Below, piece by piece: positions 1 to 52,053 of a stretch of 52,053 nucleotides of DNA. A program made the translations under genes and the position numbers. How positions within the stretch are numbered: the first letter of the stretch is position 1; every line of letters starts with the position of its first letter. A model generated the notes under the pieces. That model did not search any database. It was not told the origin of the DNA and saw only the letters and a list, made by a program, of their open reading frames with translations. The DNA lies in the IMG/VR virus record IMGVR_UViG_3300006903_000015, positions 1 through 52,053 of that record, one strand, 5' to 3'. This DNA is from a virus.

Positions 1-194
1 GCTTCGTGGACTTCGACGACGGTGGACAGGTCCAGGAAGATTTGCCGGAGGAGCTTTCGGGCTAGCGGGTCGTCCTCGATCAGCACGGCGCGGAGGTAGC
101 GCTCGGGTCTCGAAATGCGTCCGCTCTTCTCCAGAAACTCGCGACTTGCCGCACTGGTCAATCTGCCAGGTGGTTTTTTTTCGTCGCCGTCCAT
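1..194 (-). CDS. Response-regulator receiver-like protein, 5' part only (runs off window)
   Basis: Only the first 64 codons are present, and the gene leaves the window at base 1. After a charged leader of about 35 residues comes the pattern YLRAVLIEDDPLARKLLRQ, followed by a hydrophobic turn and VEVHEA. This looks like beta1, the acidic pocket (IEDD), helix 1 and beta2 of a CheY-type receiver (REC) domain. The phospho-acceptor Asp and conserved Lys would lie outside the window. The ATG at 194 is preceded on its coding strand by a perfect inverted repeat. A receiver domain would mean phosphorelay signalling, but this rests on one strand-helix unit. Confidence 0.6.
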   Translation of the reverse strand, partial: MDGDEKKPPGRLTSAASREFLEKSGRISRPERYLRAVLIEDDPLARKLLRQIFLDLSTVVEVHE

Positions 195-209
195 GGTGCG
201 AACCGCACC
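195..209 (-). promoter_or_regulatory. Inverted repeat immediately upstream of the response-regulator-like gene
   Basis: GGTGCG-N3-CGCACC is a perfect 6-bp inverted repeat abutting the ATG at 194. It could be an operator or an RNA hairpin that would mask the start. No good -35/-10 pair was found at the usual spacing, so the promoter is not defined. Confidence 0.35.
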
Positions 210-258
210 GTACTAGCGTCGTCGAACCGGCGGGTAGGCGCAAGATTTAGGACCGAAA

Positions 259-268
259 CCCCTAGGGG
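259..268 (-). terminator. Palindrome at gene end, weak terminator candidate
   Basis: CCCCTAGGGG is a perfect palindrome spanning the TAG stop of the gene ending at 262, followed on that strand by TTT. It lies in the only sizeable gap (194-262) at this end. The U tract is short and the hairpin has almost no loop, so termination is only possible. Confidence 0.25.
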
Positions 269-708
269 GTGGGCGTGAAGACTTCCAGGTTCGCGTGCGC
301 GGTCACATACCAGCTGTCCTGCCGGTTGAAGTCCCCTTCGCGCCGTACGCGGAACGGATACTCCAGGCGCTGGAAGGCGGCCGCCACGAGGGCCATCAGC
401 GTGCCGTCTTCCAGCCAGGTGCGGCTGACCACACCGTTCCACGCGGGACCGGAACCCGTGAACGTGCAAGGGACCCCTTCGTGCGTCAGCGCATCGGGAT
501 CGGGATCGACCACGATGAGTTTGTTGATGCTCCGGTCCTTGGTCGAGAAGTAGGCGAAGGTGCCGTTCTCCCAGCAGACGCGCACAACGTCTTTGCCACT
601 GTTGGCGGTTCCGTCCGTGAAGTCGACCACGCCGAAAAGCGGCGGGTCGCACATCAGGCCGGAGTCGACACCCAGATAAACAACATCACCCTGTGCTACG
701 TCGGACAT
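262..708 (-). CDS. Hypothetical protein, 148 aa
   Basis: No family is recognised. The protein is soluble, acidic and rich in Val, Gly and Asp, with short beta-strand-like segments such as VVYLGVDSG near the N terminus and LIVVDPDPD in the middle. There is no signal peptide or membrane segment. The ATG at 708 has an AGGT-type ribosome site and lies 11 bases after the esterase-like lipoprotein gene, in the same transcription direction. A small virion or accessory role is a guess from position. Confidence 0.6.
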   Translation of the reverse strand: MSDVAQGDVVYLGVDSGLMCDPPLFGVVDFTDGTANSGKDVVRVCWENGTFAYFSTKDRSINKLIVVDPDPDALTHEGVPCTFTGSGPAWNGVVSRTWLEDGTLMALVAAAFQRLEYPFRVRREGDFNRQDSWYVTAHANLEVFTPTP

Positions 709-719
709 CTTCGTTTACC

Positions 720-2441
720 TCACGGCATGTTTGCCAGGATCTGATCGGCCGTTTGCCGGGCCAGGTAGAAAAGCCCCGTGGGCGGCGGGCCCACGACACC
801 GGTTTCGATGTGCTCGTCGAGTACATCCATCGGGCCGCCGGGTGGGAAGTTTGCCTGGACCAGATCGGTGCGCGTGGTCGAGACGAGAAGGTCCTTCGAC
901 GTCAGCATGTCCGACCAGAATGCGAAGCCCACGCCACCGGCGGGCGCCTGGTTTCGCATCCGCTGGTCCACGAACTTCTTCGGGCCGGTGTGCAGATAGG
1001 CGCCATAGTCGGCCGTGATCTGCGTGAACCACGAGTCCCAGAGGGGGTTCCAGTTCTGGGCTTCGAGCAGGGTCTGCGAATTGGCCTCGCCCTGGTTTTC
1101 GATGAAGATCACCTTGGCGATGTTGCCGCGTTTCAAGGCGTCGTTTAGCCGGAGCTTCATGATGCCCACGAGCTGGTTTTGCGGCGGGGGGACTGTGGAT
1201 AGTCCCGTCGTCCATTGCGTCGCATCGGTGCCGCCGATGCAGCTCTGCAGGATGCCGATGTCGTACGGGTAGCCGCCCTGGCGCAGCATGTCGGCCAGCA
1301 TCCTGAGCCAGCCGGTCAGGGCATTCATGTTCTGCGAGTACGGCTGGAAGTTTGCCGTCTGCACGATGGGATCGATCGGGTTCTGTTTCCACCAGCCGGA
1401 AATGTTGTACTGCCAGATGTGGTTGTCGGTCGGCGGCACGTAGGGGGTCGTGCCTTCGCCGAGGCCGTTCGATTGGCCGGCAGCGACCAGGAGGACCATC
1501 GGATTCGAGTAAACGTTCAGGGCCTGCTTGTAGAGCTGGGAATTGACGCCGAACGTGTGCTCGAGATCGGTGATCTGCTGGAGCGTGAGCACGTGGTCGT
1601 ACACGTGCATTTCCCGCATGCAGAAAATGCCGGTGAGCGAGGATCCGGCGCCCGAGCCGCCGACGACCAGGCGATTGATCACGGACGAATTGGCGGCGAG
1701 GTTCAGGGGATTGCCCGTGTCTTCGACGCCATCGATGCGCATGCGCATGGAGCCCGTGTTGTCGCGCGTGAGCGTCACGACCTGCGGGGCGCGGTAGGCG
1801 CTGAACTGGGTCTGGGTCGCCGTCACGGTCGATCCGCTGGTTGGCACCACCGTGAATTTGTAGCGCTGGGTCCCGTCCAGGCTGAACGTTTGGCGGGCGG
1901 AAGTGCCGGAGTTACCGAAGCCGAAAAGGTCGACGTTGAGCGCGGTCAGCGGCAGGACCACGAAGAAGATCGTGAAGGGCTTGTTCTGGCCACTGATGGC
2001 GTTGACGAGCGCGGTGCCGGTGAATTTCAGGCCTTCGCCGGAGTGGATCCGCATGCAGGCGAGTCCGCCCCAGATCCCGGTTTGATACGTCGGGCCGTGG
2101 GCGGCGGAAAATTCGACGCCGTTCGACCCGGAAGGGGACAGATCCTGGACGACCGTGATGTGCGTCCCGTCGCCGCTATTGGTCGTGTGATCGGCGTCCA
2201 TGCCGAGGATCCAACCCGGCACATCGCCCGGCTGAACGAGGCCTGCGGTTACAGGACCGTTCGCGGCGAAGCGGCGTGTGCGAAATCGGGAAGGCACGGG
2301 CTCTTGTTTCTGGTTGACCATGAGCCCCGCGCTTTCGGTCGGGGCGACTTCGGTGGGGTCATACTGATCGGGAACGGCAGATGAACAGGCTGCGAGAATC
2401 AGAACGATGACGTTGAAGATGAACAGGCGAAACAGAGACAT
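720..2441 (-). CDS. Lipoprotein with LamG-like and SGNH/sialate O-acetylesterase-like domains, 573 aa
   Basis: The N terminus is a hydrophobic signal ending in a lipobox (LAAC, Cys 19). Residues about 100-290 look like a LamG/concanavalin jelly roll. From about residue 317 an SGNH hydrolase of the SASA type begins, with the catalytic block GQSNG at 322-326 and a later GGTDATQW block. SASA enzymes remove O-acetyl groups from sugars, so deacetylation of host surface glycan is plausible; the lamin-like module may bind the glycan. I use the ATG at 2441 because GGAGG lies 4-5 bases upstream. A lipobox on a phage tail-region protein is unusual: it may be anchored in the host envelope rather than in the virion. 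Confidence 0.75.
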   Translation of the reverse strand: MSLFRLFIFNVIVLILAACSSAVPDQYDPTEVAPTESAGLMVNQKQEPVPSRFRTRRFAANGPVTAGLVQPGDVPGWILGMDADHTTNSGDGTHITVVQDLSPSGSNGVEFSAAHGPTYQTGIWGGLACMRIHSGEGLKFTGTALVNAISGQNKPFTIFFVVLPLTALNVDLFGFGNSGTSARQTFSLDGTQRYKFTVVPTSGSTVTATQTQFSAYRAPQVVTLTRDNTGSMRMRIDGVEDTGNPLNLAANSSVINRLVVGGSGAGSSLTGIFCMREMHVYDHVLTLQQITDLEHTFGVNSQLYKQALNVYSNPMVLLVAAGQSNGLGEGTTPYVPPTDNHIWQYNISGWWKQNPIDPIVQTANFQPYSQNMNALTGWLRMLADMLRQGGYPYDIGILQSCIGGTDATQWTTGLSTVPPPQNQLVGIMKLRLNDALKRGNIAKVIFIENQGEANSQTLLEAQNWNPLWDSWFTQITADYGAYLHTGPKKFVDQRMRNQAPAGGVGFAFWSDMLTSKDLLVSTTRTDLVQANFPPGGPMDVLDEHIETGVVGPPPTGLFYLARQTADQILANMP

Positions 2442-2487
2442 GGGGCTCCTCCGATGTCTGCTACGCAAACGCGGAGGGGAAACTTCC

Positions 2488-3168
2488 TCACTCGGCCCTC
2501 TTGATAAGGAGGGCGTGGAGATCGACCATCGTGTTCCACTCGTGCCACAGCATGCGCTGGGCGGCTTCGGGGTGGCGGAGGTTCAGCTCCTGGGGAACGA
2601 TCGGGTTCACGTCGCCGGCGAAGTCGCAAGTGACCCGGTAGTGGTCGAGTCCCTGTTGCTTTCGCCATTCGGCATTCAGGTAGGCAAACGTCTCACCGGT
2701 GATGAAGCGCCGGTGGGTGGGATCCTGGAAGGCGCGGTGGGTTTTCAGGGCGGGGACAACCACAGTCATCGTGCCGCCCGGCTTCAGGATCCGGAAGCAT
2801 TCGTCGAAGAAGGCAAAGAAGAAGTCCTGGCCGATGAAGCGCTTGAATTCGATCCGCGCCTTTTCTTCCCGCTCCTCGCGCACTTTCTTCTGGCTTTCCC
2901 AGTTCAGTGTGGGATTGGTGCGGTAGTCGATGCGCAAATCGCGGAGCTCGACTTCGCGGGCGGGCAAGTGCTCCACGAAGTGCGAGCTGTGGATCTCGTC
3001 CACGCTCGCGTCTTCCCACGGCAGCGGGAACTTCCAGAGGTCGACCTTGTGGGTCGCGTCCGGGGCGTAGAGATCCACGCCATCGAAGCCTTCCTTCGGG
3101 TGCTGGCCACAGCCGAAGTCGAGCCGGAGCTCAGCGCGGGGTTTGGCGAGTTCGAGAGCTGCGTTCAT
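2488..3168 (-). CDS. Class I SAM-dependent methyltransferase, 226 aa
   Basis: Motif I is LDFGCGQHP at residues 17-25, followed by an acidic beta2 end (GVDLYAPD). The usual post-motifs FVEHLP and FRILKPGGTMTVVVP follow, as in Methyltransf_11-type enzymes that act on small molecules or sugars. No DNA methyltransferase motif (DPPY, PCQ) is present. The gene overlaps the upstream glycosyltransferase by a TGATG junction, so the two are probably translated together. Methylation of a glycan or nucleotide sugar fits this context, but the substrate is unknown. Confidence 0.85.
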   Translation of the reverse strand: MNAALELAKPRAELRLDFGCGQHPKEGFDGVDLYAPDATHKVDLWKFPLPWEDASVDEIHSSHFVEHLPAREVELRDLRIDYRTNPTLNWESQKKVREEREEKARIEFKRFIGQDFFFAFFDECFRILKPGGTMTVVVPALKTHRAFQDPTHRRFITGETFAYLNAEWRKQQGLDHYRVTCDFAGDVNPIVPQELNLRHPEAAQRMLWHEWNTMVDLHALLIKRAE

Positions 3169-3914
3169 CAGTACACCACTCCTGTTTCCACATCCAAGTG
3201 CCCCACCTTCACGCGCATATCGACGGCGAAGCGCTTACCGGCGCGCACAGCCCGTTCGCAAAAGTACAAGTCCTGGGTGAAGCCCACGATGCCCTTGTCG
3301 GGGATGATGTCGGCCACGGTCACGAACCACGGCGGCTCGAGCTCGCGGAAAAGATCCAGGCGCCAGAGCGCGCAGCCCATCGCAATGCCGCAGACGGGCA
3401 TGATCTGCCCCCGGGCGATGGCTTCGGTGACGTGGCGCGGGCGGAAGTCTAGCTTGCCCGTGTTCTTGAACTCTTCGGGGCAGCCGTAGGCCTGCGGCAT
3501 GTTGACCGGGCCCTTCGTGAAGTAGATCCCGCTCACGGCATCGAAGGGGCCATGATCGCCTATGCCCTGGATCGATTCGAGTAGGCGAATGTGCGCGTCG
3601 GGCGGCGGGAGATTGTCGTCTTCGAGCGTGAGGATGTACTTCCACTGCGAGAGATTCGGATCGTCGAGGATCGCTTTGATGAGCTTGTTGTAGGCGATGC
3701 CGACCTCGTCACCGGACGCGTAGATCTTGGCGCGCTTCTGGTTCATCGGCGCGATCAGGTTGTCCCAGGCGTTGATGACCTTGGTGTGCACCATGCCGCG
3801 GGTCGGGATGACCACGATCGTGCCGTTTTCGCGGTAGGTAGAACCCTGGAGGTGCACGACCCGCTCGAAGCCGAGTCCCTCTTTGATCTGCTCTACCGGT
3901 GTCATCTGGGTCAT
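3168..3914 (-). CDS. GT-A fold glycosyltransferase (family 2-like), 248 aa
   Basis: The sequence starts with a nucleotide-binding strand (VVIPTRGMV) and has LTLEDDN in the middle. The EDD is the likely DXD-type metal and nucleotide-sugar site. Further on are GPFDAVSGIYF and CGIAMGCALWRLDLF, typical acceptor-side segments of GT2-like enzymes. No membrane segment is seen, so the enzyme is cytoplasmic. Its neighbours are a SAM methyltransferase, an esterase-like lipoprotein and a second glycosyltransferase at 7149. ATG 3914 or the ATG three codons later could be used; neither has a strong ribosome site. Confidence 0.82.
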   Translation of the reverse strand: MTQMTPVEQIKEGLGFERVVHLQGSTYRENGTIVVIPTRGMVHTKVINAWDNLIAPMNQKRAKIYASGDEVGIAYNKLIKAILDDPNLSQWKYILTLEDDNLPPPDAHIRLLESIQGIGDHGPFDAVSGIYFTKGPVNMPQAYGCPEEFKNTGKLDFRPRHVTEAIARGQIMPVCGIAMGCALWRLDLFRELEPPWFVTVADIIPDKGIVGFTQDLYFCERAVRAGKRFAVDMRVKVGHLDVETGVVY

Positions 3915-3923
3915 GGCTTTGGC

Positions 3924-4355
3924 TCACACGCTCGCGATGCCGATGAAGATGACCGCCTTGGACTTCGGTGTTGCTCCGTACGATTGATCCGGATCTTCCG
4001 ATCCGCCGCCGAAGTGAAAAAGGACCGGGCTGCCACTCACCGTGGCGTAGATCGTAAAATGGACGTTGCCTTCGTCGGGTTCACGCGCGCCCATCATTGG
4101 AATCGACACGTACGCACCGGGCGGGATGTCGTGAATGGGGTTGTGTCTGTTAAGCTCTGGCGGCTCCGTCTCCGCGTTGAAGCGGAGCATCAGTCGCGAC
4201 CGGCCTGGACCGAGTCCCTGCACGACAATGGTGAAAAAGCCGACTGCACCGTCGTCGACATCGGCCAACTCGACGCCACCGATCACCTGGAGACTATCGG
4301 ACTCGGCGAGCTCCCTCGTGCCGGGACCGTTGATGTACGCTTCCTTGTACTGCAT
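3924..4355 (-). CDS. Hypothetical protein, possible virion component, 143 aa
   Basis: No family is recognised. The protein is predicted to be beta-rich (FFTIVVQGLG, NVHFTIYATVSG, SPVLFHFGGG) with no signal peptide or membrane helix. It lies 14 bases after the tail-fibre gene and has a good ribosome site (GGAG) before ATG 4355. A small tail or fibre accessory protein is possible from position alone. Confidence 0.6.
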   Translation of the reverse strand: MQYKEAYINGPGTRELAESDSLQVIGGVELADVDDGAVGFFTIVVQGLGPGRSRLMLRFNAETEPPELNRHNPIHDIPPGAYVSIPMMGAREPDEGNVHFTIYATVSGSPVLFHFGGGSEDPDQSYGATPKSKAVIFIGIASV

Positions 4356-4368
4356 CGCTCGCTCCTTC

Positions 4369-5772
4369 TCAGAATGACGATACGCCCGTGTTGTTCACCA
4401 TAATTATATGCGGCACAAACGCGCGCTGGCCTAGCCCGCTCTTGTTCAAATCCGAAAACGGTATGGCCGCTGGCATCGCTCCCGTATTAGCAGTGTAGAG
4501 CCCATAAAATGGGTTGAATCCCATGCTGGCGTTGCTCGCGGATACAAGGCCAATAGTACCAAGCCTGGCCCCTGCAGTGTTGCTGCTACCCGTAGAGAAC
4601 AGGAAGATGCCGTACTGGTTCATCGACGTCATCGATATGCCGGCCGACGAGAGTACTGTGCCAATGTAGTATTTGCTTCCGCGCGCGAACACTGGGCTCG
4701 ATGACCACTGCGACGCGACCATCGTCAAAAACCGCTGCCCGCTATACGACTGCGTGTTGTTGGCGTTCGCCGTGAACCCGAACGTGGCGAGTCCTGAGTT
4801 CAGCAGGGACAGCGTTCCGCCCGTTGACGTATAGATGCCCACTGATATTGAGTACGTGAATGCACTCGAGTCGTTCGATGTGTTCGCGCTGAGCGACAGA
4901 TCGAACATCAGCGTATTCGCAGTTATATTGTACGGGAATGCTGCCGCGTGCATCGGCGCGATCTTGAGCGAACTGAATATGTTCGCATTCCATGTTACAA
5001 GCCCACCCAGCGTGCCGGTGCCGCCTAATTCCATATTGTCGAAAAGCTCGGAAAGCGGCACTGTCTGCGAAAAGCTCGCCGTAACCGTCGATCCGGCCAT
5101 GCCGAACGAAACGTTGTTCGAGTTCGAGAACACTACGGTACCGGCCGAAACGCTGTTCCCAGAGGCGGAGATGGCGCCGAAGTTCCCGGTGCCTGCACTG
5201 ATCGAGGCCGTGACGGTTGACCCGGCCATGCCGAAGGAGACGCTGTTCGCGTTCGAGAACACTACGGTACCGGCCGAAACGCTGTTCCCAGAGGCGGAGA
5301 TGGCGCCGAAGTTTCCCGTGCCCGCGCTGACCGAACCCGTGACGGTCGATCCGGCCATGCCGAAGGAAATGTTGTTCGCGTTCGAGAAGACGACCGTGCC
5401 GTTCGAGACGCTGTTGCCGGAGGCGGAGATCGCGCCGAGGTTTCCGGTACCGGCATTGGCGGAAGCCGTGAGGGTCGAGCCGGCCATGCCGAAGGTGATG
5501 TTGTTCGCGTTCCCGAAGCTGAACGTGCCATCGGTAATGCTGTTGCCTGCGGCAGACAGGGCGCGGGGCGCGGCGTAGTTGCCGGTGACCCGCGAGCTCG
5601 CGGACATACCGAAGGTGAGGCCGTTCGAGTTCGCGAAAAGAACAGTGCCGGTCGATGCCGTTTGCGTACCGGCCGCGACCGCAACACCGCCGGTGCCGCC
5701 GGTGCCGCCGCCCGCGGGAGGCACGCGGGGCGTGCCGCGCGCCGCAGCGCCAAGTCGAACGCGCGTGGTCAC
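4369..5772 (-). CDS. Tail-fibre-like protein with tandem 43-residue repeats, 467 aa
   Basis: The start is the GTG at 5772, which overlaps the stop of the upstream gene (GTGA) and has GGGAG 8 bases before it. A much longer reading frame extends upstream but overlaps a real gene in another frame. After a Gly-rich leader come about five copies of a repeat with core FSNANxxSFGMAGSTVTAS (residues about 30-230). A repeat-free C-terminal domain of about 230 residues follows, rich in Ser, Thr, Asn and aromatics. This architecture is typical of phage fibre shafts with a receptor-binding head. The head region is visibly less GC-rich than its neighbours. Confidence 0.82.
   Translation of the reverse strand: MTTRVRLGAAARGTPRVPPAGGGTGGTGGVAVAAGTQTASTGTVLFANSNGLTFGMSASSRVTGNYAAPRALSAAGNSITDGTFSFGNANNITFGMAGSTLTASANAGTGNLGAISASGNSVSNGTVVFSNANNISFGMAGSTVTGSVSAGTGNFGAISASGNSVSAGTVVFSNANSVSFGMAGSTVTASISAGTGNFGAISASGNSVSAGTVVFSNSNNVSFGMAGSTVTASFSQTVPLSELFDNMELGGTGTLGGLVTWNANIFSSLKIAPMHAAAFPYNITANTLMFDLSLSANTSNDSSAFTYSISVGIYTSTGGTLSLLNSGLATFGFTANANNTQSYSGQRFLTMVASQWSSSPVFARGSKYYIGTVLSSAGISMTSMNQYGIFLFSTGSSNTAGARLGTIGLVSASNASMGFNPFYGLYTANTGAMPAAIPFSDLNKSGLGQRAFVPHIIMVNNTGVSSF
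5070..5660 (-). repeat. Tandem 129-bp repeats inside the tail-fibre gene
   Basis: The unit encodes 43 residues. Two adjacent copies are almost identical in DNA: the segment starting cactacggta occurs at 5131 and again at 5260, exactly 129 bases apart. Outer copies are more diverged. The length suits recombination-driven gain or loss of shaft repeats. Confidence 0.85.
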
Positions 5773-6566
5773 GGATTGGCTCCCGTCATGATGAAGATCC
5801 CAAGATCTGGGATCTCGGCGTGATCGCCGTTGCCCGTGCCGTAGATGTTCGAGAAGGCGAGATCTGTGCTCGTGAAATCCCAGACGCCCGCGCCCTGATC
5901 GGTGCGGCGGACGAGAATGATGATTTCGTCCCCTTCCGCATCGAACCAGAACGGATTGAAGATGGGCTCGTTCGCGATCGCAAGCGACACGTTCGGGTCG
6001 TAGGTGCCTTGCTGCAGGGCGGCGAGATTCAGGGTAGGGAGAAGCGGCGTGGGCCATGCGAGCCCCGAACGGGGCGTGAAGATCTGCTGGCGGAGATTCA
6101 GGACACCGGGATCGGTCGCACCACCCGGCTCCGTCTGCTCGAACGCTTCGAGCTGGGCCGCGGCGGGGATCACGAAGCGCGCGCCGCCGGTGATTGCAGT
6201 CGTATCGGCCACACCGGGAAATTGCTTTGCCATGTGGTAGGGCTGCCGATTTTCGGTCCAGGCCACGATGCCGCGCAGGCGATGCACGACGCAGTAGTCG
6301 TACAGCGTGACATCCGTGCTTTCGTTCTGGGTCGAGATGGCGAGCGGTACCCAAAGGGTGCAGCGGGCGCCGAGCGGGACGGGGAAGCCGGCGGCCAGAT
6401 TCGGCGCATACCCGGGCGTTCCAGCTTCGGGCGCCGTTCCGCCCGGGATCGCGATCGGAATATTCGGCGCCTGCCCTTGGTAGGCCCGCTCGAATCCCTT
6501 GAACGGCTTCAGCGTTCGGGCAACCGTAAACTGCGCATCGGCAAGAACGTTAACGCTCGAGTTCAT
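5769..6566 (-). CDS. Hypothetical virion-region protein, 265 aa
   Basis: No catalytic motif is seen. The protein is beta-rich with many Pro, Gly and aromatic residues, no membrane segment and no signal peptide. It ends at a GTGA overlap with the tail-fibre gene, so the two are probably co-translated. ATG 6566 has a weak AGGA/AAGG ribosome site. A structural or assembly role next to the fibre is inferred only from position. Segments such as NPFWFDAEGDEIIILVRR look like an exposed beta sandwich. Confidence 0.65.
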   Translation of the reverse strand: MNSSVNVLADAQFTVARTLKPFKGFERAYQGQAPNIPIAIPGGTAPEAGTPGYAPNLAAGFPVPLGARCTLWVPLAISTQNESTDVTLYDYCVVHRLRGIVAWTENRQPYHMAKQFPGVADTTAITGGARFVIPAAAQLEAFEQTEPGGATDPGVLNLRQQIFTPRSGLAWPTPLLPTLNLAALQQGTYDPNVSLAIANEPIFNPFWFDAEGDEIIILVRRTDQGAGVWDFTSTDLAFSNIYGTGNGDHAEIPDLGIFIMTGANP

Positions 6567-6569
6567 CCT

Positions 6570-7097
6570 TCAGTCCTCGTTCCGTAATTTGTGCGCGCGG
6601 TACGCGCAGTAACCGCCGATGCCCAGGCCGACGACAGAAACGGTCATGCTCTTGACCGCTTCGGCGTGTACCGCTTCATCGGTCGAGCCCCAGGTTGATT
6701 TCGCGCGCCAGCCATTGCGGAACGCGGCGAACGTGAAAGCGCCCGCACCCGCGCCCCAGGCGCCACCGAAAAGCGCGCCGATGCCGGCGCCGGCGGCAAC
6801 GGTCAGCAGGGTGATGCCGGCGCTCCGGCGCGCGTTGCCGCCACCACCCGGCAGGTTCGATCCTTCGCCGAAAACTACGGGCGTGTGCACGGGCGGGAGC
6901 GGCGGCGGGGGCGGCCCTTCGGCGGCGTAAACCTTCGGCTCTTGATTGGGGCCTGGCGGCAGCGCGGGGAGCGGCGCGGATGGTGGCGGCGGACCGCCGT
7001 TTCCGTCCTCATCGACGGCAAGGGGCACTTCAGGGAACTCCCAGGGATCACCCTGGTCCTCGAAAATGCCGCTCGGTACGTCGTCTGCCTCAGCCAC
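6570..7097 (-). CDS. Proline-rich, glycine-zipper membrane protein, 175 aa
   Basis: The N-terminal 90 residues are acidic and then very Pro-rich (PPPPS, GPPPPPLPP). Residues about 108-145 form a Gly/Ala helix pair (AGAGIGALFGGAWGAGAG) like glycine-zipper membrane segments. A further hydrophobic stretch (VSVVGLGIGGYCAY) precedes a basic end. The start is GTG 7097, which lies only 6 bases after a -10-like box and has no ribosome site, implying a leaderless message. Function is unknown; virion membrane-penetrating or host-membrane roles are both possible. Confidence 0.65.
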   Translation of the reverse strand: MAEADDVPSGIFEDQGDPWEFPEVPLAVDEDGNGGPPPPSAPLPALPPGPNQEPKVYAAEGPPPPPLPPVHTPVVFGEGSNLPGGGGNARRSAGITLLTVAAGAGIGALFGGAWGAGAGAFTFAAFRNGWRAKSTWGSTDEAVHAEAVKSMTVSVVGLGIGGYCAYRAHKLRNED

Positions 7098-7103
7098 GCG
7101 ATC

Positions 7104-7132
7104 AGGCTACTGGCAGATCGAGAAAACACGAA
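7104..7132 (-). promoter_or_regulatory. Putative leaderless promoter for the leftward operon starting at 7097
   Basis: On the minus strand, TTCGTG (7127-7132) is 17 bases from TAGCCT (7104-7109), which is 6 bases before the GTG start at 7097. The bases just before the -35 box (CGATTTC) also occur before the promoters at 16949 and 17216. Spacing and shared flank support it, though the -35 is weak. Confidence 0.45.
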
Positions 7133-7148
7133 GAAATCGAGCGAAACT

Positions 7149-8468
7149 TTAGGCGCGAACGCGGCCCCTGTAGTACTCGGCCGCCTTTTTGTCTACCGAT
7201 TCTGCGATCCCCAGGATCCGGGCGGCCATTGCCTGGCCTACCTCGGCCATGGAGTAGCGGGATTCGATGGCTGCGGGGCGGGTGAAGTCCGGGGGCGGCG
7301 CGGCCTGGACGAGCGCGGCGGCAAGATCTTCCTGGGTGTAGTCCGCCCATTGCGATCCGGCGGGCCAGCCGTAGCTCGGGTGCGCCGGCGCCATGAAAAA
7401 CGGGAGCGAAATGTCGCGATCGGGATCGGAGAAATCGGCGGTGCCGCCGTAAGGGACGTGGACGAGCTGATTGCCAGCGAGCTTGGCGTCGAAGGCAGGG
7501 AAACAGAACGCCTCGCCGTGGGAGGGGGCCACGTAGATGTTGTTGTCGAAGTGGAGCTTCAGGATCGCGGGTTCCGGCAGCACATCCCCAATCAGCTTGA
7601 TGCGGGGGCGGACCGCGGCGGCACGCGGGTGCGCCTTAAGCTCGGCTTCGAGAAACGCCTCGGGGCTCACCGCTGCGCTCCATTTGCTGGGCGTGTACTT
7701 GATAGTGAGAGTTGCGGATTCGTCCTTGCCGTAGACGCTGATGAAGGCGCGAATCAGCCGGTCGAAGCCTTTGCGGGGTTCCCAGCGGCCGATCGCGTAG
7801 AAGCGCTTTTCCGCGATCGGCTTTCGCCGGACGCACTGAAGGACCGGCGCATCCGGCAGATAGGGATGCGGGATCACGGCCACGCGTTCGACGCCCGAGG
7901 CCTCCAGCATTTGCTTGTTCTGTTCGCAGGGCACCCAGCATTCGGCCACGCGATTCAAGACGCGCACGATGTCTTCGCCCACGCGATCGCGTTCCCACAC
8001 GCTGTAAACTACAGTGGATGCGCCGATCTGGCTCCGCATGGCCAATAGCTTTGCCGGCTCGGCGTGGATCAGGCTCCGGGGAAAGATGGCGCGGGACAGC
8101 TTTTCTGCGTCCTGCACGACCAGGTGCCGGATGATGGGCACGTGCGCGCCGATCGACATGTCGCGCAAGTCTCCGACCTCGGCCGCGACCAGAGGATGGA
8201 TGCCGATGTGAAGGGGCTCGGGGTAGCCCTTTTCACTCATCACCACCCCGCTCGTGCTCGCCACGCGTACCGGGATCCCGGCGTCGTTCAGGGCGCGGGC
8301 GTGGCGGCGGATGGCCCGCGCCGTCCCGTCGTGGAGCGTTGCCCACTCGCCATTGTAAAGGACACCGTAGGCGTGCGCGGCGGGCGCGCCGGCGGCGAAG
8401 TAGGAACCGCGGACCGATCCGTCTTTCGGGACTTCGGCGCTGCCGCCCGTAGCGGGAAGATCGGTCAT
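7149..8468 (-). CDS. GT-B fold glycosyltransferase (group 1/GT4-like), 439 aa
   Basis: The C-terminal half has the group 1 pattern: FYAIGRWEPRKGFDRLIRAF starts the second Rossmann domain and APSHGEAFCFPAFDAKLAG matches the EX7E nucleotide-sugar loop. The N-terminal half carries VYSVWERDRVG and WVPCEQNKQML, as in acceptor-domain segments of GT4 enzymes. The length is normal for the family. ATG 8468 overlaps the upstream stop (ATGA). With the GT-A enzyme at 3168 it could build or cap a glycan, perhaps for virion decoration or host surface change. Confidence 0.85.
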   Translation of the reverse strand: MTDLPATGGSAEVPKDGSVRGSYFAAGAPAAHAYGVLYNGEWATLHDGTARAIRRHARALNDAGIPVRVASTSGVVMSEKGYPEPLHIGIHPLVAAEVGDLRDMSIGAHVPIIRHLVVQDAEKLSRAIFPRSLIHAEPAKLLAMRSQIGASTVVYSVWERDRVGEDIVRVLNRVAECWVPCEQNKQMLEASGVERVAVIPHPYLPDAPVLQCVRRKPIAEKRFYAIGRWEPRKGFDRLIRAFISVYGKDESATLTIKYTPSKWSAAVSPEAFLEAELKAHPRAAAVRPRIKLIGDVLPEPAILKLHFDNNIYVAPSHGEAFCFPAFDAKLAGNQLVHVPYGGTADFSDPDRDISLPFFMAPAHPSYGWPAGSQWADYTQEDLAAALVQAAPPPDFTRPAAIESRYSMAEVGQAMAARILGIAESVDKKAAEYYRGRVRA

Positions 8469-8761
8469 ACGCGCTTCACCGCGACTTCGGCGTCGTACAG
8501 CACTTCGCTTGCCCGCACGTAATCCTCGCGCGGGACTCCGGTTGCCACGGCCACCGCTGCGGCCAGGTTCATGACCACGGCTGTCGTGATCTCGGGGGTC
8601 AGTCGCTTGTCCGTGAGCATCCGTTGCTTCAGAAAAGCATCGAGGGCTTTGCCGAGTGCGCCGGCGGGGGTTTGTAGATCAGGCGCCGGCGGATCTTCGG
8701 CACGGCCGCCGCGGATCACGCGCATTCGTTTTCGGCTTGCCCGGCGTTCTTGGCGGTTCAT
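8465..8761 (-). CDS. Hypothetical small basic-start protein, 98 aa
   Basis: I start it at ATG 8761, which overlaps the upstream stop (ATGA) and gives the N terminus MNRQERRASRKR. The rest is an alpha-helical segment (GKALDAFLKQRML, AAVVMNLAAAVAVATG). No family is recognised. It is coupled by 4-bp overlaps to the RyR-domain gene before it and the glycosyltransferase after it. Confidence 0.65.
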   Translation of the reverse strand: MNRQERRASRKRMRVIRGGRAEDPPAPDLQTPAGALGKALDAFLKQRMLTDKRLTPEITTAVVMNLAAAVAVATGVPREDYVRASEVLYDAEVAVKRV

Positions 8762-9471
8762 GCGAAAATGCCTCCCTGGTGGCCGAGCGTTCCGTTCGTG
8801 CCGGCGATGTCTTCGGCGAGATCGCCCGCATCTTCGATCGTGCTCTGGCACGCGTAGAGGGCTGCCTTCTTGTCGCACTCCTTGCCGAAGGCCTCGAGCC
8901 AGTCGGCGATGCCTTCGCGGATCTTGTGCAGGCCCAGGGGTTTCGTCACCTTGCGTACGTCGATCGTGAGCTCGCCGCGGAGCTCTTCGGAGATCTTGTA
9001 GGCCGTGTGCGCGACGGCCATCATGACCCCGTTGCGGACGTGCGCCTTCACGCGCTCTTGGAGCGTCGGTGGATCCGACTTGTAGAAGAAGGCCGGCTTC
9101 AGTCCGCCGTCGGGATCGATCGGCGGGAAGATGCCTTCCTGTTCGTCGGGATCGGCCGGTCTGATCTCGGGTTCTTCATCTGGGCGCATTAGCCGTCCAT
9201 GTTTGAAGCCGAGCACGTAGCCTATGGCTTGCTCTTTTTCACAGGATGGCAGGTCGTTCCAGTCCACGATGCACGGGTGCTCGTGATCGTTGCCGGCCGC
9301 ACCGCGCTTCCATCCGTCCACGCGCATCGCTTCGCGCCATTGTGTGTGGATCTCGACTGCGATTCCGAGCTCGCTCATCTGATCTTCTTCTACCCACTTC
9401 TCGAGCCGTACGAGTCGATCGAAGTTGAGCTCGTGCAGCCACGGCAGCCCTGGGTCAGAAATCGTCTCCAT
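8758..9471 (-). CDS. RyR-domain protein, 237 aa
   Basis: Residues about 38-92 follow the ryanodine-receptor repeat (RyR, PF02026) pattern: H42-x2-W45, GW at 53-54, HPC at 65-67, then WNDLPSCEKE (71-80) and a helix. Prokaryotic and phage RyR domains have been proposed to bind nucleotide-type ligands and occur in host-virus conflict contexts. The C-terminal 100 residues are helical and unassigned (a DRKVTKPLG-type turn, then a helix with several Cys). There is a strong ribosome site (AGGAG, 7 bases) before ATG 9471. The domain call is mine by eye; the function of the protein is unknown. Confidence 0.7.
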   Translation of the reverse strand: METISDPGLPWLHELNFDRLVRLEKWVEEDQMSELGIAVEIHTQWREAMRVDGWKRGAAGNDHEHPCIVDWNDLPSCEKEQAIGYVLGFKHGRLMRPDEEPEIRPADPDEQEGIFPPIDPDGGLKPAFFYKSDPPTLQERVKAHVRNGVMMAVAHTAYKISEELRGELTIDVRKVTKPLGLHKIREGIADWLEAFGKECDKKAALYACQSTIEDAGDLAEDIAGTNGTLGHQGGIFA

Positions 9472-9474
9472 GCC

Positions 9475-9669
9475 TTACTCCTTCGCGCGCTTCTCGAGTT
9501 CTTCGCCGCGGTGGCCAGTCCACGCTACCCACAGATTAAAGAAACCATTTGCGCCGGCAATTAAAGCCAGCGGCAGGTGGCCCGACGAGATCGCTTCACA
9601 GCCGACAAGAAAGCTGAGCGTTGCAGCCGCTGCCCCAAACTCCCGCCAGCGAACAATGTACTTACTCAT
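9475..9669 (-). CDS. Small membrane protein, 64 aa
   Basis: Two hydrophobic stretches (FGAAAATLSFLVGC and LPLALIAGANGFFNLWVAW) with a charged tail ending EELEKRAKE suggest a two-helix inner-membrane protein. ATG 9669 overlaps the end of the previous gene in the arrangement GATGAGTAA, which is also found at the 9837/9844 junction. A TTG three codons earlier is an alternative start. Size and topology would allow a holin role, but nothing shows it. Confidence 0.6.
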   Translation of the reverse strand: MSKYIVRWREFGAAAATLSFLVGCEAISSGHLPLALIAGANGFFNLWVAWTGHRGEELEKRAKE

Positions 9670-9844
9670 CGGCTTCAAGGGCTTCGTCCAGACTTGCCTT
9701 CACAACCCTCCACATATGGAGGCCTACGCAAAAGAGCGCGCCTCCCATCGTGAACCAATGTCCGTTGCTCCACGTTTCGGCGGCGATGAGCAGGTACACG
9801 GAAATGAGATCCACGCTATGGCTGGACGCCTTCATCTTACTCAT
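9662..9844 (-). CDS. Small membrane protein, 60 aa
   Basis: A hydrophobic helix (LISVYLLIAAETW) and a second weaker one (FTMGGALFCVGLHMW) are followed by an acidic tail. It is paired with the small membrane gene at 9475. ATG 9844 overlaps the upstream stop within GATGAGTAA; a GTG two codons earlier is possible. Function is unknown, and the pair could act together at the membrane. Confidence 0.55.
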   Translation of the reverse strand: MSKMKASSHSVDLISVYLLIAAETWSNGHWFTMGGALFCVGLHMWRVVKASLDEALEADE

Positions 9845-10496
9845 CGCCACGCACCACTGAGTGATCGATCTTGAACCGGTAGCCGCAGCCGAGCTGGGGG
9901 CACGTCGCCCATTCGTCGAGCTCGATCGTACCGGCCAGCGTGACCACTTCGTTCGGGTCGTCTGGGTTGATCCAGATCTCGCCCATGTTCTTCGGGTCGA
10001 CCTCGAAATGCCGGTTCGATTGCTTGATGTGCATCTGCGAGTCGGCCATGTGCCGGCCGAGCGTGAAGACGCAGCGCGGGCAGCACATCGTGAGTGTGTA
10101 TTCCTTCGTCCCGTCTTCGTGCGTCTCTTCCGACAGCTCGCAGGTCATCCACTCTTTGATCTCCGTCGAGCGGGGACGCTTGATGCCGAGCACGATGCTC
10201 GCGTGCGTCGAGCGGCCGCCGAGCTTCATGCTCATCATCCTGGCGTGCGTCGTGGCATCGGATGCGATGGGCTTTCCGTCAGGCGACAGGGCACCGGGAA
10301 GGGCGCCGCCGCGGGTCGCGGCGAATTGCGCGTCCTGCACGTTCCGGCGCTCCTCGGCTTCGGCGTGGCGCCGGGCAACGTCCATGTCGTACGCGAACGA
10401 GGTCGTTCCTCCCCGGACCCAGGCATCGAGCGGCGACTCGATCTCTTTGGCAGGCTTTTCTGCCGCTACATCAGCCGGACTATCGCTATCGGCCAT
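9837..10496 (-). CDS. Hypothetical zinc-binding-like protein, 219 aa
   Basis: The N-terminal 75 residues are charged and low in complexity. The middle part has CCPRC (about 139-143) and later CPQLGC (about 202-207), spaced like two halves of a zinc site, in a beta-rich region (EYTLTMCCPRC, NEVVTLAGTIELDEWATC). No named family is recognised. The gene is the first of a leftward unit: its ATG 10496 lies 6 bases after a -10-like box with a well placed -35, so the message may be leaderless. Confidence 0.65.
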   Translation of the reverse strand: MADSDSPADVAAEKPAKEIESPLDAWVRGGTTSFAYDMDVARRHAEAEERRNVQDAQFAATRGGALPGALSPDGKPIASDATTHARMMSMKLGGRSTHASIVLGIKRPRSTEIKEWMTCELSEETHEDGTKEYTLTMCCPRCVFTLGRHMADSQMHIKQSNRHFEVDPKNMGEIWINPDDPNEVVTLAGTIELDEWATCPQLGCGYRFKIDHSVVRGDE

Positions 10497-10502
10497 TCTC
10501 CC

Positions 10503-10532
10503 CCACTAGCACCGGGGAGCCGAGAGCGTCAA
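10503..10532 (-). promoter_or_regulatory. Putative leaderless promoter for the gene at 10496
   Basis: On the minus strand, TTGACG (10527-10532) is 18 bases from TAGTGG (10503-10508), and the ATG follows 6 bases later. The -35 box shares its TGA with the stop codon of the gene ending at 10529. The layout matches the promoters at 16925, 17192 and 23690. The intervening GGGAGA could alternatively serve as a ribosome site for a longer message. Confidence 0.5.
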
Positions 10533-11587
10533 CGGCGCTTCGGGCCCTCCCCGGCCTTCAGGCGCTCGAGGTACTTGTGGGACAGACTCTTGAGGACGTC
10601 ATACGCGCGCGCCTCGGTCGTTCGCTCGGTCAACACCGCCCATTTGGCTTCCTTGCCGCGCTCATCGTAAATCCGGCAGAAGCTTCCGTTCTCGCAGCAC
10701 GCTTCGATATCGCACACGCACGTGTGCCCGGGCGGGAGCTCGGGTTCTACTCCCTCTTTCATTCGCGCGACGAATGCGGCGTGCGCCTCGTGGCGGGTCG
10801 GGCGGGGCGCGATCACGGCCGGCGGCTCGGGGTGCCCGATGCTCAAGCCGTGGGGCTCGGGAACACGGTCCATGAAGCTTTTATCCATCATGGCCTTGAT
10901 GCGCTTCTGGTGACAGGCCGGGCAGTTCCAGATGCCTTCACAGCCCACGCTGCGGAGCTTCTCGCCATCCATCAGCGCGTCGCACCCGGGGCAATGAAAA
11001 CAGCTTGTCACTTGCGCGTACCCGTTCGCCTCGTCATCAAAGCCCACACAAAAGGTCTTCCCGCGCCACCCGATGCGATAGACCCACTCCAAGCGGTCGA
11101 TTTCGGTGACTCTGGCCTTCCGGCCAAGCTGGCGGCGCGCCTTGTCGCCGATCTCCATCACGCCGTAGCGCGTGATGAGCTCGGATGAGTAGGCGTAGAG
11201 GCCGATCGCGCGGCGCGTTGGGAGCCCTGCAGCGCAGGTTGGGCTCCGATATGTGGAACTGTCCGCGTACCCAACAATTTCCTTGCCCCACTTTTCCCAG
11301 TCTTCTTCGCTCAGCGAACCAACGACGGAGAGACCGAGGTCGAGCTTCTCCACCGTGAACTGGCACTGGGCGTTTCCCACCTTGTTCTCGATCAGATCGC
11401 CTACGTAAAGGCGCGCGCCCTTGCAATCGACTGGCCAATGGACGGCGAGCCGCGCCTTGTATGCCTCGTCCGTCTCCCCTTCGTCGCGCCGTGATTGCTG
11501 CGCGCCGAGCGCGGTGAGTTCGGGGCCGGCGGCATGATCGAGCAGATCCCGTGAGTAGCGTTGATCCGGTGGTGAGTAGCGTTTCAT
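10529..11587 (-). CDS. Hypothetical protein with shared N-terminal module and zinc knuckles, 352 aa
   Basis: ATG 11587 gives MKRYSPPDQRY; the open frame upstream overlaps another gene. Residues about 20-60 contain PELTALG..RRDEGETDEAYKARLAVHWP and then YVGDLIEN. This module recurs in the proteins at 19784 and 24142. Further on, CPGCD and CPACHQ form a likely zinc ribbon, and CVCDIEACCENGSFC near the C terminus is Cys-rich. No enzyme motif is seen. Similar DELG...RxxGExDxxYRxRL segments occur at the start of some phage baseplate-type proteins, but that link is loose. Confidence 0.65.
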   Translation of the reverse strand: MKRYSPPDQRYSRDLLDHAAGPELTALGAQQSRRDEGETDEAYKARLAVHWPVDCKGARLYVGDLIENKVGNAQCQFTVEKLDLGLSVVGSLSEEDWEKWGKEIVGYADSSTYRSPTCAAGLPTRRAIGLYAYSSELITRYGVMEIGDKARRQLGRKARVTEIDRLEWVYRIGWRGKTFCVGFDDEANGYAQVTSCFHCPGCDALMDGEKLRSVGCEGIWNCPACHQKRIKAMMDKSFMDRVPEPHGLSIGHPEPPAVIAPRPTRHEAHAAFVARMKEGVEPELPPGHTCVCDIEACCENGSFCRIYDERGKEAKWAVLTERTTEARAYDVLKSLSHKYLERLKAGEGPKRR

Positions 11588-11591
11588 CGTT

Positions 11592-11822
11592 TCATCCTCC
11601 GTCGAAACCAGGCGGAGCTTCCGTTTCCGTCTCTTCGATGAGTGCGCGGCGGGCATCTTCTTTCGCCTTAAACGCTTCGAGCTCGGCCACGCGGGCAGTG
11701 AGCTTCTGAATGACCGTGCAGCACGACACGTGCTGGGTAAACGATACTCCGCTGGAGTAGGACACATTCTCCAACGCGCCGCAGTACTCGCAGGTTTTGT
11801 ATTTGTAGTTTTCTGTGCTCAC
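11592..11822 (-). CDS. Small zinc-finger and coiled-coil protein, 76 aa
   Basis: It starts at GTG 11822, overlapping the upstream stop (GTGA). Residues 8-13 are TCEYCG, and a later VSCC pair completes a possible zinc site. A helix follows (VIQKLTARVAELEAFKAKE) with heptad-like spacing. Nothing else is recognisable. It sits between a winged-helix gene and the 352-residue protein. Confidence 0.6.
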   Translation of the reverse strand: MSTENYKYKTCEYCGALENVSYSSGVSFTQHVSCCTVIQKLTARVAELEAFKAKEDARRALIEETETEAPPGFDGG

Positions 11823-12412
11823 AGCAGGCTCTTCCCCGTCTTCGCCTGATAGCGGCGGACGATGGTGAACGACGCGGACTTCGGGTCCTTGCCGCGGGAG
11901 ACGACCCGATCGTGGATCCCTTCGGTGGCGCCGATGCGCGCAAACTGCGCGGCGCGGGTGAGTGAATCGTACGGGCCCCAGGGGCCTTCGGAGGTCAGGG
12001 GTTCGGAAGAGCCCACGGCGAGGGCCCACACGTAGAAGCCGGGGTTCGATTTCATGGCTGGTTTCTCCGAATCCGCGAACACCGCGTCCGCGCCGCGCTC
12101 TTCCACATCGGCTGCGACCGCTTTGGGCAAGCCCCACACCGTGGATGCGCCCGGCTTACTCCGCATGCCGCCTTCGGTCTTGGGTGCGTCGATCCAGTGC
12201 CATTGGCGGCCACGCTTTTTCATAGCGGAGCCGGTGTCGACGACAAGGCCGCGGAGGGCGAGCGTGCGCGCGGCGCGGTTCACCGCTGCCGTCGTCATGC
12301 CCAGATCTTCGGCGATCTTGCCGGCGGCCGCGCCGGTCGACTCCGGTTCTACGTAGTCGACTTCGCTAGCGATCGCCGCGAACACTGGCTGGAGCCCTGC
12401 ATCCACGTTCAC
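11819..12412 (-). CDS. Winged-helix DNA-binding protein, 197 aa
   Basis: Residues about 28-60 fit a MarR/MAGE-like winged helix-turn-helix: AAGKIAEDLGMTTAAVNRAARTLALRGLVV with a following wing (RQWHWI). The C-terminal half (about 100-197) is a separate small domain with YVWALAVG and SFTIVRRYQAK strands. A transcription-regulator role is likely for the N-terminal half; partner and target are unknown. GTG 12412 overlaps the stop of the zinc-ribbon gene upstream (GTGA). Confidence 0.7.
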   Translation of the reverse strand: MNVDAGLQPVFAAIASEVDYVEPESTGAAAGKIAEDLGMTTAAVNRAARTLALRGLVVDTGSAMKKRGRQWHWIDAPKTEGGMRSKPGASTVWGLPKAVAADVEERGADAVFADSEKPAMKSNPGFYVWALAVGSSEPLTSEGPWGPYDSLTRAAQFARIGATEGIHDRVVSRGKDPKSASFTIVRRYQAKTGKSLL

Positions 12413-12594
12413 TTCGCCTTCCGTTCGTTCTTCTTGTCCCGTTTTCGCTTCATACGCACTAGCTGGGTGATTTCTCCCGGGAAGAGTGCGCCGGGGCGTG
12501 GGGTGCGGCCACAGCGCCTGCAGGTCTCACCCCGAAAGACCACGATGAACTCGAGGTCGCGGGTCAGGCACTCTTCGCACACGCACGCGGGCAC
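12409..12594 (-). CDS. Small zinc-ribbon protein, 61 aa
   Basis: CVCEEC near the N terminus and CRRCG 20 residues later make a C2-C2 zinc ribbon. The C terminus is very basic (RMKRKRDKKNERKAK), suggesting nucleic-acid binding. The start is GTG 12594. It is coupled to the winged-helix gene downstream by a GTGA overlap. Confidence 0.65.
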   Translation of the reverse strand: MPACVCEECLTRDLEFIVVFRGETCRRCGRTPRPGALFPGEITQLVRMKRKRDKKNERKAK

Positions 12595-12597
12595 CCG

Positions 12598-13443
12598 TTA
12601 GCCCGCTTTGCGGCCGAGCTCTTGGGCAACCTGGACGATCCGGGCGGCGCCATCGGCGGCTTTGCGGGCAGCGCGGAGCTCCTCGGCGGCACGGGCGAGG
12701 TTGTCCGCCCGCTCGCGCAGCACCCGTTCGGCCTGCTCCACTTCTACGATGGGATCAAAATGCTCGTGATTGTAGCGGCTGAGCATCATGATCTTTTCCA
12801 CGGCAGCGCCGATGCGGCCTGCGTTCCACTTGCCGATCTTGATGCCGCTTTTTTCCTCGAACTCCTTGATCGCGGTCTCGAGATTCTTGTTTTCATTCTC
12901 GAGGTCTTTGATCTTCCGTTCGAGCTCGGGTGGGCCAAGCCCGCGGCCCTCGGCAAGGCCGTCGCTTCGGGCTGTCGTCACCCGGGCATCGAGGCCTTCT
13001 GCAGCGCGGCGTAGAAGTGCTGCGACGAATCCCTTGTCGAGTGGCTTTGGTTTCAGCGCGGGGGCTTCGCGCTTCGTCTTCAGGGTCTGGCCACCGAGCA
13101 CCATGAGCCCCCAGGTCGGCGGGAGCTCGCCGGGCTCGATGATGCTCTCGTCGCCCACGGCTACCCACCAGAAGTCACAGAATTTCTGGATCGCGTCGGC
13201 CTTGTCGGGATTCATGAGCTCGCGCTGCCAGTCCTGCCTGCTCACCTTGATCTCGATGCCGTGGATCCCTAGCCCACGCGAGGGCCACAGCGATACGGCC
13301 ACGGCATCGGCGTGGCGGGTGCACCCGAATCCGGTCTTGTCCCCGACTTCGGCAAGAAGCGCCCAGGCGGGAGCAGCGAATTTCTTCTCGAGTGCGGCGA
13401 AGACGTCGCGGGCGCCGTACTTCGGTGCTTTCTTCGATGCCAT
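12598..13443 (-). CDS. PD-(D/E)XK nuclease-like protein with coiled coil, 281 aa
   Basis: Residues 40-90 show a restriction-endonuclease-like core: D46 (TRHADAVAV), then GIEIKVSRQDW with E64-x-K66, then KFCDFWWVAVGD. This resembles the MmcB-type and related phage nuclease-like proteins, in which these residues bind metal. The C-terminal half is a long heptad helix (ELERKIKDLENENKNLETAIKEF and a second AERVLRERADNLARAAEEL). The coiled coil fused to the nuclease core is unusual. ATG 13443 overlaps the endolysin stop (TGATG), which decides the start. Confidence 0.7.
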   Translation of the reverse strand: MASKKAPKYGARDVFAALEKKFAAPAWALLAEVGDKTGFGCTRHADAVAVSLWPSRGLGIHGIEIKVSRQDWQRELMNPDKADAIQKFCDFWWVAVGDESIIEPGELPPTWGLMVLGGQTLKTKREAPALKPKPLDKGFVAALLRRAAEGLDARVTTARSDGLAEGRGLGPPELERKIKDLENENKNLETAIKEFEEKSGIKIGKWNAGRIGAAVEKIMMLSRYNHEHFDPIVEVEQAERVLRERADNLARAAEELRAARKAADGAARIVQVAQELGRKAG

Positions 13444-14255
13444 CAGCCGCCCGCCGCTGCCCACGTCTCCCGGCCGACCTTGCCGTCGACTTTGAGCGGT
13501 GCGCCCGTTCCGGACACGTGCGCGCGCTGGAAGAATTTGGTCGCCGATTCGGTGAGGGAGCCGAAGTGACCATCGACCACCAGGGCATCGTGGCCATTGG
13601 CTTCGAGCCAGGGGTTAGCCACGTGCTGCCAGATCTTCACGTAGGGTCCGAACGAGCCGCGGAGGATGAGTGGATTATCGGGCAGAAACGTATCGAGCTG
13701 CCAGGGCTCGAGCGCCGGGGGTTGCCCCGTGTCCATCACCGGCTCACCGAGTGCGCCGGCGATCGCTAAAACCGCGCTTCGCATCGCCTGGTAGTGATTC
13801 TCGATCCTATCGGCGATCGTTTTTCCGAACCCTTCGTAATAACGCGTGGCGTGAAGGGCTGCGGACACATTGTAAAGATTGCCCGAGCTCGCGGCGGCAA
13901 GAACGGACGGGCGCTTCACGTACACTTCGCGCGCCAGCGCATCGAAGCCTGCCTGGGGCGTTGGGTATTTCGCAAAGCAGATCGTGTACGGGGTCGATGA
14001 CCCGTCGGGGTTCGGGTGCGTGTCGACGTACTGGAAGGAGGTGCCAAGATCGCAGGGCGGGCGGCTTGATTGGATCGCGCCCATGTTGTTCGAGCCCTGG
14101 CCCGCCGTCTTCCACGCTGTCCCGTCGCGCGTTTCGATCCAGCTCACCCCCTGCTCGGCCTGCGCTTCGGAAGTGGTGGGATCCCGGCCGATGCGCGTCC
14201 TAAATCCTTCGACCACGAATGGCCGTGCCCAGCGATGCAGCTCTGCGGGTGTCAT
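13443..14255 (-). CDS. Endolysin: glucosaminidase/lysozyme-like domain plus peptidoglycan-binding domain, 270 aa
   Basis: Residues about 30-160 look like a glucosaminidase or lytic-transglycosylase fold: EQGVSWIETRDG with a likely catalytic E41, NNMGAIQ, then YTICFAKYPTPQAGFDALAREVY as in cell-wall hydrolases. The C terminus (about 200-270) is a PG_binding_1 module: LRGSFGPYVKIWQ, VDGHFGSLTESATKFFQRAH and VDGKVGRETWAAA. No signal peptide is seen, so export would need a holin; small membrane proteins are encoded nearby. The ribosome site is AAAGGA before ATG 14255. Confidence 0.82.
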   Translation of the reverse strand: MTPAELHRWARPFVVEGFRTRIGRDPTTSEAQAEQGVSWIETRDGTAWKTAGQGSNNMGAIQSSRPPCDLGTSFQYVDTHPNPDGSSTPYTICFAKYPTPQAGFDALAREVYVKRPSVLAAASSGNLYNVSAALHATRYYEGFGKTIADRIENHYQAMRSAVLAIAGALGEPVMDTGQPPALEPWQLDTFLPDNPLILRGSFGPYVKIWQHVANPWLEANGHDALVVDGHFGSLTESATKFFQRAHVSGTGAPLKVDGKVGRETWAAAGG

Positions 14256-14274
14256 GCTCGGTTTTTTCCTTTCG

Positions 14275-15063
14275 TCAGTGGGCTACTTCTAGGGCGTAGA
14301 GATCCCACGCGCCGACAAGGGCGTCCTCGTCGATCAAAAAGCACCAGGGCCAGTACTGGCCTTCGGGATCGTGCGCGCCGCCCCAGGGATCGGGCCAGTG
14401 GTTTTGCCCAAGCGCGCGATAGCGACCACCCGGCATCTTCCACACGCGCACGATGCGGACGGCGTGGCCGTTCTGTTCGCCACCCATGTGCGCCGCTGTT
14501 GCGACCTCGTTCGGCTTCAGATTGAAGAATGGCTCCTTGAGACCGAAGGCGCCGCTTACACCGAGACCGCGATCGGTGGCATCTGAAAGCGCGTCGAGCT
14601 CGAAGATCCGATAGTGGGTGATGGTTGTACCGCGGTGATCGTAGGCGTCGAGCTCGGAGGCGAGATCGTCGCCGGCGGGTGCGGCGCCGCGGCCGGCTTC
14701 TACCGGATCGGTGTCTTCGCCCTCCTTATAGTGATCCCAGCCGCGGTGGATCAGCCCATCGATCATGTATTCGGTGCGCGTGCCTTCGTCGATGTTTTCG
14801 ATCAGGCCCTGCCGGCGCCGGGCCTCCCGCCAGATCCCGATGGCCGAAGCCGTGATGACGTTGCCGTGCGCCGCGTCGATGATTTCTGCACCCGAGTAGC
14901 CCAAGCAAGCCGGGGCAAACTGGATCCGGCGGGGCGATGGCACGGCAAGGACCCGGCCCGTGCCGGGCGCGGGCAGCGCCTTGGCGCTCCCGTAGTTTGC
15001 AGCCACGGCATCGCTGAAGCGTGTGACTGGGCGATCGGGCAATGTGCCGCAGAGATGCTTCAT
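14275..15063 (-). CDS. Papain-like cysteine peptidase, 262 aa
   Basis: ATG 15063 overlaps the upstream stop (ATGA) and defines the start. The C1-type layout is visible: an oxyanion Gln (Q48) five residues before Cys53 in APACLGYSGAE, then ASAIGIWREARRR and a following GWDHYKEG (the usual region after the active helix). GHAV with H200 and GQNHWPDPWGG with N221 follow. The Cys-His-Asn order and spacing support a working peptidase. There is no propeptide or signal, so it should act inside the cell or in the virion. It lies just upstream of the endolysin gene; the target is unknown. Confidence 0.65.
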   Translation of the reverse strand: MKHLCGTLPDRPVTRFSDAVAANYGSAKALPAPGTGRVLAVPSPRRIQFAPACLGYSGAEIIDAAHGNVITASAIGIWREARRRQGLIENIDEGTRTEYMIDGLIHRGWDHYKEGEDTDPVEAGRGAAPAGDDLASELDAYDHRGTTITHYRIFELDALSDATDRGLGVSGAFGLKEPFFNLKPNEVATAAHMGGEQNGHAVRIVRVWKMPGGRYRALGQNHWPDPWGGAHDPEGQYWPWCFLIDEDALVGAWDLYALEVAH

Positions 15064-15446
15064 TTGCAAAGCTCCCCGCTGTAGGCCCGATCGAGATCCG
15101 CGCAGTCGTGGATCGTGGCGATGCACCGGGGTTCCCAGTTGCGGCCATCGGCGGCGGCAGCGCGGCAGGCTACAGCGAACGGGGTACCGCCGGGCGTCGT
15201 CCACCACGGCGTGCCATCCGGCTTCCGGCATTCCAGGCCATCGGGCGCGGGGTGCAGGGCGCGTGGGCCGATGCGCGCTTCGGCGCGGCCACAGTCATCG
15301 AGCCCAGCGTCCGTGGTGGCGGCACTTGCATCGCCATACGGTGCGGGCGCCGAGGTCGGGATCGGTGCGGCGTCTGGCTTGTCCGGCGGCGGCATGCAGC
15401 GGCAGGACAGGGCAAGAAGCGCGACCAGGGTTACTGCGTGCTGCAT
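15060..15446 (-). CDS. Small proline-rich lipoprotein, 128 aa
   Basis: A short signal peptide (VTLVALLALSC) ends in a lipobox-like LALSC, followed by a Pro/Ala-rich stretch (CMPPPDKPDAAP). The rest holds several Cys residues. ATG 15446 lies inside the end of the preceding lipoprotein gene (16-base overlap). Two adjacent overlapping lipoprotein genes beside an endolysin recall Rz/Rz1 spanins, but a classical inner-membrane coiled-coil partner is not seen, so this is only a possibility. Confidence 0.6.
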   Translation of the reverse strand: MQHAVTLVALLALSCRCMPPPDKPDAAPIPTSAPAPYGDASAATTDAGLDDCGRAEARIGPRALHPAPDGLECRKPDGTPWWTTPGGTPFAVACRAAAADGRNWEPRCIATIHDCADLDRAYSGELCK

Positions 15447-15793
15447 TCCCGGGCCCAGCTTTCGGATGCGCCTTCGGAGATCACGATGGCGCCGGCGGCG
15501 ATGGCCGCTGCGGCGACCCCGCCAATCGCAAGGCCCACCCGCGTGGTTTCGTATTTGGGATCTTCGAGGGGGAGTGTGGAGAGGCCCGATGCGCCGCCGA
15601 GAACAGCGGCACCCTTGCCAAGCGCGCCCCAGAATTGGCGCCGATCGTCCAGTGTGTTGCAGCGCGCGACCTGTTCCGGGGCCACCGCGGGCGAGCCCAC
15701 TGTGCGCGGCGGCGCCGCGGCAAGCCGATTCTGTTCGAGGGAGCCGGTGCAGGCGGCGAGGATGAGGGCTGCGAGGATGATGGGCGATTTCAT
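15431..15793 (-). CDS. Small lipoprotein with a second membrane helix, 120 aa
   Basis: Signal peptide MKSPIILAALILAAC with a clear lipobox (LAAC). A mid-protein Gly/Ala helix (VGLAIGGVAAAAIAAGAIVIS) could cross a membrane. Ribosome site AAGGA precedes ATG 15793. It overlaps the downstream lipoprotein gene by 16 bases. The family is not recognised; a lysis or envelope role is suggested by its neighbours. Confidence 0.65.
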   Translation of the reverse strand: MKSPIILAALILAACTGSLEQNRLAAAPPRTVGSPAVAPEQVARCNTLDDRRQFWGALGKGAAVLGGASGLSTLPLEDPKYETTRVGLAIGGVAAAAIAAGAIVISEGASESWARECSTQ

Positions 15794-15804
15794 GGACGAG
15801 TTCC

Positions 15805-15999
15805 TTATTCGGGATCAATCTTCCGTAAATCCAAGCGCCCGCTGGCGGTCCGGCGTGGGCCGTACGCAGCTTTCAAACGGGCTATCAATTTTCGCACCAG
15901 CCGTTCGTGGACTTCGGGCGAAATGCCGGTGAGGGCGGCTTCGATGAGCCGCTCGAGCTGTTCGAGGCGGGGACTGTCTTCGTCTTCCGGTGCCGCCAT
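15805..15999 (-). CDS. Small helical protein, 64 aa
   Basis: It starts at ATG 15999 through a TAATG overlap. The acidic start is followed by two amphipathic helices (LEQLERLIEAALTG and HERLVRKLIARLKAAYG) and a basic tail. No family is recognised. Confidence 0.55.
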   Translation of the reverse strand: MAAPEDEDSPRLEQLERLIEAALTGISPEVHERLVRKLIARLKAAYGPRRTASGRLDLRKIDPE

Positions 16000-16292
16000 T
16001 ACTTCGTGCCGAGCCACTCCTTGACGGCCTCCACCGTGCCCACTGCGGTGATCGTGAGCCCGGCAATGGCGGCAAGAAATGCCACTACATCATCTGCGGC
16101 ACGCTTGGGAACCCCCGGCTTTGCATGGGCCAAATTCGTGGGTTTTACCGGGCCGCGGGAGGCAAGGACGTGATCGACAGCGGCACGGCCGATGGTGAAG
16201 AGCCCAATCGCGGCGCCGCCAGCAATTAGCACATCGGCAAAGTCGAGCTTGGCTGGCGGGGCCTGGAGAACGGGCGGGGGATGGGCCGCCAC
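15999..16292 (-). CDS. Two-helix membrane protein, 97 aa
   Basis: GTG 16292 is chosen because GGAG lies 5 bases before it, right after the stop of the upstream gene. Two hydrophobic helices are seen (VLIAGGAAIGLFTIG and VVAFLAAIAGLTITAVG) separated by a basic loop, ending in a charged tail. Size and topology are holin-like, and it lies near the endolysin, but no holin family is recognisable. Confidence 0.55.
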   Translation of the reverse strand: MAAHPPPVLQAPPAKLDFADVLIAGGAAIGLFTIGRAAVDHVLASRGPVKPTNLAHAKPGVPKRAADDVVAFLAAIAGLTITAVGTVEAVKEWLGTK

Positions 16293-16294
16293 CG

Positions 16295-16918
16295 TTACTC
16301 CATCGAAACGGAGACGGGCAGGATCATCATGCCGCTCGGCGCGGGCAGGCGCATGCCGCAGCGGCCGACCGACTGGGGAACGGTGAGCTTTCGGCCGGTG
16401 TCGCACCACTGGGCCGCCTGGCCACTGCGGCGCTTGGCACTCACCCGGATCCCGCGCGCAGCAAGCCAGCTCGCCGGCTCGATGAACACGGTCGATAGCC
16501 GGCCGCTTGCGTCGCGCACGACCTGCTCGACGGTCATCGCGAGGCCATCGCCGAGGGCCACGACCTGGCCGGCATGCACCTTCTGCCCCGGACCCTGCAC
16601 CTGGATTTCGAGACCGCCCTTTGCGGCGTCTCCCATGTACGTGATGATGATGGGCTCGCTACTCGATGCGATCCGAAGCGTGCCGCCGGGGTTCGTGCCG
16701 CCGGGCTGGATGATCTTGCCGGCCACCGGGGAAAAGATCTCCGCCTTGCCGCGGTAGCTGGCGATGCGCATGGCGGACGTGCAGGCGCCCGTGCCGGGCG
16801 ATCCGGCGCAGGCCGATACGAAGCCGTCCCGCACGATCGCACGGAAGGGGCGGTAGGCCGCGCGCGCGGCGGAAGCGGCACCAAGGGCACCGAGGAAAAG
16901 TACGCCGAGGGGGATCAT
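16295..16918 (-). CDS. Membrane-anchored protein with barrel-sandwich-like domain, 207 aa
   Basis: The N terminus (IPLGVLFLGALGAASAA) is a signal or anchor. Residues about 60-135 carry EIFSPVAGKIIQPGG, IIITYMGD and GQKVHAGQVVALGDG. This is the pattern of a biotinyl/lipoyl-like or LytM (M23) duplicated hybrid motif. The HxH and HxxxD zinc residues of active M23 peptidases are absent, so it is probably not a peptidase. ATG 16918 lies 6 bases after a -10-like box, predicting a leaderless message. Confidence 0.6.
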   Translation of the reverse strand: MIPLGVLFLGALGAASAARAAYRPFRAIVRDGFVSACAGSPGTGACTSAMRIASYRGKAEIFSPVAGKIIQPGGTNPGGTLRIASSSEPIIITYMGDAAKGGLEIQVQGPGQKVHAGQVVALGDGLAMTVEQVVRDASGRLSTVFIEPASWLAARGIRVSAKRRSGQAAQWCDTGRKLTVPQSVGRCGMRLPAPSGMMILPVSVSME

Positions 16919-16924
16919 GGTCCG

Positions 16925-16954
16925 ATGCTACGGGAGGGATTGGGCGGGGGGCAA
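16925..16954 (-). promoter_or_regulatory. Putative leaderless promoter for the operon starting at 16918
   Basis: On the minus strand, TTGCCC (16949-16954) is 18 bases from TAGCAT (16925-16930), and the ATG is 6 bases on. The flanks CCCGATTTC before the -35, TCCCTCC in the spacer and CG after the -10 are repeated at the promoter at 17192, so the two are copies of one design. Confidence 0.65.
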
Positions 16955-16992
16955 GAAATCGGGCCAGAACCGGCGCCGCAGGCCGCGGGTTT

Positions 16993-17184
16993 TTACCGGT
17001 GTGTGCCTACCGGAACGCGGTCCAGCATCCCAAGGACGCCGAAGACCTGCAGGAGCCAGATCACCAGGGCCAGGATTACGACCACGTTCAGGATGGTCTT
17101 CACCTTCTGCTCCATCGGAACGAAGGTGTTGATGCAATAGAGAACAACGCCGACCACGACGATCGCGATGATGATACTCAGCAT
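16993..17184 (-). CDS. Thivi_2564-like two-helix membrane protein, 63 aa
   Basis: Two membrane helices (IIIAIVVVGVVLYCI and ILNVVVILALVIWLLQVFGVL) are joined by FVPMEQKVK. The pattern V-N/L-TFVPM-x-K-I-K-x-ILN-V matches the small Thivi_2564-type membrane proteins found in bacteria and phages. The molecular role is not established and could be holin-like. ATG 17184 lies 7 bases after a -10 box, with no ribosome site. Confidence 0.72.
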   Translation of the reverse strand: MLSIIIAIVVVGVVLYCINTFVPMEQKVKTILNVVVILALVIWLLQVFGVLGMLDRVPVGTHR

Positions 17185-17191
17185 GCACTCG

Positions 17192-17221
17192 ATGCTACGG
17201 ATGGAGGGAAGGACGGGTCAA
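17192..17221 (-). promoter_or_regulatory. Putative leaderless promoter for the gene at 17184
   Basis: On the minus strand, TTGACC (17216-17221) is 18 bases from TAGCAT (17192-17197), with ATG 7 bases after it. It is the best match of the set. It shares CCCGATTTC, TCCCTCC and CGTAGCATCG with the promoter at 16925. It is divergent to the phosphatase gene at 17248. Confidence 0.7.
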
Positions 17222-17247
17222 GAAATCGGGTAGGATGGAGTCATCTC

Positions 17248-17718
17248 ATGATTCAAGTCGACCTTGGCCCGTTAAAGAACCGCCCCATTCTCGATGTGTC
17301 GCAAATTGCACCGAAGCTCTACCAGGGCTCGTTTCCCGATCCTGCCAAACGGATCGAACGGGCCGGGTTTCAAACACTGGTCTTAACCGCTGCCGAACTC
17401 CAGCCCGATGCGCGCGCGTACGGGAGCGCGGTCGAAGTCTTACGCTGCCGGCTAGCGGACAATCCGGAAGGGCCGACACGCTACGAATGGAACGCGATCC
17501 TGACCGTGGCCGCTGCGATCGATCGACGCTTGCGTGGCGGGCGGCGGATCTTGGTCACCTGCGCGCAGGGCAGAAACCGATCGGGCATCGTCATGGCCGT
17601 GGTGCTCCATCGACTCTATAACTGGTCGGGCGAGAAATGCGTACGCTGGATCCAGTCGCGCCGGCAGGACTCGCTCACCAATCCCGGCTTCGTCGCGGCG
17701 CTGACGAAGCTCCGCTAG
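17248..17718 (+). CDS. Dual-specificity protein phosphatase, 156 aa
   Basis: The cysteine-phosphatase P loop is intact: VTCAQGRNRSG with C105 and R111 (CX5R). A candidate general-acid Asp lies in RLADNP (D71), and IAPKLYQGSFPDP at residues 20-32 is the usual DSP entry segment. The length fits a minimal DSP domain of about 150 residues; no other domain or signal is present. Predicted reaction: removal of phosphate from Tyr/Ser/Thr residues or another phospho-substrate in the host. It is the only rightward gene in the first 30 kb and converges on the next gene with a 4-base overlap. Upstream, GGAG precedes the ATG; a TAGGAT -10-like box lacks a clear -35. Confidence 0.85.
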   Translation: MIQVDLGPLKNRPILDVSQIAPKLYQGSFPDPAKRIERAGFQTLVLTAAELQPDARAYGSAVEVLRCRLADNPEGPTRYEWNAILTVAAAIDRRLRGGRRILVTCAQGRNRSGIVMAVVLHRLYNWSGEKCVRWIQSRRQDSLTNPGFVAALTKLR

Positions 17719-17921
17719 GGCTTTGGGCGTGGCGGCGGTGAGTCAGCAAACTCCTTCAAGACGGCTGCCAGGGCGCGTGCGGTTTCTGCGGGAAGCGTGA
17801 TCTCGGCGTACTGCCCACTGGGATCGTTAACTCGTAGTCCCAAGACAGGTGGGCTATCCAGCTCGTACCTGTAGAACAGCTGCCAATTGATTCCCTGCAC
17901 AATTGGGTGATTGTAGGTCAT
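17715..17921 (-). CDS. Hypothetical protein, 68 aa
   Basis: ATG 17921 overlaps the upstream stop (ATGA), giving MTYNHPIVQ. The protein is small and mixed alpha/beta (YRYELDSPPVLGLRV, AEITLPAETARALAAVLKEF) with a Pro-rich end. Its stop shares the palindromic CTAG with the stop of the convergent phosphatase gene. No family is recognised. Confidence 0.6.
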   Translation of the reverse strand: MTYNHPIVQGINWQLFYRYELDSPPVLGLRVNDPSGQYAEITLPAETARALAAVLKEFADSPPPRPKP

Positions 17922-18193
17922 TTCTGTTCTTTCGTTGGTGCGCCGGGCGCATCCGCACATTGCGTGAGCCAGCGGTATCCGCAGCCCATGCAACGGATAT
18001 GCAGGTGCTCGCCGACAACGACACATGGATCAAAAACATCCTTGCCTTCAATGCCTTGGCAGTAAGCATCCGGGGAATACTGCCGGCGTCCGCACTTGAT
18101 GCAGCGGATCGCTTTGGCCCAGTGCGGGAGCGTTGCCGACTGGATCGAGTTTGGCACTTCCGTAGGCGGCGCAGACTTTCTGTACGGGCTCAT
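17918..18193 (-). CDS. Small zinc-ribbon-like protein, 91 aa
   Basis: CIKCGRRQ and CMGCGYRW, about 35 residues apart, form a C2-C2 zinc ribbon with an inserted loop. ATG 18193 overlaps the upstream stop. It belongs to the run of small Cys-pair genes between 17.7 and 19.8 kb. Nucleic-acid binding is the usual role of such ribbons but is not shown. Confidence 0.6.
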   Translation of the reverse strand: MSPYRKSAPPTEVPNSIQSATLPHWAKAIRCIKCGRRQYSPDAYCQGIEGKDVFDPCVVVGEHLHIRCMGCGYRWLTQCADAPGAPTKEQK

Positions 18194-18477
18194 GAGTCCT
18201 TCCCGGGCGTCACGATGTGAAAGAACATGCTGTCCTCGGCGCGCGCCCCCAGGCATTCGTAAAGTCCCCTGTCCACCCGGATCCACATTTGCCAGATCGG
18301 GTTCTGTTCAAGCTCGGCGTCGGTCAATGTGAGCAGGTAGTCGGCGATCCTGAGCTCGCTTGCACATCTCTCGATCCCTGCCGGACCCGATGGGCCGCCT
18401 GTCATCCGGAGCATCAGAACGTCGCGATGGATGAGGAGCCAGCGGTGCGGCTCGAACCTCTTATCCGGGAGTGCCAT
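18190..18477 (-). CDS. Hypothetical protein, 95 aa
   Basis: Mixed alpha/beta protein (WLLIHRDVLMLRM, YLLTLTDAELEQNPIWQMWIRV) with no signal peptide and no Cys pairs. The ribosome site is GGAAAG before ATG 18477. It overlaps both neighbours. No family is recognised. Confidence 0.55.
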   Translation of the reverse strand: MALPDKRFEPHRWLLIHRDVLMLRMTGGPSGPAGIERCASELRIADYLLTLTDAELEQNPIWQMWIRVDRGLYECLGARAEDSMFFHIVTPGKDS

Positions 18478-19090
18478 TTCTTTCCTTCACCTGGCGGCGC
18501 CAGGCAAACCATGCCTCGTGATCGCCGTTCGGGACGTAGGCGGATTTCTCGAATGGATCCCAGCCGGCTTCGTACTTTGCCCCGGGGAATCGGAAGTGCA
18601 CGGCCGGCCCTGCCGTCGTGTAGCCGTCCGCGCTCGTCACTTCAATGTCGGGCCCGAGGGCAGCGATCACCTGCTCGGCAAACTCCCAGCTCTGGATCCT
18701 GCGTTCCACGTGCCATACGGCATCGGCACCGGCGCACCACTCCGAACAGAAGACATGCGTGCCGCGGACCACAGGCTCGCGATCGGGGCAATACCCGTTC
18801 TCCCCATCGTCGTCGGCGTAGTCTTCGTCGTCACCGATCGGGCGCTGGCAGTGGTAGTACGCGCAGCCCGTGAAGCTCCAGCCATTGGCAAGCATGGCTT
18901 CAAGCAGCGTGCTGTAGGTTTTGCCCCAGCACGCATCGAACTCCGGCGCGCGGCGGATCTCGATCTCATCCGGATCGCCGCCGAAGAACCCGCATGCCTC
19001 TTCGCTCGCGTCGGCTTCGTTTGCGCCCCACACCACTTCTTGAAGCGGGCCGTCGTGGCAATCCTCAAAGGTCGCAACGTAGGCCTGCAT
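18461..19090 (-). CDS. Hypothetical Cys-rich acidic protein, 209 aa
   Basis: It starts at ATG 19090 (MQAYVATFEDC). The central part is acidic with CAYYHC and later YCPDREP and FCSEWC, which could form a zinc site. The C-terminal half ends KYEAGWDPFEKSAYVPNGDHEAWFAWRRQV. No domain is recognised. It overlaps the next gene by 17 bases. Confidence 0.55.
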   Translation of the reverse strand: MQAYVATFEDCHDGPLQEVVWGANEADASEEACGFFGGDPDEIEIRRAPEFDACWGKTYSTLLEAMLANGWSFTGCAYYHCQRPIGDDEDYADDDGENGYCPDREPVVRGTHVFCSEWCAGADAVWHVERRIQSWEFAEQVIAALGPDIEVTSADGYTTAGPAVHFRFPGAKYEAGWDPFEKSAYVPNGDHEAWFAWRRQVKERNGTPG

Positions 19091-19092
19091 CG

Positions 19093-19251
19093 TCACACTG
19101 CGCGATTCAGGTACTGGTCCACAAGAAGCCAGCGGGCACAGACCGTCGAAGGCAGCGGCTCTTCCCGCCAGTAGGTCGTTACCCAACCCCAGTACGGGCT
19201 GTACGTCGTCTGGGCCGCGTGCACGATACGCACACCGAATCCGCGTTTCAT
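19093..19251 (-). CDS. Very small hypothetical protein, 52 aa
   Basis: ATG 19251 overlaps the upstream stop (TGATG) and yields a 52-residue Trp/Tyr-rich peptide (YSPYWGWVTTYW) with one Cys. It is supported only by tight packing and coupling in the operon. Confidence 0.45.
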   Translation of the reverse strand: MKRGFGVRIVHAAQTTYSPYWGWVTTYWREEPLPSTVCARWLLVDQYLNRAV

Positions 19252-19496
19252 CAGCGGAACTCGTAGTCGCCGTTGTCGGCGTGCACGATCTTCCATCCGC
19301 AGCATTTGGTCAGAATCGCACGCGTCTTTGGATCGCGATCGGGCCGCTTCCGCTCTTCGGCATCGCGGCGCGCCGTCGTCCAGGAGTAGCTGCATTGGTA
19401 GCAGGTGTACCGGAGCTTCTCGCGGCCGTGCACGCGCGTGTAGCGGGGCCCGAGGATTTTCGATCCGCCGCATTTGGGGCATTCACCAAGAGTCAT
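19251..19496 (-). CDS. Zinc-ribbon protein, 81 aa
   Basis: CPKCGGSKI at residues 6-14 and CYQCSYSWTTARR about 25 residues on form a TFIIS-like zinc ribbon. The C terminus adds a CCGW motif. Such ribbons bind nucleic acid or RNA polymerase in other systems; no such role is shown here. TGATG coupling to the gene downstream. Confidence 0.65.
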   Translation of the reverse strand: MTLGECPKCGGSKILGPRYTRVHGREKLRYTCYQCSYSWTTARRDAEERKRPDRDPKTRAILTKCCGWKIVHADNGDYEFR

Positions 19497-19499
19497 GGC

Positions 19500-19784
19500 T
19501 CACTCCCAGCAGGCGCAGGAGAAATTCTGTTGGCTCACGAGGCCCGTCTCGGTGACGATGGCGAGGGCTGGGCGGCAGCTTGCCAGGCGCTTCGAGAGCT
19601 CGATGGATCGCGTGCTCCGGTCGAGCAGCGGGGCTTCGGGCGCGAACGGGCGGCGGTCCTCGATCACCGGCGGAAACTTCTCGCACACCCGGTGATTGGG
19701 TAGCTCCTTGTAGGCCGCGAGTTCAGCCCGTTTCCAGAACCGGCACGTTCCGCACGTGCCCTTCAATCGGATTGTCGGGAACAT
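19500..19784 (-). CDS. Small Cys-rich protein, 94 aa
   Basis: ATG 19784 overlaps the upstream stop (TGATG). CGTCRFWKR near the N terminus and CACWE at the C terminus, with two single Cys between, match small phage zinc proteins of unknown function. Confidence 0.55.
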   Translation of the reverse strand: MFPTIRLKGTCGTCRFWKRAELAAYKELPNHRVCEKFPPVIEDRRPFAPEAPLLDRSTRSIELSKRLASCRPALAIVTETGLVSQQNFSCACWE

Positions 19785-21052
19785 CAAGATCCTTTCGGTT
19801 TCGTGAACGTCTTCACCCATTCGTCGAAGCTCTGCACCTCGGGTGGCTTCCACTTCATGATGCGGCGGGGGCGGCGAAGACGTTCGGGGTGGAGTGAGTG
19901 CTTCACGTGGGCTTCGGTGATGGCAGCGCGGAGGCCATCGAGTCCCCAGAGTCCACGCTCACGCGCGAACAGGACCCCGTCCGGTTGGTACAGGGCGTAA
20001 CTCTCGCACATCAAGTGCCTATCGAACACGATGGACCAACCTGGTGGCAGCGCTCCGACAGCCCGATTCACCTTGTTCTGGTACTGCCGATAATCTTCGG
20101 CGTCATCGCCCACCGAAACCCATTCGGGAACGACATCGGCGGGCATCATCGCCGTGTTGTTCTCGGCAGCTCTGAGTTCATCTTGCGCACGGATGACCTT
20201 TATGATGTTCCAGGGTGTCCGGAAGCATGCATCGATCTCTTCTTCGTTTCCCTCGCGCACGAGTTCGGCGGGGATCCTGAACTCGCACGACTCGGCGCCG
20301 CGCTTCGTGTTCACGACGAACATGCCATAGTACGGATCCCCCGAGACTGTTCCGCTCCATTCGCCCAGGTTTCTGTTGGCAGCATCGTGAACGGCCTTCA
20401 ATTTCCATGGGTAAGTTCCCGGGCTCATCACGCTGACGACGTCCTTCATCGTTTCGATCTCCTTCGGCGGATCCGCCGGCATCGATTCCGCGGGCTCGAC
20501 CCTGCGCCAGCGCGTCCCGAGATCAAAGGCACCTACGCAGCCGCCCTGGGCGTTCGTACCCTTCGCGCAGAAGCCTTCGGCCAGGGACTCGCGAATGCTG
20601 GTTATGTCCACCACTTCGCCGTACTCATTCTCGATCCTGTCGCCGACACGTAGCGGCGACCCCGTTCGATCGCGCGGGCCGTCCTTCCCCGGCTTCACTT
20701 CCGGGCGCGCAAGCTTCTTCCAGAACTCTTGCAAGCTGTGAGCGTAGCTCTTTTCGCCCACGCAATTGCCCGCCACGACCGTCCCGTGCGCCCAAAAGCC
20801 GGGTGCGCCTGAGTTACCCTGGGTGAATCGCTCGACCTCGAGCGTCAGCGTCCCGTCCAGGTTTTGGATCCAGTCTCCCGGGTAGATGCAGGTTGAGCCG
20901 CCTGTGCCGATGCGGGCGCAAGGCCAGATGTTGAGTAGGCGCCAGTAGTAGGCTGTGTCCGGTTCGGATGTATCCCTTTCGATCCCGATGATCTTGCCAA
21001 GTTCATCGAGCTCCGCCGAGCTCGGCATCCCCGTGTAGGATAACTTCGTCAT
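19784..21052 (-). CDS. Hypothetical multi-module protein sharing domains with the proteins at 10529 and 24142, 422 aa
   Basis: From ATG 21052 the N terminus is SSAELDELGKIIGIERDT...AYYWRLLNIWP, the same module as in the 24142 and 10529 proteins. A GDRIENEYGEVV unit follows near residue 135, and the C terminus LPPGWSIVFDRHLM...GLDGLRAAITEAHV parallels the end of the 24142 protein. A Cys-containing region is inserted between. No enzyme motif is found. A longer frame could begin upstream, but it would start inside the promoter, so the shorter start is preferred. Confidence 0.65.
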   Translation of the reverse strand: MTKLSYTGMPSSAELDELGKIIGIERDTSEPDTAYYWRLLNIWPCARIGTGGSTCIYPGDWIQNLDGTLTLEVERFTQGNSGAPGFWAHGTVVAGNCVGEKSYAHSLQEFWKKLARPEVKPGKDGPRDRTGSPLRVGDRIENEYGEVVDITSIRESLAEGFCAKGTNAQGGCVGAFDLGTRWRRVEPAESMPADPPKEIETMKDVVSVMSPGTYPWKLKAVHDAANRNLGEWSGTVSGDPYYGMFVVNTKRGAESCEFRIPAELVREGNEEEIDACFRTPWNIIKVIRAQDELRAAENNTAMMPADVVPEWVSVGDDAEDYRQYQNKVNRAVGALPPGWSIVFDRHLMCESYALYQPDGVLFARERGLWGLDGLRAAITEAHVKHSLHPERLRRPRRIMKWKPPEVQSFDEWVKTFTKPKGS

Positions 21053-21099
21053 GCAGGTCGACCTTTCCCCGGCGCGGGCGGGATTCGGAACGAACGCCA

Positions 21100-21132
21100 T
21101 CAGTGCTATCACTGACAGCACCGGCGTGTCAA
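21100..21132 (-). promoter_or_regulatory. Promoter with operator-like inverted repeat over the -10 box
   Basis: On the minus strand, TTGACA (21127-21132) is 18 bases from TAGCAC (21103-21108). The perfect inverted repeat TCAGTG-N4-CACTGA (21100-21115) lies right over the -10 box, where a bound repressor would block polymerase. The first likely start is 21052, about 45 bases downstream, so this message would have a leader with an AAAGG ribosome site. Confidence 0.65.
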
Positions 21133-21148
21133 TCGGGTGCGGTGAAGC

Positions 21149-22105
21149 TCAGAGCTGCTTCACGTAAACGGACGTGTAGGCGTTCGAGGAGCCCCAGTAG
21201 ACGAGCTCGGCGTCGGGTTTTAGCTTCAGCGCGGCGCGGATTGCGTCCGCTGCGAACTCTTCGGGGATGTCCTTCTCTTTGGCGAGGGCGCGGGCCACGT
21301 GCTCGATCGGGATCTCTTCTTCGATGCCGCCCGGCACATCACCGCCGTAGCGCGTTTCTTCGTAGCCGTTCTCGCGGAGCCAGTGACCAACGGCGGCGGA
21401 GCTCGTTACATCGCCGAAGAGCTCGGCGGATTGGCTGCCAGGAAGGCCGAGTCGCTCCTGCCAGCGGCGGGGGATCAGGATGTCGCCATCGACCGCAAGT
21501 GCATCGCCGGCTTCGGCTACGCCCACGATCGAGAACTCATCTTCGCGACTCCCGATTTCTTGCACGGTCATGTCGTCCACCGTGGACAGGGCAACGACTG
21601 CAGCGTCATTGGCCATGCGGGTAAGCTCGGCTTCGATGTCGCTACGGATCCCTTCCGGGTATTCGGTGTACGACCGGGCCTTCACGATCCGGTAGTCGTC
21701 GGTGCCCGCGTCGACCTCGTCTACCCACCACTCGTAGCTCAGCACGTACTGGCCGTGCTGCAGCGTGGTGTGGCCGATCTGGGTGAGGTCGGCTTCGGCG
21801 TGCTCGATGACTTTCTGGAAATCCCGATCGTCATTGCCGTCCGGTCCGATCCACTTCGGATTCCACGGGATGCCAAGATCCTTGGCGGCGGCCTTGAGCT
21901 CCTCTTCGTCGATGCTCACCAGGTGGCCGGGGGCGTTGTCGTCGAGCCATTCGGCGGCCACCTCGAATGCGACTTCCACGCTGTCGGCCCACACGAATAC
22001 CTTGGTCGTCCCGTAGGCGCCGAAGGTGAGGAGGTAAAGGCCCGACTCGAAGGACAAGTCAGACGCATTCGCAATCGGGATCTCGTCGGCTTCGTCGCGG
22101 GCCAT
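21149..22105 (-). CDS. Hypothetical protein, 318 aa
   Basis: ATG 22105 (MARDEADEIPI) has AGGAAAG upstream, so it is preferred to the ATG in the hairpin region. The protein is acidic and alternates strands and helices, with LYLLTFGAYGTTKVFVWADSVEVAFEVAAEWL in the first part and a C terminus AELVYWGSSNAYTSVYVKQL. No Cys pairs and no catalytic motif. The family is not recognised. Confidence 0.6.
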   Translation of the reverse strand: MARDEADEIPIANASDLSFESGLYLLTFGAYGTTKVFVWADSVEVAFEVAAEWLDDNAPGHLVSIDEEELKAAAKDLGIPWNPKWIGPDGNDDRDFQKVIEHAEADLTQIGHTTLQHGQYVLSYEWWVDEVDAGTDDYRIVKARSYTEYPEGIRSDIEAELTRMANDAAVVALSTVDDMTVQEIGSREDEFSIVGVAEAGDALAVDGDILIPRRWQERLGLPGSQSAELFGDVTSSAAVGHWLRENGYEETRYGGDVPGGIEEEIPIEHVARALAKEKDIPEEFAADAIRAALKLKPDAELVYWGSSNAYTSVYVKQL

Positions 22106-22115
22106 GTTCGTGTTC

Positions 22116-22143
22116 TTTCCTACGTGTGGGGGATTCTTCCCCT
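22116..22143 (-). repeat. Intergenic hairpin plus ribosome-site element, copy 1
   Basis: On the minus strand it reads GGGGAAGAATCCCC, a hairpin (GGGGA/TCCCC), followed by CACGTAGGAAA with the ribosome site of the 22105 gene. A second copy stands before the 22500 gene. The near-identical arrangement in two junctions suggests a copied translation leader. Confidence 0.55.
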
Positions 22144-22146
22144 CGA

Positions 22147-22500
22147 TCAACCGAAGTGTTCGAGCGCGAGTTCGGCCTCGATCACACGGGCGGTGCGTCT
22201 GTTGTCAACCTGATTTCTCCCGAACTGGACGCCGCCCAGGGCCTGCACAACTTCGCCGTCGCCATCGAACATCACCACCGAAAGCACCTCGGTGATCTCT
22301 TCGGGATCGACATCGCCAAGGTTATCCCAACCCTCGGGATCCTCTTCCCACTCGAACCGGTAGCCCTCCGCCACTGCGCGCGCTTCGGCCCGTGCGAGCT
22401 TGCGGGCGGCGGCGCGGCGAGCGCTTTCCTTTTTCGCGCGCGTCGCGCCAGTCGGATAACTGTATCCGGCGTACTTGTAGAAAAAGTCGGCGGCGTTCAT
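22147..22500 (-). CDS. Hypothetical protein, 117 aa
   Basis: A basic Ala/Arg helix (RAKKESARRAAARKLARAEARAVAEG) is followed by an acidic beta part (EEDPEGWDNLGDVDPEEITEVLSVVMFDGDG). The copy-2 hairpin leader gives its AGGAAA ribosome site. No family is recognised. Confidence 0.6.
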   Translation of the reverse strand: MNAADFFYKYAGYSYPTGATRAKKESARRAAARKLARAEARAVAEGYRFEWEEDPEGWDNLGDVDPEEITEVLSVVMFDGDGEVVQALGGVQFGRNQVDNRRTARVIEAELALEHFG

Positions 22501-22507
22501 GGCTTGA

Positions 22508-22540
22508 TTTCCTACGTGGGGGTGGCGGGATTCTTCCCCT
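22508..22540 (-). repeat. Intergenic hairpin plus ribosome-site element, copy 2
   Basis: The blocks AGGGGAAGAATCCC and CCCCACGTAGGAAA are the same as copy 1, with five extra bases between them. It lies between the alpha/beta hydrolase gene and the 22500 gene. Confidence 0.55.
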
Positions 22541-22543
22541 GGG

Positions 22544-23683
22544 TCAGAGAAGCTCGACGATCGATTTGCCGGCCAGAAAGCCCAGGGCGCCGATGGCGGC
22601 TAGCTTCAGGGTCGACATGCCGGTGTCGAAGTAGCCAGGGGGAAGGAGGTTTCCGCCGCGCCCGGGGCAGCAGGTTGACCAGTCGCCCAGGCCTGCTACG
22701 GCGTACGGGCTGTTAAATTCGGCGTTCCAGCGGGGAATCAGGAACGTGCGCCACAGCGCGCCCTGGACGTGCCAGGCCTCGAAGACGTGATCGGCGGCCA
22801 CGTTTCCGCCGTAGTCGAAATCGTAGAAGTTGCCGGCGGCGACCCGTACGTTCGGGAAGGGCATTTCCTTCCAGGTTTTCGTGGGACCCGGTGTCGTGGC
22901 CCAGGGGCGGTTGCCGGCGCTGTCCGGCCGATCGCCGATCGTGACCGGGAAGGCGCCTGCTGGGAGGGACTGGGTCATCTGGGCCCAGTCGACGTTGATC
23001 GTCTTGATCCCGCCGAGCTCGACGTGGCCGGACTCCTGCCAGCCGCGGAGCACGTCAAGGCTCGCGTTGAAGACCCATTCGCTGGCAAGCGTCGTGTTCG
23101 CAACCTGGGCCTCGAGCGCGGAGGATTGCTTGATGTTCGTATGCGACGTGATGAATGTGGGGCCGAGAAAAGGATCCTTGTTGTCGGTGCCGCGCGCGGC
23201 GCGCACGCCGGCAAGGAGCGCATTGGCGCCGAAGTTCGCGTAACCGGTGAGGGTCGATGGGATCTGATCGCCGTTCCAGGCTTTCGGCAGGTTCAACGCG
23301 TCGAGCATCATCACCATGTCGAGCGCGCTTCTGTCCTGCTCGCTTTCCACCAGGTTTTTGATGAACGTGCCACCGGCGGAAAATCCGATCGCGCAGATCC
23401 GGCGGGGTTCGATGCCGCGGGCCTTGGTGCGCAAGATCCCCTGAAGCACGCTGCCGTCGCCCTTCGCGCGGTACATCGCCGCTTCGCGGCTGAAAGGGGA
23501 TCCGCCCCACGGCTCGCGCGGCTTTTTCTCCGTGTCGCTTGGACCCATGAACACATCGCTGCCGATGCCGTTCACGTCCAGGACTACCGGAGCGTGGGAG
23601 AAAAGGTTCGTCGGCTGGGCGATGGCGCGGGCCCTGGATTGGGGCGGGGTCGCGAACGCCGAAATGATGATGTCGGTCGCCAC
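22544..23683 (-). CDS. Alpha/beta hydrolase-like protein with C-terminal membrane helix, 379 aa
   Basis: ICAIGFSAGGTFIKNLV is a nucleophile elbow (GFSAGG, Ser102) of the alpha/beta hydrolase fold. An Asp in MMLDALNLP and a His in DHVFEAWHVQGALW are candidates for the triad. The C terminus STLKLAAIGALGFLAGKSIVEL is a likely membrane anchor. The hydrolase substrate (ester, lipid or peptide) is unknown. GTG 23683 lies 6 bases after a -10-like box with a matching -35, so it may be leaderless. Confidence 0.65.
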   Translation of the reverse strand: MATDIIISAFATPPQSRARAIAQPTNLFSHAPVVLDVNGIGSDVFMGPSDTEKKPREPWGGSPFSREAAMYRAKGDGSVLQGILRTKARGIEPRRICAIGFSAGGTFIKNLVESEQDRSALDMVMMLDALNLPKAWNGDQIPSTLTGYANFGANALLAGVRAARGTDNKDPFLGPTFITSHTNIKQSSALEAQVANTTLASEWVFNASLDVLRGWQESGHVELGGIKTINVDWAQMTQSLPAGAFPVTIGDRPDSAGNRPWATTPGPTKTWKEMPFPNVRVAAGNFYDFDYGGNVAADHVFEAWHVQGALWRTFLIPRWNAEFNSPYAVAGLGDWSTCCPGRGGNLLPPGYFDTGMSTLKLAAIGALGFLAGKSIVELL

Positions 23684-23689
23684 CCGGGA

Positions 23690-23719
23690 AGGGTACCGGG
23701 CGGGGCTAGCGAGTGTCGA
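23690..23719 (-). promoter_or_regulatory. Putative leaderless promoter for the hydrolase gene at 23683
   Basis: On the minus strand, TCGACA (23714-23719) is 18 bases from TACCCT (23690-23695), followed 6 bases later by GTG. The fixed 18-base spacing and 6-base gap match the set; the -10 box is weaker. Confidence 0.5.
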
Positions 23720-23722
23720 GTT

Positions 23723-24142
23723 TTAGGCCGGGTTTGCGGCCGAAGCCGAATCGATTGGGAAATCGTAGCGCTCGGCGAAGCCCAAGAGAAAGCCCCGCGC
23801 CTCGTCCGATATGCCGATCTCGGCGCCATCGTGATCCCGGTACCGTTCGACCCCGCACCCGGCGAATGCGGCTTCCCCTGCGTACCAGACGGCGGCATAC
23901 ACGCCATTCTGGGGTCCGCGTTCGGCGATGATGCGCGCGTCCATGTACATGACTTCGCCGCGCACGATCTGCATGACGACAGGGTATACGAACGTACCCT
24001 CGCGCCATGCACTACGATCGCGCACACTGACCCAGTTCTTGTAGATCTCGACCTCAACGCCACCGGGGGACAGCGGGATGTCGATGATGGTGGGTTCGCC
24101 GCCCGGGGCTAGAATCAGCTCCGACCAGTTCAGGAGTGACAT
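23723..24142 (-). CDS. Hypothetical protein, 139 aa
   Basis: ATG 24142 overlaps the upstream stop (TGATG). Predicted beta-rich N-terminal part (IIDIPLSPGGVEVEIYKNWVSV) and a helical C-terminal part (EARGFLLGFAERYDFPID). No family is recognised. Confidence 0.6.
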   Translation of the reverse strand: MSLLNWSELILAPGGEPTIIDIPLSPGGVEVEIYKNWVSVRDRSAWREGTFVYPVVMQIVRGEVMYMDARIIAERGPQNGVYAAVWYAGEAAFAGCGVERYRDHDGAEIGISDEARGFLLGFAERYDFPIDSASAANPA

Positions 24143-24813
24143 CAGCGCTTCTTTCGAGCGCGGGCGGCTTCGGTGAGCTCGATGTGGCGCCGGAGAATCA
24201 GGATCAGATCGTCGCCCGTCGGGTTGTCCTCGAAGACCGTCCATTCCTTGCCGCTTGGCTCGATCACGACGGCGATCGGGTGCGAGAAGTGGCCGCGGGT
24301 ATCGAAGATCATGCGCCAGCCGGCGGGCAGCTTGCTCGTGAGCCAGTTGAGCTCTTCTTGCCATCTGGTGAGTCGATCGTGGCGCATCCGCTCCCAGACT
24401 TTCTTTTCTGCATGCGCGTCGGGGGGCGGCGGCGCCGGGGGCTTCGACGCCTCGGTAACCGGCGCGTCCTCATGCTCTTCTGTGTCGCAGCGGGCGAGGT
24501 GCGTGTAGACGTACCGATCGTTGTGCAGAATGGCTACCCAGTATCTGCCCCATTGCCGGAACTCCCGGATCGGTCCGGCGGTGAGGTCGTCCAGGCGGAT
24601 CCTGTCGCCAACGTAGAGCAGTCTGTTCGTGCGATCGCGGGGCCACACGTCACGCAGACGCGCACGATAGGCGTCATCGATTTGGGGCTCGCCCGCGATC
24701 GCGGCCACGGAATTCACCGTCGTGCCAAATGAAATGGAGAGCCTCTGGCGGCCGATCGTTTTCCCAAGCTCGTCGAGCTCGGCGCCCTTCGCCGTGTCCA
24801 GTCTAGTTCCCAT
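24142..24813 (-). CDS. Hypothetical protein with the shared ELDELGK module, 223 aa
   Basis: The N terminus KGAELDELGKTIGRQRLS...DDAYRARLRDVWP, then YVGDRIRLDDL, matches the modules in the 19784 and 10529 proteins. The C terminus LPAGWRMIFDTRGHFSHPIAVVIEPSG...RRHIEL resembles the end of the 19784 protein. The region before it is Pro-rich (PPAPPPPDAH). ATG 24813 has AGGAG 7 bases upstream. Function is unknown. Confidence 0.65.
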   Translation of the reverse strand: MGTRLDTAKGAELDELGKTIGRQRLSISFGTTVNSVAAIAGEPQIDDAYRARLRDVWPRDRTNRLLYVGDRIRLDDLTAGPIREFRQWGRYWVAILHNDRYVYTHLARCDTEEHEDAPVTEASKPPAPPPPDAHAEKKVWERMRHDRLTRWQEELNWLTSKLPAGWRMIFDTRGHFSHPIAVVIEPSGKEWTVFEDNPTGDDLILILRRHIELTEAARARKKR

Positions 24814-24822
24814 CGTGTGCTC

Positions 24823-25092
24823 CTAGTTAAGGGTGCGCTTGGTCTTCTTCACGTAGGCGGGCAGGAGCCAGGCCGAGTACTGATGGTCGTTGTGCAGGAC
24901 CTTGGCTGCGACCTCATTGTACAAGAACCGGAGCTGTTCGTTTTTCTTCTCCAGGTCGGCGAGCTTGTCGTTCATGCGCTTCTCGAGAATCACCATCTCC
25001 ACGCGCGTCTGCGCGAAGTACCAGAGACCAGCAGCGGTGATGATTATGATGTTCAGGACCGCGGCAACCGTGACAATGGCCACGTCGTTCAT
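24823..25092 (-). CDS. Membrane-anchored coiled-coil protein (spanin-like), 89 aa
   Basis: One N-terminal membrane helix (AIVTVAAVLNIIIITAAGLWYF) is followed by a coiled coil (LEKRMNDKLADLEKKNEQLRFLYNEVAAKV) and a basic end. This is the topology of an Rz-type inner-membrane spanin, but the usual nested Rz1 lipoprotein is not seen here and the gene is far from the endolysin. The name is only topological. Confidence 0.55.
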   Translation of the reverse strand: MNDVAIVTVAAVLNIIIITAAGLWYFAQTRVEMVILEKRMNDKLADLEKKNEQLRFLYNEVAAKVLHNDHQYSAWLLPAYVKKTKRTLN

Positions 25093-25355
25093 TCGTCGGG
25101 TCCGTAGGCGTCGGGGTAGTACTCGAACGCTTTTTGGGGATCGGCATCGACTAGCTTGAAGCCTGTGCTCTGAAGCGCCTCGTTCGTTTCGCGCACGATG
25201 AAAACCCTGGCGATCGCCCAGCCGCGATGGCCGTTTCTGGCGCGCCTGATGGCACGGCCGAGCTTTGAGGTGGCTTCGCGAAAGTGGAACGCTGCCTCCC
25301 AGATCGCACGGGCTAGGTCGCTTTCTTCATGGGCGTCGGATATGCCGTCGCTCAT
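25089..25355 (-). CDS. Hypothetical helical protein, 88 aa
   Basis: A helix-rich basic centre (LGRAIRRARNGHRGWAIARVFIVRETNEAL) with acidic ends. It overlaps the downstream gene by 4 bases (ATGA). No Cys pairs and no family recognised. Confidence 0.5.
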   Translation of the reverse strand: MSDGISDAHEESDLARAIWEAAFHFREATSKLGRAIRRARNGHRGWAIARVFIVRETNEALQSTGFKLVDADPQKAFEYYPDAYGPDE

Positions 25356-25361
25356 TTGCTG

Positions 25362-25751
25362 CTACCCGTCCTTGCCCGGCGTGAACCCGAAGTGCGGGTC
25401 CGTTTTGAGCTCAGGATGCTTGGCGAAGATCGCGCGCCGGCGCCGCTGCATGTAGCCCGGGTGCGCCATCCGCTCGCCGACCCACGAATGCGCGGGATGG
25501 GCGTAGTAGCGCGTCGTCTTGTTCCGCTCGTTCAGCTCGCGCGCGAAGTCGTCCGCTTCTTCCTTCAGGTAAACACCGTCGGTGTTGCAGATCATACCGT
25601 CCACCTGCCAGACCACGTTGAACGGCTCTTCCTTCTCGCGCGCCGCGTGCCAGCAGTCGTAGCAGAGCCAAGGGCCCTGCCGGTGCTGGGCGCAGGCCTC
25701 TATCTTGCTACAGCCTTCGCAGGCGCATTCCCGTCCTTCGTAGTCACTCAT
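25362..25751 (-). CDS. Small Cys-rich protein, 129 aa
   Basis: ATG 25751 overlaps the upstream stop (ATGA). CACEGCSKIEAC and LCYDCWHAAREK form a double Cys cluster like a zinc finger of the treble-clef type. The C terminus is basic and rich in His/Pro (YYAHPAHSWVGERMAHPGYMQRRRR). No family named. Confidence 0.55.
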   Translation of the reverse strand: MSDYEGRECACEGCSKIEACAQHRQGPWLCYDCWHAAREKEEPFNVVWQVDGMICNTDGVYLKEEADDFARELNERNKTTRYYAHPAHSWVGERMAHPGYMQRRRRAIFAKHPELKTDPHFGFTPGKDG

Positions 25752-26086
25752 GTGGGCCTCTGTTGTTTCTTCCACCAGGCTTCGGTATCGGCTTCGCTCA
25801 GCGCCTCGACCTCGCAGGTGAACTTCATCCGGTAGACGCGCGGCAGGGCGCGGCCTGTCTTCGCGCGAAACTCCGCACGGGGTTCGGCCCAGTGGTCATC
25901 TCCTGCGTACTCGAAGCCGGTCGCGTGTTCCCAATCGATGGAATCAGCGCCGGCGGCTTCTGTGAGATCTGCTATTGCGACGATGTCTCTGCCGTCCTCG
26001 AACTGGATGTAGTTCTCTTCGTAGCCGATTACCGGGATGCCGACACCTTCGATCACGACCCGGCCTTCGCTGATGGTTTTGTTCAT
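25748..26086 (-). CDS. Hypothetical protein, paralogue of the gene at 26083, 112 aa
   Basis: It starts at ATG 26086 and contains GRVVIEGVGIPVIGYEENY, with the C terminus ALSEADTEAWWKKQQ. The neighbour at 26083 has VVIEGIGAPVTG and MSDDHMRAWWGRYE at the same positions. So the two are probably diverged tandem duplicates; this one lacks the zinc-type Cys pairs. Confidence 0.55.
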   Translation of the reverse strand: MNKTISEGRVVIEGVGIPVIGYEENYIQFEDGRDIVAIADLTEAAGADSIDWEHATGFEYAGDDHWAEPRAEFRAKTGRALPRVYRMKFTCEVEALSEADTEAWWKKQQRPT

Positions 26087-26523
26087 TTCTGTGCTTCGTA
26101 CCTTCCCCACCAGGCTCGCATGTGATCGTCCGACATCTCGGCGGGCGTGAGGCACACCGTCGGGCCCCGGTGCCACGCATCCGTACACTCGAATAGGCGC
26201 CGCACTTTTCTGATGAACGACTTGCAGGTCGGGCACTCGCTTTTCTTTGCTTTCGTGCCCGAGCCGGTGACCGGCGCGCCGATGCCTTCGATCACGACAT
26301 GGCCCACCCACGGTGGTTTGCCCTGGCTCACCCAGACCGAATGGGCGACGAGCTCCACTTCATCATAGCCGCAGTGCATGTGAAGCTGCGCTTCGGCGCG
26401 GGCGTAGAAGGCGTTCCGCTGGTGCACGATGATCTGCCACTCCCTGCTCGACTTGTGGCGGCAGACCCAGATCGAATCCACGACGCCATCGCAAGGCGTG
26501 CGCGAGCTAGTTAGCGTTGGCAT
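26083..26523 (-). CDS. Hypothetical protein with Cys pairs, paralogue of the gene at 25748, 146 aa
   Basis: ATG 26523 lies inside the end of the 26507 gene, a 17-base overlap. The C-terminal half holds VVIEGIGAPVTGSGTKAK, then ECPTCKSFIRKVRRLFEC, a zinc-ribbon-like pair, and ends in MSDDHMRAWWGRYE. The N-terminal half has WVCRHKSSREWQIIVHQRNAFY. No family is recognised. Confidence 0.55.
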   Translation of the reverse strand: MPTLTSSRTPCDGVVDSIWVCRHKSSREWQIIVHQRNAFYARAEAQLHMHCGYDEVELVAHSVWVSQGKPPWVGHVVIEGIGAPVTGSGTKAKKSECPTCKSFIRKVRRLFECTDAWHRGPTVCLTPAEMSDDHMRAWWGRYEAQK

Positions 26524-26932
26524 CGCGCTCCTTGATTCGCTCTTCCGCCAAGCCGCGAACTTCATCGCTCGGGATCCTGAGTCCAGCATCGGTCATGGCG
26601 ACGGCGAGTGACTCGGCTGTGTCAACGATGCCTGACTGGTCCAGAAACTCCATCACCCCTTCTGCCGAAAGCTTGGTTAGCTCTTCGTAAAAGCTGTTCT
26701 GGTACGCCTTTTCCTCCTCGTCGGTGAGCTCGACGGCGGGTTCGATGATGAATTTGAACACGGAAGTGCCCTGGCTGACGATGATCCCAAAGCCCTGCTC
26801 ACTTTCTACGTATCCTGCTTTGCAGTCCTTTTCCGCAAATCCAAACCGGTGCAGCATCCACAGATGCGCCCACAGGTTACGCATTGCCTCGCGGGCCAGC
26901 GCGGGGGCGACGGGCTTCTTTTCGTCGGTCAT
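26507..26932 (-). CDS. Hypothetical protein, 141 aa
   Basis: Acidic mixed alpha/beta protein: helix AREAMRNLWAHLWMLHRFGF, then strands GFGIIVSQGTSVFKFIIEP, then acidic helices (TDEEEKAYQNSFYEEL). ATG 26932 overlaps the RuvC stop (ATGA). The family is not recognised. Confidence 0.55.
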   Translation of the reverse strand: MTDEKKPVAPALAREAMRNLWAHLWMLHRFGFAEKDCKAGYVESEQGFGIIVSQGTSVFKFIIEPAVELTDEEEKAYQNSFYEELTKLSAEGVMEFLDQSGIVDTAESLAVAMTDAGLRIPSDEVRGLAEERIKERDANAN

Positions 26933-27459
26933 CGCCTGGCCTTCTGCCGGAGCTCCTTCGGAAGCCCCATCATCCTGTAGCCGGCGATGGCGATGGCGGC
27001 GGCATCAGCCTGCGCTTCATCCTCGAATTGTACTTTCCGGAACAAGCTGCGGAGCGCGACCTGTACGGCGCCCTTCGATGCGTTGCCGTAGCCTTTGCCC
27101 AGGGCCGCGATCTTCGCCTTCTGGGGCGGGATGAACAGGACTTCTGCACCGACCACTGACGCGAGCGCCACAGCGATACCGACGACGATAAGTGTTTTCG
27201 AGTTGTGCTCGCCCATTTGCCCGCGCGCGCGCTTGCCGACCTGCACGAAACGCTGTTCTTCGATGGCCACCGCGTCTGGCTTGTGCGTCAGGATCTCCTT
27301 GGCGAAGCAATCACTGATCACGCGGAGTCTGTCTGCCAGCGCTAGCTTCCGGTTCGGTTTGTACGAGCAGGTGAGCGATAGATCGCCGCCTAAGATCAGC
27401 GCCAGGCCGGGGCAGACGAGACCGGGATCGATGCCGATGACGACTGTCGGGGAATTCAT
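26929..27459 (-). CDS. ruvC: RuvC-like Holliday-junction resolvase, 176 aa
   Basis: RNase H-fold with the RuvC acidic set: VVIGIDPG (D11), VAIEEQRF (E67 or E68) and ADAAAIAIAGYR near residue 152. QKAKIAALGKGYGNASKGAVQVALRSLF corresponds to the basic region before the last acidic residues. Such enzymes cut four-way junctions, and phage versions resolve replication or recombination branches before packaging. The length is normal. It overlaps both neighbours by 4 bases (ATGA). Confidence 0.85.
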   Translation of the reverse strand: MNSPTVVIGIDPGLVCPGLALILGGDLSLTCSYKPNRKLALADRLRVISDCFAKEILTHKPDAVAIEEQRFVQVGKRARGQMGEHNSKTLIVVGIAVALASVVGAEVLFIPPQKAKIAALGKGYGNASKGAVQVALRSLFRKVQFEDEAQADAAAIAIAGYRMMGLPKELRQKARR

Positions 27460-27695
27460 TCGATCACCGTAATCAGCACTAGCCGGCGCGGTTCGGTAGT
27501 GAGGTCGAGCAGGCGATCGACGACGCGCAGGGTGGTCGCCGGCTCGTCGCGTTCGAGAGAGATCCGAAGCCGGCCGCTGAGCTGGATCATGAGCACGGTC
27601 TCGTGGTCGAGCCTGAGCATCAGCTGCGTGGCGAGCTGCTTGAATTCTTCGGTGTACTCCCGATACACCATGACCGTGATGTTGAGGTTCAGCAC
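27456..27695 (-). CDS. Hypothetical protein, 79 aa
   Basis: Compact mixed alpha/beta protein (LNLNITVMVYREYTEEFKQLATQLMLRL and VLITVIE). It overlaps RuvC by 4 bases and the RHH gene by 7. No Cys pairs and no family recognised. Confidence 0.5.
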   Translation of the reverse strand: MLNLNITVMVYREYTEEFKQLATQLMLRLDHETVLMIQLSGRLRISLERDEPATTLRVVDRLLDLTTEPRRLVLITVIE

Positions 27696-27895
27696 GGCTT
27701 CACTTGGAGTTTTTCTAGTGTGTCCATTTGCTTTTCTGCAATATCGAGCACGGTGTCGAGCGCTTGGCGCACGAGCTCGGACGCGGGGACTCCGGTCTGT
27801 TCGGAGATCTTCTTCACGCGCGCCCAGCGCTCCTCGTCCACATACACGTGGATTTCGGACAACGTGGATGCCGGTGTCTTTCGCGGGCGCCCCAC
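27689..27895 (-). CDS. Ribbon-helix-helix DNA-binding protein, 68 aa
   Basis: The core fits the RHH fold: strand EIHVYVDEERWARVKKISEQ with helix 2 VPASELVRQALDTVLDIA. The size is typical of CopG/Arc-like repressors. The start is GTG 27895 (TAGTG junction). The target may be an operator in this region; the antitoxin role is not supported because no toxin partner is visible. Confidence 0.72.
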   Translation of the reverse strand: MGRPRKTPASTLSEIHVYVDEERWARVKKISEQTGVPASELVRQALDTVLDIAEKQMDTLEKLQVKPC

Positions 27896-28230
27896 TATTC
27901 GCTCGGGCCCGGGTTGTCCTCGGCCAGTATCTCTTCGTAGGCCTGAAGCCGGGTCACGCCTCGCTCGGCGCAGGCTTCTGCCAGGCGGCGGTACCAGAGG
28001 GCATCGGCAACTTCTCCGGCTGTGATCGATCTGAGGTGCTCCGCCAACGCGTTCATCGAGTTCGCAGCCCAGTACGCCGCCTCAGCCCAGCGCCCGGCAA
28101 GCGTCGGACTGAGCAGATGTTTTCGGGCACCGTACACGAGTAGCCCCATGCAAAACGCGGGGAGCTCCATTGATCCGACCGCTATCTGCAAGCGGTCCGC
28201 TTCCGTCTGAACCCTCGCTGTCGCAACCAT
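27895..28230 (-). CDS. Hypothetical helical protein, 111 aa
   Basis: ATG 28230 has GGAAG close by. The protein is all helix (RLQIAVGSMELPAFCMGLLVYGA, AYWAANSMNALAEHLRSITAGEVADALWYRRL) and acidic at the C terminus. No family is recognised. Confidence 0.55.
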   Translation of the reverse strand: MVATARVQTEADRLQIAVGSMELPAFCMGLLVYGARKHLLSPTLAGRWAEAAYWAANSMNALAEHLRSITAGEVADALWYRRLAEACAERGVTRLQAYEEILAEDNPGPSE

Positions 28231-28255
28231 TCTTCTTCCCTTTCCTTCCCGCCCT

Positions 28256-28498
28256 TCACGCCGCCGAAGCTTCACGCCGCGCCGCTGCCAGGTCCCGCGC
28301 ATCGGCTTCCCAGTCGAGGTAGTTTTTCTGGGCGCGCCTGGGCGGCGACTCCGGATCCCCGATCATTTTTCCGGTGAAGAGGTCGACCTCGTAGGTGCCG
28401 GCGATCGGCCAGTGGATGTAGATGATCGCTTCGGTGACCTTCAGCACTTCGACCGAACGCTTGAAGCCGCCTCTGTGAATCATGGTGATCGTTTTCAT
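28256..28498 (-). CDS. Hypothetical small protein, 80 aa
   Basis: ATG 28498 has GGAGGAAG just before it, a near-perfect ribosome site. The N terminus MKTITMIHRGGFKRSVEVLKVTEAIIYIHW is beta-rich and the C terminus is a charged helix. No family. Confidence 0.6.
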   Translation of the reverse strand: MKTITMIHRGGFKRSVEVLKVTEAIIYIHWPIAGTYEVDLFTGKMIGDPESPPRRAQKNYLDWEADARDLAAARREASAA

Positions 28499-28584
28499 GC
28501 TTCCTCCAAGATCGCGTGGATTTCTGCGCCACCGGCTCGCTATGAACACGATGGAGTCGGGGCGGCGCAGAAACTTTGGGCGGG

Positions 28585-28962
28585 TCACCGGTACGCGCTC
28601 CGGCGCTTGCACTCCGGGCACACGGGCTCTGATTCCTTTCGGAGCCGGCGCCGATCGTGCCATCGCCAGAAGGCCGTGGTGAAAAGGGTGTGCGCGGCTG
28701 CGGCGTAGATGCCGGCGGCGATCGGAACGCCGTAAAGCGCGCACACACCGATGGTCTGCCTGATCTCGCTTTTCGCGGCCCAGCTTTCGCCCAGGGCGAC
28801 GAGGAGGATCGTCGCTACGAGCGCGGCGATGATCCCGGTCGCTACCTGCGCAAGCCGGTCATGTATGTTGGTTAGAAGATACGGCAAGCCGGCAAGCGCT
28901 GCGATCAGGCCAACCACCAGACCCACCGTGGTGTGCAGTGGAAAAAAGGTCGTCGTCTCCAT
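28585..28962 (-). CDS. Four-helix membrane protein with C-terminal zinc motif, 125 aa
   Basis: ATG 28962 (METTTFFPLHTT). Hydrophobic helices include VGLVVGLIAALAGLPYLL, GIIAALVATILLVALG and IGVCALYGVPIAAGIY. The C-terminal tail is basic with VCPECKRRS, half of a zinc site, which would face the cytoplasm. Function unknown. Confidence 0.6.
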   Translation of the reverse strand: METTTFFPLHTTVGLVVGLIAALAGLPYLLTNIHDRLAQVATGIIAALVATILLVALGESWAAKSEIRQTIGVCALYGVPIAAGIYAAAAHTLFTTAFWRWHDRRRLRKESEPVCPECKRRSAYR

Positions 28963-29105
28963 CAAAACGTTTCCTTCTTCCGGCGGCGCACCCCGCTTGC
29001 GTCGAGCTTGATGGCGCGGTGCAATTCGGTGTCGGGCTCTAGGCCGATTCTCGTCAGAAGATAGGCCAGAAGGACCAGGGCTACAAAGAACAGGGGCCAG
29101 ATCAT
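28962..29105 (-). CDS. Single-helix membrane peptide, 47 aa
   Basis: It starts at ATG 29105, overlapping the upstream stop (ATGA). MIWPLFFVALVLLAYLLTRIG is a membrane helix and the tail is basic. It is one base from the next membrane gene, suggesting they act together. Confidence 0.5.
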   Translation of the reverse strand: MIWPLFFVALVLLAYLLTRIGLEPDTELHRAIKLDASGVRRRKKETF

Positions 29106-29818
29106 GGCTTCGGTTCCTTCTCCCCGAGCAGATGCTCCATCGCTCGCGCAATCGCAGCGGCGCCGGCGGCCGGCATCGAGCATTCGACTTCGGCTTCCTT
29201 GAGAGCTTGGTACGCATCGCGGCGACTGAAAAGCAGCCTGTCGCAGAACGTTCCCAGTTCTCTAAACTGCCCCTTGAGCTCGCCCAGCTGTCCGTTGAGC
29301 TTCTTAACTTCGTTCATGGCCAGGTTTCGCTGGGCCATGACCACATCAAGCGCGTCTATCAGGCGGCGCATAACGTTTGGGTCGGCGCGGTGCTTTCCAC
29401 CGTGGTGACGCTCTACCGCATCGAGATCGTCGCGGGCTTCGCGGATCAAGGTCGCAAAGCGTGCCGCCTTCCCTTCGCTAGACTCCGGGGTAAACCGCAC
29501 GCAGACACACCGTGCACAGGGACCCAATCGATTCACCTTCATTAGGTCACGGGCGTGCTCGGCGTCCCGATGCCCACAGACGCAGCGTGCCGCCTTCCCT
29601 TCGCTAGACTCCGGGGTAAACCGCACGCAGACACACCGTGCACAGGGACCCAATCGATTCACGTTCATTGGCTCGCGAGTGTGCTCGGCATCTTGATGCC
29701 CACAGACGCAGTCTTCGGGCCCCTCCTGCCGCTCGGCCTTCCCCATAAGCCGCTTCTGTGCTTCGCGATCGACGAGCTCTAGCAGTGCGTTGATGAGATC
29801 TTCCTTATCTATCGGCAC
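29102..29818 (-). CDS. Protein with two tandem 42-residue Cys repeats and coiled coil, 238 aa
   Basis: The unit CVCGHxDAEHxRxxMxVNRLGPCARCVCV occurs twice (from about residue 37 and again from about 79), then a helix-rich C-terminal half (ALDVVMAQRNLAMNEVKKLNGQLGELKGQF). Each unit has five Cys plus one His spaced for a zinc finger. The two copies are almost identical in DNA (126-bp repeat), so this is a recent duplication. Confidence 0.65.
   Translation of the reverse strand: MPIDKEDLINALLELVDREAQKRLMGKAERQEGPEDCVCGHQDAEHTREPMNVNRLGPCARCVCVRFTPESSEGKAARCVCGHRDAEHARDLMKVNRLGPCARCVCVRFTPESSEGKAARFATLIREARDDLDAVERHHGGKHRADPNVMRRLIDALDVVMAQRNLAMNEVKKLNGQLGELKGQFRELGTFCDRLLFSRRDAYQALKEAEVECSMPAAGAAAIARAMEHLLGEKEPKP
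29461..29712 (-). repeat. Two tandem 126-bp direct repeats inside a coding gene
   Basis: The segment starting gtgccgcctt occurs at 29461 and again at 29587, exactly 126 bases later, nearly unchanged over most of its length. It encodes the duplicated Cys-rich unit of the 29102 protein. Confidence 0.85.
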
Positions 29819-30021
29819 GGCAGCCCCTCTTCCCCGAGCTTCGCGCGGCCGGCGTCCGTGATCTCGAGCGTGACCGGTTTATCGACCCAGCGGGCCAGCC
29901 CATACTTCACGAGGCGAAGCTTCGTGGGCAAGCCGTAGAGAGCAAGGCTTCTGCCGGAAGCAAGCGCGAGCAGGCAGCCGCGCATGTTCGGCGTGTACGG
30001 GTTATCGGGGGATGGCTTCAT
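29809..30021 (-). CDS. Small winged-helix-like protein, 70 aa
   Basis: RLVKYGLARWVDKPVTLEITDAGRAKLGEEG resembles the last helix and wing of small winged-helix proteins. ATG 30021 has no good ribosome site and lies 10 bases after the stop of a short leader ORF, so it may be translated by coupling. It is the first full-length gene of the leftward block. Confidence 0.55.
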   Translation of the reverse strand: MKPSPDNPYTPNMRGCLLALASGRSLALYGLPTKLRLVKYGLARWVDKPVTLEITDAGRAKLGEEGLPCR

Positions 30022-30030
30022 GACCGTGGG

Positions 30031-30093
30031 TTACGGGCGCGCTGGCGGAGTCCTTCCCTCGCGCGGGTCACACAATTCCCTCGATCCGGGCAT
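30031..30093 (-). CDS. Possible leaderless 20-residue leader peptide
   Basis: ATG 30093 lies 7 bases after the -10 box TAGCAT and opens a 20-codon frame (MPGSRELCDPREGRTPPARP) ending just before the 30021 gene. The predicted leaderless start and its place ahead of a gene without a ribosome site support a coupling leader. There is no other evidence. Confidence 0.35.
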   Translation of the reverse strand: MPGSRELCDPREGRTPPARP

Positions 30094-30100
30094 GGTGGCT

Positions 30101-30128
30101 ATGCTATCAATGCTGTCACCGATGTCAA
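30101..30128 (-). promoter_or_regulatory. Main leftward promoter of the first block
   Basis: On the minus strand, TTGACA (30123-30128) is 16 bases from TAGCAT (30101-30106). The start at 30093 is 7 bases away and the 30021 gene about 80. The spacer and -10 (TTGATAGCAT) resemble the 21100 promoter (GTGATAGCAC), so both may bind the same regulator. Confidence 0.65.
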
Positions 30129-30181
30129 CGTTTCCTTTCGGCGTGCCCGTTAACGCGCCGGGAAGAAAAGGGAGTCGAAAC

Positions 30182-30409
30182 ATGAAGTGGACGTCTGGGG
30201 ATTTTGGGCGAATGGCGTTCGTGGGTTTCAAACCCGTGGCGGCGTATGCGCTCCAGCTCGAGCGGCAGCGCGATGGCGTGTGGATCCTGATTGCGGGCGC
30301 GCCGCACTTGACTGCTGCGGCGACCACGGCGCTACGGTTTGGGGGGATGGTGCGCGCCGTGAAGAACGGCGAAGTCGTGGCGCTCTGGGACGATGGCGTC
30401 CTCTGCTAG
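30182..30409 (+). CDS. Hypothetical protein, 75 aa
   Basis: ATG 30182 has GGGAG at a good distance. The protein is small and beta-rich (MAFVGFKPVAAYALQLERQRDGVWILIAGAPH, VVALWDDGVLC). It is the first rightward gene after the divergent region 30021-30182. No clear rightward promoter was found. No family. Confidence 0.55.
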   Translation: MKWTSGDFGRMAFVGFKPVAAYALQLERQRDGVWILIAGAPHLTAAATTALRFGGMVRAVKNGEVVALWDDGVLC

Positions 30410-30461
30410 CTGGATCGGGGAAGGACTTCTCGTGCGGCCGCGTAGGGTGCGGGTGAGTCCG

Positions 30462-30836
30462 ATGACACCGAAGCGCACGAATCCACGCATCACGTTTTCC
30501 CAGTTCACCGCGCTCGAAAAGGATCGCGATTACTGGAAGGGTAAGGTGGACGCGGCCAATGCGTGGGCGCAGAAAGAGGTCGCGAAGTCTCAGGACACAC
30601 TGGATCGTGCGAAAGCGGACTTCAATGTTATTTTCCGGCGACTGGGGGATCGGGCCGACGAGCGGGCCCGGGAGGTCGATACCTTGAACGCCCGGATTCG
30701 CGAGCTCGAGCAGGCACTCGCGGAAGCCCGCGCAGCTAACGTTGCTGCCCCGCCGAAGCCCCCGAAGCGAAAGCCGCGACCAAAGCCGAAAGCGAAGCCG
30801 AAGCCGAAGAAGCGCAAACCTGGCAAGAAGCGATGA
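30462..30836 (+). CDS. Coiled-coil protein with Lys/Pro-rich tail, paralogue 1, 124 aa
   Basis: ATG 30462 is chosen because MTPKR...FSQFTALEKDRDYWKGKV aligns with the start of the next protein. The middle is a coiled coil (EVDTLNARIRELEQALAEARA), and the tail repeats KPKPKAKPKPKKRKPGKKR, which may bind nucleic acid. An earlier ATG at 30393 would overlap the upstream gene. Confidence 0.6.
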   Translation: MTPKRTNPRITFSQFTALEKDRDYWKGKVDAANAWAQKEVAKSQDTLDRAKADFNVIFRRLGDRADERAREVDTLNARIRELEQALAEARAANVAAPPKPPKRKPRPKPKAKPKPKKRKPGKKR

Positions 30837-31264
30837 CCGACGGGCGCATTGTTTCGTTGTCCGAGTTCACTGCGCTCGAGAAAGATTGCGAGCACTGGAA
30901 GAGCAAGGTCCGCGAGAACAACATCAAGCTTCTCTCGCTCGGCGTTCAGCTGAATCTAGCCCGGGCCACCATCCGGGAGCTCCGCGAGCAGAACGAGGAG
31001 CTGGACCGCGACTACAGGAGAGAGCAGGACTGGAACGAATGGATGAGCCGGCAAGGCGAGAAAGATGCGGAACAGCTCCTGAGATACCAGTACGGCCTCA
31101 TGGACCAGGTCGAAGTCATGAAATTGGAGGACCGGATCGATAAGCTTCGGTTCAAACTCGCGAAGGTATCCCGCGCAGCACGGGCGAACGGGATCGATGT
31201 CGCTGCCCTTCTGAAGGCACGAAAGCCCAAGCCAAAGAAACGCCGCCCGGGCAAGAAGCGATGA
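30833..31264 (+). CDS. Coiled-coil protein with basic tail, paralogue 2, 143 aa
   Basis: It shares the start (LSEFTALEKDCEHWKSKV) and the end (KPKPKKRRPGKKR) with paralogue 1, with a different coiled middle (ATIRELREQNEELDRDYRRE). The tandem pair overlaps by 4 bases (ATGA). The basic tails suggest DNA binding, and no partner is known. Confidence 0.6.
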   Translation: MTDGRIVSLSEFTALEKDCEHWKSKVRENNIKLLSLGVQLNLARATIRELREQNEELDRDYRREQDWNEWMSRQGEKDAEQLLRYQYGLMDQVEVMKLEDRIDKLRFKLAKVSRAARANGIDVAALLKARKPKPKKRRPGKKR

Positions 31265-31599
31265 CCGACGCGGAACCCGACGTCCGGGAGCTTCTCGAGC
31301 GGCTCATCGCCAAAGATGCGGACGAGCCGTGCTTGACCGCGACCGAACGTATCGCGTTCGAGGCGATGAGTAAGCAGGTTCTCTACAAGCGCTTGAGCCT
31401 GAAACAGGTCGCGTGGATTCAGGATGCGGCCGAGCGGCACGGCATCATCGGGGCTGCGCCTTCCGCAAACCTTTTTTCTGCACTTGATCCGGCGGCGCAG
31501 CGGGAGCACCGGGCCCGGGCACGGGCTGTGGTCCTGCCGCATGAGACGCCGGGCTACATGAAGATCTTGAAACCACCACCAGGGAAACCGGACGAATGA
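31261..31599 (+). CDS. Hypothetical protein, 112 aa
   Basis: Helical, starting with DVRELLERLIAKDADEPCLTATERIAFEAMSKQV, then LSLKQVAWIQDAAERHGI. It overlaps both neighbours by 4 bases. No family recognised. Confidence 0.55.
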   Translation: MTDAEPDVRELLERLIAKDADEPCLTATERIAFEAMSKQVLYKRLSLKQVAWIQDAAERHGIIGAAPSANLFSALDPAAQREHRARARAVVLPHETPGYMKILKPPPGKPDE

Positions 31600-31817
31600 A
31601 GGGTCTCAAGGGAGCTACGGTCGAAGTCGTGGGTGGGCACACCGAGCTCGAGCTCTTGCGCGAGATCGTGGCGGCGCTGCCGCACTGTTCGATGTGCGAA
31701 CAGCTGGCCACGTGGATCGACAAGGCGGTGTACGAGCATCGGTGCGACTGGCACGCGCCCGACGAGTATCGGCGTGAGCTTCAGTGGGCCCATGCCGTGC
31801 GAAAGGCGGGACTGTGA
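31596..31817 (+). CDS. Small Cys-containing protein, 73 aa
   Basis: CSMCEQLATW with a later HRCDWH suggests a zinc site. A helical core (ELELLREIVAALPH) precedes it. It overlaps the methyltransferase start (GTGA). No family recognised. Confidence 0.5.
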   Translation: MKGLKGATVEVVGGHTELELLREIVAALPHCSMCEQLATWIDKAVYEHRCDWHAPDEYRRELQWAHAVRKAGL

Positions 31818-33430
31818 GCACCGATGAGATCCTGGACGTTCTCGGCCGCCGGCGAAGCTGGTGTGTGGAGCACGGCGACTGCCTGGAGGTGCTGCGGGGG
31901 CTACCGGATGCGTGCATCGATTCGGTGGTGACTGATCCGCCGTACGGCATCGCGTTCATGGGCAACACGTGGGACAAGTTCCGGGGGCGCGGGCGGGGAC
32001 GGACGGAGACGGAAGTGCCGCCGGGCGCGGGCGGCGACATCGCATCGGACGCGTATGTCGAGTACGACGTGACGCTGGAAGGGAACCGCCGCTACCAGGC
32101 GTGGTGCACCGAATGGGCGAAGGAGCTCTTGCGTGTGCTGAAGCCAGGCGGCTACTTGCTTGCCACCGGCGCGCCGCGCACCTACCACCGGATGACCGCC
32201 GGGATCGAAGATGCTGGGTTCGAGATCCGGGATGCGAAGGCATGGCTTTTCGGATCTGGTTTTCCTAAATACCTGAACGTCAGCAAGGCCATCGACGATC
32301 ACCTGTTCGGCAAATGGCTGGAGCTGAACCCTGAAGCTGACGGCTGGTGGAAGGCTTCTGCCGTTCTCACGCGCTGGGTGAAACAGATCCCCGTGGGCGA
32401 ACGGGATCCGGTGTGGAAGAAGCGGATCAAGCAGGCCCGGGAGATGGTCAAGGCGGCGTGGGGCAAGAAGCGGGAAGTGATCCACCGCTACGCCGCCGGC
32501 GGCAATGCCGCGATCTCGATCGAGGAAAAGGGCGGCACGTACGTGGTCGGGGCCGATAGCAAAGGGGCTGAGGCGATCGAGCTCACGGTGACCCGGGGCG
32601 CGACGAAAGAAGCGCGGGCGTGGGATGGGTGGACCACGGCGCTGAAGCCGGGGTTCGAGCCGATTGTCGTGGCGCGAAAGCCCCTGGAAGGAACCGTGGC
32701 CGAGAACGTGCTGAAGCATGGGACGGGCGCGATGAACATCGACGCCTGCCGGGTGCGGACCGACTGGAACGAACCGGACAGGCCAGCATCGTGGCGGAAA
32801 AGCGGGCATAGCCGAAAACCGGAGGCGGAGAAGCTCGCGGCGCCGCCGGGCGATGGGATCGACTGCCATCCGGGCGGACGCTACCCGCCGAATGTGCTCT
32901 TTGCGCACACCCCCGGTTGCGTGAACGAGTGCTCCGACGATTGCCCGGTGAAACTTCTAGAAGATCTGGGCGGCGAGCTCGGCAGGTTCTTCCCACAGTT
33001 CGATTGGGATCAGGATCCCGGCGACCCGTTTCTCTACACGCCGAAGGCCTCGCGGGCCGAACGGGAAGCGGGATGCGATGGGATTTCGTCACGGGCTGGA
33101 TCGAAGGCGGTGAGGCGGGAAGCTGGTTCGGACGGCGTGAATAACCCGCGAGCGGGCGCGGGAAGAACGGCCGGCGCCGTGCGCAATGCACACCCGAACG
33201 TGAAGCCTGATGCGCTCGAGCGCTGGCGGGTGCGGCTCGTCACGCCGCCGGGCGGCGTCGTTCTCGATCCTTTCTGCGGGAGTGGCTCGGTAGGGAGGGC
33301 GGCCTGGGCGGAGGGATTTCGATTCGTGGGGATTGAAAAGCAGGACACCGAGGACGAGCCGTTCGTGAGCATTGCGCGTGCGCGCATCGCGTTCGTCGCC
33401 AAGTCGGGGCGGCAGCTCAGCCTGTTTTAG
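31814..33430 (+). CDS. Orphan DNA methyltransferase (DPPY type, N4-C/N6-A), 538 aa
   Basis: GTG 31814 overlaps the upstream stop. DPPYGIAFMG at residues 41-50 is motif IV of amino-methyltransferases. RVLKPGGYLLATGAPRTYHRM follows, and motif I lies near the C terminus (VLDPFCGSGSVGRAA), so the order is the beta type. A long middle region with NIDACRVRTDW is the likely target-recognition part. No cognate restriction enzyme is seen, as is usual for phage enzymes that mask the DNA from host restriction. The base (A or C) cannot be decided by eye. Confidence 0.85.
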   Translation: MSTDEILDVLGRRRSWCVEHGDCLEVLRGLPDACIDSVVTDPPYGIAFMGNTWDKFRGRGRGRTETEVPPGAGGDIASDAYVEYDVTLEGNRRYQAWCTEWAKELLRVLKPGGYLLATGAPRTYHRMTAGIEDAGFEIRDAKAWLFGSGFPKYLNVSKAIDDHLFGKWLELNPEADGWWKASAVLTRWVKQIPVGERDPVWKKRIKQAREMVKAAWGKKREVIHRYAAGGNAAISIEEKGGTYVVGADSKGAEAIELTVTRGATKEARAWDGWTTALKPGFEPIVVARKPLEGTVAENVLKHGTGAMNIDACRVRTDWNEPDRPASWRKSGHSRKPEAEKLAAPPGDGIDCHPGGRYPPNVLFAHTPGCVNECSDDCPVKLLEDLGGELGRFFPQFDWDQDPGDPFLYTPKASRAEREAGCDGISSRAGSKAVRREAGSDGVNNPRAGAGRTAGAVRNAHPNVKPDALERWRVRLVTPPGGVVLDPFCGSGSVGRAAWAEGFRFVGIEKQDTEDEPFVSIARARIAFVAKSGRQLSLF

Positions 33431-33443
33431 GAGAACCGGAACC

Positions 33444-33941
33444 ATGATGTCGGATGACGAGGGCAATCGCGCGCTCGCGGAACGGAAGCGGAGCTCGGAC
33501 GAGCTCGAGACCTGGAAGAGAAAGTACATGCAGCTTTTCATGGCTGCGTTTCCGGAAGAGATTCTCGAGGGTCCGGGATCCGATCGCATCCTTCGCGATG
33601 CGGACAAGTGGCACGAGATCGTCGTCGGCCATGCCGTCGGGCTCAACAAAGAAGTCGCCGACCTGAAGCGCGCGCTAGCCGCCGAACGCGCCGAAACCGT
33701 GCGGCTCAAGGGTCTGCTCGACCGGGACCAAACCGGGCTCGCAGCGGCGCTCGCCGAGATCCACCGCATCGCCGTGAGCTACTCGTGGGTGACCGAGGGG
33801 CGCGGGCCCTACGCCTGGGACGATGACGAATATCGGGCCGAGATGGGAAGACTCATCGCCCAAATCCGTACCATCACGATGAATGAACTCCGCGAATCGG
33901 GCCGGCGCGCCCACGCTGCATTTCACCCGAAGGAAGGCTAG
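33444..33941 (+). CDS. Hypothetical coiled-coil protein, 165 aa
   Basis: Start ATG 33444 with AGGAG 10 bases before; the next ATG is also possible. Helical with heptads (EVADLKRALAAERAETVRLKGLLDRD) and a short Trp/Tyr-rich region. No family recognised. Confidence 0.6.
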   Translation: MMSDDEGNRALAERKRSSDELETWKRKYMQLFMAAFPEEILEGPGSDRILRDADKWHEIVVGHAVGLNKEVADLKRALAAERAETVRLKGLLDRDQTGLAAALAEIHRIAVSYSWVTEGRGPYAWDDDEYRAEMGRLIAQIRTITMNELRESGRRAHAAFHPKEG

Positions 33942-33944
33942 TCG

Positions 33945-34283
33945 ATGACTGATGCAGCAACCGAGCTCGAAGCTATCCGCGTCCAACTGGCCGAGCTCGC
34001 TGCGATCCGTCCGGTCCGCCTATGCACGAAATGCTTCTGGGAAGGGTTTGACGCTGCGTGCCCGGAGTGCGGCGGGGATACCTACATCAAATGCACCGAC
34101 CCGGTCAAATCGATCCGGGAAACGATCGTCTGGCTCTGGGAAGACCTCGACAACGTGAGCAGCGTCCTTGAATTCGAGCGCGACCGGATCATCACGGTTG
34201 TCCAAGATGCCGTTGAGCGCGCGATCCGAAAAGCAATACCCATCACTGACGAAAAGGAAGACGACGATGATACCGATGAATGA
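33945..34283 (+). CDS. Small zinc-ribbon protein, 112 aa
   Basis: CTKCFWEGFDAACPECGG is a C2-C2 ribbon after a helical start, followed by an acidic helical part ending DEKEDDDDTDE. The gene overlaps the next one by 17 bases. No family recognised. Confidence 0.6.
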   Translation: MTDAATELEAIRVQLAELAAIRPVRLCTKCFWEGFDAACPECGGDTYIKCTDPVKSIRETIVWLWEDLDNVSSVLEFERDRIITVVQDAVERAIRKAIPITDEKEDDDDTDE

Positions 34284-34575
34284 AGCTGAGCTCGATGCGC
34301 TCATTGAAGAATCGAGCGTTATGCTCCAAAAGCTCGTTTACGAGCTTGAGACCATCCGCGCTACCGTGGGCCTTCCGAAGGACACGCCAGTCGAGTACGT
34401 GGCCGCGCGGGTCAAAGAGGTCATGGACGAGCGGACCGGCTGGAAAGCGCGTTCGACGGATTACGAGGAGCGCTGGGCGAAGCTCTGCGATCTTCTCAAC
34501 GTGTCGTACGCGGCCGACGCGGAGACGTTGTTCGGCGACGTGATGGAGCTACTCGAGCGCCCCCATAACCCATGA
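34267..34575 (+). CDS. Hypothetical helical protein, 102 aa
   Basis: ATG 34267 overlaps the previous gene by 17 bases and has GGAAG upstream. The protein is helical and acidic (ELDALIEESSVMLQKLVYELETI, AETLFGDVMELLERPH). No family recognised. Confidence 0.55.
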   Translation: MIPMNEAELDALIEESSVMLQKLVYELETIRATVGLPKDTPVEYVAARVKEVMDERTGWKARSTDYEERWAKLCDLLNVSYAADAETLFGDVMELLERPHNP

Positions 34576-35183
34576 TCGATTTCGACGACCTCGCCGAGAA
34601 AGAGCGGGCGGCGACGCCGGCACCGTGGACGTGGGACCCTGAATACCACGGGGACATCGAACACCGCGGTGCCGGTGTGCTGAGGATTCAGCATCACGGG
34701 TGCGTGCACACGGTTCTCCGGCACAACCAGACCTACAGCCACAACGATGCCGCCTTCTTGATTGCCATCCGTAACAACGCGCGCGAGCTCATCGAGGCGG
34801 CGCGGTCGGCGACCCAGGGCGCTGCGCCGGACGAATGGACCGTCGGCAACGCCATCCAGATCGGGCTCATGGCGTTCGAGACGAAAACACTCTTCAGTGC
34901 GCGCGGCGCCGTGCCCATGCTCGAACAGAACTGCATCCATCTTCAGCGGCGCGTGATGCACCTCACCAATGCGCTCCAAGAGGCAAACGCGGCGCGCGAC
35001 GCCCTGCTCAATTCGACCCTGCGCGCGCAGTCGATGATCGGCAAAGCGTGCATGATCGTCAACGACAGCTGGAACGACGAGGAAATCGAGCTCATCACCG
35101 GCGCCTTCAACGAACTCGATGCAGCCCGCGAGAACGAGCTCAAGGTCGCCGTCGAGGCCATCCCCAAGGAGAATCCGAAGTGA
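34572..35183 (+). CDS. Phage early-type hypothetical protein, 203 aa
   Basis: The start has the ERAATPAPWTWDPEYHGD phage pattern and continues to HNDAAFLIAIRNNARELIEAARS, as in many short phage genes of unknown role (Ead/Ea22-like style). The C-terminal half is helical. It ends in an overlap with the clamp gene (GTGA). Confidence 0.65.
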   Translation: MIDFDDLAEKERAATPAPWTWDPEYHGDIEHRGAGVLRIQHHGCVHTVLRHNQTYSHNDAAFLIAIRNNARELIEAARSATQGAAPDEWTVGNAIQIGLMAFETKTLFSARGAVPMLEQNCIHLQRRVMHLTNALQEANAARDALLNSTLRAQSMIGKACMIVNDSWNDEEIELITGAFNELDAARENELKVAVEAIPKENPK

Positions 35184-36271
35184 AATTCACGATCCAACAG
35201 AAAGCGCTCGAAGAGGCGCTCGCTGTCACCATCTTGGCGACCGAAGCGAAATCCCCGCACGACATGTACTCGCGCCTGCTCATCGACGCGCGGCCCGACG
35301 GGGAAGTGCACTTCTCGGCCACGAACACCATCCTGGCCATCCATACGGTCGCACGGGCTGAAAGCGTGGAGACGCCGGGCAAGTGGGCCGTCAGCGCAGT
35401 CAAGATCCGCGAGCTCACCGCCAACATGCCGCCGGGCGTCGTGAAGCTCGAACACACGCCGAAGGACTCCAGGATCCTCTTCTCGGCCGCAAAGCGCAAG
35501 TACACGCTGGGTGCCCTACCCGGCGCGGATTACCCGGTGATCGAGGCGCCGCCGAAGGCCGCGAAGCGCTTCACCCTGCCGCACAAGGCACTCTTGGGGC
35601 TCTTGAAGCGCGTGGGCTTTGCCATCGGTGATGACCGATCGCGGCCGGGCTGGATGGGCGTCGAGCTCTTGGGCACCGCCGCGTCGATCACTGCTGTGGC
35701 CGCGCGCGGGGCCATGCTGGCGACCGCTTCGATCAAGGCCGAAGCCGGTGGCGTCCGCATGTTCGTGCCGGCGCCCGCCATCCCAGCGCTCCGCATGCTC
35801 GGCGGCGCTGACGTCGCGCTCGTCGCCACCGACCACTGGATCTTCGCCGAGTCGGGAAAAACTGTGGTCGCTGCCGCGCTCCCGCAAGCGCCGTTCGTTC
35901 CCTGGGAAGAAGTGCTGCGAAACGCGCCGCGGGGCCTGCAGTGCCGCGTGGACGCCGACACACTCGCCCGATCGGTCGCCGCCGTGTACGCGGCCCGAAG
36001 CGCCGAGGACGACATCGGTGTGCGACTCGAGCTCGCCAATGGCGAAATCCGGGTCTCCTTGAGCGGCAAGGACTCGACCGGCGAAGACGTCGTGCCGGTC
36101 GACGGGAACGGCTTTTTCGTGATCCGGTTGAACGCACGGCTTGTCTGCGAGATCCTGAACTCGGCCGGCGGCATCGTCCGACTGGATCACGGCGGTCCCT
36201 CTGATCCGCTGCTCTTCGACTCCGACGAAGGATTTCTGTCGATGATCTCGCCCATCGTCATGGATGGCTGA
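35180..36271 (+). CDS. dnaN: DNA polymerase III beta sliding clamp, 363 aa
   Basis: GTG 35180 overlaps the upstream stop and has AGGAG upstream. The protein reads as a three-domain clamp: MKFTIQQKALEEALAV, TYTL-type KYTLGALPGADYPV at about 110 and FTLPHKALLGLLKRVGFAIGDD at about 130. The C terminus EGFLSMISPIVMDG stands for the usual LLMPM end. The ring tethers a DNA polymerase to DNA. A phage-encoded clamp is uncommon and would replace or compete with the host clamp. Confidence 0.82.
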   Translation: MKFTIQQKALEEALAVTILATEAKSPHDMYSRLLIDARPDGEVHFSATNTILAIHTVARAESVETPGKWAVSAVKIRELTANMPPGVVKLEHTPKDSRILFSAAKRKYTLGALPGADYPVIEAPPKAAKRFTLPHKALLGLLKRVGFAIGDDRSRPGWMGVELLGTAASITAVAARGAMLATASIKAEAGGVRMFVPAPAIPALRMLGGADVALVATDHWIFAESGKTVVAAALPQAPFVPWEEVLRNAPRGLQCRVDADTLARSVAAVYAARSAEDDIGVRLELANGEIRVSLSGKDSTGEDVVPVDGNGFFVIRLNARLVCEILNSAGGIVRLDHGGPSDPLLFDSDEGFLSMISPIVMDG

Positions 36272-36677
36272 GAACGTGGCGCGACCGCAACGCAAAACAA
36301 AGCGACGGAGGGCGGCGGCAAGTCACCGCGCCTTCCCGCGGAAGCTATTGGTCGTCCAGTCGCTTCTCGAGCTCGAGAACGCGTGCCGGGAACTGCCGAC
36401 GCCCATTGCGCGCCCGCGCGCGCGGCCGCGGCTCGAGATCACGCTCGTCCCCCTGGTCGTCTTCAACTACACGGGGGACCGGCTCGGCAGCGTGATCTAT
36501 TCTCCCGAGACACTCGGATGTTTCCGCGTGCGGCTCATGTACAAGGGGCGCGAGATCCGGCTCGAGCGTACGATCTGGCCGGATGCGCACGGCAAGATCG
36601 CCGTGCCCGACACCGCAACGCTTCAGCAACTGGCTTGCCGGGCCCACGCCTTCGTGGGTACCAACGTTCCTGTTTAA
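36264..36677 (+). CDS. Hypothetical basic-start protein, 137 aa
   Basis: Basic N terminus (RPQRKTKRRRAAASHR), then a beta-rich domain (ITLVPLVVFNYTGDRLGSVIYSP, FRVRLMYKGREIRLERTIW). It overlaps the clamp gene by 8 bases. No family recognised. Confidence 0.55.
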   Translation: MAENVARPQRKTKRRRAAASHRAFPRKLLVVQSLLELENACRELPTPIARPRARPRLEITLVPLVVFNYTGDRLGSVIYSPETLGCFRVRLMYKGREIRLERTIWPDAHGKIAVPDTATLQQLACRAHAFVGTNVPV

Positions 36678-36688
36678 GGAGATTTCCA

Positions 36689-36901
36689 ATGCGCGAACGG
36701 ATCGGAACCTGGCCCTTCATTCATGCCCCCGGCGGCCCGCGCCTGTCGAACGCCGACGTGTACGGCCTCTACACGGCTTGCGGCAAGCGCTTCACGAACA
36801 CGTACGCCGCCGGCGGCGGCTGGACCGGCACGGCAACGGGCGAGTACATCGCCTCGCCGGACATGGCGACCTGCCCAGACTGCAAAAAGGAACGCACTTG
36901 A
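36689..36901 (+). CDS. Small Cys-containing protein, 70 aa
   Basis: AAGGAG is 7 bases before ATG 36689. The single-domain protein holds TACGKRF and, at the end, CPDCKKERT, a likely zinc half-site. It overlaps the next gene by 4 bases with a TTG start there. Confidence 0.6.
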   Translation: MRERIGTWPFIHAPGGPRLSNADVYGLYTACGKRFTNTYAAGGGWTGTATGEYIASPDMATCPDCKKERT

Positions 36902-37083
36902 ACCTCCCCGAATCGATCCCACCGGTGATCCATGCGCCGGGTTGCGAGGGGTGCGGCGGCGTCTACCAGTGCACGCGGTGCGGAAACATTTGCGGCTGGT
37001 GCTACGGCGCTTGGGACAACATGCCGGCGCTTTGCGACGACTGCTTCGTGTTCGTCCTCAGGGCACCGACGGCGATGGAATGA
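36898..37083 (+). CDS. Small zinc-finger protein, 61 aa
   Basis: The start is TTG 36898, overlapping the upstream stop (TTGA), with AAGGA before it. CEGCGGVYQCTRCGNICGWC and LCDDCFVF give four Cys pairs, consistent with two zinc sites. Confidence 0.6.
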   Translation: MNLPESIPPVIHAPGCEGCGGVYQCTRCGNICGWCYGAWDNMPALCDDCFVFVLRAPTAME

Positions 37084-37093
37084 CCGAGCCGGT

Positions 37094-38860
37094 CTAAGCC
37101 TCGACGCAAACCCCAGCGCCGCCACCCGTCCCGACCGTCTTGAACACCGGGATACCACCGGCGTAGAGGGTATCGGCGCCGCCGATGAGCGCTTCGCGCC
37201 CGGCGCCTAGCCCATCGTTACACGAGGGCTTGATGGCGTTGTAAACGTACATGCCTCCCGTCCGGACCACGAGCCCGTGCTGGGCGTTACCGGTGCCCCA
37301 GTAGGCGTTGATGCCGTCGGTAAGCGAAGCCTGGTAGGCGAAGGAGCCGCGCTGCACTTCGACCGCGAGGTTATTGTTCGTGCTGTCGAACGAGCAGGCG
37401 GTGCCGATCTGCAAAAAGGATCCGTTTTGGAGTTGGCAGAGCCCGCCGCCCTGGCCGAGCGTGTCGACGTCGAGCGTGAGGTTCGAGCGAGCGCCGACTT
37501 TGAGCGGGCCGTTCAGCGCCATGCACGCGTAGAGGACGGCGCCATCGTAGTGGTAGATCGCAACGTTCCGCTGCACGCCGCCGGTCTTGAAGAAGAAGCA
37601 CCCGGACTGCGTGGTCACGAAGCTCGTGACCGTGATGTACATGCTGTCGGAGGTGAGCGTGATGTCGTTACAAATGCAGCGGTTCAAAAGCGTGGCGATG
37701 CCCGAGCTCGAGATGAGCCCGATGCCGCCGAGCCCATCGAATTCGATCCGCGACATCGCGAAGGTCGAAATGATCGTGCCGGTCGTGCTTTGACCGCGCA
37801 CATCTACAATGCCGAGGTGCACCTTGGGGATGTCCCAGATCTCGTACGTATCGCCTGCCGTGGGCTCGGTGTACGTGCCCGGCAGGTGGTTGTATTCGTT
37901 TGCGCCGGTTCCGAAGCGCGAGGTACGCGCGGTGAATGCGCCGGTGGACTTGGCGATGAACGCGCTCTCGGCGCCCGTGTCGCGGAAGATCACGGCGCCC
38001 ACGTAGGGCGCGAAGCCGCCGACGAGGTTCGTGTCTTCGACTTCCTGCATCTGCTGCGTTGCGCGATTGATGCTGGTCGTGGCCGTGAACGTGCCGGAGT
38101 GCAGGACCGTCTCCTGGCCTCGGAACTTGATGAGCGCGCCATCGCCGACGATGAAGTTGATCGAAAACGGGTCCGTCGCAGGCAGATCCGTTTCGATGAT
38201 GATCGTCATGTCCTGCGGGATGATTTCGTTCCTTCCGATGCGGCGCTGCCACTCGGAGATCGTCTGAAGCGGCGCGGTCGAATCGCCGATGTTCTCGTCG
38301 TTGCCCGTGGTCGCGTTGATGTTGTACTGGGCCTGAAGCCGCCACTGTAGGCTCGAGAAGTTTCGCCGCACCCACCGATGCGTCGGCACCTGGATCGGCT
38401 GGACGACGGTGATCTGATCGGTCGCTGCAAGAAGCTCGGCACTCGGGTCGGTGTCGAGTTGAAACATGTCGTTCACCGACAAGACGATGATGATCGTGCC
38501 GTTCGTGAGAAGCGACGTGTCGACGTCAACCAGGCGCGAATCGCTCGTGAGCTCGATGGTGTCGACGGGGTTTGCGATGGCCGTCGTGCTCGTGATGTTC
38601 GACGAAATGATCCAGCGTCCCGGCTGAAGCACATGCCGCCCTACCGGGAGAATCACCTGCACGCCATCGGGGGAGGCGAGCGAGGTCTGAATCCAGCGGT
38701 AGCTCGTGTTCGAGGAGCTCACCCAGCAGAGCGCGCCGTTCGGCAGCTTGTCGACCGGTTGGCCATCGAGCGCGGCGGGATTTTGCTTCGTGGCGCCCGT
38801 TGGCACATCGCACGGCGGCAAGACCCGGTACTCAACGGCGGCGTAAAGCTGCGTCGTCAT
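37094..38860 (-). CDS. Tail-spike-like beta-helix protein, 588 aa
   Basis: Residues 1-80 form a globular start (ATKQNPAALDGQPVDKLPNG). The body is a long series of short strands (IIIVLSVNDMF, TIIIETDLPA, SSSGIATLLNRCICNDITLTSDS) with G/N-rich turns, as in pectate-lyase-type right-handed beta helices of phage spikes. A catalytic residue is not identified, so it may bind or cut host glycan. It is the only leftward gene between 30.2 and 52 kb. Confidence 0.75.
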   Translation of the reverse strand: MTTQLYAAVEYRVLPPCDVPTGATKQNPAALDGQPVDKLPNGALCWVSSSNTSYRWIQTSLASPDGVQVILPVGRHVLQPGRWIISSNITSTTAIANPVDTIELTSDSRLVDVDTSLLTNGTIIIVLSVNDMFQLDTDPSAELLAATDQITVVQPIQVPTHRWVRRNFSSLQWRLQAQYNINATTGNDENIGDSTAPLQTISEWQRRIGRNEIIPQDMTIIIETDLPATDPFSINFIVGDGALIKFRGQETVLHSGTFTATTSINRATQQMQEVEDTNLVGGFAPYVGAVIFRDTGAESAFIAKSTGAFTARTSRFGTGANEYNHLPGTYTEPTAGDTYEIWDIPKVHLGIVDVRGQSTTGTIISTFAMSRIEFDGLGGIGLISSSGIATLLNRCICNDITLTSDSMYITVTSFVTTQSGCFFFKTGGVQRNVAIYHYDGAVLYACMALNGPLKVGARSNLTLDVDTLGQGGGLCQLQNGSFLQIGTACSFDSTNNNLAVEVQRGSFAYQASLTDGINAYWGTGNAQHGLVVRTGGMYVYNAIKPSCNDGLGAGREALIGGADTLYAGGIPVFKTVGTGGGAGVCVEA

Positions 38861-38870
38861 CAAGGACCGA

Positions 38871-38898
38871 TGCTACTCGGCTCACACTCCTGGTAAAG
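38871..38898 (-). promoter_or_regulatory. Putative promoter for the tail-spike gene
   Basis: On the minus strand, TAGCAT (38871-38876) is 10 bases before the ATG at 38860, followed by CGG as at 16918. The -35 TTTACC (38893-38898) is 16 bases away. The -10 and flank are shared with 16925 and 17192, but the -35 is weak. Confidence 0.5.
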
Positions 38899-39006
38899 TT
38901 TTCAGGCCTAAACTGCCGCACCCGTCAAGCCCGCTAAGCGCCACGTTGCGATACCATCCCAATTGTTTCGATCGGTCACATGAACGTGCGTTACGTGACG
39001 AAGTTG

Positions 39007-39036
39007 TTGACGCCGAACGAATGTGCGGACTATTGC
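39007..39036 (+). promoter_or_regulatory. Rightward leaderless promoter of the RHH gene
   Basis: TTGACG (39007-39012) is 18 bases from TATTGC (39031-39036), and ATG 39043 follows after 6 bases. The same spacing rules as on the other strand apply. Confidence 0.6.
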
Positions 39037-39042
39037 TCTACG

Positions 39043-39261
39043 ATGGCAGATTCACCCGACCGTAAGCGCCGCGCAGCCAGACCGAGGGTCCTACGTGTAG
39101 AGCTCGACGACGTAGACGAGAACCTCCTGCAGGAAGCCCGAACGCTCGATCGAGCGACGATTTCCGAAGTCATTCGCCGCGCCCTTCGCGGATACACCCG
39201 GAAGCTCCGCGCTGACGCCGCAGCCGAAGCGGCCGAGCTCGGGCAGCGCCGCGCTGGCTGA
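39043..39261 (+). CDS. Ribbon-helix-helix DNA-binding protein, 72 aa
   Basis: RHH pattern: VLRVELDDVDENLLQEARTLDRATISEVIRRALRGY, with a basic N-terminal arm (RKRRAARPR) and an Ala-rich end. An upstream ATG at 38980 is in frame but lies ahead of the promoter, so ATG 39043 is used. As the first rightward gene before the replication genes it is a good candidate repressor or autoregulator for the operator at 39340. Confidence 0.75.
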   Translation: MADSPDRKRRAARPRVLRVELDDVDENLLQEARTLDRATISEVIRRALRGYTRKLRADAAAEAAELGQRRAG

Positions 39262-39339
39262 TTAGCTCGCAAACGCCTCCGAACACAATCTAACAGCGCG
39301 GGCGGCGGGGGGATTTCGTCCGCTCGCGCGGAACTGGTA

Positions 39340-39374
39340 TTTCGCTTGACATTGCGAAAACGGCTGTATTTATG
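39340..39374 (+). promoter_or_regulatory. Promoter and operator of the replication operon
   Basis: TTGACA (39346-39351) sits in the loop of a perfect inverted repeat TTTCGC-N8-GCGAAA (39340-39359), as for a repressor covering the -35. A -10 candidate TTTATG (39369-39374, spacer 17) overlaps the first ATG of the initiator, so either transcription starts after it or the real -10 is the adjacent TATTTA (39367-39372). Confidence 0.5.
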
Positions 39375-40502
39375 GGCCTAACACATCCCATCTGGCAAGA
39401 ACAGTTTTTCAAGGCGTTGCCGGATCCAGCGCGACAGGTGCTGAAATTTTTTCTCGATGGGACCCTGATTATCAAAGTTCCCGGCATCGTGGTGGCGAGC
39501 CCCAGGGTCATCGGCGACGAGATCGTGCGGCCAGAAGAGTACGTCGAGGAGGGGCTCGCTGTCCTCGAGCGGCGGGGGATCATCCAAGTCGACCGTGGCA
39601 CGCGGCTCATCTCGATTCCTCGCGCAGCGCGTTATGACCTTTGTTACTCCTGGAAGACCCTGATCTCCTGGTGGAACACCTGGAAGAAGCTGCCCGTGTG
39701 TGGACTAAAGTTCTCACATGTCAAAAATCTCACGAGTTCCATCAATCCGGAGAACCCTGGGCTCGTACGGTGTTGGAACAGTTCCTTCGGAATAGTGATT
39801 GCCGGGCTTAGGGCGGGCTATACGGTCCCCGCGCTCGTCTCGACGACCCAACACGTCATCGCCAGCGGGAAAGACGATCCTGGTGCCTCTAATGCGGATT
39901 CGATGATCGGCTTGGAATTTCGGTTCCAGGATACCCCATCCGAGGTCGATACCCCATCCGATACCCCATCCGCCTCCGGAGAAGAAAAAGATTCATTTCC
40001 TGTGTGTGTATCTTTGTCTTTCTCTTCTTCTTCTTCTTTGTACCCCTTCGATACCCCATCCGATACCCCATCCGAACCTGAAGCACACACACACATTCTT
40101 AGTAGCTCATGTTCTGAAGATCCCAAGACTTTCCCACCCTACCAAGCCATTAGCGTAAACTCTTGTTCACGTGGGCGCTCGACCCCGGGTGGTGGATATC
40201 CCATTCTTGCCCCAGGGGGCACCGGGGATGGGGTATCCGTAAGGTTCGATGGGGTATCCACTGCGGGGGCAGGAGACATCAATGGCCGAGGACAGAGGGA
40301 GCAAGCTGGATCCGTCGAGTCAGGGAGAATTCCAGTCGATACACGACCGATTGTTGACGCAGCGCGCGACAGAACGGGACGCGATGCGTCAGGAAATGGT
40401 GCAAGCGGGGGGCCCCCTGGCGTACCTTCAGAAGCTCCATCCGGCGTTAGTAAATCTCCGCCTCTCTGGCTCCAAAAGCTCAAACAGCGTGGACTTGCCT
40501 GA
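39372..40502 (+). CDS. Replication initiator-like protein with internal origin, 376 aa
   Basis: Residues about 20-80 form a helix-turn-helix/winged domain (ARQVLKFFLDGTLIIKVPG, RPEEYVEEGLAVLERRGIIQVDRGTRLISIP). The middle is disordered and Ser/Pro/Thr-rich because the DNA there carries the iterons (repeated DTPS). The C terminus is Gly/Ser-rich, ending in PLWLQKLKQRGLA. A DNA-binding N terminus, an origin inside the gene and a downstream helicase loader match the lambda O arrangement. The start is uncertain: ATG 39372 overlaps the predicted -10. Confidence 0.65.
   Translation: MGLTHPIWQEQFFKALPDPARQVLKFFLDGTLIIKVPGIVVASPRVIGDEIVRPEEYVEEGLAVLERRGIIQVDRGTRLISIPRAARYDLCYSWKTLISWWNTWKKLPVCGLKFSHVKNLTSSINPENPGLVRCWNSSFGIVIAGLRAGYTVPALVSTTQHVIASGKDDPGASNADSMIGLEFRFQDTPSEVDTPSDTPSASGEEKDSFPVCVSLSFSSSSSLYPFDTPSDTPSEPEAHTHILSSSCSEDPKTFPPYQAISVNSCSRGRSTPGGGYPILAPGGTGDGVSVRFDGVSTAGAGDINGRGQREQAGSVESGRIPVDTRPIVDAARDRTGRDASGNGASGGPPGVPSEAPSGVSKSPPLWLQKLKQRGLA
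39930..40258. other. Putative replication origin: iteron array with AT-rich tract
   Basis: Five direct copies of GATACCCCATCCG stand at 39930, 39948, 39960, 40050 and 40062. Two inverted copies are at 40226 and 40247, with a diverged direct copy at 40195. Between the left and right groups is a pyrimidine-rich, low-GC tract (39981-40040) suited to strand opening. Adjacent copies share a G, giving a fixed 12-base step. Confidence 0.8.
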
Positions 40503-41226
40503 GGCCGCGCTCCTCGACGAGACAGCGGCCTACTTCAGCGCGTGCGACGAGCGCATTCAATTGTGCTTGACATGCCCTCCTGATGGTGCCGCCTGCAAAA
40601 AACACCAGGTCCCGTGCCTGAAGCGCGGCATGAAACCGCGATGGGATGGCGACAAGCTGGTGGCCGAGCGCTGCGATCCCTGGCGCGCCTACGCGATGCG
40701 GGCCCGGCTGATGGATGCCGGCGTCGACCAGCGTAGCTCGCGCCTGAGCATGGCCGATCTAGAGCGGCAGAACGTGGTCCTGGGCGACGAGGAGATCGAG
40801 AAGATCGATTCGTTCGTAACGAGCGCCTGCGTTTCTGAAGACGCCTGGCTCGTCATCACCGCAAAAGCCCCTGTCCACACCACGCTTTCGGTCTCCATCC
40901 TCCAAAACGTCCTTCGCCGCAATCACCGCATCTGGGCCCGCTACGAGTACGCGCCCACGATGCAGCGCCGCTTCAAGCAGTACTTCCGAAAAGACACCGA
41001 AGAGATCGATCCCCTCGACAACCTGCGCGAGTGCGAGCTCGCGGTGATCGATGGGCTGGCCGTGAAGAACGTGCCCGACTGGTACCTCTTCGAGCTCCGG
41101 GACCTGATCCTCGATCGCTGGAAACGAAAAGCGAACACCATCATCGCAAGCCCGGCTCCGATCGCCGATCTGGCAGGCCGCTACATCCAGGAGCTCTCAG
41201 AAGCTGCACACGTGGTGGTCGAGTAA
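40282..41226 (+). CDS. DnaC/DnaI-like helicase loader, ATPase-degenerate, 314 aa
   Basis: AGGAG precedes ATG 40282. The first half has a zinc module (C95, C98, C105, C131) as in DnaI-type loaders. The second half has the loader AAA+ layout, but the P loop is AKAPVHTT (194-201) in place of GxxGxGKT, and Walker B is ECELAVIDGLAV (250-261) with Gly after the Asp. So ATP binding is probably lost. The following NVPDWYLFELRDLILDRWKRKANTIIAS matches sensor segments. It lies directly before dnaB with a 1-base overlap (TAATG). Confidence 0.72.
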   Translation: MAEDRGSKLDPSSQGEFQSIHDRLLTQRATERDAMRQEMVQAGGPLAYLQKLHPALVNLRLSGSKSSNSVDLPEAALLDETAAYFSACDERIQLCLTCPPDGAACKKHQVPCLKRGMKPRWDGDKLVAERCDPWRAYAMRARLMDAGVDQRSSRLSMADLERQNVVLGDEEIEKIDSFVTSACVSEDAWLVITAKAPVHTTLSVSILQNVLRRNHRIWARYEYAPTMQRRFKQYFRKDTEEIDPLDNLRECELAVIDGLAVKNVPDWYLFELRDLILDRWKRKANTIIASPAPIADLAGRYIQELSEAAHVVVE

Positions 41227-42695
41227 TGATGCAGCCCCGTGAGGCCCCTGCTCCTCGCCCAACTGGGAGAGTCGCACCTCACGTACTCGATTCCGAAGCC
41301 GCCGTTCTCTCGCAGGTGATCGAGAGCCCATCGGTCTTCGATCGCGTCAACACGATCCTCAAACCCGACTATTTCTATTCGGAAGCGAACCGCCGGATCT
41401 ACGAGGTCCTCACCGATCTCACCGCCGCCGGAAAGCCCATCGACCTCGGCATCATCGCCAACGAGCTGAACGCCCGCGGCCGCCTGCAGCAGGTCGGCGG
41501 CGCCGCCTACATCGCTTCACTCGTCTCGAACCAACCCTACTACCTGCACATCGAAGAGCACGCCAAGGCGATCCGCGACGCGTGGCGCGTGCGCGTGACG
41601 CTCGACCAGTTTCACACCCGGATCGCCGAAGGTTATAAACTCGAGTTTCCGGCGGACGCCGACGGTCTCGCGTCCATCCAGACCTGGCTCGAGCAGATCG
41701 AAAACGAGACGTCCGCCGTCGCCCATGTCTACCAGGACACGAAGGTCGAAGCACTCGGTGCCATCGTCCGGCGCGTGATCGAAGATCGCGGCCGTGCGCG
41801 CGAGCGGGGCGAGCTCATCACGGGAACGGAGACGGGCTTCGTCGAGCTCGATAAGAAGATGACGGGTCTCCACTCGGGCGACACCACTGTGCTCGCCGGA
41901 CGCCCCGGCATGGGCAAGACCGCGTTCCTGGTCTCACTCTTCCGCGGCATCACGCACCGCCGCGTCACGGACACGATCGATCGCACCGAAGGCGCGCTTC
42001 TGTTTTCGCTCGAGATGCCGCGCGAGCAGATGGCCATGCGCTGCATCAGCCAGGAAGCCGGCGTCGACTTCTCCGCCATCCGCAGTGGGTCGATGTCCGG
42101 GGCCGAATGGAGCCGCGTGGTCGCCGCCGCGCACACGCTGCAGAACGTGCCGATCTGGATCGACGACACGGCAGCCATCACCGCACTCGATGCCAGAAGC
42201 CGGATCCGAAAGCTGCAGCGCGAAATCGAAACCGGCCGCGCGAGCACACCGTGCACCCGTCTATCCGTAGTCGCCTTCGATTACCTCCAGCTCATGAAGG
42301 GCAGAAAAGAAGATGGCGTCCCGCGCGAGCAAGTGATCGCGAGCCTCACGCGCGACCTGAAAACGATCGCCAAAGATCTGAACGTCCACGTCATCGAGGT
42401 CTCGCAGCTCAATCGCGCCGTCGAAAACCGCGGCGCCAACAAGCGCCCCCAGCTCTCCGATCTCCGCGAGTCGGGCGCCATCGAGCAGGACGCCGACAAC
42501 GTGTGGTTTCTCTACCGCCCCGGTTACTACGACCGCTCCCAAGCCTCGAAGCCGACCGAGCAGATCATTGCCAAGCAGCGAAACGGTCCGACCTGCACGA
42601 TCGAGTTTCACTTCTCGGGCGGCACGATGAAGTTCACGCCGTCCGAGCCCGCGTACGAAGACGATTACGATGACTACGACCCGCCACCACCGTAA
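41226..42695 (+). CDS. dnaB: Replicative DNA helicase DnaB-like, 489 aa
   Basis: The N-terminal domain has LDSEAAVLSQVIESPSVFDRV and IANELNARGRLQQVGGAAYIASL. The RecA-like domain has Walker A GRPGMGKT (225-232), Walker B VVAFDYLQLM, and the DnaB motifs EVSQLNRAVENR and RESGAIEQDADNVWFLYR. The hexamer should unwind DNA at the fork. The length is normal and all motifs look intact. The start overlaps the loader stop (TAATG). Confidence 0.93.
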   Translation: MMQPREAPAPRPTGRVAPHVLDSEAAVLSQVIESPSVFDRVNTILKPDYFYSEANRRIYEVLTDLTAAGKPIDLGIIANELNARGRLQQVGGAAYIASLVSNQPYYLHIEEHAKAIRDAWRVRVTLDQFHTRIAEGYKLEFPADADGLASIQTWLEQIENETSAVAHVYQDTKVEALGAIVRRVIEDRGRARERGELITGTETGFVELDKKMTGLHSGDTTVLAGRPGMGKTAFLVSLFRGITHRRVTDTIDRTEGALLFSLEMPREQMAMRCISQEAGVDFSAIRSGSMSGAEWSRVVAAAHTLQNVPIWIDDTAAITALDARSRIRKLQREIETGRASTPCTRLSVVAFDYLQLMKGRKEDGVPREQVIASLTRDLKTIAKDLNVHVIEVSQLNRAVENRGANKRPQLSDLRESGAIEQDADNVWFLYRPGYYDRSQASKPTEQIIAKQRNGPTCTIEFHFSGGTMKFTPSEPAYEDDYDDYDPPPP

Positions 42696-42707
42696 AAGGA
42701 GAGAACC

Positions 42708-43124
42708 ATGACCATCGTTTCGCAAGACGCCCTCCGACTCGACGCGCAGATCAAAAAGCTCGCAGACTTCATCATGGCCGAGGTGCCCGGTGAGCCGAGT
42801 CAAAGCGAAGGCGCGATCGACACGGCGATTCGGATCATCCGAACGCAACAAGATCTTCTGCGCGCTCGCGACAAAGGCGTGCAAAGGCTCATTGAGCTCA
42901 GCCACTTCATCCTGGCCGAGATGCCGGGTGAGGCCGAGAAGCATCCGTGCGGAGAAAATGTCTTCGAGTCCGCGATGCGGATCATGCGCGAGCTACTGGC
43001 GAGGGTCCTCGAGCTCGAGGCAGAGATCGACGCCAGAACCGATCCAGCAAACGTCGTCGGCACCATGTCCTGGGCCAAGCGCGAGATGGAACTCGCGAAG
43101 GCCAAGGAGCGCGGCGATCAATGA
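42708..43124 (+). CDS. Phage hypothetical protein with internal duplication, 138 aa
   Basis: A perfect AAAGGAG is before ATG 42708. The two halves share LADFIMAEVPGEPSQSEGAIDTAIRIIR and LSHFILAEMPGEAEKHPCGENVFESAMRIM. The pattern PGEPSQSEGAxDTAIR is common in phage small genes of unknown function. The rest is helical. Confidence 0.65.
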   Translation: MTIVSQDALRLDAQIKKLADFIMAEVPGEPSQSEGAIDTAIRIIRTQQDLLRARDKGVQRLIELSHFILAEMPGEAEKHPCGENVFESAMRIMRELLARVLELEAEIDARTDPANVVGTMSWAKREMELAKAKERGDQ

Positions 43125-43480
43125 AAGACATGGACCCGATTCTCGCCACGGCCGAGCTCATCGAACGGGTGGAAGCAGACGTGGCCATCCTCGCTGAGCA
43201 GTGGCGAAACCTGAACGGCGCGGTCGGGTCTGCCGCAAAGATGCACCTCGAGAGCGTCGAATACATCGCGCTGAACCTTCGCTACGCGGCAGAGACGCTC
43301 GAGCGCCACGTCAGATACATCGACAAGGAAGACATCCCGAAAAACCAGACCGTCTGGCACCAGTGCCCGCGCTGCAGCCGACCGGTGCAGTGGCTCCGCG
43401 AGACAGCGCGCTACGTGTGCAGCAAACCAGCCTGCGGGTGGACGGCCGACGTGATGCTGCCTCAAGAAGACGAGGCCTGA
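43121..43480 (+). CDS. Small zinc-ribbon protein, 119 aa
   Basis: ATG 43121 overlaps the upstream stop. The N-terminal part is helical (EYIALNLRYAAETLERHVRYI) and the C-terminal part has CPRCSRPVQW and CSKPACGW, a zinc ribbon. Confidence 0.65.
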   Translation: MKDMDPILATAELIERVEADVAILAEQWRNLNGAVGSAAKMHLESVEYIALNLRYAAETLERHVRYIDKEDIPKNQTVWHQCPRCSRPVQWLRETARYVCSKPACGWTADVMLPQEDEA

Positions 43481-43677
43481 TGGCCACCGAGATTTGTAAG
43501 ATCTGCGGCGAACCAAAGAGCGAGCACGTCGCGACCGAAAGCGGCCCGCTCACCCATCCACGGGAAGCGCGCGGCGAAGGGCAGTACCGACTTCTCCGAT
43601 TCGGTATCACCGGCGAGTCATGGCCCGGGCGCGGCGACGAGTTCGAGTGGGAAGAATGGGAGTTCGTTCCAGTGTGA
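43480..43677 (+). CDS. Small Cys-containing protein, 65 aa
   Basis: ICKICGEPKSEH at the start is a zinc half-site, and the rest is charged with Trp (EFEWEEWEF). It overlaps the previous gene by 1 base (TGATG). No family. Confidence 0.5.
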   Translation: MATEICKICGEPKSEHVATESGPLTHPREARGEGQYRLLRFGITGESWPGRGDEFEWEEWEFVPV

Positions 43678-43681
43678 AAGT

Positions 43682-43711
43682 TTGATTGCCCGCTCGACTT
43701 CGGCTTACGCT
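43682..43711 (+). promoter_or_regulatory. Rightward leaderless promoter for the gene at 43719
   Basis: TTGATT (43682-43687) is 18 bases from TACGCT (43706-43711), and ATG 43719 follows after 7 bases. It starts 4 bases after the previous stop codon. Confidence 0.5.
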
Positions 43712-43718
43712 TCGATCA

Positions 43719-43913
43719 ATGGTGAGAACTCCGACTGACGACAGCGAACCGGAATCCGCCGAACGGACTACCTTGAGACCACTCGAGGTTAGTGGTACTA
43801 CACTCGCACTCGCCCGCGAGCTTGCCGCCAAGCTCGGAGATACATCAGTCGATGAAGTACTGCTCGACGCGCTACGCCTGTACGCACGCGTCCTTGCGTC
43901 ACGAGATCTGTAG
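43719..43913 (+). CDS. Small helical, RHH-like protein, 64 aa
   Basis: TTLALARELAAKLGDTSVDEVLLDALRLYARVLA is compatible with the two helices of an RHH-type domain preceded by a strand (LRPLEVSG). It is the first gene of the resolvase-like/parB unit. ATG 43719 is preferred over the upstream in-frame codon, which lies inside the promoter. Confidence 0.5.
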   Translation: MVRTPTDDSEPESAERTTLRPLEVSGTTLALARELAAKLGDTSVDEVLLDALRLYARVLASRDL

Positions 43914-44435
43914 ATGAGGGTTATCGGCGTCGCGCCCGGGCTTTCTGCCCTTGCCTACAGCGTGATCGTCGTCGACATGAACCGGGCCGTGGTCATCGAC
44001 GCCGATGTCCTTCACGCCCGCGCCCTTTCCTCGGAGTCAAGCGTTAATAAGCGCCGGCGCGTGCACCAGCTCGTGCTCGGGGTCGTCTTCGAGCGGCACA
44101 TGCCGCGCGTGCTCGCGATCGGCCCGCCGGTCGACCCCACCGAAGACCCCGCGTGCGTGCAGGCGGTCGAAGAGCTCCTCTCCGCCATCGCCCAGCTCGC
44201 CCAGATCCGCGTCCTCCGCTACGCGGACAAGAACGCAGTGGTGACCGCCCTCGCCGCCGATCGCACGAAGCAAATCGGCCGCGCGGTGAGCTCGTTCGTG
44301 CACACCCTCCCCTCCCGCGATCGGCGCGTGGTCCTAGCGACCGCCGCCGCCCTCTGCCCTGTGGCATCGACCCTTGACCCAATCCAAGATCGCCTGTTAA
44401 GGGGTTCAGCATGCCGACAAAAGCGCGCGGTTTAG
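43914..44435 (+). CDS. RuvC-fold protein, catalytically degenerate, 173 aa
   Basis: VIGVAPGLSALAYSVIVV corresponds to the RuvC start GIDPG, but the Asp is Ala7. VLAIGPPVD stands where AIEE is expected (Gly70 for Glu). The later segment LRYADKNAVVTALAAD...VSSFVHTLPSRDRRVVLATAAAL follows the basic loop and last helix but without the DAADA acidic pair. So it can fold like RuvC but should not cut DNA. It overlaps parB by 25 bases, suggesting a linked role. Confidence 0.65.
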   Translation: MRVIGVAPGLSALAYSVIVVDMNRAVVIDADVLHARALSSESSVNKRRRVHQLVLGVVFERHMPRVLAIGPPVDPTEDPACVQAVEELLSAIAQLAQIRVLRYADKNAVVTALAADRTKQIGRAVSSFVHTLPSRDRRVVLATAAALCPVASTLDPIQDRLLRGSACRQKRAV

Positions 44436-45256
44436 GCCGCGGCCTTGAGGCGCTTTTACCACCCCGCGCTGGGGAGATCTCCGCCCTCCTCACCATCCCG
44501 GTGGAAAAGATTGCGCCAGCGAAGGACCAGCCCCGTAAATCCTTCGACCCCGATAAGTTAGAAGAGCTCGCCCAGTCCATCCGCGAGCATGGCGTCCTCG
44601 AGCCCCTGCTCGTGCGCCGAACCGGCGATGACGCCTACGAAATCACTGCTGGCGAACGCCGCTGGCGTGCCGCGCAGCGCGCGGGACTACGCGAGGTTCC
44701 GTGCCTCCTTCGTAACGATGCCCCGCCCGTCGAGCGAGCGATCGCGCTCATCGAAAACTTGCAGCGCGAGGATTTGAACTCGATCGATGTGGCCGAGGGG
44801 GTTCACCACCTCATTGAGGACTTCGGTTACAGCCAGGAGATGGCCGCGAAAACGATCGGACTGTCCCAGGGTCACGTGAGTGAAATCCTTAGGCTATTGA
44901 AACTTCCAGAGCCAGTCAGAGAAGCTGTCCGCAGCGGGAAAGTCCCCACGGCTCGCGCGAACGTGCTCCTTAAAGCGAAGAACGGGGAGCAACTCGCCGA
45001 GCTCACGAAAAAGGTCCTCAATGGGGCGAGCCGCCGCGAGCTTCGCAATATAGTGAGCCCGAAGCGCCGCGGCCCGCGCGTGCCTCCCGTGGTGAACCCG
45101 AACCTGCGCGACCTCGAGCTTCGCATGGAGCGCAAAGCCGGCGTAAAAGTCAAGGTCGAGTCTTTCGGTAACAACGGAATCCGGGTCACGCTCTGCTGCG
45201 GAAACTTCGCTGAGGCCGACATGGTTTTTAACCGGATCTTCCCTGAAGATCAATAA
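44411..45256 (+). CDS. parB: ParB-like partition protein, 281 aa
   Basis: AAGGGG is before ATG 44411. Order: N-terminal box GLGRGLEALL, then PVEKIAPAKDQPRKSF, GERRWRA (81-87), ENLQREDLN (115-123) and the HTH YSQEMAAKTIGLSQGHVSEIL (139-159). The GERR and ENLQRE boxes are those of CTP-binding ParB clamps. ParB loads on parS and works with ParA, but no ParA is in the window. The C terminus differs from chromosomal ParB dimer domains. Confidence 0.88.
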   Translation: MPTKARGLGRGLEALLPPRAGEISALLTIPVEKIAPAKDQPRKSFDPDKLEELAQSIREHGVLEPLLVRRTGDDAYEITAGERRWRAAQRAGLREVPCLLRNDAPPVERAIALIENLQREDLNSIDVAEGVHHLIEDFGYSQEMAAKTIGLSQGHVSEILRLLKLPEPVREAVRSGKVPTARANVLLKAKNGEQLAELTKKVLNGASRRELRNIVSPKRRGPRVPPVVNPNLRDLELRMERKAGVKVKVESFGNNGIRVTLCCGNFAEADMVFNRIFPEDQ

Positions 45257-45282
45257 TCCGCGTAAAGGGCAGGAGTCCCGCT

Positions 45283-45921
45283 GTGTTCAATCACCTAATT
45301 GTTTACGAACCATTTATTGTGGCGTTTTGCGTCATCGCCCTCTACACCCTCGTACTCCTCGGCATCCTTCCCCCGCCCCTTGGTTTGCAACGCCGCAAAA
45401 CGGTGGACGACCTCTTCGAGAAGCTGCAAGGCGCCATCCGCGTGGCCGACGACGCTGTGAAGACCTCGTATGATGCCGCGCTCGCCGAACGCGCGCTCCG
45501 CGAGTCGGTCGAGACCGAAGCTCGCGCCGCCGCCACCCTTCAAAAGGCCGAGCTCGCGAACGAGATGCGAAAGCGAGAAGAGGTCGTCGCCAAGATAGAA
45601 GGCATCCTGGGTGAGAAGAAGAGCTGGAGTGACCTCTACCAGTCCCAAGCCCGAGCGCACGCCGCCGCACAGGACTTACTTCTTCGAGAGCTCGAGGCCT
45701 GTGTGCGGCAATACGAAGGGCTGACACGGCTTGTCACAGCATCGAAGTCGCTCGAAGACGCCCACGTTGCAGCCCGCCGAAAGCTCAAACTAGGCAGAGC
45801 GGCCCAGATTGTGGCCCAAGAATTCCGACTCGAGTTCGTAACCCGACAGCTCGAATCCGAAAAAGACTTGACAGTGCCAAAAACCCAAGAATCGGAGCCT
45901 GGACCGCAAGCTGCCGGTTGA
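45283..45921 (+). CDS. Membrane-anchored coiled-coil protein, 212 aa
   Basis: N-terminal membrane helix (IVAFCVIALYTLVLLGILPPP) then long charged helices (AERALRESVETEARAAATLQKAELANEMRKREEVV). The start is GTG 45283 with AGGAG before it. Function unknown. Confidence 0.6.
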   Translation: MFNHLIVYEPFIVAFCVIALYTLVLLGILPPPLGLQRRKTVDDLFEKLQGAIRVADDAVKTSYDAALAERALRESVETEARAAATLQKAELANEMRKREEVVAKIEGILGEKKSWSDLYQSQARAHAAAQDLLLRELEACVRQYEGLTRLVTASKSLEDAHVAARRKLKLGRAAQIVAQEFRLEFVTRQLESEKDLTVPKTQESEPGPQAAG

Positions 45922-45945
45922 AGGGCTAGAATTCAGAACTAATCT
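45918..45945 (+). promoter_or_regulatory. Putative promoter for the gene at 45957
   Basis: TTGAAG (45918-45923) is 16 bases from TAATCT (45940-45945), 11 bases before ATG 45957. The -10 matches well and the -35 moderately. GGAG between the -10 and the ATG would serve as ribosome site, so it need not be leaderless. Confidence 0.4.
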
Positions 45946-45956
45946 CGGAGTTTTCG

Positions 45957-46601
45957 ATGAGCGACGAATCTTCAGGCGGCTTCGGCGGCCCGCGCCCCGA
46001 CCACGAAATCTACGACGCCTTCCCGCTCGAACCGAGCGTGTTCGGCACCGATCCGATCGACGGCCTGCCGAAGCCCGCCGTCTCGAGCGCCCTCGAAGAT
46101 GCGTTCGTGCCGCCTTTCGAGCTCGAGACATTCGTATGCATGGCGGACAAGAGCGCTTTCGTGATCCGCGATAGCCACCGCCGCATCGTCGCCCGCTTCA
46201 CCCCCGATCAAGTGGAGCAGCTGCCCGACGGGAGCTACATCGTCAAGTATAACACTGCCCGCGCCGTGATGGGCTGGACCGCCGCGCCGATGCGCAGCGA
46301 GATCGAAGTCGAGCCGATTCGCCCGGCCTGCGCGCACTACAAGCGGCAAATGGTGGATTTCGAGATGGACGCAACCCACCGCATCATCCGCCGCGTGTGC
46401 ACCGCCCAGCGCGGAGAAAACGGTGAGTTTTTCAGCGTGCGTGACAATCGCGTCCACGCATGCGACATGCGATCACCCCGTGACCCGGCAACGGAAGAGC
46501 GGGATCTCGACACGTTCGACGAAAAGAAGCTCGCGGAAGGCAAAGCGCGCCTCGAGCAGCAGACGTTCGACGTGGAAACGGCCCTAGCGAACCAGACCTG
46601 A
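45957..46601 (+). CDS. Hypothetical protein, 214 aa
   Basis: Acidic start (PDHEIYDAFPLEP), then strands FVCMADKSAFVIRDSHRRIVARF and SYIVKYNTARAVMGW, with three Cys in the second half. No family recognised. It opens a rightward run of coiled and acidic proteins. Confidence 0.6.
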   Translation: MSDESSGGFGGPRPDHEIYDAFPLEPSVFGTDPIDGLPKPAVSSALEDAFVPPFELETFVCMADKSAFVIRDSHRRIVARFTPDQVEQLPDGSYIVKYNTARAVMGWTAAPMRSEIEVEPIRPACAHYKRQMVDFEMDATHRIIRRVCTAQRGENGEFFSVRDNRVHACDMRSPRDPATEERDLDTFDEKKLAEGKARLEQQTFDVETALANQT

Positions 46602-46615
46602 AAGGTACCCGAAGG

Positions 46616-47209
46616 ATGGCAAAGAACCCGCGCCCTGTAGACGATGATGAAGACGACGACGGCGAAGAGTTCGGCCCGGAGAAGACGCCGGCCGATGTGC
46701 TCGCCCGCATTGTGGACGAGATAGTAGAAAACCAGACCCGGCTGAAGCTCATCAAAAAGAGTCAGATGACCCCCGAGCTAGCCTTCGGCGAGATGCGGGA
46801 CACCGTACTTTCGCTCCTTGCCGATCTCGCCGGCGCCGTCGCGGAGTACGCGTCGGACACCGACGAGTGGGCCGATAGTGTCGACGACCTCATCGGCGAG
46901 CCGGAGGAGTTCGATTCGCGCCTGCTCATCACCGACGCGAAGCTCATCATTGCAGCCCTCGCCGCCGGCCGCGCCGCGCTCGAGATCACGATCGGTACGG
47001 CGACCGACGAGAGCTACGTGCGCCAGGCGAGCGCCATGCGTGCCACGATCGATAAGGCACTCGCCCGCGTGCAGGAGATCACGCTCGAGGACGAGCCCGA
47101 AGAGGAAGAGGAGCCCGAAGAGGACGAAGAAGAGAACGCCGAAGAAGAAGAGAACGAAGCCGAGACCGAAGCGCCGCCGGCGCTCGAGCCAAACGGTTCC
47201 CCTGCGTAG
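46616..47209 (+). CDS. Acidic helical protein, 197 aa
   Basis: Starts PVDDDEDDDGEEFG and ends in a long Glu tract (EEEEEPEEDEEENAEEEENEAE); the centre is helical. Such acidic proteins are often assembly or DNA-mimic factors, but nothing specific is seen. Confidence 0.6.
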   Translation: MAKNPRPVDDDEDDDGEEFGPEKTPADVLARIVDEIVENQTRLKLIKKSQMTPELAFGEMRDTVLSLLADLAGAVAEYASDTDEWADSVDDLIGEPEEFDSRLLITDAKLIIAALAAGRAALEITIGTATDESYVRQASAMRATIDKALARVQEITLEDEPEEEEEPEEDEEENAEEEENEAETEAPPALEPNGSPA

Positions 47210-47221
47210 AGACCCCGGGCG

Positions 47222-47413
47222 ATGGTCGTGGATTTTGCGAGCGAATGGATCTCTGAATCAATCGACGACTTGTTCTTTCTAGTCCTGGATCTTCTTCTGT
47301 CCCCGCTCCGCGCGATCATCGCCTTTCTTCTCCGAACGAGCTCCCCGCCCTCCACCCCGCCGCGGTACACTGATGAGTGGCACGATACGGGGTGGCGCCT
47401 GCCCGATGAGTGA
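47222..47413 (+). CDS. Small membrane protein, 63 aa
   Basis: One or two hydrophobic helices (LFFLVLDLLLSPLRAIIAFLL) and a polar C terminus with PPSTPPRY. It lies between the acidic protein and the large coiled-coil gene. Start ATG 47222. Confidence 0.5.
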   Translation: MVVDFASEWISESIDDLFFLVLDLLLSPLRAIIAFLLRTSSPPSTPPRYTDEWHDTGWRLPDE

Positions 47414-47422
47414 AAAACACGA

Positions 47423-49942
47423 ATGAGCGAGACGAGTGAAGAAAGAATCCCCGCGCCGAAGCCGAAGCGCACGTTGTCGGACGCGCAACTCGCCGCGCTC
47501 GCACGCGGCCGTGCGCGCCGTGCCGAGAAGCGCAGCGAAGTCCAATCGGAAACCGAGCGTGCCCCCGCGCTCGATGAGCTCCCGCCCGAAAGCGAAGAGA
47601 TTGAAAATGGACAACGCCTCGTTCGCGTCCCTCGTCAGAAGCGCCGCAACGGAACAGATGCTGCTCGACCACCTCCTGATCCCGCACCTAGTACGGAGCT
47701 TGATGAGTACCTCCAGCGCCGCTTCGCCGGCCGCCCGCCGCCCGAAGAAGAGCCGATCCCCGAAGACAATCTCCCGTCGATCAAAGAGGTAGCCCAGCGC
47801 ACAGAGTTCTACTCCGCCGGCTCGCCCATCCCGCCCGAGGAGACCGACCCATCCAAACGCGATCGGCCGACCATCGAAGTCACCGATCACGTGGGCACGG
47901 ACTTCACACCCGAAACGCTCGACGACCTCATGAGCTTCGCGCCGATCGGCGACGGCAACTACTACATCACGGTCGATCGCAAGTGGCCCACAGCCTGGGG
48001 CTCACTGTCCGTCCGCGGCATGCAGAGGCCGATCACCGAGCCCATGACGGCGCAGGAATTTCAGTACACGTACGGCGGCGGCAAGTACAACCTGATCCTC
48101 TATGGCCCCCCGTCAAAAAATGGAATGGGCGTGATCGATCCGGTCACCAAAAAGGTCCGCCCCAAAAGACTTTCGCCCGCGGTCACGTACACAATACCGA
48201 TTGACGGCTCCCCGCCCATCGTCGTTTCCGACGAGAGCGAGGAAGACGACGACGACGATCCGAGGAGTGCCATGCAACCAGGGTTCACCCGCCGGCCGGC
48301 TACACCTGCCGACGCCAAGATGTACGAAGCCCAGCTCGGGCACGAAGAGCGGCAGCAGGATCGCCAAGAGCAGCGCGAGAAAGAGCGTTCGCAGAAGGAA
48401 GACGATCTGCGCCGCGAAAAAGAGCGCGACTCGCTTTCCATGGTGCAGCTCGTGAGCAACATGCGCGAGCAGGACATCCTGCGCATCGAACGCGAACGAA
48501 AGGAAGCCGTCGCCCGTGCGGAACGGGACGCGGCCGAGAAGCTTCGCATGGTGAACGAACAACGCCAGGATCCGGTCGAGATGATGCGCGCTGTCGCCGA
48601 GCTCAGCAAAACGATGGGCGGCGGTAACGCGAGCGCATCCGAAGCGCACCTCCGGCAGATGACAGCCGAGCATCAGGCGCACATCGAGCGGCTGACCAAA
48701 GCGCACCAAGAAGATCTCGAGCGCGAGATGAAGCGGACTGCAGAAGCCGCCGCCCGCGCCGATCGAATGATCAAAGACGCCGAAGATCGCGCGAACCAAC
48801 GCGTCATCGATGTCGAGCGGCGCTGCGAAGATCGCATGCGCGAGCTCCGCGAAGCGTCCGCCTCCCGCGTGACCGAGGTCGAAACCAATTGCCGCCGCCA
48901 GCTCGAAGACGCCGACCGGCGCACCAAAGAGCGGATGGATGATCAGACCCGCCAGCACGAGCGCGAGCTACGAAGCTTCGAGTCCACGTACACGTCACGG
49001 CTCGAAACGCAGAAGACGACCTTCGAGCTACAGATGAGTGCCAAGGATCAGGAGCTCGCCCGGATGCGCGGCGAAGTGCACGAGCAGAAGCGCGAGATCC
49101 TGAAGAGCAAGGACATCACCGGTCGCATCAACGAGATCAAGCTTGCTGCCGAAGAACTCGGCATGCGCGAAGGTGGCGGCGATGAAGCCGAGGGCGAAAT
49201 GAACTGGCAGCAGGTCGGTATCCGCCTGGCCGCGCGCTTGCCCGAGATGGTCGAGAGCGCCGGAAAAACGATCGCCGCGCTCCGCCAGCAGAACGGCGCC
49301 CCCGTCCAGCCCCATATGATGATGCCCGGCGCGGCGCCCCCCCGCGCGCTCCCCGCGCCCGGCCCCTCACGCCCCGCCCTCCCGTCGGGCCAGCCCTACG
49401 CATTCGCCACCGAAGACGGCCCGGAGTTCGCGGGCCCCGCCGATATCCCCTACATGCCGCCGACCTTCCCCGAAGGCCACGGCCCAAGCGGGCCCATCGC
49501 CCGCCCGCAACAAGCAGCCCCCGCGGCGCCACCGCAGCAGGTCGCGCCCCAGCCGCAGCAAGCCCCACCAGTCGTCGCCGTCCCGCCCGCCCCGCCGCCA
49601 GCGCGCCCGCCGCCCACGCCGCAGGCCGACCCCGCGGCCCCGCCCGCCGCGGTTCGGATCACTGATGAAGAAATCTTGCAGTTCATCAAGCCCTACGCGG
49701 AAAGCGCGCTCGACCAGGGCGCAACGCCCGACGAGGCCGCCAATCACTTCGCCCACATGCTGGCCGAACGAATCGGCCGCGATCAGGCCGCCGCGATCGC
49801 CGCCGCCCTCAAAGCCGGCCAGGTGATTTCGGCCATCAGCAATTCTGCCGAAGGTGCTTCCAGCGCGCTGGTCCGCCCCGCCGGGCAGAAGTGGCTCCGC
49901 GCCACCTTGCAGAAGGTGCAGCAAATTTTCGGAACCGGCTGA
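47423..49942 (+). CDS. Large coiled-coil protein with proline-rich region, 839 aa
   Basis: The first 270 residues are mixed (TLSDAQLAALARGRARRAEKR, then TPETLDDLMSFAPIGDGNYYITVDRKWP). About 290-570 is a long coiled coil of charged heptads (QDRQEQREKERSQKEDDLRREKERDS and a second part up to EQKREILKSKD). About 620-730 is Pro/Ala-rich, and the end is helical (ILQFIKPYAESALDQGATPDEAANHFAHMLAERIG). It could be an internal virion or scaffold-like protein; no family recognised. Confidence 0.65.
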   Translation: MSETSEERIPAPKPKRTLSDAQLAALARGRARRAEKRSEVQSETERAPALDELPPESEEIENGQRLVRVPRQKRRNGTDAARPPPDPAPSTELDEYLQRRFAGRPPPEEEPIPEDNLPSIKEVAQRTEFYSAGSPIPPEETDPSKRDRPTIEVTDHVGTDFTPETLDDLMSFAPIGDGNYYITVDRKWPTAWGSLSVRGMQRPITEPMTAQEFQYTYGGGKYNLILYGPPSKNGMGVIDPVTKKVRPKRLSPAVTYTIPIDGSPPIVVSDESEEDDDDDPRSAMQPGFTRRPATPADAKMYEAQLGHEERQQDRQEQREKERSQKEDDLRREKERDSLSMVQLVSNMREQDILRIERERKEAVARAERDAAEKLRMVNEQRQDPVEMMRAVAELSKTMGGGNASASEAHLRQMTAEHQAHIERLTKAHQEDLEREMKRTAEAAARADRMIKDAEDRANQRVIDVERRCEDRMRELREASASRVTEVETNCRRQLEDADRRTKERMDDQTRQHERELRSFESTYTSRLETQKTTFELQMSAKDQELARMRGEVHEQKREILKSKDITGRINEIKLAAEELGMREGGGDEAEGEMNWQQVGIRLAARLPEMVESAGKTIAALRQQNGAPVQPHMMMPGAAPPRALPAPGPSRPALPSGQPYAFATEDGPEFAGPADIPYMPPTFPEGHGPSGPIARPQQAAPAAPPQQVAPQPQQAPPVVAVPPAPPPARPPPTPQADPAAPPAAVRITDEEILQFIKPYAESALDQGATPDEAANHFAHMLAERIGRDQAAAIAAALKAGQVISAISNSAEGASSALVRPAGQKWLRATLQKVQQIFGTG

Positions 49943-49943
49943 A

Positions 49944-50177
49944 GTGACCCCGCTCGAGCGCACCATCCACGAAAAGGTCGGCCTTTGGGCCCCGACCTGG
50001 ATTCAGGAAGAGCGGGAGCGACTAGCCGCGCACATCGCCCACACCGGCCAACCCTTCTCCGAAGAAGTCGACGCGCTGTGGCTCACCCGGCGCGCTAACA
50101 ACAAATGTCCGATCTCGGACGAGTGTGGGGCGCCTGGGAAGGGCGGCGTGTTCTGTAAGGTTCACCGAGGAGAATGA
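49944..50177 (+). CDS. Small Cys-containing protein, 77 aa
   Basis: GTG 49944 lies one base after the previous stop. The C-terminal half has NKCPISDECGAPGKGGVFCKVH, a small zinc or HNH-like Cys cluster without the catalytic His pair. Confidence 0.5.
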   Translation: MTPLERTIHEKVGLWAPTWIQEERERLAAHIAHTGQPFSEEVDALWLTRRANNKCPISDECGAPGKGGVFCKVHRGE

Positions 50178-50180
50178 CTC

Positions 50181-50531
50181 GTGACTGATGATGTGCATGC
50201 GCGCATGGTCGACTTCGCAAAGAAGCTCGCGACCGCAGAAGATTTTGAAGAAGCGGGCTGCGAAAATATCTGGTGCCAAGAGTGCGGCGGAGAGATTCCT
50301 GATGAAGTTAGGGAACTCGCGAAACTAATTGCCGACTCGACGACGGCACCTACCGAGCTTGCGAAAGAGCTTTACATCGTCAAACGCGAGGCAAGCCGAT
50401 TCTTGAACGGCATCGGCCAAGCACTGAAGCGCGTACCTGAAGCGGAGAGCTACGCAAAGCTCGCCGAGCTCTGCCGCAAAGCCAGGGACCGCCCGTGCTT
50501 TTGCGGCTGCCACATTTCAGAATTTCAATAA
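50181..50531 (+). CDS. Cys-containing helical protein, 116 aa
   Basis: GTG 50181 has GAGGAG upstream. ENIWCQECGGEIP and a C-terminal CFCGCH frame a helical middle (LAKELYIVKREASRFLNGIGQAL). Zinc binding likely; no family. Confidence 0.5.
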   Translation: MTDDVHARMVDFAKKLATAEDFEEAGCENIWCQECGGEIPDEVRELAKLIADSTTAPTELAKELYIVKREASRFLNGIGQALKRVPEAESYAKLAELCRKARDRPCFCGCHISEFQ

Positions 50532-50536
50532 CCCCT

Positions 50537-50779
50537 ATGCGCGCGATGAATCCTGAAGAACATCGATCGCTCGCCGAAATGGCGACTGAGCTCCCGCCGT
50601 TTCTATTGGATGTTCGTGACGGCGAAGCGCCGATTCTCGATGAGCTCACCACGCTAGGTTTCGTGCGCCGCACGATCGAGTACGAGGGTGAAACGCAGTA
50701 CAAGGTCTGGCGCATCACCGATTCGGGCCGCCGCGCCCTGCGCATCCACGCCGTGTGGATGGCGTCCGTGTACGCCTAA
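50537..50779 (+). CDS. Winged-helix-like small protein, 80 aa
   Basis: ILDELTTLGFVRRTIEYEGETQYKVWRITDSGRRAL fits the end of a winged helix (recognition helix, wing and last helix). ATG 50537 or 50546 could start it. Confidence 0.55.
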   Translation: MRAMNPEEHRSLAEMATELPPFLLDVRDGEAPILDELTTLGFVRRTIEYEGETQYKVWRITDSGRRALRIHAVWMASVYA

Positions 50780-50789
50780 GGACACCGCC

Positions 50790-51122
50790 ATGGACATGCC
50801 GACCGAAAAGCGCTGGTGGTGCGAGAAGTGCCAGGCTTATCTGTTGGAAGCAGAGGTGAAGACCTTCGAGATGCCGATTGAGGACGTGGACAGGATCATC
50901 CTGCCGCACCTCATGCAAGGCACACCCTTACTGCTCAGCGACCCGCCTGGCACCGTGGTTCGCTACCATCGAAAGGGCACCTGGACGGGCGGCATGAAGG
51001 GCTACATCGGCGGCAGCCGCTACATCGAAATGAACTGCGGCCCGGTGAAGGAAGTCGTGGTTTCTACCGAAGAGCTCTTCCTCGAATGGCTCTGCCGCCC
51101 CGCCGCGCGGGACGCCCGGTAG
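50790..51122 (+). CDS. Hypothetical zinc-type protein, 110 aa
   Basis: WWCEKCQAYL near the start is a zinc half-site. The rest is beta-rich (RIILPHLMQGTPLLLS, IEMNCGPVKEVVVS). No family recognised. Start ATG 50790. Confidence 0.5.
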   Translation: MDMPTEKRWWCEKCQAYLLEAEVKTFEMPIEDVDRIILPHLMQGTPLLLSDPPGTVVRYHRKGTWTGGMKGYIGGSRYIEMNCGPVKEVVVSTEELFLEWLCRPAARDAR

Positions 51123-51148
51123 GCCCGAAGAAGTTTCAGCGCGCTTTC

Positions 51149-51178
51149 TTGCCAACTTTAAGCCCACGCCCGTAGAGT
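51149..51178 (+). promoter_or_regulatory. Rightward promoter before the transglutaminase-like gene
   Basis: TTGCCA (51149-51154) is 18 bases from TAGAGT (51173-51178), the same design as the leftward set. The gene at 51224 is 45 bases on, so its message has a leader. Confidence 0.6.
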
Positions 51179-51201
51179 GGGTGGTGCAGTCGGCGTCACC
51201 G

Positions 51202-51222
51202 GTTCGGCAGCAAGGGCCGAAC
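51202..51222 (+). promoter_or_regulatory. Hairpin with ribosome-site-like loop before ATG 51224
   Basis: GTTCGGC-N7-GCCGAAC is a perfect 7-bp stem ending one base before the ATG. The loop AGCAAGG carries the only AAGG ribosome-site-like sequence, so the folded state would modulate initiation. Confidence 0.45.
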
Positions 51223-51223
51223 T

Positions 51224-51748
51224 ATGCTCGATGCCGCGCCGCCTACCACGTACGCCCCCTTCCGCGGGCCGGAAACGACCATTCGCCAGATGATCGCGCA
51301 CGTTCGCGGCCAGCGCGGCGAGCGGAGCATCAGGGTGCGGTCCTTCACCGAGTCGATCGTGTCGGGTCTCCAGCCCAAAGACTACCTCGGCGAAATCCTG
51401 GCCATCCGAAACGCGGTCGCCGAAAAGGTCCGCTACGTGAACGATCCCCTGACCACCGAGCTCAGTAAGGATGCCGAGCGGATGGTGGAAGAGATCGAAG
51501 CGCGCGGCGTCGCTTCCGGCGACTGCGACGACATCGCGGTGCTCATCGCGACCTGCGCCCGGCAAGTCGGCCGCGAAGCGGAGTTCGTGATCGTGGGCTT
51601 CGGCGCCCCGAACCAGTTCAGCCACGTGTTCGCGCGCGTGCACGAACCGAAATCGAACAAGTGGATCGTGTGCGATCCGGTGGCCGGCACGACCGAAGCG
51701 CAAATGCTCCGCCGCGTGAAAACCTGGCGCGCCTTCAAAACGGATTGA
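51224..51748 (+). CDS. Transglutaminase-like cysteine peptidase, 174 aa
   Basis: SGDCDDIAVLIATCARQVG with C101, QFSHVFARVHEP with H134 and WIVCDPVAG with D151 make the Cys-His-Asp triad of the transglutaminase-like superfamily. KVRYVNDPL at about 70 is the usual preceding segment. There is no signal peptide. In phages these enzymes are often linked to virion or tail genes, but the reaction (peptidase or cross-linking) is unknown. The proline-rich gene follows 4 bases later. Confidence 0.78.
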   Translation: MLDAAPPTTYAPFRGPETTIRQMIAHVRGQRGERSIRVRSFTESIVSGLQPKDYLGEILAIRNAVAEKVRYVNDPLTTELSKDAERMVEEIEARGVASGDCDDIAVLIATCARQVGREAEFVIVGFGAPNQFSHVFARVHEPKSNKWIVCDPVAGTTEAQMLRRVKTWRAFKTD

Positions 51749-51751
51749 TCG

Positions 51752-52053
51752 ATGAGCTACGCAGCAATCCCTCCCCTCGGTGCCTATCCCACGTGCGCGA
51801 CACAAGCGGATATCGATCAGGCCAAGATCGAATGCCGCGCCCGTAACCTTGCCGGCCTCGGCATGACCGGGAGCTTCGGCGGCGCCGATCCCTGCTGGGT
51901 GCAGACGCTGCCGCTTTGCAGAACCGGCACCTGGTTCACGCCGCCCGCCCGTTCCGCGCCGCCGCCACCGAAACCCCCGCCGCCCAAAGTCGGCAACTGG
52001 TTTACGCCGCCGCACCCAAAGCCCACGCCTCCGCCGCCACCCCCACCGAAGCC
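51752..52053 (+). CDS. Proline-rich protein, 5' part only (runs off window)
   Basis: Start ATG 51752 (MSYAAIPPLGAYPTC). No stop is seen before the end of the window: 100 codons. The start has four Cys (TCAT, IECR, PCWV and LCRT), then WFTPPARSAPPPPKPPPP and WFTPPHPKPTPPPPPPP repeats. Pro-rich extended region; function unknown. Confidence 0.55.
   Translation, partial: MSYAAIPPLGAYPTCATQADIDQAKIECRARNLAGLGMTGSFGGADPCWVQTLPLCRTGTWFTPPARSAPPPPKPPPPKVGNWFTPPHPKPTPPPPPPPK

Follow-up and report, generated by a model that had tools for sequence, protein, structure and literature searches.

A putative dual-specificity phosphatase of a virus-dominated clade with an unusual active-site loop, near-core in a lineage of large integrase-bearing viruses

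Dual-specificity phosphatases (DSPs) usually have a His immediately in front of the catalytic Cys, although this is not obligatory for the family. To our knowledge, phages have rarely been shown to use such eukaryote-like enzymes. DUSP28 is a known exception to the His-before-Cys rule and displays atypically low activity due to bulky P-loop residues, while the His123Phe exchange in DUSP3 comes at a 19-fold cost (PMC5679558).

The gene considered here lies on a virus record from IMG/VR (52,053 b), which makes up the window in full. As window bases 1-20000 are identical to positions 41159-61158 of a 138,061-b contig (G001), the window is part of a larger virus, the genome of which spans at least 138 kb; most of the same bases are also identical to a second contig of 95 kb (G002). 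The window encodes a DnaB helicase, a polymerase processivity factor, a ParB-like protein, RuvC, methyltransferases, an endolysin and glycosyltransferases, and the rest of G001 encodes an integrase, ThyX, DUF3310, epimerases and others, including two response regulators, the domains of which are found outside the window (L091-L096) together with a RyR domain, a SLOG (YAcAr) protein and DnaJ. Neither the window nor its parent contigs matched the terminase models PF03237 and phrog_2, and the listed PHROG matches of the window and G001 proteins include no family of portal, capsid or tail proteins. With no structural family recognised, the phage label rests on the IMG/VR record and the phage-type replication and lysis genes, and on this basis the gene can be called phage-borne, as originally predicted. 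At the DNA level, the two tested stretches of the window (7-31 kb and 31-52 kb) had no match among INPHARED phages; near-identical phages were not found in GenBank, and tblastn matched neither of two large unknown proteins to any phage. A protein that combines a SASA acetylesterase domain with laminin-G-like domains (window 720-2441, minus strand) is possibly a receptor-binding or tail spike protein.

The phosphatase open reading frame and its surroundings are listed in Table 1. A GGAG ribosome site is located 7 nt upstream of the ATG, and gene calling assigns the frame a positive coding score similar to that of neighbouring genes. A spurious reading frame was considered and rejected on the grounds of the profile match, the fold and 48 other distinct family members.

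Table 1. Coordinates of the phosphatase gene and adjacent features in the window
Feature	Positions	Strand	Remark
Dual-specificity phosphatase gene (P0001)	17248..17718	+	ATG 17248 to TAG 17718, 156 aa
Divergent gap	17185..17247		63 nt, phosphatase to leftward gene 16993-17184
Promoter-like element (TTGACC..TAGCAT)	17190..17227	-	leftward, 5' of the leftward TM gene
Small membrane (TM) protein gene	16993..17184	-	leftward, 63 aa, divergent neighbour
Second, near-identical copy of the leftward element	16923..16960	-	5' of gene 16295-16918
Convergent ORF	17715..17921	-	68 aa (MTYNHP...), inner ATG of ORF 17715-18026
Gene of the upstream leftward unit	17918..18193	-	Cys-rich, weak zinc-ribbon match

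The profile match and the predicted fold bear out the assignment as a dual-specificity phosphatase. Pfam DSPc recognises the product with 39.1 bits (E=8e-10), above the curated cut-off of 33.5, PHROG 10650 ('dual specificity phosphatase') matches at 2.4e-7, DUSP28 is the best solved single-sequence match (6.6e-7), and TkPTP/ShufPTP, DUSP28 and VH1 are among the family profile matches listed. By tblastn, the protein has no significant match in phages or plasmids. The AF2 model (pLDDT 92.8) displays the DSP/PTP fold and is grouped with DSPs by Foldseek and VIA-align (Z about 18-20 over 134-145 residues), TkPTP ranking first by Z when the predicted model is aligned with VIA-align (Z 20.3, rmsd 1.9 A, 139 residues).

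The P-loop reads V103-T104-C105-A-Q-G-R-N110-R111-S112 (TCAQGRNRS), so that the CX5R loop is intact (C105-AQGRN-R111), with Thr104 in place of the canonical His. D71 is the candidate general acid, and R139 and N145 are also conserved. Across 32 aligned relatives D71, C105, R111, R139 and N145 are invariant, as is S112 of the loop, whereby the conservation of the P-loop, but not that of D71, R139 and N145, is partly imposed by the scan patterns. In catalysis, C105 would attack the phosphate as the nucleophile, R111 and the loop amides would bind it, and D71 would serve as acid/base. Judged from these residues and the model, the gene product is likely a genuine phosphatase with an ordinary fold that belongs to an unusual clade of viruses, and Cys-dependent catalytic activity is highly probable. 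By analogy with DUSP28, the Thr-for-His change together with the bulky residues Q107 and R109 could result in weak activity; as DUSP28 combines low activity with a similarly bulky P-loop, an absent or weak signal with pNPP would not disprove phosphatase function. A catalytically weak or dead, STYX-like protein that binds phosphate and works by binding phosphoproteins would fit the clade-wide loss of the His, the bulky loop residues as in low-activity DUSP28 (PMC5679558) and a CAADANRS loop in two family members; as essentially all members retain the loop Cys and Arg, and 32/32 aligned ones D71, unlike pseudophosphatases, this is very improbable.

The family was collected by two degenerate P-loop scans and a profile scan, which yielded 39 contigs, and its aligned members are 28-46% identical to the phosphatase of the window. 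In the viral clade, the catalytic Cys is preceded by Thr in 46 members, Ala in two and Ser in one, and the Arg by Asn in 49/49, counts that include pattern-selected members, whereas other DSPs have His before the Cys in 14/15 and G, D or S before the Arg. Members found motif-free, via the unrelated protein P0002 described below, possess Thr before the Cys in most cases, Ser in one and Ala in two, and most of them carry C..G[RLK]NRS. The viral members group together in a 64-row tree, in which two long-branch rows, one cellular and one an HC paralog in virus contigs, prevent a strict one-branch split. In L070/L071, a second phosphatase domain, of the HC type (6335-6985, plus strand), directly adjoins the TC-type domain of these virus contigs.

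Among bacterial-genome contigs, one strict P-loop pattern retrieved three relatives, on MAG contigs labelled Deltaproteobacteria, Pseudomonadota and Fimbriimonadaceae. The Pseudomonadota-labelled contig has replication genes in common with the window and is likely viral. When 299 Pseudomonadota genomes were scanned with the profile, this likely viral record scored 142.8 bits and all others at most 53.8. By its sequence, the gene is a member of a virus-dominated phosphatase clade in which the active-site loop is unusual.

RNA triphosphatases are known to have an Asn in front of the catalytic Arg, a likeness that bears on the substrate. Besides phosphoproteins, a lipid or inositol phosphate, a sugar phosphate, a nucleotide, ADP-ribose phosphate or an RNA 5' end might be processed, in metabolism or counter-defence. 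Such a non-protein substrate is also suggested by PTPMT1 and the DSP-containing PRK12361 among the matches and by the superfamily precedent, as rhodanese-phosphatase superfamily enzymes act on sugar and alcohol phosphates and a viral clade has been proposed for ADPr (PMC9503650). On the other hand, RNA triphosphatase entries are absent from the best 60 of 90 profile matches, and an ADPr gene beside the DSP was not seen in the tables examined. A phosphoprotein substrate is favoured, with chances that we consider about even; the chief alternative, a small molecule or RNA, is rather unlikely.

To sample the lineage by a protein unrelated to the phosphatase, P0002 (250 aa, G001:104125) was used, the most conserved protein between G001 and its nearest DSP-bearing relative G006 (82%); the scan gave 30 loci. 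A family DSP is present in 20 of 27 records obtained in this way, and in 15/21 without the seed records and a duplicate virus; the seven records without DSP may be fragments. This presence contradicts a reading as sporadic cargo, and the phosphatase, as far as sequence comparison tells, counts as near-core among these large viruses with an integrase. An integrase occurs in 23/26 lineage records, by which the genomes are judged to be temperate-type. In 9/19 it is no more than 3 kb from the DSP, most of these cases falling into two groups of relatives; in the virus of the window it is about 46 kb from the phosphatase. Integrase-like proteins in frames of 1279-1455 aa with a PF00589 match adjoin the phosphatase in G015, G344, G346 and G347 (e.g. 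L176, L178). A conserved operon partner was not found across DSP contigs in general, partners recurring only within sub-lineages. An unknown protein of 379 aa (window 22544-23683, minus strand) shares 58% identity with a protein of G006 that is encoded about 4 kb away from the phosphatase. P0002 is adjacent to P0003 (315 aa), which is likewise highly conserved (L094:11126-11878 and 12063-13010); the pair marks a lineage of large viruses that bear an integrase and in which no structural family was recognised, and possibly represents virion proteins. The predicted model of P0002, checked for a capsid fold, resolved no fold (pLDDT 36).

With respect to the strand layout, gene calling makes the phosphatase the sole confident rightward gene between 262 and 29500, all other confident ones there being leftward; a weak plus-strand ORF of 75 aa (29555-29782, score 9) stands at the border. 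In G001 the leftward stretch extends left past the window and includes other plus-strand genes, for example two epimerases (G001:27278-29225), so that the original prediction of an only rightward gene in a leftward 30 kb is true of the window, but not of the genome. The phosphatase stop overlaps the convergent ORF tail to tail by 4 nt. In 15/18 lineage loci the DSP is followed downstream by a gene on the opposite strand, compared with 43/362 for other genes (12%; binomial p 8e-12), and it stands alone as a counter-strand gene in 6/18 (G001, G012, G015, G344, G346 and G347) compared with 10/362 (3%; binomial p 6e-6), these statistics being based on our own gene caller and on related sequences that are not independent. 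The layout in the lineage is not chance and recurs well above background. In 31 DSP contigs outside the P0002 set, the DSP is convergent in 5/31, the background rate, and lone in 0/31, and the convergent or lone layout hence belongs to the P0002 lineage.

The recurrent position makes separate transcription of the phosphatase likely, a conclusion drawn from the layout. The promoter-like element GATTTCTTG.CC-N17-GTAGCATCG occurs in two copies and nowhere else in the window. Both copies point away from the phosphatase, the start codon of which is about 20 nt from the beginning of the nearer one (17190-17227); as a phosphatase promoter, the repeated element was rejected because of this orientation. 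No plus-strand promoter or terminator consensus was recognised beside the gene, and a rightward start, if any, would have to be confined to the 63-nt gap or lie inside the divergent gene. The layout thus suggests separate control, as proposed originally. Expression apart from the lytic units or in a lysogen may or may not occur, with the odds evenly balanced.

The gene had also been proposed to be of the moron type. A moron proper would be sporadic, recently gained cargo with its own promoter and terminator that is expressed in the lysogen and alters the host. The temperate-type lineage and the position as a single counter-strand gene between leftward units agree with this reading. Its composition is native (GC 62.4% versus a gene mean of 63.2%; GC3 74.5%, also like other genes), its distribution near-core and its divergence deep, which together with the failure to recognise a promoter or terminator beside the gene makes a moron proper quite unlikely. 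In sum, the original observation is confirmed, and the interpretation attached to it is supported in part.

Cumulatively, the preferred reading, to which we assign a probability of roughly 45%, is a stand-alone Cys-dependent phosphatase, near-core and with its own transcript, that acts on host or phage phosphoproteins. The gene would be read from its own rightward transcript and end face to face with the leftward operon, and the enzyme would dephosphorylate host or phage phosphoproteins and thereby set host signalling, or responses that depend on kinases, as part of a temperate-type programme; its host-interaction role is inferred. A more far-reaching scenario, unlikely as a whole, is that the TCxxGxNRS clade is core to the region for temperate control in a lineage of large bacterial viruses not yet described, adjoins the integrase in several members, is transcribed on its own and links host phosphorylation to the lysogeny decision or disarms kinase-based defence. 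A clade that is kept across divergent viruses, with an altered loop and a recurrent position, near a recombinase in several, may provide a handle on host phosphorylation, through which temperate viruses may be studied for reading or rewriting it. An apparently stray counter-strand gene can prove a conserved component.

Among known proteins, DSPs of Pseudomonadota share the domain as recognised by the family profile (20-54 bits), but carry an HC..G..R loop and stand outside the viral clade; many are frames of about 450-570 aa with extra sequence fused, PRK12361 being among the NCBIfam matches. PHROG 10650 and the DSP genes of mycobacteriophages (Rey, Estes and others) are phage-borne and match in the C-terminal half, but the similarity covers only about 37-63 residues and is not significant (tblastn E 0.3-0.6). 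Human and mouse DUSP28 (PDB 5y15, 2hcm) likewise dispenses with the His before the Cys and has bulky residues at the fourth and sixth motif positions, N and R compared with Q and R in the viral phosphatase; it differs by a Tyr instead of the Thr before the Cys, is eukaryotic and is remote at 27-28% identity. The archaeal, Thermococcus-type DSP/PTP TkPTP and ShufPTP (PDB 5z5a, 9e9l) are the best profile matches listed (1.9e-15) and, as the viral phosphatase, small and single-domain. These proteins are cellular or engineered and only 19% identical to the viral phosphatase, from which they are set apart by the features of the viral clade, the Thr before the Cys, the Asn before the Arg and the LCAxExQP motif.
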